Origin: Anaerolineales bacterium
GTDB lineage: Bacteria > Chloroflexota > Anaerolineae > Anaerolineales > DRMV01
NCBI GenBank assembly: GCA_027023425.1
Contig: JALVVL010000012.1
Span: 1-64,000 of the forward strand
Length of the DNA: 64,000 bases
Reading direction: 5' to 3'
A model generated the notes under the pieces. The model searched no databases, was not told where the DNA came from, and saw only the letters and a list, made by a program, of their open reading frames with translations. Position numbers and translations under genes: made by a program. This document shows, in pieces, positions 1 to 64,000 of the stretch (positions are counted from its first letter, which is position 1; each line of letters starts with the position of its first letter).

Positions 1-215
1 TCTCTGCGTCTCTGCGTTCCCCTTGGCGTCCTTATCATCCACAGATTGGCACAGATTTACACCGATTGAAGAAAAAACCACAGAAGACACAGAAACACTA
101 CAGAAAACACAGAAATTTTTTCTTGGCGTCCTTTGCTTTCTTGGCGTCTTGGCGTTACTCTCTGCGTCTCTGTTTTCTCTGCGTTCCCCTTGGCGTCCTT
201 AGCGTTCCTTTGTGC
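1..215. repeat. Modular intergenic repeat block (CTCTGCGTC / CTTGGCGTC / CACAGATT modules)
   Basis: Reiterated tctctgcgtctctgcgtt, cttggcgtcc, cacagatt...cacagatttacaccgattgaag; same words recur at 26.6, 28.2, 29.2-29.9, 33.4, 34.3 and 63.95 kb. Confidence 0.85.
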
Positions 216-924
216 TTTTCACCATAAAAGAATAGCCGATGCCGCGCTCGGTGTGTAGCAGTTGTGGGTTGTTGGGGTCTTTTTCTATTTTTTGGCGCAG
301 GCGTCCTATGTAAACGCGCAGGTATTCGCTTTCTTGGCCGTATTCCGGCCCCCACACATGCTGGAGAATTTCGCGGTGAGTGAGCACCTTGCCTTCGTTT
401 TCCATCAAAAATTCCAACAGGCTAAATTCGGTGGGGGTTAGTTCAACTTCCTCGCCGTTTACAAACACCTCGTGCCGCTCGCGGTGCAAGGTCACCGGTC
501 CGCAGGTCAATACTGCCGTTTGAGCCGGGGAATGCTCTTCTTGAGCATATCTTGCTCTGCGGAGCACGGCTTTGACGCGCGCCAGCAATTCCCCAACCCC
601 AAACGGCTTGGTTAGGTAGTCATCTGCGCCCAAATCTAAGGCTTGAATTTTCGTGTTTTCTTCGCCCAATGCCGAAAGCACAATTATCGGCGTTATGCTT
701 TTTGCCCTAATCCTGCGGATCACTTCCAGCCCATCCATTTTGGGCATGAGCAGATCCAAAATCACGAGGTCAACCTGTTCGGCATTGAATTTTTGGAGTG
801 CTTCTATGCCGTCTCTGGCGGTTAAGGTTTTGAATCCCCGCGCATCCAAGTTCCGCTGAATGAAATCAACGATGTTGGAGTTGTCGTCAACTACCAACAC
901 AGTCCCTTGGTGTTTTTCTTCCAT
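199..924 (-). CDS. OmpR/PhoB-family DNA-binding response regulator
   Basis: REC motif VLVVDD...LVILDLLMPKMDG...KPF plus C-terminal winged helix (ELTPTEFSLLEFLMENEGKVLTHREILQHVWG). Confidence 0.95.
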   Translation of the reverse strand: MEEKHQGTVLVVDDNSNIVDFIQRNLDARGFKTLTARDGIEALQKFNAEQVDLVILDLLMPKMDGLEVIRRIRAKSITPIIVLSALGEENTKIQALDLGADDYLTKPFGVGELLARVKAVLRRARYAQEEHSPAQTAVLTCGPVTLHRERHEVFVNGEEVELTPTEFSLLEFLMENEGKVLTHREILQHVWGPEYGQESEYLRVYIGRLRQKIEKDPNNPQLLHTERGIGYSFMVKSTKER

Positions 925-977
925 ACGCTCTTACTCCTGCGAGGATTTTGTCTGATGGGGCACAAGCCGACAGTCGC

Positions 978-3770
978 TTATTCCTGCGGCTGTGTATCTG
1001 GGGGTGGTGTTAGGGGCAAAGAGAATGCTATGCAAGTGCCGTGCGGCCGCGGCTCTACCCAAATTTCGCCGCCGTGGGCTTCAACAAAGCCCCGACAGAT
1101 GGCGAGCCCCAGCCCAAGCCCAGAGGCCTTTTGGGTGAGGCCGCTTTCGGCGCGGTAAAAACTTTCAAAAATGTAGGGGATGTGCTCAGGTGGAATGCCC
1201 GGTCCTTCGTCCTCCACCCTGAACACCACTCGCTCAGGTTCCACTTCCATGCTCAAAGTTATTGGCGTATCTTTTTCGCCGTATTTGGCGGCGTTTTCAA
1301 GCAGATTGCGGAGCACCACTTCAATGTGGCGCGAATCGGCGTAAATTATCGGCAAATTGGGCGGCAAGTGCACTTTTAGCCGGTCGGTGGGGGATGGGCG
1401 GGCGCTGCGCGCGGCGCGCTCTATCAGCGTTTTGAGCATTTCCGGCTCAATGGGCTGTCGGTTTACTTTGATGCTTCCGCTTTCAATGCGCGATAGGTCA
1501 AGCAGGTCGGAAATCAGTTCAGTGAGCCGGTCGGCTTCATCCGAAATGGTTTGCAAAAAGCGGCGTTGAAGTTCGGGGTCCCATTTTACATCATCGGCCA
1601 GCAGGGTAGTGACATAGCCTTTGATGTTGGTAAGTGGGGTGCGGAGTTCGTGCGAAACGGTGGAAATGAGGCTTGCCTTCATGCGATTGACTTCGCGGTC
1701 GGCGGTTACGTCTTTCCAGATTTGCCCCTTGCCGATCAGGGTGTTGTCGGCGTCGGTTACCGAGAACACGTGCACCTGCCAGTAGGTGCGCTTTCGGTCT
1801 TGGCGCAGTTCAATTTCTATTGTGGCATTTTCGGCTGAGAGGAGTTTTTTGGTGAAGACGTCGGGTTTGGGGCTTTGGCTTAGGATGCGCGCCAGCACTT
1901 GTTCTATTTGCGCGTTGTTCATATCTTCGGGGAGCAGTCTTGCGAGTTCCGCGGCTCGGCGGTTGGCGTAAAGCACCCTTCCATCAGGGTGGGCGAGTAT
2001 CACTGCCTCGCTCATGGATTGGATTAGCGCCTCCAAGCGCCGACTTTGTTCGCGCAGGCGGGTGTCGGAGCGTTCAAACAGCGCCGCGTTTTCAATTGCC
2101 ATTGCGGCGTGGTTGGCGAACGAGGTGAGCAGGTCTATTTCGCGCTGGGTGAATTTGTGTGGTTCGGCGTAGTAAACCACAAGCGCTGCTGGTGGAGTGT
2201 GTTTTGTGGGCAATGGCACGGCGAGCACAGAGCGGTAGCCCTCGGCGCGCGCCCGCGGCCGCAAATAGCCTGCTGTGGGGTCGGTTTCTGTGTCGCTTAT
2301 TTGGAGCGGATGGCCTATGCGGAGGGCGCGGAGGGTTAGCGAATCCATCTCATCGGGCGCGATGCTTAGGCGGGTGGCGTAAAAGTCCGAAAGGCCACGG
2401 CTGGCGCGCGCAACAAATACTTGTTTTTGCTCATCCCATGCGATGATCGTGCTTTTGTGGATGTTGAGCAGGCGCTCCACTTGTTCAAGGATGCGCTCCA
2501 ACACGGTGCGCGAATCCAAGGTGGAAACCACCGCCGCACTGGTTTCAAGCAGGGTGTGAAGTTCGTGGAGGCGCGCGGCTATTTCGGCCTCCATTGTTGC
2601 CAAGGTGCGCGCCAGCAACCCTACTTGATCCCCGCGGCGTTGTATTTTTTCCAAAGCCCGGCGTTGCCGTTTGGGGTGTTCGCCGCTTTCTCCGATCTCG
2701 CGGCTATATTCGGTCAGGTTTTCCAGCGGCCGGATCACCTGCGTTGCCAGCGAAAGCCAGAACAGCACCCCAAGCACTATCAAAATTATCAATGTGATGG
2801 TGAACACCCGTCTAAAAAGATGCACGGTTGCAAATGCGCTTGCCGCCGAGCGGCCAACAACTACTCTCCAGCCCGCACTTTCTATTGGTGCGTAAGTGAA
2901 AAGCATGTCCGTTTGTGAGGTTTCAGCGCCAATTTGGGATGTGGGATTGTTTGCCAGCGGCAGAACGTTTGCTTTGCAGACGCAGTTGCCGGGTTGGTCG
3001 GTGGTGTTCTCGGAGGTCAAGTATGCGTGCAATTGGGGGGCGACCTCATCCACCGGTGTTAGTAGCCACTTGGGGTTGGAAGAGGCTACAATTTGGCCGT
3101 CGCTATCCAAAATGTAGAGCACAAAGTGCTCATTGGGTTGGTGCGCTTTGGCTATGTCGCTGAGCGACCACGATAGCGCGCTGAGTTGGATGTTTATGCC
3201 CACAAGGCCGATGAAATGAGGTTGTCCGCCCGGGGTATCGGCGCTCCACAGTGGTTCTACGGCTGTGACTACCGGCTGCTGCGTTGTGGGCGATATGCGC
3301 CCTCGGGAAAAGAAAGGCTCACGGGCTTTTAGGGCACGCTTGTAATAGTCCCGAAATGAAAAGTCCACGCCGAGGGTGGAATGGTATTCTTGTCTTTGCG
3401 GGTAGTAGTAAAGCATGATGCCGCTTCGGTTTAGCCTGTAAACCAAGTTTACTTCGCGCCGGTAGCGCGCCACAGCGGCAAATGCTTGCTTCATACCTTT
3501 TAGGTCGGCATGGATTACGCTTGGGTCGGAGCCGAGGGTGCGCACTGCTTCCAAATCCGCGCCGAGGGAGCGGTTGGTTTCGCGGGCTATTGCCAGCGCC
3601 AGCGCGAGGTCGCCCGATTTGATGTCCGAAATCAGCCGCTCAGAAGTTACCCGCTCCACGTAAACGCCGATCCCGAGCAAGGGAAGGACAAACAGCAGAT
3701 AAAGCGCCAGCAGGCGCAAACCTAAGTCGCGGGTTATTGCTTTAGGCCAAGCCAAAATTTTCTTTAGCAT
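978..3770 (-). CDS. Membrane sensor histidine kinase (Cache-HAMP-GAF-PAS-HisKA-HATPase)
   Basis: N-terminal TM plus extracytoplasmic region, GAF (LLTSFANHAAMAIENA), HisKA STVSHELRTPLTNIKGY, HATPase N/G boxes (LLENAAKYG, DEGPGIPPE, GLGLGLAI). Confidence 0.95.
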   Translation of the reverse strand: MLKKILAWPKAITRDLGLRLLALYLLFVLPLLGIGVYVERVTSERLISDIKSGDLALALAIARETNRSLGADLEAVRTLGSDPSVIHADLKGMKQAFAAVARYRREVNLVYRLNRSGIMLYYYPQRQEYHSTLGVDFSFRDYYKRALKAREPFFSRGRISPTTQQPVVTAVEPLWSADTPGGQPHFIGLVGINIQLSALSWSLSDIAKAHQPNEHFVLYILDSDGQIVASSNPKWLLTPVDEVAPQLHAYLTSENTTDQPGNCVCKANVLPLANNPTSQIGAETSQTDMLFTYAPIESAGWRVVVGRSAASAFATVHLFRRVFTITLIILIVLGVLFWLSLATQVIRPLENLTEYSREIGESGEHPKRQRRALEKIQRRGDQVGLLARTLATMEAEIAARLHELHTLLETSAAVVSTLDSRTVLERILEQVERLLNIHKSTIIAWDEQKQVFVARASRGLSDFYATRLSIAPDEMDSLTLRALRIGHPLQISDTETDPTAGYLRPRARAEGYRSVLAVPLPTKHTPPAALVVYYAEPHKFTQREIDLLTSFANHAAMAIENAALFERSDTRLREQSRRLEALIQSMSEAVILAHPDGRVLYANRRAAELARLLPEDMNNAQIEQVLARILSQSPKPDVFTKKLLSAENATIEIELRQDRKRTYWQVHVFSVTDADNTLIGKGQIWKDVTADREVNRMKASLISTVSHELRTPLTNIKGYVTTLLADDVKWDPELQRRFLQTISDEADRLTELISDLLDLSRIESGSIKVNRQPIEPEMLKTLIERAARSARPSPTDRLKVHLPPNLPIIYADSRHIEVVLRNLLENAAKYGEKDTPITLSMEVEPERVVFRVEDEGPGIPPEHIPYIFESFYRAESGLTQKASGLGLGLAICRGFVEAHGGEIWVEPRPHGTCIAFSLPLTPPPDTQPQE

Positions 3771-3797
3771 TTGCGAATGGGGGAATAGTTACGGTGG

Positions 3798-4361
3798 CTA
3801 CGGCAGCAGTTTAGGGAGCGATGCTGCCCCTAAAAAAGCCATTGCAGACATTTTGAGCACTTTGCCAAGCCAGCACCAAAACAGGAATTTGGTTATCGGC
3901 ATTTTGCTCGCGCCCGCGGCGAGCCCGGCAAAATCCATAAAGGGCGATGGAATAAGGGCTAAGATGAAAACCGTCAGGGCTCCGTAGCGCTCCATCCAAG
4001 AGGCGATTTGTCGGTAGCGCTCCGAATCTTCTACGATTGCCGCACCGCTCCAGCCTGCCAGGTAGCCCGAAAGTTCGCCGAGCGCCGCGCCACTGCCCGC
4101 GGCCAGCCCAACTCCTACGGGGTTTAGCACTGCTCCCAGCGCATACGGCATTACCAACCCCGGGATGGGCACTATCAGCGTGGCGTTTGCCAAAATGCTG
4201 AATAAAAACAGCCCCGGGTAGCCATAAGTGTTGAGATGGGGGATTTGGGCGCGGTAGTAGTAGATCGCGCCGCTGAGCACCGTAACGAAGAGCAAGCCGA
4301 GCGCCGAGGCCCCCAAGCGGGCTACTTTTTGCCGAGATGAAAGTGTGGTTTCAGGCGTCAT
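3798..4361 (-). CDS. VTT/SNARE-associated (DedA-like) membrane protein
   Basis: Multi-TM, conserved LGELSGYLAG and PSPFMDFAGLAAG motifs. Confidence 0.75.
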   Translation of the reverse strand: MTPETTLSSRQKVARLGASALGLLFVTVLSGAIYYYRAQIPHLNTYGYPGLFLFSILANATLIVPIPGLVMPYALGAVLNPVGVGLAAGSGAALGELSGYLAGWSGAAIVEDSERYRQIASWMERYGALTVFILALIPSPFMDFAGLAAGASKMPITKFLFWCWLGKVLKMSAMAFLGAASLPKLLP

Positions 4362-4374
4362 GGGGCAGGGGGCG

Positions 4375-5013
4375 TTATAGCAAGCCGCGCTGGCGAAGAA
4401 GTGATTCTACGCGCGCTATCACCATTTCCAGCGCAACTTGGTTGTAGCCGCCTTCGGGGATGATTATGTCGGCGTAGCGCTTTGAAGGCTCTACAAATTC
4501 CATGTGCATTGGGCGCACGGTGTTCCTGTATTGCTCTATCACTGCTTCCATTGTGCGCCCGCGTTCGTTGATGTCGCGCACCAAGCGGCGGATAAAGCGA
4601 ATATCCGAATCGGTATCCACAAAAATTTTGATGTCAAACAGTTTGCGCAGTTCTGGCTCGGCGAAAATCAAAATGCCTTCAACCATGATGATGGGCTTGG
4701 GGTCAAGCCTAATGGTTTGGGAGGTGCGGCTGTGGGTTGAAAAGTCGTAAACTGGCCTTTCAACGGGCTTGCCCTCTTTGAGGGCCAAAATGTGCTTTAC
4801 CAGCAAGTCGGTTTCAAGCGAGTCGGGGTGGTCGTAGTTTATGCGGGCGCGTTCCTCAAGCGGCAGGTGGGAATTATCCTTGTAGTAGGCGTCGTGTGGC
4901 AGGTAGGTTATGTGCTCGCCCCCGACTTTTTCCAAAATCATGCGGGCAACGGTGGTTTTGCCGGAGCCACTGCCGCCGGCAATGCCGATAACCAAGGGCG
5001 TGCGATTGGGCAT
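4375..5013 (-). CDS. udk: Uridine kinase
   Basis: P-loop GIAGGSGSGKTTVA, YDHPDSLETD, PVYDFSTHSR. Confidence 0.95.
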   Translation of the reverse strand: MPNRTPLVIGIAGGSGSGKTTVARMILEKVGGEHITYLPHDAYYKDNSHLPLEERARINYDHPDSLETDLLVKHILALKEGKPVERPVYDFSTHSRTSQTIRLDPKPIIMVEGILIFAEPELRKLFDIKIFVDTDSDIRFIRRLVRDINERGRTMEAVIEQYRNTVRPMHMEFVEPSKRYADIIIPEGGYNQVALEMVIARVESLLRQRGLL

Positions 5014-5042
5014 GGTAGGCTCCTTTTCCTTCTGAGTGAGTT

Positions 5043-5119
5043 TGTTGGTCGTTGGTCGTTAGGTCGTTGGGTCGTTGGGGCGTTGGGGCGTACGACTTCA
5101 CGACCGTACGACTTCACGA
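5043..5119. repeat. Short intergenic tandem repeats (GTTGGTCGTT-type, then a duplicated gTACGACTTCACGA)
   Basis: gttggtcgttggtcgttaggtcgttgggtcgttggggcgttggggcg followed by gtacgacttcacgac c gtacgacttcacga. Confidence 0.8.
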
Positions 5120-6898
5120 TCCTTCAAGCGTGGTGTGGAGTATAAGCCATTGGGGCAAGCCGGTGGGGTAGCGCGCCAGCAGTGGTGCCACGCGGCGCAT
5201 GGCTTCGGCGGCGCGATCGCGTGCGGCGGATGAGCCGTTTGCGCGGGCAAGTTCCAGCAGGAATGTAGCCGCCCACGAGTTGCCCGAAGGCTGGGCGCTG
5301 TCAATGAGTTCTTTGGGGCGCGCGAGCGGTGTTTTGTGCTCTTCGGCGCTGTCATAGTAGCCCCATTCGTCGGCAAAGAGGCTATCCATTTCCGCGGCAA
5401 TTTGCTCTGCTTGCCTCACGCGCTCGGCGTTGCCCTCGGCTTTTGCCAGCGCGAGCAGTGCTCTGCCCACTGCGGCGTAGTCTTCCAAAAAGCCGAGGTC
5501 GCGCGTCTCGTCGCCTTTCACCGCGCGCGGCAGATGCCCTTCGCTGGCGTGCAGTTCCATCAGCCTGTTCATCGTTTCGGATGCGGCGCTGAGGTATTGC
5601 CTCTCGTTCAGCGTTTGGGCGGCTTGGGCGAGGGCTTCGGCGGCGAGCGCGCTCCAAGCGGTGATTGTCATGATGTCCACAAACGGCGCTTTGCGGCGGG
5701 CGCGGGCGGCGCGCAATCCTTCCAAAGCCTCGGTCACCAGCCTTTCCGCCTCGGCTGGCGAGACGCCGAGCGTGTGTGCGGCTTCTGCCATGCTGTGCTT
5801 TTGGCGCAGGGGTTTCGGCTCTTCGCCCAAGGGGTAAACCGCCAAGAGCGCGTTGGCGTGCATTTCATCCAGCGCGGCGCGCACTTCCGCCTCCGTCCAT
5901 GAGAAATAGCGCCCTTCGGCGCCGTCTTTGGGGTTGGTGTCGCCATCCTGAGCGGGTGAAAAGAGGCCGTTTTCCAGCCGCAGGGTGTTGAGGATGAAAT
6001 CAAGGGTGCTTTTCGCCACGCGGCGGTATTCTTCTTTGCCGGTCAGGCGGAAGGCGCGGAGGTAAGCCAGCGCCATTTCGGAGTTTACGGTGAGTTGTTT
6101 TTCGTAGCGGGGCGCTTCCCAATCGGGCTCTTGGGTGTAGGCGTGGAAGCCGCCGCCGAGGATGTCGTAGATGCCGCCTCGCGCCATAGCGTCTAAGGTT
6201 GTAAGCGCCATTTCGCGGGCCTGCTCATCGCCGCGCTCGGCCAACATCAGCAACCACTGCAGGGCAATTCCCTCAGGAAATTTGATGTTGGCGTCAAAGC
6301 CGCCGTGTTCGGGGTCGTAAGATTCGGCAAACTTTTCCAGCGCCGAGGGGGTGGGGTCGGTTCCGATGTAATCGGCGTAGGTGTTTACCAGCGGCGTCAG
6401 CCCATCCCGCAGGTATTCGGCCATTTCGTCGGCGGTGCGGTTTACGAGCGGGCGTTGGTCTTCCCACGCTCCGAGGGCGGTGCGCATCACATCTACAAAA
6501 CTTTCTTCGCCGTAGCGCTCTTCGGGCGGGGCGTAAGTTACGGCGTAGAAAGGCTTGCCTTCGGGCGTCAGGAAAGCGTTGAGCGGCCAGCCGCTTTTGG
6601 CTACCAGCACGGCAGCGGCGTTCATGTAGTTGCTCGCTATGTCGGGGCGCAGGTTGCGGTCAACCACAACTGGCACGAAATAGCGGTTGATGAACACGCC
6701 CACCATCGCGTCTTCCAAACTTTCGTAGCCGAAAAGGTGGCACCAATGGCAGGTGGAATAGCCGATGTGGAGCAAAAGCGGTTTGTTGTCTTTTTGTGCG
6801 GCGCGCAGGGTGTTTTCGTTCCAAACACGCCAGAGGATAACATCGTTGAAGCGTTTAGTGATGTAGGGTGAAAAGTGCTTGCGTTCTATGAGTGCCAT
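5114..6898 (-). CDS. Thioredoxin-domain (DUF255/YyaL-like) protein
   Basis: N-terminal STCHWCHLF thioredoxin-like motif followed by an alpha/alpha-toroid-like C-terminal region. Confidence 0.9.
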   Translation of the reverse strand: MALIERKHFSPYITKRFNDVILWRVWNENTLRAAQKDNKPLLLHIGYSTCHWCHLFGYESLEDAMVGVFINRYFVPVVVDRNLRPDIASNYMNAAAVLVAKSGWPLNAFLTPEGKPFYAVTYAPPEERYGEESFVDVMRTALGAWEDQRPLVNRTADEMAEYLRDGLTPLVNTYADYIGTDPTPSALEKFAESYDPEHGGFDANIKFPEGIALQWLLMLAERGDEQAREMALTTLDAMARGGIYDILGGGFHAYTQEPDWEAPRYEKQLTVNSEMALAYLRAFRLTGKEEYRRVAKSTLDFILNTLRLENGLFSPAQDGDTNPKDGAEGRYFSWTEAEVRAALDEMHANALLAVYPLGEEPKPLRQKHSMAEAAHTLGVSPAEAERLVTEALEGLRAARARRKAPFVDIMTITAWSALAAEALAQAAQTLNERQYLSAASETMNRLMELHASEGHLPRAVKGDETRDLGFLEDYAAVGRALLALAKAEGNAERVRQAEQIAAEMDSLFADEWGYYDSAEEHKTPLARPKELIDSAQPSGNSWAATFLLELARANGSSAARDRAAEAMRRVAPLLARYPTGLPQWLILHTTLEGS

Positions 6899-6913
6899 GA
6901 ATGCCTCGGGGGA

Positions 6914-6960
6914 TCGCGAGTTGCGAATTATGAATTGCGAGTTGCGAGTTGCGAATTGCG
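6914..6960. repeat. Heptad simple repeat (GCGAGTT/GCGAATT)
   Basis: cgcgagttgcgaattatgaattgcgagttgcgagttgcgaattgcg. Confidence 0.8.
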
Positions 6961-6964
6961 GGGT

Positions 6965-7738
6965 TTATTCGCCGAATTCGGGGATGGTGTCAAGCGCGGC
7001 GTCAAGGTTTTCCTGCGCTGGGGTGATTTCAATATCGGCGAAAAGGGCGGGTTGCTCGGCGTGTATCAAGCGTTGCTTGGCGAGTTCAAGCACGGCTAAA
7101 AAGGTAACCACAGTTTCCACGCGCGTTGGCTTTTTGGGGAGCAGGGCGGAGAAGAAGGCGCGCCGTTTTCGCTTCAGCGTTTGGACTATAAGCCTGATTT
7201 TTTCCCGGAGGGTGATTTTGGGCGGACGGATGACGCGGCGCAGCGGCTCGGCGTCGCGGTGCCCGAATGCTCTGCGCGCGGCGTCCAGCAGGTCGGCGGC
7301 GGTGTAGCCTTTCAGCGGCACGGGCGGCGGGCTTTGGTTTGGCGTTTGAAGGCGCACGAAGGAGTAAAGTTTGGCTTCGCGGCGGGCTTTGAGCCATTCG
7401 GCGGCGCGCTTGAAGGCGCGGTATTCCTTCAATTGGCGCACCAACGCTTCGCCGGGGTCTTCCTCTTCGGGCTGGCGCTGCGGCGGGCGCGGCAACAATG
7501 CCTCGGATTTTATCTGGAGCAGTTTCGCCGCCACTACCAAAAACGCCGAAAGTTCTTCCGGCGAGCGGTCGGTCATTTGCTCTAATGTGGCGAGGTATTG
7601 CCCTGTGACCTGCGCGAGCGAAATTTTGGTAATGTCCAGTTCCGCGCGCTCAATCAACTGCAACAACAAATCCAGCGGCCCGCTATACACGGGTGTGCGG
7701 ACTTGGTATTGCACTTTGTGGGAAATTACGCCGGGCAT
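6965..7738 (-). CDS. scpA: Segregation and condensation protein A
   Basis: YSGPLDLLLQLIERAELDITKISLAQVTGQYL, conserved ScpA N-terminus. Confidence 0.93.
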   Translation of the reverse strand: MPGVISHKVQYQVRTPVYSGPLDLLLQLIERAELDITKISLAQVTGQYLATLEQMTDRSPEELSAFLVVAAKLLQIKSEALLPRPPQRQPEEEDPGEALVRQLKEYRAFKRAAEWLKARREAKLYSFVRLQTPNQSPPPVPLKGYTAADLLDAARRAFGHRDAEPLRRVIRPPKITLREKIRLIVQTLKRKRRAFFSALLPKKPTRVETVVTFLAVLELAKQRLIHAEQPALFADIEITPAQENLDAALDTIPEFGE

Positions 7739-7750
7739 GGGGCGATTATA

Positions 7751-8284
7751 TCACCGCGGATTGCGCGTGTATCTTCTTTCCCCTGTGCTTTCTTCTTGCG
7801 GCGTCAAGCCTGCTTTTTGCACAATGGTTTCTATGAGCGCCTCGCCTTCGCGAAAGCCGAACAGGTCTTGTTTTTCGCCTTCGTGAATTTCAATTTGGGC
7901 TACCGTGCGGAAGGCAAAGTGCTGGCCGTCGTCGCCGCGAACTTGAACGCGCTTGCCCCATCTGTCGGAGCGAACCGTGACTTCTGCCACTTTTTCCCAA
8001 GGGAGGTTGACCGAACGCAAGCCGTTTTGAAATTCCAGCCTCTCGGGGGCAATTGTGAGCACCGTGCGGCGGTCAACCCAATTGCCGAAGGTGGTGAGGA
8101 GCGCCGCAAACAGGAAAAAGCCGTACAAAACCCAAAACGGCCACGGTATGCCGCCAACGATGAGGTAGGTGATAATCGCCGTTGCTGAAAGCAAGGCTAC
8201 TATGCCCCACGCGTAGGCTTCGCCTTTGCGCGTGGGCAACAGTGGCCTAAAAGTGCCTTCACGGATTTGCTTTTCTTCGCTCAT
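7751..8284 (-). CDS. Two-TM hypothetical protein with PH-like domain
   Basis: Two TM helices, then DRRTVLTIAPERLEFQNGLRSVNLPWEKVAEVTV resembling bacterial PH domains. Confidence 0.6.
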   Translation of the reverse strand: MSEEKQIREGTFRPLLPTRKGEAYAWGIVALLSATAIITYLIVGGIPWPFWVLYGFFLFAALLTTFGNWVDRRTVLTIAPERLEFQNGLRSVNLPWEKVAEVTVRSDRWGKRVQVRGDDGQHFAFRTVAQIEIHEGEKQDLFGFREGEALIETIVQKAGLTPQEESTGERRYTRNPR

Positions 8285-8329
8285 GCGGGCGATTATACCC
8301 TAAGTTGGTTACCTACGCGGTTGTGGCTG

Positions 8330-8420
8330 CAATGCCATTTTGGGGCTTGTTTTTCCAAAAAGTCGCCGTAGGGCGACTTTGCAGGCAGTAGGTGCACTTT
8401 CAACTGCCGCCGCTTGCTTT
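8330..8420. repeat. Interspersed repeat A (uninterrupted partial copy)
   Basis: gcaatgccattttggggcttgtttttccaaaaagtcgccgtagggcgactttgcaggcagtaggtgcactttcaactgccgccgcttgc; related to 35020-35091/35351-35490 and 57564-57770. Confidence 0.8.
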
Positions 8421-8459
8421 ATCACGCTCTAATTCTCCTCACAATGGTATACTTTCCCC

Positions 8460-9626
8460 GTGTATAGCCTTTACATTCACATTCCCTTTTGCCGAAGCCG
8501 GTGCTCTTATTGCGATTTCAACACTTACGCCGGGCAGGAAGGGCTGATTGGGCGCTATGTTGAGGCGCTAAAGGAAGAACTGCGCCGAGTTGCCGGAGCC
8601 GCGCCGCGCGCTTTGCCTGTTCACACAGTTTACTTCGGCGGCGGCACACCTTCTTTGCTTGCGGCGAAGCATGTGGCTGAGGTTTTGGAAACGGTCGCTC
8701 GCCGTTTTTCGCTCGCCGCGGGCGCTGAAATTTCGCTTGAGGCTAATCCGGGTACGGTGAGCCCCCGTTGGCTGAAGGAAATTCGCGCCGTCGGTGTCAA
8801 CCGCTTGAGCCTTGGAATGCAGTCTGCCCATCCGACTGATTTGCGCCTGCTGGAGCGTGACCACGATTTCTTCGCCGTGGTTGAGGCGGTGAAGGCGGCG
8901 CGCTCCGCCGGTTTCCGCAACCTGAACCTTGACCTGATTTTCGGCGTCCCGCACCAGGCGATGGAGCGCTGGCAACAAACGCTCAACCTCGCCCTTGGGC
9001 TTGAGCCGGAGCACCTTTCTCTTTACGCCCTCACGCTTGAGCACGGCACGCCACTGGCGCACTGGGTTGGGCGCGGCTTGCTCCCCGCTCCCGACCCCGA
9101 CCTCGCCGCCGATATGTACGAATGGGCGGATGAGCGCCTTGCCTCCGCCGGTTTTCGGCAGTATGAAATTTCCAACTGGGCAAAAGAGGGCTTTGCCTGC
9201 CGCCACAATTTGCAATACTGGCGCTCTGAGCCCTACCTTGGGTTTGGGGCGGGCGCGCACGGTTACGCCGAGCACATCCGCACCGTCAACGTGCTCACGC
9301 CTGCCGCGTACATCCGGCGGATGGAGCGCGCCGACCGCGAGTATGAATTCCCGCGCTCACCGGCAAACGTGCAGGCGCGCCGCCTTAGCCCCCGTGAGGA
9401 AATGGAAGAGTTTATGATGATGGGCTTGCGGCTTACCGAGGAGGGCGTGAGCGCCGAAAAGTTTGCCGCGCGCTTCGGCGTTTCGCTTGAAAACGCCTTC
9501 GGCGAGCCAATTGCCCGTTTGGTGGGGCTGGGATTGCTTGAACGCGTTGGCGACCGCCTGCGCCTTACACGGCGCGCTCGCTTGCTCGGCAACATGGTTT
9601 TCCGTGAGTTTGTCGGTGGGGCATAA
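8460..9626 (+). CDS. hemW: HemW-like radical SAM protein (coproporphyrinogen III oxidase-like)
   Basis: GTG start; CRSRCSYCDFNTYAG radical SAM signature, YFGGGTPSLL. Confidence 0.92.
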   Translation: MYSLYIHIPFCRSRCSYCDFNTYAGQEGLIGRYVEALKEELRRVAGAAPRALPVHTVYFGGGTPSLLAAKHVAEVLETVARRFSLAAGAEISLEANPGTVSPRWLKEIRAVGVNRLSLGMQSAHPTDLRLLERDHDFFAVVEAVKAARSAGFRNLNLDLIFGVPHQAMERWQQTLNLALGLEPEHLSLYALTLEHGTPLAHWVGRGLLPAPDPDLAADMYEWADERLASAGFRQYEISNWAKEGFACRHNLQYWRSEPYLGFGAGAHGYAEHIRTVNVLTPAAYIRRMERADREYEFPRSPANVQARRLSPREEMEEFMMMGLRLTEEGVSAEKFAARFGVSLENAFGEPIARLVGLGLLERVGDRLRLTRRARLLGNMVFREFVGGA

Positions 9627-9671
9627 AACAAATCCCCCCGCACCGACGCTTTTGCATAAAGCGAGGCTCCC

Positions 9672-10910
9672 ATGAAACGAAACGCCGCCTTTTTCGCCGC
9701 TTTTATAATTTTTGGCCTCATTGCGCTCTTTTGGGGGAACTTGACCTTTGCCCGTCGCTCGCCGGGTGGCCCCGATTTGCTCAATCACTGGATTGCCATG
9801 CGCGAATTTATCTTCCACGGCAAAAGTCCTTATTCCGAAGAAGTATCCGTAAAAATTCAACACGCAATCTACGGCCGCGCGGCGCTTCCGGGGGAAAACC
9901 AATACCTTGACGTTTACCCGCTTTACGCTTCTTTGGTCACTTTTACGCCTTTTGCTTTGATTGGCGATTTTACCCTTGCGCGCGCTCTGTGGATGACCGT
10001 GCTGGAACTTGCCATTTTGGCTTCAACCTTGTTCATATGGCGTATTTTGCGCTGGAAGCCCAAGCCCGCCCTCGCCACGGCTGTGATATTTTTTGCCCTC
10101 ACGTGGTATTTCGCAGTGCGGGCAATTGTGCATGGCAATGCAATTGCGTTGGTGCTTTTTTGGCTTTCGTTGAGCCTTTATGCCCTTTGGGCAGATTTGG
10201 ACGGCTGGGCAGGGGTCGCTCTTGTATTTGCAACCGTCAAGCCGAATGTAGCCCTTTTGCCGGTGATTTTTCTGTTGTTGTGGACGGCTTCCCACCGCCG
10301 TTGGCGCTTTTGGCGTGGCTTTTTTGTGACTTTGGGCGTTTTGTTGGCGTTTTCGCTTTGGCTCTTGCCTTCTTGGCCTTTGGAGAATTTGCGCAACATC
10401 TTGGCCTACCCTTCTTACAACCCGCCAGCATCGCCGCAAGCGACGCTTGCCGAGGCAATGCCCGGCATAGGCGCAAAACTCGGCTGGGCGCTTGTGGGAA
10501 TTGTATGGCTTTTATTGCTTGCGGAATGGGCGGCGGCATGGAAGCGCCCTTTCCGCCATGCACTGTGGACTTTTTCCGCCACTTTGCTTTTTAGCATTTG
10601 GAGCGGCATTCAGACTGCGCCGGGGAATCAGTTGATTTTGTGGATATCGCTTTTGGTTGTGTGGGTGCTTTGGGAAGTGCGCTGGAAACCTGCCGGCGTT
10701 TGGGCGGTGTGGATTACGCTTGTGGGGCTTTGGATTGGGCTTTGGGCTTTCTTTTTGGCTACTTTGGGGCGCGATGCCTTTGGGCATCCCTTCCAATCGC
10801 CGTGGATGTATTTTCCGCTTGGGATTTTCTTGTTCATAGGCCTCTACTGGGTGCGCTGGTGGGCTGTGCGCCCGCCGTTGTTGAGCGAACTTTTGTCGGA
10901 CGAGGCTTGA
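9672..10910 (+). CDS. Polytopic membrane glycosyltransferase (GT87-like)
   Basis: Many TM segments; early acidic residue context GGPDLLNHWIAMREFIFHGKSPY typical of GT87/DUF2029. Confidence 0.7.
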   Translation: MKRNAAFFAAFIIFGLIALFWGNLTFARRSPGGPDLLNHWIAMREFIFHGKSPYSEEVSVKIQHAIYGRAALPGENQYLDVYPLYASLVTFTPFALIGDFTLARALWMTVLELAILASTLFIWRILRWKPKPALATAVIFFALTWYFAVRAIVHGNAIALVLFWLSLSLYALWADLDGWAGVALVFATVKPNVALLPVIFLLLWTASHRRWRFWRGFFVTLGVLLAFSLWLLPSWPLENLRNILAYPSYNPPASPQATLAEAMPGIGAKLGWALVGIVWLLLLAEWAAAWKRPFRHALWTFSATLLFSIWSGIQTAPGNQLILWISLLVVWVLWEVRWKPAGVWAVWITLVGLWIGLWAFFLATLGRDAFGHPFQSPWMYFPLGIFLFIGLYWVRWWAVRPPLLSELLSDEA

Positions 10911-12554
10911 GTGAAGGGGCGTAGTGGCATGAAGCGCCTAAAGCGCCGCGACCTTTTCTGGCTTTTGCTCGCCCAAGCGCTTGCGCTTTGGGCGGTGATG
11001 CTTTTTCAGCATAGCCCCGGCTACATGGACGCAGATTATTACACCGTAATGGGGCGGCAGTTGGCGCGCGGCTCCGATGCCGAGCCGTTCATTTGGAATT
11101 TTTTGGATGACCCCACAGGCTTGCCGCACCCCGGCTTTGCCTATTGGCAGCCTTTGCCCGCAATGCTTGCCTCCGCTGGAATGCGCGTTTGGGGGATGAG
11201 TTTTGCCGCCGCCCGCTTGCCTTTTGCAATTTTGGCGCTTTTTGTTCCGTGGCTTACTGCACTCTTAGCGCTCCGGCTCACCGAGCGCCGCGATTTGGCG
11301 CTTTTGAGCGGCGCACTCGCCGTTGCTTCGGGGTTTTATTTGCCTTACTCGGCCGTGCCCGAAAGTTTTACGCCGTTGATGGTGCTTGGGGCGCTTTTCT
11401 TTTTGCTCTTGCTTTCTCGGGAAAGGAATCTGTTTGGTGATTTGTTACGACCGTGGCGGCTTGGCGGCAGGATTGTGGCGCGCTTTTTGGGAATTGGCTA
11501 CTTACCGGCGCTGGCTTTAGGGCTGGTTGTGGGGATGATGTGGCTGGCGCGTGCCGAGGGTTGGCTTTGGCTTTTAGCGGCTTTGGCCGCTCTTGCCATC
11601 ATGCGCGAGCGCCGTCTTTCGGACTACGCGTGGGTGTTGGTCGGCTGTTTTTTGCTCGTCTTTCCGTGGATGCTCCGCAATTTGGGAGAATTCGGCAGCG
11701 TTTTTGCCCCCGGTGGCCTGCGGACGTTTTGGCTGACCGACTACAACGAAATTTTCGTGTATCCGGCCTCCAAACTCAATTTTGCCCATTGGTGGGCGAG
11801 CGGGCTAAGGGCGATCCTGCGGGCACGAATGCACGCGCTTGCCATCAATTCGCTTTCGGCATTTGCGGTTCAAGGCGAGGTGATTTGGCTGCCGTTTATC
11901 CTGCTCGGCGCGTGGGCGCTGCGCCGTAAGGCCGTGGTGCAGATTGCTCTTGCTATGGAATTGATTTTGTGGTTGGTTTTTAGCCTTGTGTTTCCCTTTT
12001 CCGGGGAACGCGGCGGCTTTTTTCATGCTTGCGCGGCTCTTCAGCCGCTTTGGTGGGCGCTTGCGCCGTTGGGGCTCGCCTATGCTTTGAAACCGTTGGC
12101 AAAACGTCGCCGCTGGAACGGCGCTGAGGCTTTGAAAGCGCTCGGTTGGGGGTTTGTGGGCATTGCTTTGCTTTTGACCGTTTTGGTCGTGCATCGCCGC
12201 GTCATCGGCAATGACCCCACCGCCCCGGTTTGGGACAAGCAAACAAGGCTTTACGTCCGCTTTGGCGATGCTTTACGGCGTTATGGTGCTTCGGGAGGCG
12301 ATGTTGTGCTGGTGAACAATCCTCCCGGCTTCACGCTTGCAACTGGTTTCCGCACGGTGGTAATCCCCGATGGCGGCGTGGAGGAGGTGACCGCGGTGGC
12401 AAAGCGCTATGGGGCGCGCTATTGGGTTCTGGAGGTGGGGCATCCGCCTCAGTTGAACCACTACTATTGCCATCCCGATTATGTGCCTAAGCCTTGGCGC
12501 TATTTGGGCGATGTGGCGCTAAACCCGCTGTTTGTGCTGGAGGGTGAAAGATGA
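10911..12554 (+). CDS. Polytopic membrane glycosyltransferase-like protein (GT39/ArnT-like)
   Basis: GYMDADYYTVMGRQLARG ... multi-TM; GTG start immediately after the preceding stop, in-frame ATG at 10929. Confidence 0.65.
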   Translation: MKGRSGMKRLKRRDLFWLLLAQALALWAVMLFQHSPGYMDADYYTVMGRQLARGSDAEPFIWNFLDDPTGLPHPGFAYWQPLPAMLASAGMRVWGMSFAAARLPFAILALFVPWLTALLALRLTERRDLALLSGALAVASGFYLPYSAVPESFTPLMVLGALFFLLLLSRERNLFGDLLRPWRLGGRIVARFLGIGYLPALALGLVVGMMWLARAEGWLWLLAALAALAIMRERRLSDYAWVLVGCFLLVFPWMLRNLGEFGSVFAPGGLRTFWLTDYNEIFVYPASKLNFAHWWASGLRAILRARMHALAINSLSAFAVQGEVIWLPFILLGAWALRRKAVVQIALAMELILWLVFSLVFPFSGERGGFFHACAALQPLWWALAPLGLAYALKPLAKRRRWNGAEALKALGWGFVGIALLLTVLVVHRRVIGNDPTAPVWDKQTRLYVRFGDALRRYGASGGDVVLVNNPPGFTLATGFRTVVIPDGGVEEVTAVAKRYGARYWVLEVGHPPQLNHYYCHPDYVPKPWRYLGDVALNPLFVLEGER

Positions 12555-14053
12555 AGGGCACCTCCCGATTGGCCGGTTTTTGGGGGAGCGAGATTGGCCG
12601 AAAGGCAGAGGTCTTGTCCTTAGCAGTGGTGTCTGCCGTTGCTATGGTGGTTTTTGTGCTTTGGAGTCGCCATGTTTACGGCTTTGGCTTTCCGCTGGAC
12701 GACGCGTGGATTCACCAAACCTACGCGCGCAACCTCGCCTCCGGCTTGGGGTGGGTTTACCGCCCCGGCATTCCCTCGGCTGGGGCAACTGCTCCGCTGT
12801 GGGTTATGCTTTTGGCTGTTGGCCATCTTTTCCGCGTGCTACCACTTGTGTGGGTTTGGGCTTTGGGCTGGGCAACGCTGACCGCTTTGGGCCTGCTTGC
12901 CGTTTGGGGGTGGCGGCGGCTCGCTCCGCAATCTAAGCGCAAATTGGCATTTGCGGCAGGGTTGGTTTTGCTAACCGAATGGCACATGATCTGGGCTTCG
13001 CTTTCGGGTATGGAGACGGCGCTTTTTTCGCTAATTGTGTTTGCCGCCCTGCTCGCGCTAACAGATTCGCCGCCGCGCTGGTTCACCGCGGCTGTGCTTA
13101 TCGCCTTTGGCATTTGGCTGCGCCCTGAAATGGTTGGTGTGTGGGGAATTGCTGTGTTGGGCTGGGCGCTTACTTTTTATCCCAAAAATTTGTTTTCGCG
13201 GCAAAGCCTGAAAGCCCTTGCCGTGCTTGTTTTCGTTCCCTCAGTGGGTTTTGGTTTGCTGGCGGCGTTCAATTATCACCTTTCGGGCACTTTGTGGCCT
13301 AACACCTTCTACGCAAAGCAGGCCGAATATGCGGCATTGCTCGCTCAGCCGTTGTGGAAGCGTTGGCTTCGTGAGGCCGCGCAACCTTTGGTAGGTGTAA
13401 ACGCTATCCTTGTGTTTGGCTTTCTGTTTTGTGGTTGGAAATCGCGCTTCCGGCAGTGTGGGTTGCCGTTGTTGTGGGCGCTGGGGCATATAACCGTTTA
13501 CGCCTTGCGCTTGCCGGTAGTTTATCAGCATGGGCGTTATTTGATGCCGGTGGTGCCTGTTTTGGGATTTTGGGGGCTGTTGGGCTGGGCTGAGGGGTTG
13601 GAGCGCTTTTCGGCGAGGGTGAAATGGGTGGCCTTTCGCACGCTTTGGGCTTCGCTTGGCGCTGCTGTGCTCGTTTTTGCCGCGCTGGGTGCAAATTCTT
13701 ATGCGCGCGACGTCGCCTTCATCCAAAGCGAAATGGTGGATACTGCCCTCTGGGGTGCTGAGCACCTTCCGCAAAATACAAAAGTTGCCATTCACGACAT
13801 TGGCGCATGGGGCTATTTCACCGATTTTCCCATTATTGACCTTGCCGGGCTAATTTCGCCCGATGTTGTGCCGGTTATTCGCTCTGAAGAAGGCCTACGG
13901 AAATTCATCAATGCGCATCATGCGGAAGTGCTTGTAACATTTCCTGATTGGTATCCTCACCTTGTGGCCGGTTTGCAGGTGCTTTATTTCAACCCTCATG
14001 GTTGGGGGACAAAAGAAGGCGGCACGCACATGACTGTGTACCATTGGAAGTAG
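12551..14053 (+). CDS. Polytopic membrane protein, glycosyltransferase-like
   Basis: FPLDDAWIHQTYARNLASGLGWVYRPG motif plus multi-TM; overlaps preceding stop by 4 bp. Confidence 0.65.
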   Translation: MKGTSRLAGFWGSEIGRKAEVLSLAVVSAVAMVVFVLWSRHVYGFGFPLDDAWIHQTYARNLASGLGWVYRPGIPSAGATAPLWVMLLAVGHLFRVLPLVWVWALGWATLTALGLLAVWGWRRLAPQSKRKLAFAAGLVLLTEWHMIWASLSGMETALFSLIVFAALLALTDSPPRWFTAAVLIAFGIWLRPEMVGVWGIAVLGWALTFYPKNLFSRQSLKALAVLVFVPSVGFGLLAAFNYHLSGTLWPNTFYAKQAEYAALLAQPLWKRWLREAAQPLVGVNAILVFGFLFCGWKSRFRQCGLPLLWALGHITVYALRLPVVYQHGRYLMPVVPVLGFWGLLGWAEGLERFSARVKWVAFRTLWASLGAAVLVFAALGANSYARDVAFIQSEMVDTALWGAEHLPQNTKVAIHDIGAWGYFTDFPIIDLAGLISPDVVPVIRSEEGLRKFINAHHAEVLVTFPDWYPHLVAGLQVLYFNPHGWGTKEGGTHMTVYHWK

Positions 14054-14078
14054 CCCTTCGTTGTGATATACTTTTGCC

Positions 14079-14741
14079 ATGGCTCACAAACGACCGATCC
14101 GCATAGTAATAGTTGATGACCATCCCGTATTCAGGGAAGGCCTGCGTAAAGTCTTTGAAGTGGAAGATGACATAGAAGTAGTGTCCGAGGCGGCTACCGC
14201 ATCTGCCGGCTTGGAGATTATCAAGGAACTTAAGCCGGATATTGCGGTTGTTGACATCAGCCTCCCGGACGGGAACGGGCATGAATTGTTACGGGAAGTT
14301 GTGCAAGCCAAATTGCCTACAAAAGTCGTTCTGCTAACGGCTTATGACGACGCTGTTCAGCAACAACTTGCTTTTACGGAGGGGGCATGGGCTTATTGTG
14401 TGAAGGATGCTCCGCCGGAGGAATTGGTTAGTGCTGTCCATGCCGTGGCAGATGGGCTATGCTGGCGTGAAGGGCGGGCTATGCCGCCGGAAGTGGCGCG
14501 CGCTGAGCCGCCTTTTGGGAGCAGTTATCCCCTTAGTGTCCGTGAAATGGAAGTGCTTCGTCTTATTGCACGCGGGATGAGCAACCGAGAAATTGCGCGT
14601 AGGCTGAACATAAGCCAGCAAACTGTGAAAAACCATATCGCTTCAATTTTCCGCAAACTGCAAGTGCGAGATCGCACTCAGGCGGCATTGTATGCTTTGA
14701 AGATGGGCTGGGTGCAGTTAGAAGATCGGCCGAAAGGTTAG
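14079..14741 (+). CDS. NarL/FixJ-family response regulator
   Basis: IVIVDDHPVFREGL..., LuxR HTH LSVREMEVLRLIARGMSNREIARRLNISQQTVKNHIASIFRKL. Confidence 0.95.
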   Translation: MAHKRPIRIVIVDDHPVFREGLRKVFEVEDDIEVVSEAATASAGLEIIKELKPDIAVVDISLPDGNGHELLREVVQAKLPTKVVLLTAYDDAVQQQLAFTEGAWAYCVKDAPPEELVSAVHAVADGLCWREGRAMPPEVARAEPPFGSSYPLSVREMEVLRLIARGMSNREIARRLNISQQTVKNHIASIFRKLQVRDRTQAALYALKMGWVQLEDRPKG

Positions 14742-14756
14742 GTTGGAGGAGTGTAA

Positions 14757-15836
14757 ATGGAAGAACTAACGGCGGGCGAAGGAAAGGGCTCGCGCCGAAC
14801 AGATGTTACGCCTTTTGACGAGTTATTCAACAAGATAACCGATAATTTGAATGCTGAATTGCGCGAAGTCGGCATGACGCTTGACCAAACGCAAGCAGAA
14901 GTAAGTAGGCTTGCTCAGCGGAGTGCCTCTTTGATAGCCTACGTCAAGCAAATGCAAAAAGAGGGCAAAACCGTTGGCCTTGCTGAAGCATGCGGGGAAG
15001 CACTTGACGCTCAGCAACGGTACCTAATCCTCAAAGCGCAAGTGGAAAAGTTGCAACAAGTGCGCGAGATGCTCACTCGCCAGATGGAAATGTTGGGGGA
15101 ACTGAGGAATGCGGCCAAGCAAGCCCCTGCCCAGAATGGCAAAAAACAAACCCCGTTGGCAATGCTTGAAATGCTTGTTCAAACGCAGGAAGAGGAGCGC
15201 CGCCGCCTTGCCCGGCAAATGCACGACGGCCCTGCGCAGACACTTTCTAACTTTATTTTGCAAACCGAAATTGCTATGCGCCTTTTTGAACTCAACCCCG
15301 ACAAGGCGGCAGAAGAACTGCGCACCCTCAAGGCAAGTGCTTCCAAAACGTTTCAGCAGGTGCGGGAATTTATTTTTGAACTTCGCCCCATGATGCTGGA
15401 TGACCTCGGCCTTGCTCCGACTTTGAAGCGTTACTTTGAGGCTTTGTCCGAGCAGTTAGAAGCGGAGGTTGAACTTCGCCTTTTAGGGACCGAACGACGT
15501 TACCCCGATTACTTAGAGGTTTTCATTTTCCGCACGGTGCAAGAGTTGGTGCTGAGTGCGATAAAACAACGCAACGCGACAAAGGTGAAAGGTACGGTCA
15601 CGCTCGGGGAGCGTGAGGTAAAAGGCCGTATAGAGGATAACGGCGAACCCATTGACGAAGCCGCTTTGGATAGCGAGGAATGGATGAGCCTGCGCTTGTT
15701 GCGTGAGAGAATTGAAACTCTCGGGGGAAGTATGAGCATTTTGTCTAACGGTGAGGAGGGGACGATAGTGAGTTTTGAACTGGGTGTTGTGTCTAACCCG
15801 GTAAGTGGGCAGGCGAGTGTAATGGATGTGCGTTAA
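14757..15836 (+). CDS. Soluble sensor histidine kinase (HisKA_3, DegS-like)
   Basis: Coiled coil then RRRLARQMHDGPAQTLSNFILQTE; LRPMMLDDLGL; no obvious TM. Confidence 0.9.
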   Translation: MEELTAGEGKGSRRTDVTPFDELFNKITDNLNAELREVGMTLDQTQAEVSRLAQRSASLIAYVKQMQKEGKTVGLAEACGEALDAQQRYLILKAQVEKLQQVREMLTRQMEMLGELRNAAKQAPAQNGKKQTPLAMLEMLVQTQEEERRRLARQMHDGPAQTLSNFILQTEIAMRLFELNPDKAAEELRTLKASASKTFQQVREFIFELRPMMLDDLGLAPTLKRYFEALSEQLEAEVELRLLGTERRYPDYLEVFIFRTVQELVLSAIKQRNATKVKGTVTLGEREVKGRIEDNGEPIDEAALDSEEWMSLRLLRERIETLGGSMSILSNGEEGTIVSFELGVVSNPVSGQASVMDVR

Positions 15837-15984
15837 TTTTGGATCTATAGCACCGACTGTGCTATGGGCGGGTAATAACCGACCGACTTGATATATATTC
15901 ATAATGTTTTTGCAATGCTACTGGCGGTGTTTTAGGGTACACTATAAACAGTTACTAATCCTATCACGAAAGGAGGTGAAAGCC

Positions 15985-16131
15985 ATGTTGTTCGCACCGA
16001 AAGAGAAGGGTCAGGGCCTCGTAGAATACGCGTTGATTCTTGTGTTGGTCGCTATTGTTGTGATTGCTATTTTGTCCATCTTGGGCCCGGCCATCGGCAA
16101 CGTGTTCAGCAACGTTGTCAACAGCATCTAA
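15985..16131 (+). CDS. Flp/Fap-type pilin (48 aa)
   Basis: RBS aaaggaggtgaa; MLFAPKEKGQGLVEYALILVLVAIVVIAIL: prepilin motif KG|QGLVE with Glu at +5, then hydrophobic segment. Confidence 0.92.
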   Translation: MLFAPKEKGQGLVEYALILVLVAIVVIAILSILGPAIGNVFSNVVNSI

Positions 16132-16149
16132 GGGAATTTCCACTCCCGA

Positions 16150-16182
16150 AAAAAAGCCCCACTGCAAAGTGGGGCTTTTTTT
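16150..16182 (+). terminator. Rho-independent terminator after flp pilin
   Basis: aaaaaagccccactgcaaagtggggctttttttt. Confidence 0.92.
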
Positions 16183-16335
16183 GTTGTGGGGGATTGCTTA
16201 CTGCCCTGTCAGATGGCAAGTGTAGTGGGTATCCACCGAGCACAGGCGAGGCGGCGGGGGATAAGTGAGAGCGTTCAGGCATAACAACGTTACTTTTCGT
16301 TATCAGATTTTTTCTTTACGCAGTTTTCCTGCTCC

Positions 16336-16426
16336 ATGTCACCGCGAGGCGGTCGCAGGCCGCCGAAGCGGTCTCCTCTACCGTGTGGGGGATGGCTTCG
16401 CCGCCTATGGCGGCTCGCCATGACAT
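16336..16426. repeat. Small palindromic repeat element (ATGTCA...TGACAT ends)
   Basis: atgtcaccgcgaggcggtcgcaggccgccgaagcggtctcc...gggggatggcttcgccgcctatggcggctcgccatgacat. Confidence 0.6.
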
Positions 16427-16577
16427 GAAAACGAGCGCTTTTATGAACAACTGCGTAAGTTCTTTTCTCAATAGGAGCAATTGGTGATGATAAAATGGCG
16501 ACGCGCGAATCCGCTCTTGGGGTTCTCACGGCTTTTCGGAGATTGTGCTCTCAAAATTGCCCGCGCGAGGAGGCCTT

Positions 16578-17507
16578 GTGGGCAAAAAACGCTATTTACC
16601 CGTGCTTGTGCTCACAATGGGGGTATTGGCGGTCTCTACCGCTTCTATTTTCATTCGCTATGCCCAGCGAGAAGCGCCCTCTTTGATTATCGCCGCCTAT
16701 AGGCTCAGCATTGCTTCAGCAATTTTAGCCGTTCCTCTCGCCACACGGAATAAAAAGGCGCTTCTCGCTCTGTCGCGCCGAGATTTTCTCCTCGCTTTGG
16801 CCTCAGGTACTTTCCTTGCCATTCATTTTGCTTCGTGGATTTCATCTTTGGCTTACACCACTGTTGCAAGTTCAGTTGTGCTTGTTACAAGCACCCCGCT
16901 TTGGGTGGGGTTGCTTTCGCCGTTGGTGTTGGGCGAGCGCCTCACTTTGCCCATTTTGCTGGGCATGGCGGCTACGCTTACCGGCGGGATAGCCATTGCC
17001 CTCGGCGATGCTTGCGCCGGCGGGGTGTGCGCTTTGGGCTCTGCCTTGGCTGGTGGCGCGTTGTGGGGCGATTTTCTCGCTCTGGTCGGTGCATGGGCGG
17101 CGGCCGGTTATTTCCTTATCGGGCGGCATTTGCGCTCTAAAACCACCTTGTTGGTTTACATCGGCCTTACTTACGGAATGGCGGCCTTGGTGCTTGATGT
17201 TTTTGTTTTGCTTTTAAGGCAACCGATTTTTGGCTATAGCCTTCAGACTTATGCTTGGTTCGTGCTTTTGGCTTTAGTGCCTCAACTTGTAGGCCACACG
17301 TCTTTCAACTGGGCTTTGAAATACCTTTCGGCCGCCTTTGTAGCCATCACTTTGTTGGGGGAGCCGGTTGGTTCTACGCTTTTGGCTTATGTTTTTCTAA
17401 GCGAAACTCCCTCTCTGATGACGGTAATCGGTGCTATACTTATTTTAGGTGGCATTGCGGTGGCCTCGTTGCACGAAAAGAAGCCCCCTGTGCCCGAAGC
17501 GCCCTAA
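16578..17507 (+). CDS. EamA/DMT-family transporter
   Basis: 10-TM DMT pattern; GTG start at 16578 preceded by gaggagg (ORF extends to 16545). Confidence 0.85.
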   Translation: MGKKRYLPVLVLTMGVLAVSTASIFIRYAQREAPSLIIAAYRLSIASAILAVPLATRNKKALLALSRRDFLLALASGTFLAIHFASWISSLAYTTVASSVVLVTSTPLWVGLLSPLVLGERLTLPILLGMAATLTGGIAIALGDACAGGVCALGSALAGGALWGDFLALVGAWAAAGYFLIGRHLRSKTTLLVYIGLTYGMAALVLDVFVLLLRQPIFGYSLQTYAWFVLLALVPQLVGHTSFNWALKYLSAAFVAITLLGEPVGSTLLAYVFLSETPSLMTVIGAILILGGIAVASLHEKKPPVPEAP

Positions 17508-17766
17508 TGCATAATCAACCCGGATGTTGGGTTTAGGCTCTTCGACAATGCCCAGTCACCTGGCTTAATCTCTCCCTACCCCCGCTACGGCGAGGCCTCG
17601 CTTCCGCTCAGCCTGCCGTAGCCGCCCCCTTCCCTCCCTTACCAAGGGAGGGAAGGGGGCGGCTGAGCCGAGCGCCAGCGAGGCTCATCGGGGGATAGGT
17701 GAGATCTCACCACAAAGCGAGCGGATGACGCCTTCCGTAATGACCAAAATCTTGTTTGAGAATGCA
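17508..17766. mobile_element. MITE-like element copy 1 (259 bp)
   Basis: TIRs TGCATaaTCAA ... TTGagAATGCA; flanking CTAA on both sides; internal long hairpin cccccttccctcccttaccaagggagggaaggggg; same length and sequence family as 35092-35350. Confidence 0.8.
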
Positions 17767-17784
17767 CTAACAAGGAGGTAAAAA

Positions 17785-17988
17785 ATGCAAATCCATTGCA
17801 CTTACTGCGGAGCGCCGTTGAATATCAGCCGCAAAGTGGCCGAGGCCGCGCTTGAAAAACTTTACGCGGAGGACCTCGCTTATTACGAGGTCCGTTGCCC
17901 CAAGTGCCGCAAGATGAATAAAATACCGCGCGAAGTGCTTTTGCGCGCCGTCCCCAATTGGAAGCCGCCCGCGCAGGCCGAAGACTAA
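17785..17988 (+). CDS. Small zinc-ribbon protein
   Basis: CTYCGAPL...CPKCRKMNKIP; RBS caaggaggt. Confidence 0.8.
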   Translation: MQIHCTYCGAPLNISRKVAEAALEKLYAEDLAYYEVRCPKCRKMNKIPREVLLRAVPNWKPPAQAED

Positions 17989-18072
17989 AGAGCGTGGTTC
18001 TACTTCACTTGTTTCGCTTGCCGCCGCGTTTTCACGCGGCGGTTTGCGCAGTTTTGCATTGGAGGTTCCCCC

Positions 18073-19656
18073 ATGAAAATTTCTCGCACTGCCGAAATGC
18101 GCTCGCTGGATAGAAGCGCCATTGAAAAATACGGTATCCCCGGCGTGATTTTGATGGAAAACGCCGGTGAGGCAACTTATTTCGTCATTCTCAAGGAATT
18201 TGGGGCAATCGGCAAGCGCTTTGTCGTGGTGTGCGGAACTGGGCACAACGGCGGCGATGGGCTGGTGGTTGCCCGCAAACTCTTTTCTATGCGCGCCGAT
18301 GTGCAGATTTTCTGCCTTGGCACTCCCGACCGCTTTGACGACACCGTCCGCTACCACTACCACATGGTAGAGCGCATTGGCATTCCGTTTATCAGTTTGC
18401 CCGGCGATGACCTTTCGCCGCTGCGCGAGGCACTCAAATCTGCAGACGCGGTGGTTGATGCTATTTTCGGCACCGGCCTTAGCCGTGAGGTGAAAGGGCG
18501 CTACGCCGAGGCAATCCGCCTGATAAACGCTTCCGCTAAGCCTGTTTTCAGCGTGGACATTCCATCGGGCGTGGCCGGCGATACCGGCGAGGTGATGGGC
18601 GTGGCGGTCAAAGCGACCTACACAGTTACCTACGGCTTGCCGAAGTGGGGCAATTTGCTTTACCCCGGCTTTGAGCGCTGCGGCCACTTGTTTGTGACCC
18701 ACATTTCCTTCCCGCCGCAGTTGTATGAGCGCGATGAAATTGCTGCTGAGGTGAACATGCCGCTTCCGCCGACGCCGCGCCCCCCCGATGGGCACAAGGG
18801 CACTTTTGGAAAGGTAATGTTTATCGCCGGTGCGGCGCGCTATCAGGGTGCGCCCTATTTTGCGGCGATGTCTTTCCTCAAAGCGGGCGGTGGGCTTTCT
18901 TACCTCGCCACCCCGCGCTCGGTTGCGCCTTTTATCGCCTCTAAGGGCAGCGAAATCGTCTTTTTGCCCCAGCCCGAGACCGCGGGCGGCAGCCTCTCTT
19001 ACGCCGCGCTGGATGGCTTGCTTGAAGCCGCCGAGGGAATGGACATGGCGGTGCTCGGCCCCGGCATTTCGCTGGATGAGGAAACTCAGCGTTTGGCGCG
19101 GGAACTGGTGGAGCGGTTGGCTTTGCCACTGGTAATTGACGGCGATGGCCTTACTGCGCTTGCCGGGCATACCGAAATTTTGCGCCGCCGCGCCGCGCCG
19201 ACCGCCCTCACCCCGCACCCGGGCGAGATGGCGCGCCTGCTTGGTATGCCCATGAAGGAAGTGCTTGCCAATCGCGTTGACCTCTTGCGCCAAGCCGCCG
19301 CCGATTGGAACGCTGTGGTGGTCTTCAAGGGCGCTCATTCGCTTATCGGCTACCCCGATGGGCGCATTTTCCTCAACCTCACGGGCAACGCGGGGATGGC
19401 AACGGCGGGCAGTGGCGATGTTCTTACGGGCACAATTGCCGCAATGCACGCGGCGCACCACTACGCTTTCCCCGAGGCCGTGCGGATGGGCGTTTTGATG
19501 CACGGTTTGGCCGGCGATAGCGCCGCCGCGGCTCTGGGCGAGGAGGGCGTGGTCGCAGGTGATATTCTTGCTTGCCTGCCCAATGCCATTCGCCGCTACC
19601 GCGCGGAATGGCAGGCAATGGCCGAGGGCTATTTCGGCAAAATCTCGGTGGTGTAG
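18073..19656 (+). CDS. nnrD: Bifunctional NAD(P)H-hydrate epimerase / ADP-dependent dehydratase
   Basis: N-terminal epimerase (VVCGTGHNGGDGLVVARKL), C-terminal YjeF kinase-like domain (LTPHPGEMARLLG, NAGMATAGSGDVLTG). Confidence 0.95.
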   Translation: MKISRTAEMRSLDRSAIEKYGIPGVILMENAGEATYFVILKEFGAIGKRFVVVCGTGHNGGDGLVVARKLFSMRADVQIFCLGTPDRFDDTVRYHYHMVERIGIPFISLPGDDLSPLREALKSADAVVDAIFGTGLSREVKGRYAEAIRLINASAKPVFSVDIPSGVAGDTGEVMGVAVKATYTVTYGLPKWGNLLYPGFERCGHLFVTHISFPPQLYERDEIAAEVNMPLPPTPRPPDGHKGTFGKVMFIAGAARYQGAPYFAAMSFLKAGGGLSYLATPRSVAPFIASKGSEIVFLPQPETAGGSLSYAALDGLLEAAEGMDMAVLGPGISLDEETQRLARELVERLALPLVIDGDGLTALAGHTEILRRRAAPTALTPHPGEMARLLGMPMKEVLANRVDLLRQAAADWNAVVVFKGAHSLIGYPDGRIFLNLTGNAGMATAGSGDVLTGTIAAMHAAHHYAFPEAVRMGVLMHGLAGDSAAAALGEEGVVAGDILACLPNAIRRYRAEWQAMAEGYFGKISVV

Positions 19657-20889
19657 ATGCGGCGGCTTGCGGTTTTGCTCGCGTTGTTTGGGCTTTTGAT
19701 TCTGGCGGGCTGTGGCGCGCACGCGTCAAGCCCGCCGGGCGCGCTTGCGCCTACTGCCCTTCTTTCCCCTACGCCTTTGCCGCCCTCTGCTACGCTAACT
19801 GCTTCCCCCTCGCCGACGGTTTCCCCTTCTCCGACGCTCTCTCCCACTCCCACGGCAACGCCCTCGCCGCGCCGGATACTCCCTCCGCCGCACGGCTACC
19901 TCTACCACGGCGTCTACCCGGGCGGCCGCACTGGTGAGGAAGACGACCTCACCTTGCAGGACTTGCGTTCATACGAGCGCGCCGCGGGCAAAGCCGCAGC
20001 GTGGGTCTATTTTTCGCATAACTGGTATCGCGGCCGCTCCTTCCCCCGCAAAACCGCCGAGTGGATTTGGAAAGCCGGAAGTGTGCCCTACATCCGCCTA
20101 ATGCTTCGCTCGTCACCGGAGGAAGACGTCGCTGACCCGCTTTTTACCCTTGCCGCCATCAACTCCGGCGAATTTGATGCCGACCTACGACGTTGGTGCG
20201 AAGGAGCCCGGGATTTTGGCTTCCCCCTGCTGGTGGAATACGGTACTGAGGTCAACGGCTCGTGGTTCCCGTGGAACGGTGCTTGGAATGGCGGAGGCCG
20301 CACCGATGGCTATGGCGACCCCAAATTCCCCGATGGGCCTGAGCGTTTTCGTGATGCTTACCGCCGCATTATCGGCATTTGCCGCGCTGTTGGCGCCGAC
20401 AACATCACTTGGGTTTTCCATCTCAACGACGACGATTACCCAGCCGCGCCGTGGAATCGGTTTGAGAATTATTACCCGGGCGATGCGTGGATTGACTGGA
20501 TCGGCATCAGCGTTTACGGCGCTCTGACGCCTTTTGATGAGGAATGCGATGATTTCCAAGCGGCATTAGATGCGGTTTACCCCCGTGTGGTGAAAATGGT
20601 GGATGCTGATAAGCCAATTTTTGTTGCTGAGTTTGGCGTTGCGGCTAACAACCCGCTTTGCAACCAAGAACGTTGGGCTGAACGGGCGCTGCGCTCTCTT
20701 ACTTCATCTCGCTGGCCGCGCATAATCGGCTTTTCGTGGTGGAACGAGTACTGGCAAAACGATGACGACCCTGCCCACGACACCACCATGCGTTTGCAAG
20801 ATAACCCTGCCCTTGCTGCCGTGTTTCGCAAATTCGTGGGAGCAAATCCGCGTGTGCTCGGCCGCGCGAGGTTCTATCCCGAGAGGTAG
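19657..20889 (+). CDS. Lipoprotein with glycoside hydrolase family 26-like domain
   Basis: Lipobox LLILAGCG, Pro/Thr/Ser linker, LVEYGTEVNGSWFPWNG and KPIFVAEFGV catalytic-Glu contexts. Confidence 0.8.
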   Translation: MRRLAVLLALFGLLILAGCGAHASSPPGALAPTALLSPTPLPPSATLTASPSPTVSPSPTLSPTPTATPSPRRILPPPHGYLYHGVYPGGRTGEEDDLTLQDLRSYERAAGKAAAWVYFSHNWYRGRSFPRKTAEWIWKAGSVPYIRLMLRSSPEEDVADPLFTLAAINSGEFDADLRRWCEGARDFGFPLLVEYGTEVNGSWFPWNGAWNGGGRTDGYGDPKFPDGPERFRDAYRRIIGICRAVGADNITWVFHLNDDDYPAAPWNRFENYYPGDAWIDWIGISVYGALTPFDEECDDFQAALDAVYPRVVKMVDADKPIFVAEFGVAANNPLCNQERWAERALRSLTSSRWPRIIGFSWWNEYWQNDDDPAHDTTMRLQDNPALAAVFRKFVGANPRVLGRARFYPER

Positions 20890-20916
20890 GGGGATGGTGT
20901 TGCTGTGCCCATAAAA

Positions 20917-21348
20917 TCAGCGTTGGTTTCTTTTGCCTTGGCTGATTCGCTCTATCTCTTCCAGCAATTCAGCCAGGTTGGGGCGTTCAAACTTTATATT
21001 CGGTGCAGGAACGCGATTCCTCTTGATATCAGGTGGCACGTGTTTGTGATGTGGGTACGTTTCCGCTAACGCCGGATCGTTGGGGTGTGGAAAGTCGTCG
21101 TACCAGTAAAGCCGCTTATCACCATGATACACCTCGTATCCATACGAAACTATTAAGCCCACTTCAAAATCAATCTCTTCTCGCACCCGTAGCCGATATC
21201 CTCCATCTAAAAACATTTCCCCCTCTACAATGCCCATGTATTTGCTTATGCTCCATACCGTCACTGTTGACCGTTTCACCCCAAAACGCTCTATCAAGTT
21301 AGCCACATAACGGCTATATGCTTCCAGTGACTTCAACTCTTCGCTCAT
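20917..21348 (-). CDS. TumE/DUF6516-like toxin candidate
   Basis: [32 protein letters not shown]: resembles the TumE family core (DNAPHH..PHHKH). Confidence 0.7.
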
Positions 21349-21349
21349 A

Positions 21350-21619
21350 TCAATATGCTGGCTGGTACCTTATTGTTTGGGCTAAGTCTTGTGTTTTCAA
21401 CTGCTGATCATATGCCCTTTTCCGCCTTAGCCACACCTCATATATGCCTTTCCAGCGGCTAAAATCTGTTCTTGTTTCATCATATTCATCATATTCCTCT
21501 AAAAGACCAGCCATCAGCGCGGCATAGAAATCTTCGCTTAGTACACCATATTTCTCTTCATATAGTGATAAGCGCCTCTCTAACAATTTCATTTCAAGCA
21601 CTAATTCGTAGGTGTTCAT
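21350..21619 (-). CDS. Small partner protein of TumE-like ORF (candidate antitoxin)
   Basis: Stop 1 nt before the downstream toxin start; start [17 protein letters not shown] with gagag RBS; no HTH seen. Confidence 0.6.
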
Positions 21620-21762
21620 TTTGCTCTCTCCGCTAAACCCGTTCAAATTCTCGGATTCAAGGTTATAGCAATTTCATTATACTACGGGATACCTGCCCGA
21701 AATCTTATCGCTGGATGTTTAGCCTTGCTCTTGCCACTGTGCTATTACTTCCCGAAATATCT

Positions 21763-24093
21763 TCATGGCACGCAGTAGATTATGAAATCTCTGCCCGGCA
21801 CGTGCGACACAAACTTTTTCACAATGCCGTTGGGGTAAGTGTGCTGGAGGGCATTTAGCGAATCTTTGTCTTCTGGTTTGAGCAGGAAAAGTTTTGGCGC
21901 GGGTATTGTTTTGGTTTCGTTTAGGTGCTCGCGGGGCAGTGCGTAGTCGGTAATTTTGGGGAATACACCGGCGTTGATTGCCACAAGCCTTGTGTCAACC
22001 CAGTAGGGGTAGGGGATTACCCACGCGCGGTCTGGCGCACCAACCGATTCGTAAAAGCCGCGGATGACGTGCCCCATTTCCGAAGTGTTCCATGCCCCGG
22101 CGCGAAATTCTTGGTTGTACTGCTTGAACACGAGGTTGTAGTTTGCGCGGATTGATATTAGCATCAGCCCCGCTATCAGCGCCCAAAAGACGACTTTACC
22201 CGCCCGTTTGCCGCCGCTCGTGGTGAGGCTTCGCTGCAGGCTTACAATGCCGAGCGCTGTGATGATGAAGATGGGGATGTAGGCCGCGCCGGTGCGGTTT
22301 AGGCATGGGTTTTCGTTGGGAAAGGCCAGCGAAAGAATTGAAGGGAGCATTAGGAAAGGCACGCTGAGGAGCAGGAAAAGGTCTTCCCAGCGGCGCTTTC
22401 GGGCGTAATGCACCAGCGCCGTTACCGTGCCGAGGGCGTAGAGGGCGGCGCTTACCCAATCTAATGCTGGCCTGTGGGGAATTGAATGCACCCAAATGAC
22501 GCCGTTATCCCAAAATGGCATTATCCATGCTTTGAAAAGGTTGCTGAGGAAGATCATGAATGGGTTACCCGGGTAAGGGCGCTCCACTTGGCCTAAGCGG
22601 GTGGCGCCGCGGTAGAAAAACATCTGCCAGTTGCTCAGCATGTAGCGGAAAAGCGGCAGGAAGACAATGAAGGAAAACAGCGCCACAATGGCAATGCCTA
22701 CGACGGCGCGCTCGCGTTTTTGCCCCTTCTTTTCGTGCAGCCAGTACAGCAGGAGGGCGAGCAATACCGTGAGTGGCATCAGGCGGAAGGGCGAATAGCC
22801 GTGCACGCCCATTCCCAAGAAAATGCCTGCCCAAATGTAATCGTTGCGGCGGCCACGGTGGAGGGCACGCACCAGAAAATACAGGGTGGGCGCGGCGAAG
22901 GCAGGGTAGAGTGTGAAGCGAAGTGCGACCCGGCTTATCACATTCGGCCAGTAGGCAATTGCGGTCAGCAAAGTTGCCCAAAAGCCTACCCATTTGCCGC
23001 CGATTTCCTTCCCCAAAAGGTAGATGAACGGCAAAGCCAGCACCCCCATGGTGGCGGTGCCGATTTTTAGCGCTAAGAACGAAAACGGCACGCCCAGACA
23101 GCGGATGACGCACGCGGTGAGGTACATTTGGATTGCTTCGCGCCCCGTGTTACGCGGGAAGAAAATGCGGTGTTTGCCCGCGAGCACATCTGCCACATCC
23201 AACAGTTTTTCGGCGTGGTCTGAAAACATTTCCGCGGGGACGCTCCTGAGGTGCCAATACCGGAAAAACAGCGCCAGTGCCCCCAAGCCCACCAGTGCCA
23301 CATGCCACCATGTTATGCGCCATTCCCACTCGCCGCGTTTGACGGCCTTCCACAGTTTGGGCAGTTGTGCGGGGTTCCAGAAAGCCGCTGCCGTGCTGAG
23401 TATGCCAATTCCCCACATGGTGATGTTGAAGGTGGTGAAGCGGTTGCCGCCGAATGCGAGGAAGGCTATTGCCGAAGCCGCTATGCCGATAATCAAAAAA
23501 GCCGTCCGTACGTGAATTGGGCCGTCTTCGCGGCCTTCCCATTTCCATTTGGGGAAGGCGGGCAGTTCCCAATTATGGCTGCGGGCGGCTATGCCCAAAA
23601 GCGCCAAGGCCAAGGCGTAAATTGCCAGCGCCAAACCCCAATTTCGCCCGGGCGGCTCAATTGTGCGTTGGGCAATTAGCATCAGGATGACTGCACCCAG
23701 CAATGCCCACGGCAATGGCTTGCTCGGCTGGGGCTTTTCTTTTGTTTCGGCGGGCTGTGCAGTTGGCGCAGAGGGCGCTTTGGGCGGCGCGGTGACCAGT
23801 TGCTTTTGGAACGATGGGGCAGTTGGCCGGAAGGCTTCTGCGATTTCGCCCTCGGCGCTCGGCTTGGGGGGCTTGCTTGGTGCGGTTTCTGCTTCTGCGA
23901 TTTTTGCTTCGGGCTGGGTTTGCGTGGCGGTTTCTTCGCCGGCGCGGACCTCTGCCCAAATTAGCGAGGCTTCTTCGTCGTTGATTGGTTGCCAGCCGCG
24001 CGGCCGGACTTTCTCCGGCACGCGTGCGGCCAGCCGGCCTTTGATGTAGTCTAAGAGGCTGATCTCTTCCGGCATGTTTCCCTCAGGTGTCAA
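21763..24093 (-). CDS. GT39-like polytopic membrane glycosyltransferase
   Basis: Multi-TM; LRSVPAEMFSDHAEKLLDVADVLAGKHRIFFPRNTGREA motif. Confidence 0.75.
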   Translation of the reverse strand: MTPEGNMPEEISLLDYIKGRLAARVPEKVRPRGWQPINDEEASLIWAEVRAGEETATQTQPEAKIAEAETAPSKPPKPSAEGEIAEAFRPTAPSFQKQLVTAPPKAPSAPTAQPAETKEKPQPSKPLPWALLGAVILMLIAQRTIEPPGRNWGLALAIYALALALLGIAARSHNWELPAFPKWKWEGREDGPIHVRTAFLIIGIAASAIAFLAFGGNRFTTFNITMWGIGILSTAAAFWNPAQLPKLWKAVKRGEWEWRITWWHVALVGLGALALFFRYWHLRSVPAEMFSDHAEKLLDVADVLAGKHRIFFPRNTGREAIQMYLTACVIRCLGVPFSFLALKIGTATMGVLALPFIYLLGKEIGGKWVGFWATLLTAIAYWPNVISRVALRFTLYPAFAAPTLYFLVRALHRGRRNDYIWAGIFLGMGVHGYSPFRLMPLTVLLALLLYWLHEKKGQKRERAVVGIAIVALFSFIVFLPLFRYMLSNWQMFFYRGATRLGQVERPYPGNPFMIFLSNLFKAWIMPFWDNGVIWVHSIPHRPALDWVSAALYALGTVTALVHYARKRRWEDLFLLLSVPFLMLPSILSLAFPNENPCLNRTGAAYIPIFIITALGIVSLQRSLTTSGGKRAGKVVFWALIAGLMLISIRANYNLVFKQYNQEFRAGAWNTSEMGHVIRGFYESVGAPDRAWVIPYPYWVDTRLVAINAGVFPKITDYALPREHLNETKTIPAPKLFLLKPEDKDSLNALQHTYPNGIVKKFVSHVPGRDFIIYCVP

Positions 24094-24252
24094 GCGTCAC
24101 TTTTGCATAGTTTACGGTTGCAAATTTTACCACTCTGTTTATAATTGCGATGGCGATGAGGCTCGCCTTAAACGCCTTATGGCTGATGGCCTCTACCCGT
24201 GGCGGTAGGGGCTTTTTGTGTTCAGTACTCCACGGCATCGTAGGAGGCGATT

Positions 24253-25695
24253 GTGGAGAATTTGTGGCTGACGGTGCGGAGCGCTGGTCGGGTTTATGCG
24301 CGTTATCGCCTTGAGGAAGGGCAAACTTTCCTTGAAGCGGTGCATTTGCCCGAGCGGGAGTGCCCTTTTGACGCGGGGACGCTTGACAATGCCATTTGGC
24401 CTGACGGCGAAGCGCTACATGCCATTTTGTTGGGGGCGGTTTCGCATTCGCCGGGCACGCGCGTTGCCGTCCGTTTGTTGGGCGCGCTCGCGAGCGAAGG
24501 CAGTAGGCCGGATTGGTTTGTTTGTGTTCCCGAGGCCGACCCCACCACTCAGGGCTGGCATTCGCCCAATGACTTGCCGCACGACCTTACTTCGGCTTTG
24601 CTCCAAATTTTAGAGAACGAGGAAATGGTAGCGCTTCGCTGGCTTGCCCCTGAGCAAGCCGAGGAGATGGTGCGCGAGGCGCGCCGCAATTACCGCCTTT
24701 TGCAGAAAAACACCCCGCCCTCATCCGCCCCTGCTTGGAAACCGGCCGACCGCTACGGCGGCGTTACCGATTTTACTGAGGCCGAGCATTACACTGCCGC
24801 CGAATATACCTTTTTCCAACTGCCTTACCGTTTTCAGGATTACCTCGGTCAGCATCTGAGCGATGATGAGCGCGGGCTGTATGCCCTTTGGCGACCGAGC
24901 ATGACCAGCAGGTTGCAAAAGCGTTTTTTCAAGCGCACTCGTTTGAATGAAGGGGTGCTCTTTTTGACCACGCAGCGTTTGATTTATCTGGTGGAACTTG
25001 TGCCGCCCGACCGCAGCGGCGTGCGGTATGGCTTTCGCGCCGTCAGCGGTGTGCTGGAGCGGCTTCATGCCTACGAAATTCTACGCCCGGCCGAGCACAG
25101 CGTTGTTTTGCAGACGGAATGGGAGGCGCGCGGCGGCGTTCAGTCCCTGCGATGGGAATTTCCGCTCAGCAGTTTGAGCGCCTTGCGGGAATTGCTTTCG
25201 TTGCTTGAGCCTTGCTTGCCCCAAAATGCGACGCGCGCTTTGCGCCGCGCCACTTGGCCTTTGCCGCCCGACCCGCTTCCTCCGCTGACCGACCCGGCGG
25301 CAAACGACCCTGCTCCTTTGCGGGAATTGGATGCCCGTTTCCGCCGGTGGCTGGACGATGAATTTGCGGATGAGCCGGTTTACGCGTGGGCGCTTTGGCC
25401 TGCATGGGAAAAGGAGGACGGCGTTGCCGAGGCCCTCATTGTCACCCAAAATCGTGTGCTGATAGCCGCCGACCCCGCCGCCAAGCGCCTGTTTCGGATG
25501 GATCTGCCCCTCACCGACATTGCCGCTTTGGATTTTCAGGCTTCAATTCTCGGTTCGGCAATCACTTTGCATATCCCTCGCGGTGGTGAGGTTGAGGAAG
25601 TGAGGTTGTCTTTCCCCTATCCTGCGGTGGCGGCGTTTCGCTCTGCCTACGAAAGCCTGCGCCGCGGCGTGGCTTTGGCGGCGTGGGGCGCTTGA
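24253..25695 (+). CDS. Protein with apparent degenerate inorganic-pyrophosphatase-like N-terminal domain
   Basis: CPFDAGTLDNAIWPDGEALHAILLGAVSHSPGTRVAVRLLGALASEG..DWFVCVPEADP..DLP parallels the PPase YPADYGFIPxTxxxDGDPLDxLV...RPIGVLxMxDxxxxDxKxLxVPxxDP layout. Confidence 0.55.
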   Translation: MENLWLTVRSAGRVYARYRLEEGQTFLEAVHLPERECPFDAGTLDNAIWPDGEALHAILLGAVSHSPGTRVAVRLLGALASEGSRPDWFVCVPEADPTTQGWHSPNDLPHDLTSALLQILENEEMVALRWLAPEQAEEMVREARRNYRLLQKNTPPSSAPAWKPADRYGGVTDFTEAEHYTAAEYTFFQLPYRFQDYLGQHLSDDERGLYALWRPSMTSRLQKRFFKRTRLNEGVLFLTTQRLIYLVELVPPDRSGVRYGFRAVSGVLERLHAYEILRPAEHSVVLQTEWEARGGVQSLRWEFPLSSLSALRELLSLLEPCLPQNATRALRRATWPLPPDPLPPLTDPAANDPAPLRELDARFRRWLDDEFADEPVYAWALWPAWEKEDGVAEALIVTQNRVLIAADPAAKRLFRMDLPLTDIAALDFQASILGSAITLHIPRGGEVEEVRLSFPYPAVAAFRSAYESLRRGVALAAWGA

Positions 25696-25741
25696 CTGAA
25701 GTGCGGCGGGGCATTATACTTGGCCTTGTAAGGCAAAAAGT

Positions 25742-25814
25742 CGGGGCGTAGCGCAGTTGGAAGCGCACCGCGTTTGGGACGCGGGGGTCGGCGGTTCAAG
25801 TCCGCCCGCCCCGA
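25742..25814 (+). tRNA. tRNA-Pro (anticodon TGG)
   Basis: Acceptor CGGGGCG/CGCCCCG, anticodon arm CCGCG-TTTGGGA-CGCGG, T arm GGCGG-TTCAAGT-CCGCC. Confidence 0.95.
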
Positions 25815-25830
25815 CTTTGGGAGCAAGCCT

Positions 25831-26130
25831 ATGGCGAAGAATTACGATACCGTCATAACTGCTGTGCACTACGATGTGGATGGAAAGGTGGAGTGGGTGC
25901 GCGCTCATTTGCGGCGCTGGGGTGTGGTTTATGGTGATGCAGTGATTTTGGCGCGCGAAGCCCTGTTGCAACAACTAAAAGAGGGCAAAAAAGTGGCCGT
26001 TGGGCGGCGTAAGCGCTTTTTCGGCAATTCGTTTGAAATTGATTTCCCGCTCGGCGCTGCGGCCGGGCCAAACCCTCTGCTGCGTGCATCAGGCGATGAG
26101 CGCGAGTTGGAGGGCGCACCACTGCTGTAA
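25831..26130 (+). CDS. Hypothetical protein
   Basis: ATG start just downstream of tRNA; basic segment KKVAVGRRKRFFGNSFEI. Confidence 0.6.
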   Translation: MAKNYDTVITAVHYDVDGKVEWVRAHLRRWGVVYGDAVILAREALLQQLKEGKKVAVGRRKRFFGNSFEIDFPLGAAAGPNPLLRASGDERELEGAPLL

Positions 26131-26240
26131 CGTTTGGCGAAAAATGGTATAATGCAAGCAAATATGTGAGGTTTTCCCATTAGGCAAAAGAGAGTGTCCA
26201 AAATGCGAGTTTTCTTTTCACACCCGAAGGTGTTGGTATA

Positions 26241-26270
26241 AACAGGCACGCCCGCGCGCGTGCCTGTTTC
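26241..26270. terminator. Strong GC hairpin, putative terminator
   Basis: aacaggcacgcccgcgcgcgtgcctgtttc. Confidence 0.75.
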
Positions 26271-26297
26271 TTTACATCCCAAGTAGAGGAGAATGCC

Positions 26298-26546
26298 ATG
26301 GACTCTGGAATGGTGCGCAAAATTGAGAAAGCAAAGCGCTACGCGGCGGAGGGGCGTCATCGCATCCTTTTTGAAAAACTTGAAGTTTCCTTTCAAGGGG
26401 CTAACAATCCCCACAAAGTAACATTTGAAAACGGAAAATGGCATTGCGATTGCGACTTTTTCCAACTTCACGGCCGGTGCAGCCACACAATGGCGCTTGA
26501 ATACATTTTTGAGGATTGCAACTTGAACCTTGCGGAGGAGGAGTGA
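26298..26546 (+). CDS. Stand-alone SWIM zinc-finger protein (82 aa)
   Basis: WHCDCDFFQLHGRCSHTMALEYIF matches CxCx(n)CxH SWIM motif. Confidence 0.75.
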   Translation: MDSGMVRKIEKAKRYAAEGRHRILFEKLEVSFQGANNPHKVTFENGKWHCDCDFFQLHGRCSHTMALEYIFEDCNLNLAEEE

Positions 26547-26604
26547 GGGCGGCGGCATTCAGGAAAGCGAGGGCGAGGCTCTCGGCTTCGCCCTTTCTTT
26601 TTGG

Positions 26605-26965
26605 GTAACTGTCTACAGATTAGCACAGATTTTCACCGATTGAAGAAGAAAACCACAGAAGACACAGAAATTTACAGAGAACACAGAAATTTTTCTTGGC
26701 GTCCCTATCCACCGATTGACACAGATTTACACCGATTGAAGAAAGAACGCGGAGGACACAGAAATTCACAGAGGACACAGAAAAAATCTGCGCTAATCTG
26801 TGTAATCTGTGGTTTTTTATCCTTGGCGTCCTCCGTGCCCTTGGCGCCCTTGGCGTCCCTATCCACCGATTGACACAGATTTTCACCGACTTCAGGGAAC
26901 ACTCGCAAATCCTAAATCGCTAATCTTCTCCTCTGTGCTAATCTGTGGTTTTCGTCCTTGGCGTT
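26605..26965. repeat. Modular intergenic repeat block
   Basis: cacagattagcacagattttcaccgattgaag, cacagaagacacagaaatttacagagaacacagaaat, cttggcgtcc..ccttggcgcccttggcgtcc. Confidence 0.9.
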
Positions 26966-27046
26966 AATCCCTTGACGCGTGTGGTATCATGTTATTGAGG
27001 CTAAGACATCTTCGTCCGCAAAGACGAGCACACAAGGAGGTTGAAC

Positions 27047-28072
27047 ATGAAAGTTCGTGTTGGAATAAATGGCTTTGGACGCATTGGGCGTCAAGTTTTG
27101 AAGGCCATTATGGAGCGCCACGGCGATGAACTGGAAGTGGTGGCTATAAACGACTTATTCCCGCCGGAGATGAACGCTTATCTCTTCGCCCACGATTCAA
27201 ACTATGGCCATTTTGACGGGAGCGTGGAGGTGGTCGGCGGCGATTTGGTCATCAATGGCCAGCATGTGAAAGTGTTTGCCGAGCGCGACCCGCGCAAGTT
27301 GCCATGGAAAGACCTCGGTGTTGAAATTGTGGTTGAATCCACCGGCGTTTTTCGGGATGCGGCAACCGACCCCGGCGCCCGTTCGCACATTGACCACGGC
27401 GGGGCTAAAAAGGTGATCATCTCTGCTCCGGCCAAGAATGAGGATTTTACGGTAGTGCTGGGCGTGAATGACCACCTTTATGACCCCGAAAAACACAATG
27501 TGATTTCTAACGCTTCGTGCACTACCAACTGCTTTGCACCGGTAGCCAAAGTTATCAACGACACATTTGGCATCGTTAAAGGCTACATGACTACTGTGCA
27601 TTCCTACACCAACGACCAGCGAATTTTGGACTTGGCGCACCCGAAGGATTTCCGTCGGGCGCGCGCCGCCGGCATCAACATCATCCCCACCACGACCGGA
27701 GCGGCGAAAGCACTCGGCAAGGTCATCCCCGAACTTCAAGGCAAGTTTGATGCCATGTCCATCCGAGTGCCAACCTCCACCGTGTCGGTGATTGATTTCG
27801 TCACGGTGGTGGAAAAAGAAACCACTGCCGAGGAGGTCAACGCCGCACTTAAAGCCGCGGCCGAAGGTGAAATGAAGGGCATACTCGGCTTTTCCACCGA
27901 GCCGTTGGTCTCTTCCGACTACAAAGGCGATCCCCGCTCCTCCATTGTAGATGCCCAAAACACCACGGTTGTGCAGGGCAATCTTGTCAAAGTACTCTCC
28001 TGGTACGACAACGAATGGGGCTATTCGTGCCGCGTGGCCGACCTCGCGGCCAAACTTGCCAAGTCGCTGTAA
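27047..28072 (+). CDS. gap: Type I glyceraldehyde-3-phosphate dehydrogenase
   Basis: [37 protein letters not shown] aaggagg. Confidence 0.98.
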
Positions 28073-28094
28073 AAACCTTTTGTTTGGGCTGGAG

Positions 28095-28127
28095 AACTCA
28101 GGCAGGCCAAATCGGCCTGCCTGAGTT
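28095..28127 (+). terminator. Rho-independent-like terminator after gap
   Basis: aactcaggcaggccaaatcggcctgcctgagtttgtttt. Confidence 0.85.
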
Positions 28128-28204
28128 TGTTTTGGCGGCATTTTGTGAATGAGGCGTTTTTAGGGTTGACAAATTTGCCCGGCGTTGGGTGAGAGTGGAG
28201 CGTA

Positions 28205-28470
28205 GATCACACAAATTGCGCAGAAAATATCCACCGATTTGGCTGTTGTAACCGCAGATTCCGCAGAAAAATCTGTGCTAATCTGTGTAATCTGTGGTTT
28301 TCATCCACCGATTGACACAGATTTACACCGATTAGATGGTTGAAACCGCAGATTTCGCAGATTCCGCAGAAACAATCTGTGCTAATCTGTGTAATCTGTG
28401 GTTTTTTCTCTGCGTCTCTCTGCGTCTCTGTTTCCTCTGCGTCTTTGCATTCTTGGCACCCTTGGCGTTA
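28205..28470. repeat. Modular intergenic repeat block
   Basis: aaccgcagattccgcagaaaaatctgtgctaatctgtgtaatctgtggtttt (palindromic), ctctgcgtctctctgcgtctctg, cttggcacccttggcgttaa. Confidence 0.9.
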
Positions 28471-29211
28471 AATCTCTCCGCGTGGGGTGCGGCCGATGAC
28501 CATCATTTCAATGTCGTCTATCTGCAGGGGTTGGCCTTCAAATTGGCCGGGCTGGCAGCCGTAAATGCGCACGTTTTCAAAACCGGCCATTTCAAACAGC
28601 AGCCGCGCTTCCGCCGGAATGTAGAGGCGCACCGTTTCGCGGAGCGGCGTGCCTTGCCATGTGGGCGGAGTTTCCCACTTTTGGACGCCGCGCAGGAAAT
28701 CAAAGCGTTCGTCGCCCGGCTGCCATTGGCGGTAGCGCCGGAGGCCGTTGAAGGTGGTCAGCACCAGCCCGCGTCCGGGCTTGAGCGCGGTTCTGACCGC
28801 GCGCAGAAAGGCGGCATCGCGCTGCCAGCCGCCCAGCGCGCCCAGCCCCGCCTCGCCGATGGAAATCGCGGCGTCAAAAGTCGCCTTGGCCGCGTCGCCC
28901 AGCAGGCTCGGCAAATCGGCCACGCTGCCCTGCAGGCACGTGATTTCCACCCCGGCTTGGGCTGCCCGCTGTCGCGCCGCTTCCAGCAGACGCGAGGAAA
29001 TGTCTACGCCCACCACCTGATAGCCGCGGCGTGCCAGTTCAATAGCATGGCGTCCGGCGCCGCAGCCCAAATCCAAAACCTTGGCCGGAGGCGTCAGGCC
29101 CAGCGCGGCTTCAAGGAAATCTACCTCTTGGCGTGTGCCGGGCAGAAATTTGGCGTCTAAGTGTTTGAGCGAGAGTTCGGCAAACTGTGGGTCTTCCCAA
29201 GGGCTTTTCAT
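28468..29211 (-). CDS. SAM-dependent methyltransferase (class I)
   Basis: VLDLGCGAGRHAIELARRGYQVVGVDIS; start MKSPWEDPQF. Confidence 0.88.
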   Translation of the reverse strand: MKSPWEDPQFAELSLKHLDAKFLPGTRQEVDFLEAALGLTPPAKVLDLGCGAGRHAIELARRGYQVVGVDISSRLLEAARQRAAQAGVEITCLQGSVADLPSLLGDAAKATFDAAISIGEAGLGALGGWQRDAAFLRAVRTALKPGRGLVLTTFNGLRRYRQWQPGDERFDFLRGVQKWETPPTWQGTPLRETVRLYIPAEARLLFEMAGFENVRIYGCQPGQFEGQPLQIDDIEMMVIGRTPRGEI

Positions 29212-29214
29212 GGG

Positions 29215-29945
29215 GCTTCTCCAAAGTAACGCAAAGACGCAGAGAAAGCAGAGGCGCAGAGAAAAAACCACAGATTACACAGATTAGCACAGAGGAGAAG
29301 ATTAGCGATTTAGGATTTGCGGATCTTCCCTGAAATTGGTGAGAATCTGTGTCAATCGGCGGATGAAACAAACTACAGAGATTACACAGATTAGCGCAGA
29401 TTTTTTCTGTGTTCTCTGTAAATTTCTGTGTTCTCTGTGGTTTTCTCCTTCAATCGGTGAAAATCTGTGTCAATCGGTGGATAGGGACGCCAAGGGCGCC
29501 AAGGAACGCGAAGGACGCCAAGATTAACGCGGAGACGCAGAGGAAACAGAGGCACAGAGGGCGCCAAGAAAAAATTTCTGTGTTTTCTGTGGTGATTCTG
29601 TGTCTTCTGGGTTTTCCTCCTCAATCGGCGTAAATTTGTGTCAATCGGTGGATAGGGACGCCAAGGGCGCCAAGGAACGCGAAGGACGCCAAGATTAACG
29701 CGGAGACGCAGAGGAAACAGAGGCACAGAGGGCGCCAAGAAAAATTTTTCTGTGTTTTCTGTGGTGATTCTGTGTCTTCTGTGTTTTTCCTCCTCAATCG
29801 GCGTAAATTTGTGTCAATCGGTGGATGAGAACCACAGATTACACAGATTTGCACCGATTTTTCTGCGCAATCTGCGGTTTCAACAACCAAATCGGTGAAA
29901 ATCTGTGCAAATCGGTGGATATTTTCTGCGTAATCTGTGGTTTCT
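29215..29945. repeat. Modular intergenic repeat block, longest in window
   Basis: Reiterated cacagattacacagattagcacaga, cgccaagggcgccaaggaacgc, acgcagagaaagcagaggcgcagag; includes a 171-173 bp tandem duplication. Confidence 0.92.
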
Positions 29946-29965
29946 ATGCTTGGGATCACGTGCTC

Positions 29966-31279
29966 TCATTGCCCCTTCACGATGAGGAAGTCCACCCGCT
30001 CGGCGTTGGGCATGGCTTCTTGAGGCGCGTCGGGGAAGGGGATTTGCCGCATTTTCCCTCCTTCCGGCGGAAGCCAGTAGAGGGCGCCGAGCGAGGCGGC
30101 TGTGTTCATCTTGAACGCTTTGAGCACAAGGCCCTTTCGCCACGCCTGAGGGCGGTTCGTGCCTTCCCAAGGCCGCCCCCAGTGCCAGAACGCCGGTAGG
30201 GTGAGGCGGAAGACGACCTCGCCGTTTTGCTCTACCACAAGGCCGCGGCCGAGGAATTTGGCGCTGTCCGGCACCATCCAGAGGCGGGTTTTGCCTGTGC
30301 TGAAAGTGTCCATGACGGGGAAGTGCAAGCAGCGGGCGGAAGGCTTTGCCCCTTGGGCGTGGTGTGCCGTGTCCCACGTGGTCGTTGCCACGAAGGTGGG
30401 GCATTGTGGGGCCTTGGCGGGGTCGCTTGCCAGCGCGATGATGGCGACTTCCTGCGCGCCGCCGCGCTGCACCCGTGCGGTGAGCACGTCGGGATGGCGA
30501 TACGACGAAGGCAATTCAGGCAAAGCCAGTTCCTGCAGGTGCTTTGTGCGGGTATCCCAAAGCAAAAGGCTCCATTGGCCGGTAGCGTGCACGTTGGGGG
30601 CGGTGGGCGTGGGGGGCGTGGTGACGATTCCCCAGTGCAGGCCGTAAAGGGTGTGGTCATCCAGCCAGCCCAAGGGGAAGGCGGTGTTTTTCCCGCTGAG
30701 GATGGCGTTTTTGCCCGTGGCGCACATTAGGTCTTGGATTTGGCCGGTGCGGACGTTCAGCATGCGCCAGCAGGGCGCTTTGGCGTTGGCGTCGTCTTGT
30801 AGCACCACCGAGGCTTCGTCGCCGCGCCACGTGGTTTCCCAAAGCGGTCCACCGGCATTCCGTTTCAGGTGGAAGACTTTTGTCAGTTTTCGCGTTTGCA
30901 GGTTCAGCGTCCAGAAAGTCCAGCCTTCCTCGTTTTCGCTCAGCAGCCAGATCGTATCGTCGCTGTTGGCGGGGGCCAAGTACCAGTTCGTGGCCTCGGG
31001 CAGGGTGAGGCTCGCCAAGGTTTCCCAGCGGAGGGGCTGGTCGTTGTGGCGGTAGATGCCGAGGAAGAAGCGCCCTTTGGCGCGCCACAAAGCGACGCTT
31101 TCGGCGGGGCCTGAAGGGGATGCGGTGGCCTTGGTGGGTGTTGCTGTGGCGGGGTTTGGGGTGGGCTGCTCTGCCTGCGGCGGCGTGGTTGGAATTGTTG
31201 CTTTGGCGGCGCACCCGCCGAGCAGGAAAAGCGCGAGTGAGAGGAAAAGAAGGGTTTTCTTCACAATCCACCTCCTCAA
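29966..31279 (-). CDS. Lipoprotein of unknown function (possible WD40/beta-propeller-like)
   Basis: LFLLGGCAAKA lipobox, low-complexity Thr/Pro linker, repeated WxLxxxxxxLWxLL strands. Confidence 0.6.
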   Translation of the reverse strand: MRRWIVKKTLLFLSLALFLLGGCAAKATIPTTPPQAEQPTPNPATATPTKATASPSGPAESVALWRAKGRFFLGIYRHNDQPLRWETLASLTLPEATNWYLAPANSDDTIWLLSENEEGWTFWTLNLQTRKLTKVFHLKRNAGGPLWETTWRGDEASVVLQDDANAKAPCWRMLNVRTGQIQDLMCATGKNAILSGKNTAFPLGWLDDHTLYGLHWGIVTTPPTPTAPNVHATGQWSLLLWDTRTKHLQELALPELPSSYRHPDVLTARVQRGGAQEVAIIALASDPAKAPQCPTFVATTTWDTAHHAQGAKPSARCLHFPVMDTFSTGKTRLWMVPDSAKFLGRGLVVEQNGEVVFRLTLPAFWHWGRPWEGTNRPQAWRKGLVLKAFKMNTAASLGALYWLPPEGGKMRQIPFPDAPQEAMPNAERVDFLIVKGQ

Positions 31280-31545
31280 ACCCTCTGCAAGCCGTTGTGA
31301 GGCAGCCAGAAATAATCCTTATCGCCAGATTACCATAAAAATCCGCCGAAGTAACCGAGAAAGTGCTGAAGTGTAGGGCAATCGTAGGTAAATCGTCGGC
31401 AAATCCCCACTTCCCAGGTGCGCGACTCGGCGTTTCAACAAAGAGCGAGGCGGAAGCCCATCCGCCTCGCGAGCGCCAAAGTTCCGCACATGGTATTTTT
31501 TGCTTCGTGCTTGCAATTTCCCTGTGAGCCGCCGCGCCGCAGGCT

Positions 31546-33345
31546 TTACAATCCAAGAAACGCCCCCACCGCGGTGGTCAGGATGACCAGCACGGTAAAC
31601 AGCGCGCCCTTCTTCACAAAATCCAGCGGTTTGTATTCGCCGGGGCCCATTAGGAACACGTTGACCTGATAGGTCGGCGAACTAAAGACGTTAGAAGCCC
31701 CCAACGCGGCCACCACCGCTGCGGCGCGTGGGTCTGCGCCGAGGTGCATTGCCGTTTGAATGGCTAAGGGAATGGTCACCACAGCCGCAGTGACGTTGGA
31801 AGTGAGATGCCCGACCAGCGCGGCCGCCACGGCAATCAGCAGATAAAGCCAAAATGCGCTGTGCCCGCCGAGAAAGCGGCTTAGCAGGCGTCCCACGGCT
31901 TCGGAGGTGCCGCTGTGCACCATGGCCGCGCCCAAGGGCAACATGCCGCTGATGAAGATGAGCACCTTCCACGAAATGGCATGGTAGGCTTCTTCCATGG
32001 TGAGCACACCCAGCAAGAGCAGCAGCGTAGCGCCCCCAACCGAGGCCGCACCCAGCGGCAGGATGTGGAAGCCTACCGCAGCCAATGCCAGCGCCGTGAC
32101 CACCGCGGTTATCACTGCCTTGGGCACCGAAAGTGTGTTCCCGGCTTCTTCCAGCGAAGTTTTGTCCAGCACAATGAAGTTGTCGTCCTCTTCCAGAGCG
32201 GCGATGCGGTCGGCGCGGCCGTGCACCAGCAGGGTGTCGCCAAATTCCAATTTGTGCTCCGCGATGTGGTGGTGCTTGGGCTGGCCTTTGTGGTCAATGG
32301 CGAAAATGCGCAGGCCGTAACGGTTGAAGAAATCGGTTTCAGCCACGGTCTTGCCCTGTAGCCACGCCCGCGGGGCAAGCGTCACCTCGGCCATCTGGTA
32401 GCCCTCGCGCAGCAGGTTGGGCGGGAAGGCCTCCACTTCGGGGAGCACTTCCAGTTTGCAGGCTTCGGCGGCGGATTGAACGGCCGCATTGTCGCCGCGG
32501 AGGAGAAGGCGGTCGCCCACTTGAAGCACTGTTTCGGCTGTGGGCGGCGGCAGAAAGCGCTCACCGCGCCGGATGCCGATGACGTACACGCCGTGGCGGG
32601 AGCGCAGGCCGCATTCTCGCAGGCTGATGCCCGCCAGTGGCGAGCCGGGCTTTACCACGACTTCGTGGAGCACCTTGTCCAGCATGTAGGTTTGGATGAG
32701 CGCGTCGCTTTTCTGGAGGATGTTTTCGTATTCCGGCAGGCGTTTGGGCAGGAGCAGGTTTTTGAGGAGCACCATCAGCGCCACGGCAAGCACCACGCCG
32801 GGGAGGATAAGCGGTGCTTGTTCAAAGATTTTGAAGCGCGGCAGCGACGCCGCGGCCAGAAATTCGTTCATGATGATGGTGGGCGTCGCACCGATGAGGG
32901 TGATCATGCCGCCGATGATGGTGCCCATTCCCAAGGGGAAGACCAGCCGCGAGGGCGAAATTTTTGTCTTGCGGCTGGCGCTCATCACCGCGGGCAGGAG
33001 CACGGCCGCGGTGCCGATGTTGACCATGATAGCAGAAAGCGCGGCAGCCGTGCTCATCACGATGGCGATCAGTGCCGACTCGTTCCCCTTGGCGAGATCA
33101 ACCAGTTTATCGCCCAGCCAGCCGGCCGCGCCGCTGCGCTGGAGCGCGCCGCCGATGATGAACAGGCCGAACATCGCCAGCACCGCGTTGCTGCTGAAAC
33201 CGGAAAACGCCTCTTTCCAAGAGACGAGGCCGGTCGCGCCCAAAGTAAACAGCACGCCCAGCCCGATGATTTCCGGCCGCAGCGCGTCGGTGAGCAAAAG
33301 TATCATGGTGACTACAATGATGAGGGAGAAAATGAGGATTTGCAT
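31546..33345 (-). CDS. SLC13/DASS-family permease with internal RCK_C (TrkA-C) domains
   Basis: Multi-TM, ILLLTDALRPEIIGLGVL, two TrkA-C-like segments (GSPLAGISLRECGLRSRHGVYVIGIRRG ...); true start MQILIFSLI. Confidence 0.85.
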   Translation of the reverse strand: MQILIFSLIIVVTMILLLTDALRPEIIGLGVLFTLGATGLVSWKEAFSGFSSNAVLAMFGLFIIGGALQRSGAAGWLGDKLVDLAKGNESALIAIVMSTAAALSAIMVNIGTAAVLLPAVMSASRKTKISPSRLVFPLGMGTIIGGMITLIGATPTIIMNEFLAAASLPRFKIFEQAPLILPGVVLAVALMVLLKNLLLPKRLPEYENILQKSDALIQTYMLDKVLHEVVVKPGSPLAGISLRECGLRSRHGVYVIGIRRGERFLPPPTAETVLQVGDRLLLRGDNAAVQSAAEACKLEVLPEVEAFPPNLLREGYQMAEVTLAPRAWLQGKTVAETDFFNRYGLRIFAIDHKGQPKHHHIAEHKLEFGDTLLVHGRADRIAALEEDDNFIVLDKTSLEEAGNTLSVPKAVITAVVTALALAAVGFHILPLGAASVGGATLLLLLGVLTMEEAYHAISWKVLIFISGMLPLGAAMVHSGTSEAVGRLLSRFLGGHSAFWLYLLIAVAAALVGHLTSNVTAAVVTIPLAIQTAMHLGADPRAAAVVAALGASNVFSSPTYQVNVFLMGPGEYKPLDFVKKGALFTVLVILTTAVGAFLGL

Positions 33346-33349
33346 GGCA

Positions 33350-33480
33350 AGCCTCGCGGAAAGGGTACCTCTGTGACTTCGGTGAAAAGCCACAGAAAGC
33401 ACAAAATCGTCATAGAAAACGCAGCGATTTGTCTTTGCGTCCTTTGTGCCGCTTTCCCTGCGCCTCTGCGTTAAAATCCG
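33350..33480. repeat. Degenerate modular repeat block
   Basis: ccacagaaagcacaaa..., tctttgcgtcctttgtgcc, cgcctctgcgtt. Confidence 0.6.
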
Positions 33481-33488
33481 CACCTGTT

Positions 33489-33926
33489 TCAGGGCAGGTG
33501 TATCTCCACCTTCCCCTCAATCGGTACGCCGTGGGCCAGTGTGTTGGTGACCGTGCCCCATTCCACTGCTTTTTCGTGCAGGTATTGGAGTTTTTCGGGC
33601 GGCGCGCTGCTTTTGATGTGGAGCGTGTAGTGCACTTCCACCAAGCCGGGCGGCACGTTGCGGCGGGTGGCCGCGATTTCCACGCGGGCTTCTTCCAGCC
33701 CGATGCGCATTTTTTCGGCAAGGGTCTGCACGTTGGTCAGCAGGCACGTGCCCAAGGCGCTGAGCAGGGTTTCGGCCGCGTTGGGGCCGGCTTCTCCGCC
33801 GCCGCGCTTGATGCTCACGGTGAAGGTGTGCTCGCGCACGCGCGCGGTGGCGCTGACGGCGTCGTCGCGCGTCACGGTCACGGCGTAGTGCTGCACTTGG
33901 TGCTTGAAGTGGGCTGTAGCGACCAT
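33489..33926 (-). CDS. OsmC/Ohr-family protein
   Basis: GGEAGPNAAETLLSALGTCLLTNVQTLAEKM. Confidence 0.85.
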   Translation of the reverse strand: MVATAHFKHQVQHYAVTVTRDDAVSATARVREHTFTVSIKRGGGEAGPNAAETLLSALGTCLLTNVQTLAEKMRIGLEEARVEIAATRRNVPPGLVEVHYTLHIKSSAPPEKLQYLHEKAVEWGTVTNTLAHGVPIEGKVEIHLP

Positions 33927-33933
33927 GGGAATT

Positions 33934-34230
33934 TTACTCCTTTTCCCTCGTGGCGTTCAGGCCAAAGAGCGCCTGTGCTTTGGCTTCGTCCACGCGGCAG
34001 CGGTCGGGGTCTAAAATTTCAAAGGGGTTGTGGCTCTCGCCGTCCACCAGAATGCCGGGCGAGGCGCGCATGTTATAGCGCTGCGCGATGGCGACGCCTT
34101 CTTCGGTTTCCAGCGGAATGCGGGTGTAGGGGATGCCGCGCTCGTCCAGGTATTGCATGATTTTGCGGCTGCGGCGGCAGCGCCGCGCTGGCAGGATGAC
34201 GATGCGGTGGGGAAATTGCTCTGTGCTCAT
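33934..34230 (-). CDS. Glutaredoxin-like protein (CRRS active-site variant)
   Basis: VILPARRCRRSRKIMQYLDERGIPYTRIPLET...YNMRASPGILVDG (cis-Pro context). Confidence 0.7.
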   Translation of the reverse strand: MSTEQFPHRIVILPARRCRRSRKIMQYLDERGIPYTRIPLETEEGVAIAQRYNMRASPGILVDGESHNPFEILDPDRCRVDEAKAQALFGLNATREKE

Positions 34231-34244
34231 GGGGCTTGAACCTC

Positions 34245-34318
34245 ATCAAGGGGAAACCGCAGATTACGCAGATTTCGCAGAAAAATCTGTGCTAATCTGT
34301 GGAATCTGCGGTTTTTCA
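34245..34318. repeat. Palindromic module of the intergenic repeat family
   Basis: aaaccgcagattacgcagatttcgcagaaaaatctgtgctaatctgtggaatctgcggttt. Confidence 0.85.
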
Positions 34319-34690
34319 CCAATCGCACTTGCGCGGGCCGCAGGGCTTGCGCGACATGCCGTCCATGCTATCCAGCGCGTCCAGTGCGGCGGCGGTGTCG
34401 GCGAGGGCATCCAGCAGGTGGGCGATGCGGCGGCAGCGCAGGTGGTAGATCACGCGCGTCCCGTCTTTGGTGGTGCGCACCAGGTCGGCGGCGCGGAGCA
34501 CCATCAGGTGCTGGGAGACGTTGGCCTGCGAGCGCCCCGTGGCTTCCATCAGGTCGTGCACGCAGCGGGGCCCTTCCCGCAGGGCGAGCAGGATGCGCAG
34601 GCGCACGGGGTTGCCCAGCAGGCGGGCGAGTTTGACCGCGCGCGCCAAGGGAATTGCCGAGGGCGGTTCGGGGCGCATGGGTTTAGGCAT
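34316..34690 (-). CDS. ArsR/SmtB-family transcriptional regulator
   Basis: LLGNPVRLRILLALREGPRCVHDLMEATGRSQANVSQHLMVLRAADLVRTTKDGTRVIYHL. Confidence 0.92.
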   Translation of the reverse strand: MPKPMRPEPPSAIPLARAVKLARLLGNPVRLRILLALREGPRCVHDLMEATGRSQANVSQHLMVLRAADLVRTTKDGTRVIYHLRCRRIAHLLDALADTAAALDALDSMDGMSRKPCGPRKCDW

Positions 34691-34949
34691 GGCTTTTGGC
34701 CTGCAAAATGCGGCGCAGTTCGGCCGGCGAGGGCGCGTTGCGCGTAGCCACAAGTTGCCCTTCCACGTAGAGCCGCGGCAGGGTGACGGGGTTGAAGCGC
34801 GCCAGCGCCGCGGCGTCGTTGACTTCCTCCAACGCGACAGCGACGCCCACTGCCGCGGCCGCTTCGTTTAGCCTTTGCTTGATGCGGCAGTAGCGGCGGC
34901 AGTCGGGCGCGCCGTAAAGGGTGGCATGAACGGTTTTTGTGGTGTCCAT
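34683..34949 (-). CDS. Thioredoxin/glutaredoxin-fold small protein (CRRYC)
   Basis: ATLYGAPDCRRYCRIKQRLNE...NPVTLPRLYVEGQLVATRN; 8-bp overlap with arsR-like gene. Confidence 0.65.
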   Translation of the reverse strand: MDTTKTVHATLYGAPDCRRYCRIKQRLNEAAAAVGVAVALEEVNDAAALARFNPVTLPRLYVEGQLVATRNAPSPAELRRILQAKSHA

Positions 34950-34963
34950 TCCAGTTTTGGAAT
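34948..34963. promoter_or_regulatory. Candidate operator palindrome ATTCCA-GTTT-TGGAAT
   Basis: Perfect 6-bp arms, 4-bp spacer, directly at the start of the ArsR-containing operon. Confidence 0.5.
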
Positions 34964-35019
34964 GTTACTGCCTGAAATGCAATCTGTCAAGGGTTTTGGA
35001 TAAATCTGTAATTGCTCAC

Positions 35020-35091
35020 GCTGTTTTCGGCTTACTTTTCCCAAAAAGCCGCTGCAGGGTGGCTTCGCAGGCGGTAGGTGCAGTTTCAATT
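35020..35091. repeat. Interspersed repeat A, left part (interrupted copy)
   Basis: ttttcggcttacttttcccaaaaagccgctgcagggtggcttcgcaggcggtaggtgcagtttcaatt. Confidence 0.75.
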
Positions 35092-35350
35092 TGCATACTC
35101 AACCCAGATGTTGGGTTTAGGCTCTTCGGCAATACCCAGTCGCATGGCTTAATCTCTCCCTACCCCCGCTACGGCGAGGCCTCGCATCTGCTCAGCCCGC
35201 CGTAGCCGCCCCCTTCCCTCCCTTACCAAGGGAGGGAAGGGGGCAGATGAGCCGAGCGCCAGCGAGGCTCAGCGGGGGATGGGTGAGATCTTGCCACCAA
35301 GAAGACGGATGGTGCCTTCCGCAATGACCAAAATCTTGTTTGAGAATGCA
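35092..35350. mobile_element. MITE-like element copy 2 (259 bp), inserted in repeat A
   Basis: TIRs TGCATaCTCAA ... TTGAGaATGCA; flanking ATT; high identity and equal length to 17508-17766. Confidence 0.85.
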
Positions 35351-35490
35351 ATTGCCGCCGCCTGCGCCCTGCGACTGAACTCACGGGCTACAAGTTGCGA
35401 AGCCCATACAGGTGGACTTTTGCTTACGCAGTGGCGAAGTGTTTGCGCTCGCTTGCGAGGCTGGCAGGCGGTTACGGAATTCCACTGATA
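35351..35490. repeat. Interspersed repeat A, right part
   Basis: gccgccgcctgcgccctgcgactgaactcacgggctacaagttgcgaagccc...ggctggcaggcggttac; matches 57640-57770. Confidence 0.8.
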
Positions 35491-35523
35491 GCGTTGGTTG
35501 TTGATTGTGCCGCCAGTGTTGTG

Positions 35524-36441
35524 TTATAGACGCGGCCTAATCCAACTAAGCCAGCCCTTACCGCTTGGCGGAGCAGGGGGGCGTGTCTTGTCAAAGGCGG
35601 CGAGCACCAGCACAACGCTTAGCATTGCCGCTCCCGCCCATTGGGTGAGGGTCATGGTTTCGTGTAGCCAGATTTGGGCTAACCCTACGCTCACCAATAG
35701 TTCAAACAATCCTAACAGCGCTGTTTGCATTCCGCCGATGTGTTTTACCCCCAAAAACAGGGTGATTCGCGAGAAAAAAGTGACCAGCGTAAGCCCTACC
35801 ACAGGCCAAATTGTGGCTGTTGTTGTGGGTAGGTGGATGGGGCCGATTATCAAAAACGCAGGCACTACAATTGCGCTCATCGCGAACAGCGTGTAAAGTG
35901 TGACAGTGGGCGCCGGCATATCCATCAAAACACGTTGGTTTATCGGCAGGTGAAGGGCATATAGCGCCGCGGCGAGCAACATCATGCCCATGCCAACCAA
36001 ATCCAAACGGTGCGAGCCGCCAAGGGTTATCATCGCTACGGCGGGCATGGCAAGCCCAATCCGCAGCAAGGTAAGTTTGCTGGGCGGTTGCTTGTCTAAC
36101 CAGAGCCAAATTGCTACGAACAGAGGGTAGAGTGAATAGAGCAGTTGACCTATCCCCGCGTCAATGCGCCCTAAAGCGCTGTAGTAAAAAAGCGAGCCGA
36201 TGCCGTTTATGCTCCCCGCGAGCAAGCAGCCTATTAGTCCGATAGGGTAGATTTGCAGAAATTGGCGCTTGAAGGCCATGATGACTGCGAAAAGCAACAG
36301 CGCGGCAAACAGCGTCCGCAGTGCCACTACCGATAGCGGCGGCAGCCCGGCCAAAATTGCTTGCTTCCCGAAAATAGGCGCCATGCCCAAGAAAAAAGCG
36401 GAAAGCAAAGCAGCGCGTATTCCCCGATTTTGTTTGCGCAT
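35524..36441 (-). CDS. EamA/DMT-family transporter
   Basis: 10-TM DMT architecture, GKQAILAGLPPLSVVALRTLFAALLLF. Confidence 0.85.
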   Translation of the reverse strand: MRKQNRGIRAALLSAFFLGMAPIFGKQAILAGLPPLSVVALRTLFAALLLFAVIMAFKRQFLQIYPIGLIGCLLAGSINGIGSLFYYSALGRIDAGIGQLLYSLYPLFVAIWLWLDKQPPSKLTLLRIGLAMPAVAMITLGGSHRLDLVGMGMMLLAAALYALHLPINQRVLMDMPAPTVTLYTLFAMSAIVVPAFLIIGPIHLPTTTATIWPVVGLTLVTFFSRITLFLGVKHIGGMQTALLGLFELLVSVGLAQIWLHETMTLTQWAGAAMLSVVLVLAAFDKTRPPAPPSGKGWLSWIRPRL

Positions 36442-36476
36442 TGAGTTTACCTAAGGTTATTTGTGCGCCTGCGCGC

Positions 36477-38150
36477 TTAGCCTATCAGCGCCCTGATTTC
36501 ATCCACCAAATCGTCGGTAAGGAATTCGCCTTTTTGCATCACTTTGGCTATTTGACCGTGCAGGCGTTTCTTTTCCTCCGGCGTGAGCGTTTTGGCGGTC
36601 ACGGCGATTATTGGGATGTTGGCGGTTGAGGGGTCGCTGCGCAGGCTTTCAATCACTTGGAAGCCGTCTGCGTCCGGCATCATCAAATCCAGAAGGATGA
36701 GGTCAGGGTGCTCGCGGCGGGCGAGTTCAATGGCTTCTTTGCCGTTGGCGGCTTCGGAAATGGTAAATTCGCCCAGCGATTGGAGCACGCGGCGCAGAAG
36801 GATGCGCGCGGGCTCGTGGTCGTCCACGATGGCGATGTGTGGTTTTTCGCGCACTTGCAGGGTTTTGAGGGCGGCGCTCAGGCCATCCGAAGGGATATTG
36901 CGCTCGGCGGCCACTTTTGTGGGGAGCACTACATTTTCCGCCCAACGGTCGCCGAGGATGTGCGATTCTATGGGCATGGTGTGGCCGGTGCCGTTGATGA
37001 CTATGACGTCGTCGGGCTTGAGTATGCCGGCGCGGGCAAGTTTTATCACCCCGGCAATTGCCACCGCCGTGGCTGGTTCAACCGACAGCCCTTCCATTTT
37101 AGCCAACAGGTGCATGGCGCGGAATGCTTCTTCGTCGGTTACGGCATCAAATGTGCCGCCGTGCTTTCGCATTCGCTCGGCCAGCAAGGTGTAGACCCTG
37201 CCCGGGTCGCCAGTGGCAAGGGTGGTTATGTGGGTGCGCGGCAGGCGCACTGGCTCGGCGGTTAGTTTGTTTTGCTTCCACGCATGTGCCATTGGCGCGC
37301 ATCCAGCGGCTTGTATGAGCGCCATTTTGGGGATTTTGCTCACAAAGCCCATTTCCAGCATTTCTTCGTAGCCTTTGTAAACTCCCAATGGGCCGAGGGC
37401 GCCGCTTACCGCTTGGACGAACCAAGTAGGGCTTTGCCACATTGCCCCTTGCGGTTTGCCCAAAATGCCGGTTAGTTGTTCGCTGGTTTCGTATGCCAGC
37501 GTTTTCATGGATTCAACCGTGGGGAGCGAACGCGCCCCTTTGTCAAGGTAAAGGCCGCGCTGGCGAGCAAATTCGGCGGCAACTTGTTTGGTTTGGTCGT
37601 AGGTGCCCGTCACTTTGATGACTTTGGCGCCGTAAATTGCCACTTCGCGCATTTTTTCCGAAGGTACAAGGCTTGTGAGGAACGCCCAGAGTTTGATGCC
37701 GGCGCGCGCCGAATATGCCGCGTAGGAAATGGCCACGTTGCCGGTGGAGGCGACCACCATTTCGGTTATGCCCGCTTCTTTCAGCGCCGCGATTGTGACG
37801 CCTGCTTGGCGATCTTTGAAAGAAGAAGCCGGATTTTGCCGTTCATCTTTGAAATAGAGATAGGGCAAATTCAGCATCATCCCCAATTTGACAAGGTGAA
37901 GCATGGGGGTGCCGCCCTCGCCCATTGAAATTTCGGGGCGGCCGCCGTGAACCGGCAGCAATTCATGGTAGCGCCACAGGTCAAAGGGCCTGTTGGGAAG
38001 GGCTTGAGGCAGTGTGCACTTGATGGCTTCGTAATCGTAGCGGGCAATTTGCCACTCGCTTCCGCATTTGGGGCAGGTGGGCGAAAGCGGTGAAAAGGGC
38101 CCTTCGTGGCCGCAGTCAATGCATTTGGCAATGAATTTTTGAGGTTTCAT
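36477..38150 (-). CDS. thrC: Threonine synthase fused to C-terminal response-regulator receiver domain
   Basis: Zn-ribbon CIDCGHEGPFSPLSPTCPKCG, PLP lysine NPASSFKDRQAG, then REC HIAIVDDHEPARILLRRVL...LILLDLMMPDADG...AVTAKT in one uninterrupted ORF. Confidence 0.93.
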   Translation of the reverse strand: MKPQKFIAKCIDCGHEGPFSPLSPTCPKCGSEWQIARYDYEAIKCTLPQALPNRPFDLWRYHELLPVHGGRPEISMGEGGTPMLHLVKLGMMLNLPYLYFKDERQNPASSFKDRQAGVTIAALKEAGITEMVVASTGNVAISYAAYSARAGIKLWAFLTSLVPSEKMREVAIYGAKVIKVTGTYDQTKQVAAEFARQRGLYLDKGARSLPTVESMKTLAYETSEQLTGILGKPQGAMWQSPTWFVQAVSGALGPLGVYKGYEEMLEMGFVSKIPKMALIQAAGCAPMAHAWKQNKLTAEPVRLPRTHITTLATGDPGRVYTLLAERMRKHGGTFDAVTDEEAFRAMHLLAKMEGLSVEPATAVAIAGVIKLARAGILKPDDVIVINGTGHTMPIESHILGDRWAENVVLPTKVAAERNIPSDGLSAALKTLQVREKPHIAIVDDHEPARILLRRVLQSLGEFTISEAANGKEAIELARREHPDLILLDLMMPDADGFQVIESLRSDPSTANIPIIAVTAKTLTPEEKKRLHGQIAKVMQKGEFLTDDLVDEIRALIG

Positions 38151-38182
38151 GGGTGTTTTTCCGGTGCAGGGGCGGGGAAATT

Positions 38183-38218
38183 AATGCGTCGGCATTTGAA
38201 CTCGTATGCCGACGCATT
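38183..38218 (-). terminator. Hairpin between hybrid kinase and thrC-REC
   Basis: aatgcgtcggcat-ttgaactcgt-atgccgacgcatt; modest T-run on the minus strand. Confidence 0.6.
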
Positions 38219-38249
38219 TGGTTTGGCGGGTAAGGTGCAAATCGCTATT

Positions 38250-41200
38250 TTATTCGGAGGCAAGGCCGCGCTCTTTGAGCACGCATTTTTCCAGCAATGG
38301 TGCGATTTCTTCTATTGTTATCTTAGCGGCCTTGCCGCGTTGTTGGAGTAAATTAGAGATGGCGTCCAAGAACTTTGTGCTGAGCGGTGAGGCAAACGGT
38401 GCTTGTATTGCTAGCACAGGCCTTTCTTCAACGGGCATTTCTTGAAGGGCTACCAGGGTTGGTGTGCATCCTTCTTCGGGGATGTTGAGGTCTATTATCA
38501 CCGCGTCGGGTTTCATTTCCTGAATTGCTTCTGGCATTTCAGGGCATTTGTTGAGCACGCGTGTTTCTGCAGGGAACATGGAGGTGAGCAAGTCGTAAAG
38601 TTGATAGTCATACCCGCTTTCGCCGCCGAGGATAAGCACCTTGTTCAAGCGCTGTATTTGGTTCAGGCGTTTGAAGGTTTGCTCGGCAAATTCTTTGGGA
38701 GTCGGGTATGGCAGGTATTCTATCAAACTTAGCACAACTGTTTTGTTGGTTTTGGGCTCAGAGGAGGTGGCAACTATTGGCACAGAAGCCGATTCGGGTT
38801 TTGTTTTTATTTCGGTGAGCACGTTCCAGCCTTCTTTGTTGCCCAGTAGGAGGTCAAGGAAGGCAATGGTCGGTTTCATTTCTTGCACGCGAGCGGCCGC
38901 TATTTTCGGGTCATATACCGGCACCACGCGATAGCCAGCCGGTATTAGTTTTTGTTGGTAAAGGGTAACTATGGAAGGCTTGTCCTCTATAGTTACCACT
39001 ATTGGGGTTTGTTCCGCTGCAGTGCGTATCACGGGTACTGTGAAGTAGAAGGTGGAGCCTTTGCCGAGTTCCGATTCTACCCAAATGCGGCCACCGTGCA
39101 TTTCTACCAAATTGCGGGAGATGGAAAGCCCAAGGCCAGTGCCGCCGGTTTTGCGTGTTAGCGAGGCGTCTACTTGCGAGAACGGTTTGAATAACTTTTG
39201 TAGGTCTTCTTGCGCTATGCCGGGGCCTGTATCTTCTACGCCGATTAGCACTTCTTCGTAACCGTGCGGCCCTTGCTGTTTGCGGGCAAATACTTTGATG
39301 TGGCCTTCTTCGGTGAATTTCGCCGCGTTGGAAATCAGGTTCAACAAAACTTGCCGTATGCGAATTGGGTCGGCTTGGATTAGGGGGAGGTTGGGTTCTA
39401 TTTCCTTGATAAGTTTGATCGGTTTATCTTTCACCAGACCCACAGCGGTGGACATGACGCTGTTAATCAGGTCGCCGATATCAACTTCTTCAAACGCCAG
39501 TTCCATCTTGCCGGCTTCAATTTTGGAAAGGTCAAGTATGTCGTTGATGAGACCGAGCAAGTGTTGACCGGCGTTGTAAATGGAGGTGAGGTCTTCGCGC
39601 TGCATATCATTGATGGGGCCGTCAATTCCTTTGAGGATGACGCGTGAGAAGCCGATGATTGAGTTCAACGGCGTGCGTAGTTCGTGGCTCATGTTGGCGA
39701 GGAATTGGCTCTTCAGTTCATCAGCGCGTCGCAATTCTTCCAATGCTTGGCGTTCAAGTTCGTAAGTTTGGGCGTTTTCAAGGGCGATTGCTAACTGGGT
39801 TGCAAGCAAAGTGAGCATACGGGTGGATTCGCTGGTGAATGCACCTCGCTTGGTTGACTGCACGTCAAGCACGCCGATTAGGCGCTCGCCTGCGATTAGG
39901 GGGAGGGCGGCCTCGGCGCGGGTTTCGGGCAGCAAGGGGTTGGGGTGGTGGATTTCGCTTTTGGTGGTGTCGTTGATGATGACTGGTTCGCGGCGCGCGG
40001 CGGCTTGCCCCACGGTTGAGGCGGAGCCGACGCGCAGGCGGTGACCCCTGCGAAGCATTTCCCTACCGGCTTCGCCGGTAGACGCCCGCACTACTGCATA
40101 TTCTCCGCTTTCGTCTATAAGGAACACCGAGGCGTGGTAAAAACCGAAGCGCTCGCGGATGAGTTCTACTGCTGTGGTTAGCAGTTTTTCCATTTCTTGG
40201 CTGTTGGCGGCAATTTCGCTTGCAGTCACGCTCGCTATTTCCAACTCTTCGGCGTAGCGTTGGGCTGTTTCGTAGCGCTGGAGGTTTTGCAGAGCGACTG
40301 CCGCCTGCGCTGTAGCGGTTTCCAACAACCGGAGTTCGTCTTCGGTGAACTCGCGCCGCTCGCCGTAAATGGCGTTCACGTAGCCTATGCGCTGGCCAGC
40401 TACCATTATTGGGAAGAAAATGGTGCTTTTGGCACGGAAAACTTCTGCATATAGATGGCGGGTCTTTTCATCCAGTCTTGGGTCGTGTTGTATGTCGGTT
40501 ATAACTAATGGTTCGTTATTGTAAAGCAAACGACTGGTTTGGAACTCTTTAAACGGGTAGTGGTTTCGCACTGCTTCTTTGGGAAGTTTGCTCCACCTTG
40601 CTTTTACTTCTACCCATTCTGGAGGGTCGTTTTCCTCTATCCAAGGACGTTCGTAGAGGTTGAGAGAAATATTAGTGGCTTTTTCTCCCAATGGGGTTTG
40701 GTTACGGAGAATATCAAGGATGCCTTCGTAAGAGGTTACAGCGTTCAGTGAAGCGGCAATTCGGTAAAGGGTCTCTGTTTCTTTAGAATGCCGTTGGATT
40801 AATTCAACGGAGCGGATGGTCTCAACGGCTACGCTTGCTTGGGAAGTGATAGTTTTTATGCGTTGTATTGTTTCTTCGTCAAACTCTGTAGGGTGATCGT
40901 AGAATATGTTTACAACGCCTATTCGCCGTCCACCCGTTTCCAGTGGAAAAGTAGCCGATGCTTTGGCTTTTAGTATTTCGGTGTATATCTTCCGAGCAGT
41001 TTCGCTCCAGTTAATGTTTTTTGTTGCATTGGCATTGGGTATGATGGACGGCGTTTCTGGTGATAGAGTTCGCACTACAGGGAAAACGTCAATTGGGTAT
41101 GGCCCTGACAGTTCTCTTAGTGTTTCCCGTGGTATCGGCTTGGCGCTCCAATAAGCCACCGGCTCTATGGTGGTGGGTTCTTGTTTACCTTTTACAAAGG

Positions 41201-42848
41201 GCTTGTCAAACAGACTAAGTACGATAGTGGTAGGTTTTGGGAAAATCACTTCACTTAGCGCGAGCGCTATGTCGTTGTAGGTGGTCGCGGCGTTGAATTT
41301 CGCTGTTGCTTGGTATAGGGCTGTTGTTTCTTCGGTGCGCTTCTTGATATCTTCCAGCGAGCGTAGGTTTTGAATTGCAATGCCTGCTTGGCTCACAAGC
41401 GCCCAAATGAATTGCCTTTGGGCTTCCGAGAATTCCACAGATTCGTCGTAAATAATGTTGATAAGCCCAAACCATTGGCCAGTTATGTAAAGGGGCATGA
41501 AAACAGTGGCCTTGGCTTTTAGAATTTCAAGGTAAATGTAGCGAATTTGGGGATTTACTCTGTCCCATTCTTCTATTTTAGAGATAAAGCGTCCTTCCCG
41601 CATTTCGGTGAGATAGGGGAAATCCGGAAGCGGGAATTTCTGGCTTGCTACTTGCTGAAGAACCTCTGGGTCTAATTCGCTATTTTCTATATTGGCCCAG
41701 TATGCTAAGGGTTTTATCCATTGAGGGGGAGGGGCCCCCTCAACCCAAGGCTTTGAAAAAGCACCTAAGGCAATTATGCGGGCATGTTCGCCGAGGTGTT
41801 TATGCAGGGTTTCAAGAATTTCTTCGTAGGAGGTGGCGGCGTTGAAGGCCGCGGTTGCTTCATACAGCGCCCGTGTGGTTTCAAGCGCTCGTGTGGTTTG
41901 CTGAAAGAGGCTGGCGTTTGCCACTGCCGAGGCTACTTGGTTGGCTAACGTGGAAAGCAAACGCTTTTCGTGTTCGCTTGCTTTGTGGGGCTCTCGGCGG
42001 AAAATACACAATGTGCCGAATTTTTGCTCTTGGTATATCAGCGGCACGCCTATATAAGACCTTAGGCCAAATTCAATGGGACTTTTGCCAACTTCTGGGT
42101 GCTCCGGCGGAGGGGATAGTAGGTCGTCTATGGTGAAAACGTCTTCTTTTGTATAAGTCACCCCACAGCAACTTGTGTCTATGGGCACGCCGCCGGATTG
42201 TTTTATTTTTTCCACCATCTTCGGGGGTAGATTCCAGTGGGCGGCGAGCGCGAGTTGTTCGCTGTTTCCTTCTATTGTTTGGGTTATGAGGGCGGCGTCA
42301 ATGTTCAGGATTTCGCGGACGCGCAACAACGCTTCTTGGTAGATGCGGTCAATTTCCAGTGTTTGGCTTACTGCGAGTGCGAGCCTATGTAGTGTTTCCA
42401 ATTCGGCGGCACGGCGCTGTGCTGATTGGAATAGTTGAGCGTTTTCAAGCGCCAGCGCTAATTGTTCCGCTACTTGTTCTGCAAGGCGGCGGTCATCTTC
42501 GCTCCAACGGCGGCCCGGGGTAGGGTCAACTGCTTCCAGCAGGCCAGTGCTGTTCATCACTTTTAGCGGCAGGGCGGCTACGGCGCCGTTTTGCCCTTGC
42601 TCATAAATTGGGGTGCCGCGGCGCAATGCTTTGCTTCCTGCCGGTGTGAGGGGCGCGACGGCGGGGGCAATAGCGCCGCCTTTGGAAGCGATGCCGCGCG
42701 GCAGTTCGGCTTCGGCAAGCACCGCGGGCGCCTCTTCAACTGGCGGGAGAGGCGCCGATTCGGGTTCTTCCAGCGGCGTTGTCGCTTCTGTTTCCAATTC
42801 TTGGAAGAGAATGTCAATACGCTTTTCTAACTTTTTCTTCTTGGACAT
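38250..42848 (-). CDS. Large soluble multi-GAF hybrid histidine kinase with two C-terminal receiver-like domains
   Basis: Multiple GAF modules, HisKA NMSHELRTPLNSIIGFSR, HATPase GTGLGLSISRNLVEMHGG, REC (FLDLLLGNKEG) plus degenerate REC; start MSKKKKLEKR. Confidence 0.93.
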   Translation of the reverse strand: MSKKKKLEKRIDILFQELETEATTPLEEPESAPLPPVEEAPAVLAEAELPRGIASKGGAIAPAVAPLTPAGSKALRRGTPIYEQGQNGAVAALPLKVMNSTGLLEAVDPTPGRRWSEDDRRLAEQVAEQLALALENAQLFQSAQRRAAELETLHRLALAVSQTLEIDRIYQEALLRVREILNIDAALITQTIEGNSEQLALAAHWNLPPKMVEKIKQSGGVPIDTSCCGVTYTKEDVFTIDDLLSPPPEHPEVGKSPIEFGLRSYIGVPLIYQEQKFGTLCIFRREPHKASEHEKRLLSTLANQVASAVANASLFQQTTRALETTRALYEATAAFNAATSYEEILETLHKHLGEHARIIALGAFSKPWVEGAPPPQWIKPLAYWANIENSELDPEVLQQVASQKFPLPDFPYLTEMREGRFISKIEEWDRVNPQIRYIYLEILKAKATVFMPLYITGQWFGLINIIYDESVEFSEAQRQFIWALVSQAGIAIQNLRSLEDIKKRTEETTALYQATAKFNAATTYNDIALALSEVIFPKPTTIVLSLFDKPFVKGKQEPTTIEPVAYWSAKPIPRETLRELSGPYPIDVFPVVRTLSPETPSIIPNANATKNINWSETARKIYTEILKAKASATFPLETGGRRIGVVNIFYDHPTEFDEETIQRIKTITSQASVAVETIRSVELIQRHSKETETLYRIAASLNAVTSYEGILDILRNQTPLGEKATNISLNLYERPWIEENDPPEWVEVKARWSKLPKEAVRNHYPFKEFQTSRLLYNNEPLVITDIQHDPRLDEKTRHLYAEVFRAKSTIFFPIMVAGQRIGYVNAIYGERREFTEDELRLLETATAQAAVALQNLQRYETAQRYAEELEIASVTASEIAANSQEMEKLLTTAVELIRERFGFYHASVFLIDESGEYAVVRASTGEAGREMLRRGHRLRVGSASTVGQAAARREPVIINDTTKSEIHHPNPLLPETRAEAALPLIAGERLIGVLDVQSTKRGAFTSESTRMLTLLATQLAIALENAQTYELERQALEELRRADELKSQFLANMSHELRTPLNSIIGFSRVILKGIDGPINDMQREDLTSIYNAGQHLLGLINDILDLSKIEAGKMELAFEEVDIGDLINSVMSTAVGLVKDKPIKLIKEIEPNLPLIQADPIRIRQVLLNLISNAAKFTEEGHIKVFARKQQGPHGYEEVLIGVEDTGPGIAQEDLQKLFKPFSQVDASLTRKTGGTGLGLSISRNLVEMHGGRIWVESELGKGSTFYFTVPVIRTAAEQTPIVVTIEDKPSIVTLYQQKLIPAGYRVVPVYDPKIAAARVQEMKPTIAFLDLLLGNKEGWNVLTEIKTKPESASVPIVATSSEPKTNKTVVLSLIEYLPYPTPKEFAEQTFKRLNQIQRLNKVLILGGESGYDYQLYDLLTSMFPAETRVLNKCPEMPEAIQEMKPDAVIIDLNIPEEGCTPTLVALQEMPVEERPVLAIQAPFASPLSTKFLDAISNLLQQRGKAAKITIEEIAPLLEKCVLKERGLASE

Positions 42849-43611
42849 AGGCGGCCAGTTCCTTAGCCAATTCGCGATATTGCATGGCGCTGCGGGTTTT
42901 TGGAGCAAAATGGGTTATTGGCAGTCCGATGATTGCGCTTTCGCGGAGTTTTGTGTCGGTTTCTATGACGGTTTTGCAAAGCCCGTTGCCGAAAGTGGCT
43001 TCTAATCGGGCGCGAATGATGGCGTGTGCGCGGTTACGACGCCTGAACATCGTTATGAGAATTCGGTAGGCGAGGTGGGGATTTGTGCCTCGGCGCACCG
43101 TTTCTACCATTTGAAGGGTGGTTTTCAGAGCGTAGGCGGAAAAGTACTCCGCTTGGGTGGGCAGGAGTGCGAGGTCGGCGGCGGTGAGGGCGTTGCCGGT
43201 GAGCGCTCCCAGCGAGGGCGGTGAATCTATGATCACATAATCGTAATCTTGGCATTTTGGCGAATCCAGTGCTTTGCGAAGTGCGCCGTATTGGCTGGGG
43301 CGCCCCGCAAAGTACCGTTCTGTTAGCCGTAGTGTGAGGCTGGCAGGGATGAGGTCTATATTTTGTACTTTGGTGGGGTAAGCAGCATTTTGGGCAGGCA
43401 GGCCTTTCAAAAGCACATCTGCCGCTGTGAGATTGGCGCTGTTGCCGTTGGTTTGGAAACCAATGCCCAACGTAAGGTTGCCTTGTGGGTCAAGGTCAAC
43501 CAACAGCACTCGCTTGCCTTGTTCGGCGAATGCCCCTGCAAGGCCTAAGGCGGTGGTGGTTTTGGCTATGCCGCCTTTTTGACCGGTTACCGAAATTGTG
43601 AAGCGCGCCAT
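42814..43611 (-). CDS. ParA/MinD-family ATPase
   Basis: Deviant Walker A QKGGIAKTTTALG, VLLVDLDPQGNLTLG, DYVIIDSPPSLG. Confidence 0.92.
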   Translation of the reverse strand: MARFTISVTGQKGGIAKTTTALGLAGAFAEQGKRVLLVDLDPQGNLTLGIGFQTNGNSANLTAADVLLKGLPAQNAAYPTKVQNIDLIPASLTLRLTERYFAGRPSQYGALRKALDSPKCQDYDYVIIDSPPSLGALTGNALTAADLALLPTQAEYFSAYALKTTLQMVETVRRGTNPHLAYRILITMFRRRNRAHAIIRARLEATFGNGLCKTVIETDTKLRESAIIGLPITHFAPKTRSAMQYRELAKELAAYVQEEKVRKAY

Positions 43612-43625
43612 TTTGTAAGTCCTTG

Positions 43626-46600
43626 CTATTCGTTTTGGGCGTTGTCGGTTTCAAGCAGAATTTGGGTGGTTTGGGCGTTGAGAGCGCGCCGCATTTCTTC
43701 TACGGCGGTTTGGATAATCACCATCGGGTCGTTTGTGGCGCGCAATTTTGCCGTGATTTCGGCGAGTAAGTGTTCGCGCTCGGCAGTGCGTACTGCCTGT
43801 TTGAACAGCCGCGCCACTTCTATTGAGGTGGCTATTTGGTGGGCTATTTGTTCCAACAGCCTTAGGTCGTTTTCTGTTATTTCGCGCTCGGGGTCTTCAA
43901 TATCCAAGCCAAGCACGCCGATGATTTCCTCGCGCGCCAGCAGCGGCACCATAATTACTTGAGACGCCCCTCGCTGCTTTATCAGCGGTAGCATTGCTTC
44001 CAGACGGGCATCGTGAAGTGTGTCGCGGGAGACCACTGGTTTCTTTGTGTGGATCAACTCTTGTATCAAAGGCATGTCCGTGGGGACTTTTGTACCTATC
44101 ACATCAATTTTAGGTGCATCTGGCGCTGTAGTAGAAGCGGTGATTGTGCCGAATTTACCGTCTTCGTCAAAGAGAATAACGCCGCAGTGTAGCAGGTCAA
44201 GTTTTTCTTGCACTTTGCTGGTCAGAAGTTGTAGCAAAGCGTCTAAATCTACTTCTGAAGCGGCGGCCGAAGTGATTTCGTAAAGTGTTTCAAGTTCTTC
44301 GGAACGCTGGCGGACTTGTTCAAGTAGGCCAATGTTTGCCAGAATAGCGGCAAGGCTGTTTGCCAGCGTGACAAGCATTTCTCTTTCTGCTTCTCCGTAG
44401 GCATTTGGGGAGGGGCTTTCTACGTCCAGCACTCCCAGTAGCCTGCCGCGGTATATCAGCGGTACAGCAATTTGCGTATGTGCGTTTGCCGAGAGTGTGC
44501 CTTCAAGCGTGGTGTTGGGATCGCTGATGGTGATAGGCTCTCCGGTTGCGGCGGCTTTGCCCACTGCCCCTTCGCCCAAGTGGATCTGGGCGTTTTGCGC
44601 TTCTGGCGGGATGGAAACTTCGTTGCCTGCAAGCGCCGCTACTTGCAACACTTCTCCGCCTTGCTCGGGTTTTAGGAAGGCCACCATGCTTTCTGGCATA
44701 GAATTGGCAAGCATTTCGGTGGTGTGGCGTATGGCGTCTTCAATGGAAATTGCCGACGCCGCGGCTGTGGTGATGTGGTGTAGGGCGCGATGGTGTTCAA
44801 TGTGGCGCTGAGTTTCGGCAAACAGTTGGGCGTTGATTACCGCCACTGCCAACTGGTCAGTCATTATTTGCAGAATGCGCACATCATCTTCGGTAAAGGC
44901 GTTTGTAATTTCGGACTGGATGTCCAAAACGCCAATCACTTCGTCGCCCGCTTTGAGGGGAACGCCCATTTCTGAGCGTGTGTTGGGCAGTAGAGGGTTG
45001 AAGTGGTGAATGTCGCTTTTGGAGACGTCGTTTACCACCACCGGTTTGCCCTTTGCTGCGGTTTGCCCCACGATAGAGGCAGAGCCAATGGCAAGTTTAT
45101 GGCCGCGCGCGAGCATCTGCTTGCCTGCTTCTCCAGTGGATGCCCGCACTACCATGTAATGCCCCGTGTCATCCAGCAAGAAAATTGAGGCGTGGTAGAA
45201 CTGGAAGCGTTCGCGAACGAGATTTACGGCCTGCTCAAGCAGGTCTTCCAGAGCAAGGGTGCTGTTGGCTTCTCGGGCGATTTCGGCAGCGATTTGTAGT
45301 TGAGCGGCGCGGTGTTGGGCTTCGGCGTAAAGGCGGGCTCCTTCCAGCGCGAGGCCTACGCGTTCAGTGAGGCGCTGGAGCAAACGTTTTTCGTTTGCAT
45401 TCCAAGGCGTTGCTTTGGTGAGGCGCGCTTTTGCGACTGTGATGCCGCGCACTTTTATTGGCATGTGCAGTGTGCGCTCGTCGGTTTGCTGCGGCTGGGG
45501 TTTAGAGTCTTTGGGAGTGGTGCTTTTTTCTACAGTGGTTGTGGGGAGCATCTCGCCGTTTTCCAGCAAGCGATAGCCGACGACGCGGCGGCGGCTCAGG
45601 TATGCCTGCCAGCCTTGTTCGCTTAGCTGGGCGTAGGCCCGCCGCGAGGCTTCAAGTGCTTCTTGTGTTTCTTGCAACAGACGCAGGTTTTGAAGTGCCA
45701 CCGCTAACTGGTCGGCCACCGTTTGGAGCGCCGTTACGTCCTCGGGCGGAAAAGCATTTTCTCGGCGGCATTGGATGTCAATGGCGCCAAGGATTTCACT
45801 GCCCGCTTTGATGGGCAATGCAATGGCCGAGCCGCTTTCGGGCAGTAGGTGTTTGTATGAACTCCGCACTGCCGCGGGGATGTTTTCTGCTATTTGCGGC
45901 CTTCCGCTACCGATTGTGCGCCCGACAAGTCCTTCCAAGCCAACGGCTACCCGTATGTTTTTGTGCTGTAGTTCATTGGCTAAATCGGGGTCTTGGTTGT
46001 AAACTGCTTTTAGTTCGGCGTATTCTTTGTCGGGGCTTGTTAGGAATATGCCTACATGATAGTAGCCGTAGCGCTGGGAGATAAGGCGCGCCGCCATAGG
46101 CAGTAGTCGGTTTATGTTTCTCTCGGTTGCTACCGCACGGCTGACTTCGGTTGCCGTTTGTAATTGGGCAGTGCGCCTTTGGAGCGCGCGCGTCCGCTCC
46201 TCTACTTGGGCGTTCAGGCGCGCCCGGGCTTCTTGCACGCGGGTGAGTAGTTGTTGGAACGCACGGGCAAGTTCTCCGATTTCATCTTCGCGTTCAAGGG
46301 GAAGGGAAACGTCCGTTTCGCCCCTCGCCACTCTTTTTATGGTTTTGGTGAAATCGGTGATGGGCACAATAATTTGTTTATTGATGCTATAGAATGAGCC
46401 CCACCCGAGCAAAAGCCATATTGCCATTATCACTATCAAGAAATGGATTAGCCTGTTGAGGCTTTTATCCATCTTGCGTTGGATGCTTAATTGCACCCGC
46501 GAAGAGTGCGAAAGGGCTATTTTCAGATTTGTTTCCAGTAGGTTTTGCCGTTTGGTGAGCAGGTCGTAGCGGGTTTTTAGACTTGCTTCGCTTGCCGTGG

Positions 46601-47030
46601 GATCGCGGCTGATTTTTAGGATGTCTCGCGAGATTGCTATGAAAGCATCCACTATGTGCAAGGCTTGCTTTGCCTTTGCAGCCAAAATTGGTTCAGAATC
46701 GTCCAACTCTTTTAGGTCTTGAGCGAGTGCTTGGCGATCTCCTTGAAGCGCGGTAAGCGGTACTACAATGGCCGAGGCGGTTTTGGAGTAGGTGGGATTT
46801 TGCAGTTCTTTGAAGGCGGTGAGCAATTGGTTGCCGTGCACAGCCGAAGAGGATAAGTCTATGGTGAGTTTTGTTATGACCCTGTGTTGGTTGTAGAGGT
46901 TGAAAATTTCCGCTGCTTGGTAGGCAACGAAAGCAATGGCTACGATACTGACCAGCATGAACAGCATCGCTGTGCGGCTTAGCGCTTGTTTGAGGGTTCT
47001 ATGCCTGATTCGCAGTTGTATCTTTGTCAT
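43626..47030 (-). CDS. Membrane HAMP + multi-GAF signalling protein without recognisable kinase domain
   Basis: N-terminal TM pair, HAMP (ITDFTKTIKRVARGETDVSLPLEREDEIGELARAFQQL), several GAF modules; ends ...TTQILLETDNAQNE. Confidence 0.9.
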   Translation of the reverse strand: MTKIQLRIRHRTLKQALSRTAMLFMLVSIVAIAFVAYQAAEIFNLYNQHRVITKLTIDLSSSAVHGNQLLTAFKELQNPTYSKTASAIVVPLTALQGDRQALAQDLKELDDSEPILAAKAKQALHIVDAFIAISRDILKISRDPTASEASLKTRYDLLTKRQNLLETNLKIALSHSSRVQLSIQRKMDKSLNRLIHFLIVIMAIWLLLGWGSFYSINKQIIVPITDFTKTIKRVARGETDVSLPLEREDEIGELARAFQQLLTRVQEARARLNAQVEERTRALQRRTAQLQTATEVSRAVATERNINRLLPMAARLISQRYGYYHVGIFLTSPDKEYAELKAVYNQDPDLANELQHKNIRVAVGLEGLVGRTIGSGRPQIAENIPAAVRSSYKHLLPESGSAIALPIKAGSEILGAIDIQCRRENAFPPEDVTALQTVADQLAVALQNLRLLQETQEALEASRRAYAQLSEQGWQAYLSRRRVVGYRLLENGEMLPTTTVEKSTTPKDSKPQPQQTDERTLHMPIKVRGITVAKARLTKATPWNANEKRLLQRLTERVGLALEGARLYAEAQHRAAQLQIAAEIAREANSTLALEDLLEQAVNLVRERFQFYHASIFLLDDTGHYMVVRASTGEAGKQMLARGHKLAIGSASIVGQTAAKGKPVVVNDVSKSDIHHFNPLLPNTRSEMGVPLKAGDEVIGVLDIQSEITNAFTEDDVRILQIMTDQLAVAVINAQLFAETQRHIEHHRALHHITTAAASAISIEDAIRHTTEMLANSMPESMVAFLKPEQGGEVLQVAALAGNEVSIPPEAQNAQIHLGEGAVGKAAATGEPITISDPNTTLEGTLSANAHTQIAVPLIYRGRLLGVLDVESPSPNAYGEAEREMLVTLANSLAAILANIGLLEQVRQRSEELETLYEITSAAASEVDLDALLQLLTSKVQEKLDLLHCGVILFDEDGKFGTITASTTAPDAPKIDVIGTKVPTDMPLIQELIHTKKPVVSRDTLHDARLEAMLPLIKQRGASQVIMVPLLAREEIIGVLGLDIEDPEREITENDLRLLEQIAHQIATSIEVARLFKQAVRTAEREHLLAEITAKLRATNDPMVIIQTAVEEMRRALNAQTTQILLETDNAQNE

Positions 47031-47036
47031 GGCTGT

Positions 47037-48653
47037 TTACTCTGTTTCGCCGGCGGTGAGCACAATTTCGGCCTGAGTTAGCCCTAATACGTTTTGGAGT
47101 TGCTTTAGGGCGGTTTTTAGCATTTCATCCATATCCAAGGTGGCAGAAATTTCGCCGCTGATTTGGCTCACAACCTTTTCCATCTCGGCGGTGCGCCGGG
47201 TTTCTTCCATCAATTGCAGGTTTTCAAGTGCGAGGGCGATTTGGGTGGCGGCCTGCCGTGCCATTTCCTCTTCGTCGCTTGCCCATGGCTCGTCTTTTTC
47301 AAGCACCAGTTCACCGATTTCTTCATTGTAAATTTCTATTGGCACGCGCAAGCGATATTTGTTGCTTGTTCCGTTAGTTGATGGGGATGTGGAAACCGAT
47401 GCCTCAAGTGTGCTGGGCAGGTTTGCCCATATATCGCCCATAATTTGGCGCCGTGCAGCCACTATTTCCTCCAGCGCTTGTTGCGTTTGCTGGAATAGGT
47501 ATGCGTTGTGCAGTGCCGTAGCGAGGTTATCGGCAATACTTTGTAGCACTTTGAGGTCGTTTTCGTCAAATGCACGAGGCTTGTCGGATTGGATGGTCAT
47601 TGCACCTAACACTTCACCGCGGCTTATCAGTGGAAGCGCCAGTTCGGTGCGGGTTAGGGGCAGGTGCGGGTTTGCGAAACGCACGGCGTCTTCACCCACG
47701 TCCATTGCGATGCGCGGCTTGCGGTTGCTTATTGCCCAACCAATCATTGAAGAGCCGCCCACAGCCAAGCGGTGGCCTTCGGCGAGCATTTTGCGCCCGG
47801 CTTCGCCGGTGCCGGCGCGCAATACGGCATATTCACCTCTTTCGTCAAGCAGGAATACGCCTGCGTAGTAAAGGTGAAAGCGTTTCTGCACCAAGTCCAC
47901 AACCGTTTGGATGAGTTCGTCCGGGTCAAGGATGGTGTTGAGCGCTCTGTTGATTTCGGCAGCGGTGTTGATTTGGTCCAAGCGTTTTTTCAAGAGGGCG
48001 CTTTGTTGTTCCAACCTGAGGCGTTCATATTCAAGGGCGTTGCTCAGGGCGTGGCTTTCTTCAAGTGCGTTGCCGATTGACCTGAGCAGGAACCAAATGC
48101 CGCCGTCTATGGTGGCGGTGACTGCGGCAAGTGTTAGCCCTTCACGCACCCAGATGTTGTAGGGCATGGGGGGCACTCCGATAGTGCTTTTGTATGCAAG
48201 TAGTTTGTGGGTGAGTGCATAGCCGAGCCCAAAGTGCATCCCAAGAGCAAGTGCGGCGTTGATGAGAATTTGCTGTGGGGGAAGTAGCATTGCCGCCAAG
48301 GCAACGGCGGTCAATATCCAGACGCGCGCGTCGCCGTATAGGCCGCTGTGGGTGTAGGCGATAAAGCCCACCACATACAAAATGCCCAAAATCACCCATG
48401 TTCGTATCTGATAAGAATAGGGAAACCGTCGGACAATGGCGTTCGCTATCGCCAAAAGCGTGGCGAAAATGAATATGGCGGCGAGCCCTTTGTTGCCTAA
48501 CCGGTATGCTGCCAAGGCGTTTGGAATTGCCACCGGAATGGCCGCCAGTGCAACTATCACGGCCACAATGTTCAATAGCCGCGTGCGGAATCGGAGGGTT
48601 TGCCCTCCCGATTCTTGCATTTTTTCTGGCTTTACGTCGGGAGTGTTCATCAT
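47037..48653 (-). CDS. Multi-TM + GAF signalling protein without recognisable kinase domain
   Basis: Several TM helices, then GAF YYAGVFLLDERGEYAVLRAGTGEAGRKMLAEGHRLAVGG..., C-terminal coiled/GAF region. Confidence 0.88.
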   Translation of the reverse strand: MMNTPDVKPEKMQESGGQTLRFRTRLLNIVAVIVALAAIPVAIPNALAAYRLGNKGLAAIFIFATLLAIANAIVRRFPYSYQIRTWVILGILYVVGFIAYTHSGLYGDARVWILTAVALAAMLLPPQQILINAALALGMHFGLGYALTHKLLAYKSTIGVPPMPYNIWVREGLTLAAVTATIDGGIWFLLRSIGNALEESHALSNALEYERLRLEQQSALLKKRLDQINTAAEINRALNTILDPDELIQTVVDLVQKRFHLYYAGVFLLDERGEYAVLRAGTGEAGRKMLAEGHRLAVGGSSMIGWAISNRKPRIAMDVGEDAVRFANPHLPLTRTELALPLISRGEVLGAMTIQSDKPRAFDENDLKVLQSIADNLATALHNAYLFQQTQQALEEIVAARRQIMGDIWANLPSTLEASVSTSPSTNGTSNKYRLRVPIEIYNEEIGELVLEKDEPWASDEEEMARQAATQIALALENLQLMEETRRTAEMEKVVSQISGEISATLDMDEMLKTALKQLQNVLGLTQAEIVLTAGETE

Positions 48654-51580
48654 TTTTCTCCCTCGCCCTTTTCGGGTTCAGGGTTTCTGCCAGATGGCGT
48701 TAGGCGTATAACGCCTTTTTGTATACCCAAGGCTTCTTGGATTTGCTGTAGGGCTATTTCCATCACTTGGTGTATGTTGCGCGCTCGCCGCAATTCTTCG
48801 TTCATCTGGAAGAGGAGGTGTTCGCGATTGGCGCGTCGCACGCTGGTTTCAGCGCGGCTAATTTGGTATAGAAGCAGTGCCGTTGTGCCTGCAACTTCTT
48901 CCAGCACGCCAATGTGCCTTTTGCGTAGGGTGACCCGCTCTTTGAAGTCAGCCACTATGAGGACGCCAAGCAACTGGTCGTGCGCAATAAGCGGGATGCC
49001 TATCCACCTTTTTGCCTTGTGGCTAAAGGCTTCAGGGGAAAAGGCGGCCGCTTCTCCCTCGTCAAGCACAAGAGGCTTGCGTGTGTTTATCACTTGCGAG
49101 ACCGGCCCCGTCCCGATCTCTGTCGGGGGGAGTGAGACCTCCCCATCTTCCGGCGTATAGGCGTAGGAAAAGACTATGCGCCGTTCCAAAGCGTTGTAGG
49201 AGGCTATGACAACGCTTACGTCTCCGAATTTGTCGGTTAGGTTATTTTTGATAGAGCGGAAGCGTTGCACGTTGTCGGATAGCAAAAGCATTTCGCGGGC
49301 TATAGAAAGCACCAGATTTGAGGTTTCCGCTTCGTGCTTGGTTTTACGCAGTGCAATTATCCTTTCCAGCATTCTTTCCGCGACTGTTATGACCAGTTCG
49401 TAAGTTTCTACCCGCACTTCGGGGAATGCGTCTTTCTCTGTGCTTCCGAGCAGAATTATGGTTTGAAGTTCGCGGTTCAGGTAAACCGGAAGGGCAATTA
49501 CCGATTTGTAGTGTAGAGCCTTTGCCCATTCTATTAGCACATGAGGTGGGTTATCGGGATTGTCCACATCTTTTATCGTGGTGGTGATCCCGCGCGGGAA
49601 AATTTCCTTCAGCACCGCGGCTGGTGCTATTACTGAGGGAATAGGGGCACCGATCTTTGCCGGTTTTATCACGTTTATTTCATATGAGCCGGCTTCGTTT
49701 CTTAGCACAATGGCCGAATAGGCGGGCAATTCTTGCATGGTGTTGATGGCAATATCAATGAACTCCCTCGGGTTATCGGTTTGAGAGAGCCTTAGCACCG
49801 AGCGGTAAAGGGCATTCACTTCTTCCAAGTTGATTTCTGCTTGTTCGCGAAGTTTTATGTTGTAAATGGCGATAGCAAGCAGGCTGGCCAATGTGCGCAA
49901 AGTGTCTATTGACGCCTCGTCAAAGATGTTGGGCGTCTTGCTTTGAACGTCTAAGGCCCCAAGCACCCGATCCCCTATGGAAATGGGAACAGCCGCTTCG
50001 GCGCGGGTTTCCGGTAGCAATGGGTTCTTGAAGTGGAAGTCTGCCTTGTCCGTGTCTTGGATTATTTGGGGTTCATTGCGGCCGGTTGCTTGGCCTACTA
50101 CAGAATTGCCGTTTACTGCCAGTCTGTGGCCTTGGGCGCGCATAACTTGCCCAACCTCGCCAGTGGAGGCTTTTAGCACCGCGTTTCCGCCGCTTTCGTC
50201 AAGCAGAAATACCGATGCGTGATAGTATTGAGGAAAGCGCTCAACTATGAGGTTTACGGTTCGCTCTAAGATGTCTTCTAAGTTTTCGGCCGACGTGGCT
50301 AAAATTGCCACCTCAGCGGCGGTTTTGATTTGGCCGGAGCGGGTCTCTACTTGTTCTTCCAGCGAGTAATAAAGTTCGCTTAGTTGGTCGGCCATTCTGT
50401 TGAAGGAATATGCCAAGAGGCCAAGTTCGTCGTTACTTTTCACCGGGGCGCGAATGCGCCAGTCGCCTTCGGCAAAAAGGCGGGTGCTGTTGGCAATTTC
50501 CAAGATAGGCCGGGTAAATTTGCTTGAGACTGCTATTACCGCTATTGCCACAATTGTCAAGAGAGCCAACGCGAGTTGCAGTAGAATCATCCCAAATTTG
50601 TGAATGGGCTTGTAGAAGAGCGCTCTTGGTATCTCTACCCCTATGCTCGCGTGCCACTTTGGCGCCCAGCGAACGTGGGCGATAACCTGTTTACCGGTTA
50701 CCGGGGAGACGTATTCGGCGTTGAATTCTCCCTCTGTGAATTTTTGCCATTTTTGTAATAGGGGCGACGGCATCGGCATTCCGCGCAGGATGTGTAGATG
50801 TTGATCGCGGGCCAGATACACCCCTTCTTCGGTTATTACGAAGCCGTTGCTTTGGGGTATGGCCGTTTCTAACGGTTGTAGCACGTCGCTCAGTGCTATT
50901 TCTTCAGATATGCCCACTATGTAGGCCGAAGGCTCTTGGCTGTTGGTGGGGTTGTAGGGGTAAATGGTTACAAGGATGCTCTCGCTTTTGTATAGGGGTG
51001 CGAGGTTATAGCGAAAATAGTGTGCGCTCCCGTAAGGGTCTTTTGCTTCGGCGACCTTTGCCAAGGCCGTGAGGCTTTTGGGAAAACTTTGTGTGATTAG
51101 TTTGCCGAGGTCGCTGTTGTGTAAGGCAAGGCCGTTCCATTCCCCCTTTGTGCTTGCCACTACTTGGATTTGTGGGTTGAGCACGAGAATTGTGTTGAAG
51201 ATCGGCGGGCTGCCTTGGTGGATAAGAGGTTGCAGGGCGTCAAGGATTTTTTTGCGCACCGATGTGTAACCGGTGGAACTTTGTGGCTTAGTGAGCAAGC
51301 CCTGCATGGCTTTTTGGAAGGCGCTTTGGCTGGCAATTTCATCCAGATGCGCGCTCTTGGAAAGGAGCCAATTTTCAGTTTCCTTTTCGGTAATTTGCTC
51401 ACTCTGCTGGAGTTGCTTGGTGAGCACTTCAGTCGCGTATCGTTTTAGCCAAAAATATCCCCACAGCGAGGCGAGTGCCAGCGGGATGATGATGGTGAGC
51501 AACATTAACGCTGTTAGCTTTCGGGCGATTTTGCCCTTGAAGCGGTTGTGCTCTTTTGAGCGTGGTCTGAGGAATCCCAT
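48650..51580 (-). CDS. Cache + HAMP + multi-GAF signalling protein without recognisable kinase domain
   Basis: TM-Cache-TM-HAMP (RPILEIANSTRLFAEGDWRIRAPVKSNDELGLLAYSFNRM), GAF YYHASVFLLDESGGNAVLKASTGEVG... Confidence 0.9.
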   Translation of the reverse strand: MGFLRPRSKEHNRFKGKIARKLTALMLLTIIIPLALASLWGYFWLKRYATEVLTKQLQQSEQITEKETENWLLSKSAHLDEIASQSAFQKAMQGLLTKPQSSTGYTSVRKKILDALQPLIHQGSPPIFNTILVLNPQIQVVASTKGEWNGLALHNSDLGKLITQSFPKSLTALAKVAEAKDPYGSAHYFRYNLAPLYKSESILVTIYPYNPTNSQEPSAYIVGISEEIALSDVLQPLETAIPQSNGFVITEEGVYLARDQHLHILRGMPMPSPLLQKWQKFTEGEFNAEYVSPVTGKQVIAHVRWAPKWHASIGVEIPRALFYKPIHKFGMILLQLALALLTIVAIAVIAVSSKFTRPILEIANSTRLFAEGDWRIRAPVKSNDELGLLAYSFNRMADQLSELYYSLEEQVETRSGQIKTAAEVAILATSAENLEDILERTVNLIVERFPQYYHASVFLLDESGGNAVLKASTGEVGQVMRAQGHRLAVNGNSVVGQATGRNEPQIIQDTDKADFHFKNPLLPETRAEAAVPISIGDRVLGALDVQSKTPNIFDEASIDTLRTLASLLAIAIYNIKLREQAEINLEEVNALYRSVLRLSQTDNPREFIDIAINTMQELPAYSAIVLRNEAGSYEINVIKPAKIGAPIPSVIAPAAVLKEIFPRGITTTIKDVDNPDNPPHVLIEWAKALHYKSVIALPVYLNRELQTIILLGSTEKDAFPEVRVETYELVITVAERMLERIIALRKTKHEAETSNLVLSIAREMLLLSDNVQRFRSIKNNLTDKFGDVSVVIASYNALERRIVFSYAYTPEDGEVSLPPTEIGTGPVSQVINTRKPLVLDEGEAAAFSPEAFSHKAKRWIGIPLIAHDQLLGVLIVADFKERVTLRKRHIGVLEEVAGTTALLLYQISRAETSVRRANREHLLFQMNEELRRARNIHQVMEIALQQIQEALGIQKGVIRLTPSGRNPEPEKGEGEK

Positions 51581-51592
51581 TTGTTACTCCGC

Positions 51593-52030
51593 TCAAAGTT
51601 CCCAAACTTGTTCGCCGCGCAGGATGCGGCGTATTTGGTCTGGGAACTTATCCGGGTCTAAAGGCTTGCCGATAAATCCGTCAAAGCCGGCCTCTTTAGC
51701 GCGCGCCATCTGCTCTCGGCTTGCTTCGGCCGTTACCGCCACCACGAGAGTGTCCTTCAGCGTGGGCGAGGAGCGAATTTTTTTCAACGCTGTAAACCCG
51801 TCTTCGTATGGAAGGCGGATATCCATCAAAATGAGATCCACTTTAGGAAGTGTGTCTGCATATTCCACAACTTCATAGCCGCTTGTTTTCCATTCGCAGT
51901 GGATGCCCATATAGCCCAGCAGCCTTGCTATGAGCATAAAGTTTGCCACGTTATCTTCAACTACTAATACAGCCGCGTCCTCTATTGATTTTGGTAGGCG
52001 GCGTTGAGGTTTTTGTTCGGTCTGGTCCAT
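51593..52030 (-). CDS. Stand-alone receiver-domain response regulator
   Basis: AVLVVEDNVANFMLIARLL...LILMDIRLPYEDG...AVTAEA. Confidence 0.93.
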   Translation of the reverse strand: MDQTEQKPQRRLPKSIEDAAVLVVEDNVANFMLIARLLGYMGIHCEWKTSGYEVVEYADTLPKVDLILMDIRLPYEDGFTALKKIRSSPTLKDTLVVAVTAEASREQMARAKEAGFDGFIGKPLDPDKFPDQIRRILRGEQVWEL

Positions 52031-52061
52031 TGTCTTAGCCTCGGTACAAGAATTGTGCCTT

Positions 52062-52424
52062 TTACGGTAGAAATGAGGCTATTTGGCGCGGCAGGGCATC
52101 CACATCCACTGGCTTTTGGATGTAACCGTTGCATCCGGCCTCTAAAACTCGTTCACGGTCACCTTTCATCACGTTTGCAGTTAATGCTACAATTGGTACA
52201 TTCGCAAAACGTGGGTCGGCTTTTATCTGTTTGGTGAGGGTGAAGCCGTCGGTTTCGGGCATGTTGATATCCATTAGAATTAGGTCGGGCGTTTGGTTCT
52301 CCAAAGCGCTTAGTGCCTCTTCAGCATTAGCGGCGACCAGCACTTCATAGCCTTCCGCTGTGAGTATGCGTTGTATTAACTTGCGGTTAGCAGAGTCATC
52401 TTCCACGTACAAGATAGTGGCCAT
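52062..52424 (-). CDS. Stand-alone receiver-domain response regulator
   Basis: ILYVEDDSANRKLIQRIL...LILMDINMPETDG...ALTANV...KPV. Confidence 0.95.
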   Translation of the reverse strand: MATILYVEDDSANRKLIQRILTAEGYEVLVAANAEEALSALENQTPDLILMDINMPETDGFTLTKQIKADPRFANVPIVALTANVMKGDRERVLEAGCNGYIQKPVDVDALPRQIASFLP

Positions 52425-52717
52425 TTGTTCCTCCAGAGCAATTCCTTACCTTAATTGTATCAAAGAAAACTGGGCATTTGTTGGCGGGATGCGACGATAA
52501 CGTTTTTGCAATGGGGAATTTATGAGTTTGTTACTTTTGAGGGCCGGGTGGCCTAACCAAGAGGTTGTTTGGATATTTTTTGCCGCTTGAAATGAAAATA
52601 TCACGAAATTTGTGGAATTAGCAGTACCTCAGGGGGATAGACTGGCGTCATAATATACGATATGATAAAACTGCGATAAAACTGCGGTCAGTTTAGATGT
52701 GCTTTTGAGGGCGTTGT

Positions 52718-53347
52718 ATGTCCGGACAAATAGAAACGCAACATGAAGTTCGTTATAGTCGTAGGCGTAAAGGACAAAGCCTTGTTGAGACGGCGTTGTT
52801 CTTTCCGATCCTGCTGATTATTTTCTCGGCTTTGATTGAGGTCGGGTTTTGGCTTGTGGACTATCTCTCGTTGATAGATGCTACCCGTAACGCCGCTCGG
52901 TTTGCCAGTGATGGGTATTACTACGTGCGCGATAACGACACTGATTGCCAGACTACGCGCGATTTTTACCGTCAAACGGCTTGTGCTTTGCTAATTGAAC
53001 TTGCGCAGGAAAGGCCGCATATTGTTTTGGATACTGCCTCTGACGATGTTGTGGTTTCAGCCGTTTCGGTTGAGCATGGGGTAGGGGTGACGGCGCGTTT
53101 TCCTGATGACAATGGTTGGTCTTTGTATGGTCATTTTACTTCGCAGATCAGCAATGACGAAATAAACAGCCGGCTGGATTTGAATGCGCCAAGTACCGGC
53201 TTGGTGATAGTGGAGGTTTTTTACCATTACCATCAACGTTTGAAACTTCCGTGGGTCACGCCGTTTGTGCCCGACCCGATCTTGATTCATACTTATGCTA
53301 TTATGCCGCTTACTTCGGCAGAACCTACTCCTACGCCTGCTCCGTGA
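52718..53347 (+). CDS. TadE-like pilus assembly protein
   Basis: RKGQSLVETALFFPILLIIFSALIEVGFW class III prepilin-like N-terminus. Confidence 0.85.
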   Translation: MSGQIETQHEVRYSRRRKGQSLVETALFFPILLIIFSALIEVGFWLVDYLSLIDATRNAARFASDGYYYVRDNDTDCQTTRDFYRQTACALLIELAQERPHIVLDTASDDVVVSAVSVEHGVGVTARFPDDNGWSLYGHFTSQISNDEINSRLDLNAPSTGLVIVEVFYHYHQRLKLPWVTPFVPDPILIHTYAIMPLTSAEPTPTPAP

Positions 53348-53356
53348 GGTGTTAGC

Positions 53357-54871
53357 ATGTTGGATAGAAAACGTGGTGCATATTCAGGCCAAATGTTGGT
53401 CATAATAGCCGCCGCTCTTATTGGGCTTTTGGCTTTTACTGGCTTGGCGGTTGATTTGGGGCGCTACCTGATTGCTATGGGCAAACTTCGCCAAGCGGCC
53501 GATTCGGCTTCTTTGGCTGCTGCGGCGCAATTTCGCGAAAATCGCACTCTTGCCGAAATGACCGACGCCGCTCGCTCTATGGTGGTTGCCAATGGCTTTA
53601 CCCCCACCGATCTTGAGGTGAACACTTGCGATACTAAGCCGGGAGACCCTTATTTGTGCAACCCACCGCGCAGTAAAAAGGTGGAAGTTGTAGTAAGCGC
53701 CGATATGCCCACGGCTTTCCTTCAACTGGTGGGTATTGACACCATTCACTTGAAGGCTGTCTCTGTGGGCGAGGCCGCTTCAATGGACGTGGTTTTGGTG
53801 ATAGATACCTCGGAGTCTATGACTTACGATGCTTCGCCCGGAGATCCGATGCGCGACCCTTCTCAGTGCAACCCTGTGCATCGTTGCCATCCGTTTGAGG
53901 AAGTGCGCGCCGCGGCCGCAAACTTTACTTCGCGCATCCTCAACCTCCCGCCGGATAAAGAACAGGATCGTGTTGCGGTAGTTACATTTGCCGACGGTTG
54001 GCGTAAGCAGGATACGGGGCCTCACTTCCCACCTGGCTCTGGTTCTAATCCTACTTTAGATAAAGCGTGGACTTACAATTACGATGACGCACACAGCATC
54101 TTAAACAGCCTTGAAGTATACGACCCGGGTTGGGAATGCCCTCAAGACCTCGGTGATAGCGATGCGCTTGGCCCTTGTCGCCGTTACGATACTAACGGGA
54201 GCTATATTGGTTTGGATTGCCCTCTTTACCGCAATCCGGATTATCATGACCCTTCAACCTGCACAACAACGGCAATAGGCGGTGGCCTGTTTTGGGCAGG
54301 TCAACTTTTGGCTACCAGCGGACGTGAAAACGCTTTGTGGATTGTGGTGCTTTTGACCGATGGCGCGGCAAATTCCACTTTACCTGCCCCGGATGATGAC
54401 CTAAGAGACCATGCCCACCAACTTGCTTCGCTACCGATCGGTTTCTGCCCGCCTTCAACTTTTGCTTCATCGCCGTTTTGCCGCGATAACAGTGTTGCCA
54501 CCCGCCACGTTTACCCCGATCCCGATTACGATGCGGATGATTATGCTCGTGATATGGCCGATTACCTTGCTTGCTCGGCCAATCCGGCGCCGGGGTGTTC
54601 AACTGCGGGGCAGGGAGCGGCTATTTTTTCCATTGGTCTGGGTAACCTTGTGTTGAAAGTTAAGCCACCCGATACCAAGCCCGCTGGTGGTGCTCTCTTG
54701 CGTTATGTGGCGGCTGTGGGTGATGATGGCGACCCAACCACCGACCCCTGCGCTGGTATTTCCGACTACCGCCAGTGGTGTGGCAATTATTACTTCTCCC
54801 CAACTGGTTCTGGGCTGGACCGTGTTTTTGAGGATATTGCTTCTCGCTTGTTCACCCGCCTTACCCATTAG
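53357..54871 (+). CDS. TadG-like protein with vWA domain
   Basis: GQMLVIIAAALIGLLAFTGLAVDLGRYLIAMGKLRQAADSASLAAA; MIDAS VLVIDTSESM; VLLTDGAAN. Confidence 0.88.
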   Translation: MLDRKRGAYSGQMLVIIAAALIGLLAFTGLAVDLGRYLIAMGKLRQAADSASLAAAAQFRENRTLAEMTDAARSMVVANGFTPTDLEVNTCDTKPGDPYLCNPPRSKKVEVVVSADMPTAFLQLVGIDTIHLKAVSVGEAASMDVVLVIDTSESMTYDASPGDPMRDPSQCNPVHRCHPFEEVRAAAANFTSRILNLPPDKEQDRVAVVTFADGWRKQDTGPHFPPGSGSNPTLDKAWTYNYDDAHSILNSLEVYDPGWECPQDLGDSDALGPCRRYDTNGSYIGLDCPLYRNPDYHDPSTCTTTAIGGGLFWAGQLLATSGRENALWIVVLLTDGAANSTLPAPDDDLRDHAHQLASLPIGFCPPSTFASSPFCRDNSVATRHVYPDPDYDADDYARDMADYLACSANPAPGCSTAGQGAAIFSIGLGNLVLKVKPPDTKPAGGALLRYVAAVGDDGDPTTDPCAGISDYRQWCGNYYFSPTGSGLDRVFEDIASRLFTRLTH

Positions 54872-54889
54872 GGGAAGGAGGATACTGCT

Positions 54890-57454
54890 ATGATAGGTTT
54901 CTTTGGTTTTCACAAGAAACGTCATTCAAAAGCCCAAGGCACATTGGAATTTGCTTTGTTGCTGCCGGTGGTGCTTACTCTTATATTCGCACTTATTGAG
55001 GTGGCGCGTTTATTCCAAGCCTACGTGGTGGTTGAGAACGCGGCTCGTTATGGTGTGCGCTATGCCCAAACTGGCGAGTATGATCCTCAGTACTGTACCG
55101 ACCTTGACGGCGACGGCACCCCCTGCGGTGGGGCCAGCAAGGATCAGGAAATAGATGATGCGCGCCTGAAAAGCATCAAGGCAGTTGTGTGGGGCGTCGC
55201 TCAGGGCATTATGCGCAAAGATTCGGCCGGTAAAGACCAGCCGGGTTATTTCCACGTAACTGTGTGTAGCACGCGCCCGGGCTTTGTGTATCATCCTTAC
55301 CCAGAAGACTATTGTGAGCCACATGATGATGCTGGTGACCCTTCGCTGGGGACAACGCGCGTTCTGGTATCAGTTACTTTCAACCATCCGGTCATTCTGC
55401 CCATTATGAGCAGTATTGCGCCATTCATCCGGTTGCACGCTGAGCGCACCGGCATTTTGGAACAATTCCGTGTTGCTAAAGTGGTGGGATTGCCGCCGCA
55501 AATCCGTGTTCCAACCCCTACCCCTTCTCCTACCCCTATTCCACCTACGCCTACTAACACCCCCCAACCTTCACCTACCGCCACTTCTACCCCTTCACCT
55601 ACTCCAACCTACACCCCAACGCCGAGTTGTGATTTGCTTGAGCACAACATTTACTTTTACGGCAGTGACGATGTTCGTATGAATGTAAACAACTACAACA
55701 CCGTGCCGGCTTATTTGGTGGGGTCGGAACTAAGTTGGGAAAAGATCAGGGATTCGGAGTACGTAAATTACTTTAACTTCTATGGTGATAAATATTACCG
55801 CGGCGACGATCATGATCCTCCCACCTCGGCCACTCCTTCCTCCCCTATTGAGATTGGCCCCGGTGCTCATGCTGTTTGGTATGCCGATTTTAACAACGTG
55901 AGTCGCGGTCCTTTTAGACGGGCTTCGTATTCGCTTACTCTCACCTTTAGATTTGATAACGGCCTTGTGTGTAATTTGACCGGCAGCCTTCAGCCGGTGC
56001 ACATAGAAATAGTAAACCCGCTCCCGGGGCTGGTGATAACTGCCCTTACCGATGAGCAGCGGGAATTGACCCGTTTTGAAGCGGTGGCTTGGGATCCCAG
56101 TGTGGGCACCAACAATGGAGATGGGATTTATAAAGTGCGCTTTCAGTTGGTGTTCCCAGACGGCAGTGTGCCTAAGAAACGCACTGAATATTCCGCCCGC
56201 TATTGTGAATTTGGCGGTGATAGTACTTGCCGCAAAATGTACAATAGCGTTTGGCGAAACTTAGAGAACGGCACTTATACCGTGATGGCAATGGCTGTAG
56301 CCAGTAATGGTGCCTATACACCCTGGGTAGAGCAAACCTTCAGGGTAGCCCTGCCGACACCAACGCCCACCCTCTCGCCAACGCCTTCTCCAACTCCAGA
56401 TTGTTCAAAGATAGAAGTTGTCCGTCCATTACACACACGGAGCGACAATGTTGAAATTATCATCAGGAACAACAATCCAGTGAATGTGCCATTGGTGAAT
56501 TCTACGCTTTCCTGGAACACATACACTGAAGGCTCGTATGTAAACTATTTCAAATGGGCAGACAACAATTATTACCACGGTGATGCTTATTCGTCCCCGA
56601 CGAGTGCCGAAGTCCCAGATTGGGCGGGTGACTTCCCCGCAGGAGCGACTTATACATGGCTCGCCGATTTCAACGACGTGCCCTATCCTCTTACAGGCTC
56701 TTACTCGGTTTCGCTTGATTTCAGCGGGTGCGTTATCAATAGCAGCGTGGATGTTCCGACTTCCACTCCTACGATAACGCCTACCCCGTCTTACACCCCC
56801 ACCGTTACATCCACGCCTACAATCACGCCCACGCCAAGCGATACACCTACACCCACAATCACGCCTACGCCAAGTAAGACGCCTACTCCTACGATTACGC
56901 CTACGCCGACTAAAACTTCTACCCCTACGCCTACACCCACTATCACCCCCACGCCGGATTGTTCGCTGCTCTATGTTTCTACTTCTTTGTACGCCAATGG
57001 GCAAAAGATAGAAATGCGCGTCCGAAACGATAATCCGGCAGATGTGCCGCTGTTGCATTCTTACCTAACATGGAACACCTTTGTCCCTAATTCCTATGTG
57101 GATTACTTCCAGTGGAATTGGCGCACCTATTACGGCGGTAATTCTTATTCCTCCCCAACGGAGGCTGGCCTTTCGGCGGCCGAGGGCGATTTCCCTGGTG
57201 GTTCTAACTATTACTGGGTGGCGCGCTTTGGCGATGTTTCTTCCCCCTTGTACGGTTATTACCACGTAACCCTTGATTTCGCCGGTGGGTGCACCGTGAC
57301 AAGCACACTGGATATCCCAACGCCGACGCCTACACCGACGCCTGAAAATTCGCCGACGCCGCAGCCTACGCCAACGCCGCAGCCTACCTCAACCCCGACG
57401 GAAACACCGGAGAATACCCCAACGCCTTACCCCACCACTTGCTTTGACTGCTAA
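54890..57454 (+). CDS. TadE-like N-terminus fused to large modular Pro/Thr-linked extracellular region
   Basis: [28 protein letters not shown]; three homologous modules (..SYVNYFxW..YYxGD/N.YSSPTSA..) separated by PTPTPTP linkers. Confidence 0.88.
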
Positions 57455-57483
57455 TTGACCGCTGAAGTCTACGGCGAAAACAG

Positions 57484-57516
57484 CGCCCTGAAGGAAAGTG
57501 CTTCTCCTTCAGGGCG
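57484..57516 (+). terminator. Terminator-like hairpin after tadE-like modular gene
   Basis: cgccctgaaggaaagtgcttctccttcagggcgtttgggtttatttt. Confidence 0.85.
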
Positions 57517-57563
57517 TTTGGGTTTATTTTGTCAATGTCGTAATTACCTGATCAGGTATGAGA

Positions 57564-57770
57564 GCAATACCCCATTCTGGGGCTTGCTTTTCCTAAAAGG
57601 TCGCTGTGGGGCGACTTTGCAGGCAGTTGGTACAGTCTCACCTGCCGCCGCTTGCGCCCTGCGACTGAAGTCACGGGTTATAAGTTGCGAAGTCCACCTG
57701 CGTGGACTTCTGCCCGCATTGCATCGTAGTGTTTACCCTCGCTTACAGGGCGGCAGGCAGTTACCCAAAC
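57564..57770. repeat. Interspersed repeat A (uninterrupted long copy)
   Basis: ggggcttgcttttcctaaaaggtcgctgtggggcgactttgcaggcag...cctgccgccgcttgcgccctgcgactgaagtcacgggttataagttgcgaagtccacctgcgtggacttct. Confidence 0.82.
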
Positions 57771-57932
57771 TTGCTCTTTTGTCGCTCTTTGTAATGCCGC
57801 GCCCCTCGCGCGATATTTTCTGCTACAATTGAACTGCAAATGCTTGGGTACCATTTGCCCGTGGGCTTTTGCTCTTTTTCTGCCTTGTTTTTTTACAATC
57901 CTAACCAATCTCTTCACTCACAGGAGGCTTTG

Positions 57933-61741
<3,809 letters not shown>

Positions 61742-61791
61742 CAACCGCGGATTGCGCAAGGAAAACCCAAAGAGCGGGTCTTAAAAGGTGG

Positions 61792-62538
61792 ATGGGCATG
61801 ACCAAGGCCAATGATTGGGAAATAACCCAAGTTTGTTCAAGCCTTTGGAGAGGATGGCCGCTTGATGCGGCAAGTGGTGTTGTGGTTGAGGTTATGGATT
61901 CTTGTGGGTATGCTTTCACTGAGCGCGCTCGTGGGCTTTGCGTGGGCGTTGCTGTTCAGACGGTGCAGGATGCTCGGGAACACTTACCGAATTTGCCACG
62001 AGAAATTCTGATAACCGTGTTGGCGGATGATGAGGTTATTCCGGAAACTGGGGATTTGGGCGCGGCGGTTGCGCCGGGCTATGTTCGGTGGGCGGTAGCG
62101 CCTTCTTATCCAGAAGGGGTTGAAGGCGTAATCCTTCGCAGGTTTCGCCCTGCATTATTCCATGAACTGCATCATCTGGCACGCGGCTGGGTTATGTACG
62201 GTTACAGCCCGGCGCTTGGAGATGGTTTGCTGGATTCCGTGATAAGCGAAGGGTTGGCTACAGTGTTTGAACGGGAAATGACAGGGATTCGGCCGCCGTG
62301 GGGGCGCTACCCGGCCGAGGTGGAAGAGTGGGTAGAAGAAATGTTGAATTTGCCGCAGGCGGCTTCTTATGAGCATTGGATGTACAAGCACCCAGATGGC
62401 CGGCGGTGGGTGGGCTACAAAGTAGGCGCCTACATTGTTGAGAAGGCAGAGGCAAATTCGGGGTTGAGCGCTGCCGAGATGGTGACCTTTCCTACGGAAC
62501 AGGTGTTGAAAATGGCCGGCATTCAGCGGTTTGTGTAA
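61792..62538 (+). CDS. DUF2268-like putative Zn-dependent protease
   Basis: FHELHHLARGW (HExxH) and VISEGLATVFE. Confidence 0.7.
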   Translation: MGMTKANDWEITQVCSSLWRGWPLDAASGVVVEVMDSCGYAFTERARGLCVGVAVQTVQDAREHLPNLPREILITVLADDEVIPETGDLGAAVAPGYVRWAVAPSYPEGVEGVILRRFRPALFHELHHLARGWVMYGYSPALGDGLLDSVISEGLATVFEREMTGIRPPWGRYPAEVEEWVEEMLNLPQAASYEHWMYKHPDGRRWVGYKVGAYIVEKAEANSGLSAAEMVTFPTEQVLKMAGIQRFV

Positions 62539-62555
62539 CTTTTGGAGGGGCGCTT

Positions 62556-63581
62556 ATGGGTAACGTGCCTTGGCTTTTGCTTTTTGTCAGGGCAATACCT
62601 TGCTCTTATGCTTGTAAACATTGCCTTTTCGCGCCGCAAAAGCGCTTCAAAGCGATGACGCATTTTGAGGTGACAGAAGCGATTCGGCGATTTTACAATC
62701 CGCTTGGGGGCGCCACAGAGCCTTTGCCTTACTACCGCAACTTGGCTGTCTACGTTGGAGATGCCGCCTTGAACTTTGATGATTTTCCCAAAGTCGTATC
62801 TTTTCTCAAAGAGCATGGGATTGAAGGCTGGCAAAGCGTAGCGGCTGATGGCTTCCGTAAAAGGTCTCATGAGGAATGGAAGCCTTACCTTCAAGCGCTG
62901 AGGGGTGCAGGGACGGAGGTGCTGGAATTTTCGCTCTATGGCTTGCCCAAAACCCATGATTGGTTCGCTGGCTATTCGGGGAGTTACGAGGATATTCGGA
63001 CGGTAGCGGAGATTTGGTACGAAATGGGCGGGGAGGTGTTGTGGAGCATTTTTGTGCACAAACGTAATTTGAAAGAGATTGCGCCACTGCGTGAGGATCT
63101 GCGGGCAAAATATGGGGCTGATGCCGAAGTGGTGCTTTGGGATTATTTGGGGTGGGGGGCTTACAGCGAAGCCTTGCGGGTGGAGGAAGAGGATTTGCAG
63201 GCAATGGATGAGGCCAGCAAGAAATTTCTCAAAGGGGTGAAGACTGAAAGAGAGTGGATTGAGCAATTAGAGCACATGGAGGCGCGGCCGTTTAGTTTGT
63301 CTCCTCCGGTGATCCAACTGGCAGTGGAAAAATCAGGCGAAGTCGGGATGCCTTATACCACTGTGAGAGGCGGCCTTGAAGGGGAGGTGGTGGGTAATGT
63401 TTTTGTAGAACCTATTGCCGACGTGTTTGAGCGTTGGGGGCAACTTTATGCGGAATGGGTTGACTCTTACCCTTCCGTTGGCGAATTGTGCCGCAAATAC
63501 GGAGATAAGAGCAACAGGCGGTTGTACAATAAGGCCAGCATCATCCGGAAGTGGTGCGCGGCGTTTGAAAATCGGGAGTGA
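62556..63581 (+). CDS. Atypical radical SAM-like protein
   Basis: CSYACKHC (CxxxCxxC) near the N-terminus; TIM-barrel-like remainder with few other Cys. Confidence 0.6.
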   Translation: MGNVPWLLLFVRAIPCSYACKHCLFAPQKRFKAMTHFEVTEAIRRFYNPLGGATEPLPYYRNLAVYVGDAALNFDDFPKVVSFLKEHGIEGWQSVAADGFRKRSHEEWKPYLQALRGAGTEVLEFSLYGLPKTHDWFAGYSGSYEDIRTVAEIWYEMGGEVLWSIFVHKRNLKEIAPLREDLRAKYGADAEVVLWDYLGWGAYSEALRVEEEDLQAMDEASKKFLKGVKTEREWIEQLEHMEARPFSLSPPVIQLAVEKSGEVGMPYTTVRGGLEGEVVGNVFVEPIADVFERWGQLYAEWVDSYPSVGELCRKYGDKSNRRLYNKASIIRKWCAAFENRE

Positions 63582-63728
63582 TGTTTGTCTTGGGGCTGGC
63601 ATAAATTCGGGGAGGGAAATTTGCGCTCTCTATGGCGGTTTGTGGTAACATAAAAACGCTGATACTTTCGCGTTTTTGTGTTTTGCTTGTTTGTAGCCTG
63701 ATCTGCAGGGTGTTTGAGGAGGAGTAAA

Positions 63729-63938
63729 ATGACACAAATGGGCAATCTGCTTATGGTGATGAATGTTGTGATATTGGCGTTGTGGCCTTTGTTGGGCGTC
63801 GTTGCGCTGTTCCGGCTGAGGTCTGTGGAAATGTCCGATGTGGCCCGCGTTGGGTGGGCGGCTGTTATCCTCGTTATTCCGGTGTTGGGAGCGATTGCGT
63901 TTTTCTTGGTAGGCAAGCCTGCTAACGGCAAAGCCTAA
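63729..63938 (+). CDS. Small two-TM protein, PLDc_N-like
   Basis: WPLLGVVALFRL...VGWAAVILVIPVLGAIAFFLVGK. Confidence 0.75.
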   Translation: MTQMGNLLMVMNVVILALWPLLGVVALFRLRSVEMSDVARVGWAAVILVIPVLGAIAFFLVGKPANGKA

Positions 63939-63944
63939 GTTGAG

Positions 63945-64000
63945 GATATGGGTAGGCGCCGCCAAAGGTGCCAAGAGGTTAACGCCAAGGACGCCAAGGA
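63945..64000. repeat. Modular intergenic repeat block (runs off window)
   Basis: aggcgccgccaaaggtgccaagaggttaacgccaaggacgccaagga. Confidence 0.8.

Follow-up and report, generated by a model that had tools for sequence, protein, structure and literature searches.

One protein of an Anaerolineales bacterium unites a threonine synthase (ThrC)-like enzyme domain with an intact receiver (REC) domain, and this fusion is real, neither chance nor artefact. From its residues, its relatives and its gene neighbourhood, we lean towards reading it as a response regulator in which a neofunctionalised PLP amino-acid enzyme would serve as the output, with the kinase of the same gene cassette operating the switch. 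The window, i.e., the whole stretch of DNA analysed, comprises 64,000 nucleotides of contig JALVVL010000012.1 and carries the fusion on its minus strand (36477–38150), a strand not given in the first-pass annotation. That annotation had described one uninterrupted frame fusing a ThrC-like domain to a REC domain, and the ORF, Pfam and the homologues all bear this out. Pfam recognised the enzyme part as PALP (residues 74–388, E 4.9e-62) and the C-terminal part as Response_reg (residues 439–541, E 7.2e-21). The zinc ribbon, the PLP motif SSFKDRQ with Lys112 and the receiver motifs VDD (443–444) and LLDLMMPDADG with Asp488 are present as it had said. The segment AVTAKT, which it had assigned as the switch and lysine region, contains the switch Thr518, but the REC lysine that is conserved lies in MQKGEF (Lys540). 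Two receivers are present in 6 of the fusions. AlphaFold2, run on a 49-sequence alignment, yielded two confident domains with a mean pLDDT of 88.9 and a pTM of 0.72, joined by a linker (residues 412–433) with pLDDT below 50. The domain orientation is thus not fixed, and the model reveals no coupling path. Within this otherwise low-confidence linker the motif P-x-EGLLxAL is conserved, possibly as a docking motif. The closest structural matches of the large domain were solved threonine synthases.

Table 1. Features of the fusion and its same-strand neighbours in the window
Feature	Position	Strand	Details or evidence
Stand-alone REC protein	52062..52424	minus	first gene of the same-strand run
Stand-alone REC protein	51593..52030	minus	
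HAMP and GAF sensor protein	48650..51580	minus	long N-terminal region, probably extracytoplasmic
MASE11 membrane domain and GAF sensor protein	47037..48653	minus	
HAMP and four-GAF sensor protein	43626..47030	minus	without kinase domain
ParA-like ATPase	42814..43611	minus	cassette member conserved in close relatives
Multi-GAF hybrid histidine kinase	38250..42848	minus	HisKA (SHELRTP), HATPase_c, two C-terminal REC-like domains, degenerate here
ThrC-like PALP–REC fusion, 557 aa	36477..38150	minus	uninterrupted ORF, Pfam, homologues
Zinc-ribbon-like CxxC...CxxC, N-terminal, residues 10-29	38064..38123	minus	Cys 10/13/26/29, 4/4 invariant in 78 fusions
PALP (fold-type II PLP enzyme) domain, residues 74-388	36987..37931	minus	PLP Lys112, S135-T-G-N138, T/S388; Pfam, alignment, structure
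Linker, residues 412-433	36852..36917	minus	low-confidence, probably flexible; P-x-EGLLxAL conserved (420-428); alignment, AlphaFold2
Receiver domain, residues 439-541	36528..36836	minus	D443/D444, phospho-acceptor D488, T518, K540; Pfam, alignment
EamA-family transporter	35524..36441	minus	35 bp downstream of the fusion

Full-length homologues of the fusion without internal stops were found in 39 of 61 relatives; of the 396 genomes in the class sample 145 encode such a fusion, as do 34 of the 301 in the phylum sample, and these fusions come from many independent assemblies. One copy lies on the complete chromosome of Herpetosiphon aurantiacus 114-95T, published with 6,346,587 bases (PMC3368417). 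An assembly artefact is rejected on these occurrences. That an assembly or annotation error had merged two genes into this ORF has a practically negligible probability, given the same fusion in well over 100 genomes, one finished chromosome among them. The first-pass annotation had held that a lack of relatives sharing the fusion would imply an artefact, and the search across genomes decisively showed the opposite. When 84,980 species genomes were scanned with a peptide pattern, full fusions came up in Chloroflexota MAGs only. A plasmid search gave only ThrC matches of about 30% identity, which spanned no more than 69% of the query.

The fused PLP domains form a group of their own. A profile of the PLP domain only, searched against 251 genomes of the phylum, gave 36 matches with at least 616 bits, every one in an open frame of at least 551 aa, enough for a receiver; the next matches below the fusions reached at most 294 bits, and no unfused close relative or sister of the fusion clade was found in these 251 genomes. 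A tree was built from 60 fusion domains together with 30 other sequences, namely 28 unfused paralogues and two ThrCs of solved structure; in it the fused domains were monophyletic (60 of 60 tips), with a long stem and a local support of 0.92.

Residue conservation was scored over 78 distinct fusions. Invariant were the four zinc cysteines, K112, S135-T136-G137-N138, E358, G389-H390 and the receiver residues D444, D488 and K540, while in 78 of 78 position 443 was D or E and positions 518 and 388 were T or S; the REC pocket, reported as retained by the first-pass annotation, is therefore intact in all of them (443, D444, D488, 518, K540). Also invariant, and specific to the family, were Q115 (Gly in ThrC), W243, Q246, S249, G250 and P254. 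Four bacterial ThrCs compared and the canonical ThrC of this genome have the segments NSxNPxRxEGQKT and GNAGN in common, which bind the substrate phosphate in the Thermus thermophilus complex (1V7C). Both segments are replaced in all 78 fusions: the positions of T. thermophilus S155 and N188 are Gly in 78 of 78, and the R160 position is never Arg. The PLP domain thus likely lacks the O-phosphohomoserine phosphate site, an assignment that leans on conservation in the solved ThrCs.

The first-pass annotation had seen a complete threonine synthase and a possible gating of threonine supply by phosphorylation. A true threonine synthase, converting O-phosphohomoserine to threonine under phosphorylation control, is an unlikely reading of the fusion. 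The top solved-structure matches speak for it, as do the intact PLP lysine and STGN motif, and the PALP fold with its Schiff-base lysine is that of a ThrC; among fusion-bearing relatives of at least 90% completeness, about 4 of 26 had no match to a canonical ThrC ortholog at 1e-60. Against it stand, besides the replaced phosphate motifs, the scores below every NCBIfam ThrC cut-off (TIGR00260, 146.4 against 167.1 bits; PRK08197, 242.3 against 303; the other ThrC models too). A second, ordinary thrC, for which a check had been proposed, is present elsewhere in the genome (G000:C44; TIGR00260, 302 against 167 bits) beside a gene that passes the thrB model (240 against 168) and encodes a homoserine kinase, and most fusion-bearing relatives also possess a canonical ThrC ortholog. 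The neighbours of the fusion are signalling genes, with no thrB or hom adjoining. The missed cut-offs, the replaced motifs and the canonical thrC–thrB pair together argue that the most likely substrate of the fused domain is a different amino acid. It is probably not a threonine synthase, and the repurposed ThrC homologue, offered as a second option in the first-pass annotation, fits best. Cysteate synthase was rejected as an identity (TIGR03844, 112.7 against 324.9 bits).

Two other genes of this kind were noticed in the same genome. A ThrC-like PALP gene follows a ThiS–MoaE fusion gene after a gap of about 400 bp, an odd pairing (G000:C9, L130:5691-7930). A PRK08197-type 'threonine synthase' paralogue adjoins a 672-aa protein with a GAF-like N-terminus (G000:C22, L128:4798-8071), which makes a second adjacency of PALP and signalling genes in this genome.

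Nine same-strand genes run in the window from 52424 to 35524 and end with the fusion and then the EamA transporter (Table 1). Neighbourhoods were counted at 40 loci from the genomes (39 for the directly upstream gene). A kinase was located directly upstream of the fusion on the same strand in 34 of 39 loci, so that the kinase adjacency recorded in the first-pass annotation is the rule. Within five genes of the fusion, any kinase occurred at 36 and EamA at 23 of the 40 loci; GAF proteins were present at 34 and ParA at 15. In the closest relatives the order GAF–ParA–kinase–fusion–EamA is conserved in full. The more distant fusion group has small RECs, and at some of its loci there are also NMT1/THI5-like lipoproteins, a protein with a Cache domain or a further PALP gene. 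Three loci (L108, L112, L116) have no kinase nearby, hence a distant kinase or another phospho-donor must act there. A promoter scan gave no informative signal (10 against 12 expected).

Several observations concern the surroundings of the fusions. In second-clade cassettes the NMT1/THI5-like lipoproteins lie beside GAF or Cache sensors (L113:4060-6114, L126:940-2876, L109:2489-3565), a possible periplasmic ligand input. An unfused PALP gene follows some second-clade fusions (L115, L118, L125, G221:C10, G351:C82), and the two PLP enzymes may act together. Upstream of the kinase at one locus (L107:4463-6144), two adjacent ORFs have the same N-terminal sequence and are apparent copies of a SAM methyltransferase (PF04672, one copy tested); the pair could reflect a genuine duplication or a repeat introduced by the assembly. 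In the window, divergent plus-strand genes at 52718-57454 resemble TadE/vWA-type secretion or pilus-assembly proteins, one of them with long TPTPTP repeats.

The receivers of fusion and kinase are related. With a profile of the fusion REC, the terminal REC of the kinases in the cassettes scored about 98–146 bits at most loci, their first REC about 34–64 bits and other RECs in the set at most 87. In a REC tree the fusion receivers grouped with these terminal kinase RECs; with about 120 residues such a tree is weak alone and was used as supporting evidence only. The kinase of the window has intact core motifs but two degenerate RECs, so that the one receiver of that group still intact in this locus is that of the fusion. 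Adjacency and receiver relatedness point to phosphotransfer from the kinase to the fusion, but fall short of proving it.

The fusion has an intact REC pocket, the catalytic residues of an enzyme-type output and a histidine kinase nearby, as a response regulator should. The ThrC-derived fold-type II PLP domain keeps PLP chemistry and presumably the binding of an amino-acid carboxylate. The adjacent multi-GAF hybrid kinase would phosphorylate Asp488, and the phosphorylated receiver would alter the activity, the oligomeric state or the partner contacts of the PLP domain. The cassette sensors might thereby exert direct control over a reaction of amino acids that is not threonine synthesis, and EamA could move its substrate or product. 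The fusion and its habitual kinase neighbour suggest a direct signal control of the enzyme, in which environmental signals toggle an amino-acid enzyme directly and not via gene expression. The order of the domains (output first, REC last), the loose domain orientation of the model and the kinase-less loci weigh against a response regulator.

A reversed flow of information, with the PLP domain as a ligand sensor in which an amino acid bound to PLP modulates receiver phosphorylation or kinase activity, is doubtful but deserves consideration. Aminotransferase folds act as sensors in MocR-type regulators. The setting of GAF, HAMP, kinase and REC is purely sensory, the receiver is at the C-terminus as in hybrid proteins, and lipoproteins of the NMT1/THI5 type and Cache domains accompany some second-clade cassettes; however, the zinc site and every general PLP catalytic residue examined are strictly kept, beyond the needs of ligand binding. 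Still less probable is a receiver whose main role is docking, dimerisation or placement within a kinase complex, with an enzyme that is not phospho-switched. The flexible linker with its conserved EGLLxAL motif would suit such a role, and the ParA-like cassette protein could organise a complex, but plain docking needs neither the phospho-acceptor nor the acidic pair, Thr/Ser and Lys, all of which are kept in 78 of 78 fusions. As a speculative extension of the response-regulator reading, the kinase cascade might directly switch a PLP enzyme that synthesises or degrades a messenger of amino-acid type, which the EamA transporter of the operon would export or import and its GAF or NMT1-type sensors would read. 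The output of such a phosphorelay would be amino-acid chemistry, not transcription or a cyclic nucleotide.

Fusions of REC with metabolic enzymes are known, but they are few and mostly narrow in distribution. The present one occurs in well over 100 genomes within a single phylum, never unfused in those sampled, has its kinase alongside and offers a clean system for phosphorelay control of a PLP enzyme; the cultured type strain of H. aurantiacus has a copy. It is also a likely annotation trap: the proteins would be named threonine synthase, yet are without the residues expected for that reaction.

Attachment of REC to metabolic and other enzymes is a described kind of response regulator (PMC5847659). 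Like these enzymatic-output regulators, the fusion combines an enzyme fold with a REC whose pocket is intact and has a histidine kinase as neighbour, and its lineage restriction matches that reported for other REC–enzyme fusions (PMC5847659). It differs in its output, a fold-type II PLP (ThrC-derived) enzyme, a combination with REC for which no description was found in the literature searched. Unlike typical response regulators, it has the PLP domain N-terminal and the REC C-terminal, and it spans a class and at least one further lineage instead of a single genus or family. With ThrC (TIGR00260; 1UIM/1V7C, 2ZSJ, 2D1F, 6CGQ) it shares the fold, the PLP lysine and STGN, at about 30% identity to the solved structures that were aligned, but differs by the replaced phosphate motifs, the invariant Q115/W243/Q246/S249/G250/P254, the attached REC and the absence of adjoining thrB or hom. 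Cysteate synthase or CapA2 (9K3C; TIGR03844) aligns with its N-terminal part and PALP domain over fusion residues 8–392, but the score of 113 bits is far from the cut-off of 325. The multi-GAF hybrid histidine kinases, the presumed partners, possess in relatives a terminal REC that groups with that of the fusion; unlike in hybrid kinases, the same type of receiver is placed in the fusion on a PLP enzyme, in trans to the kinase.
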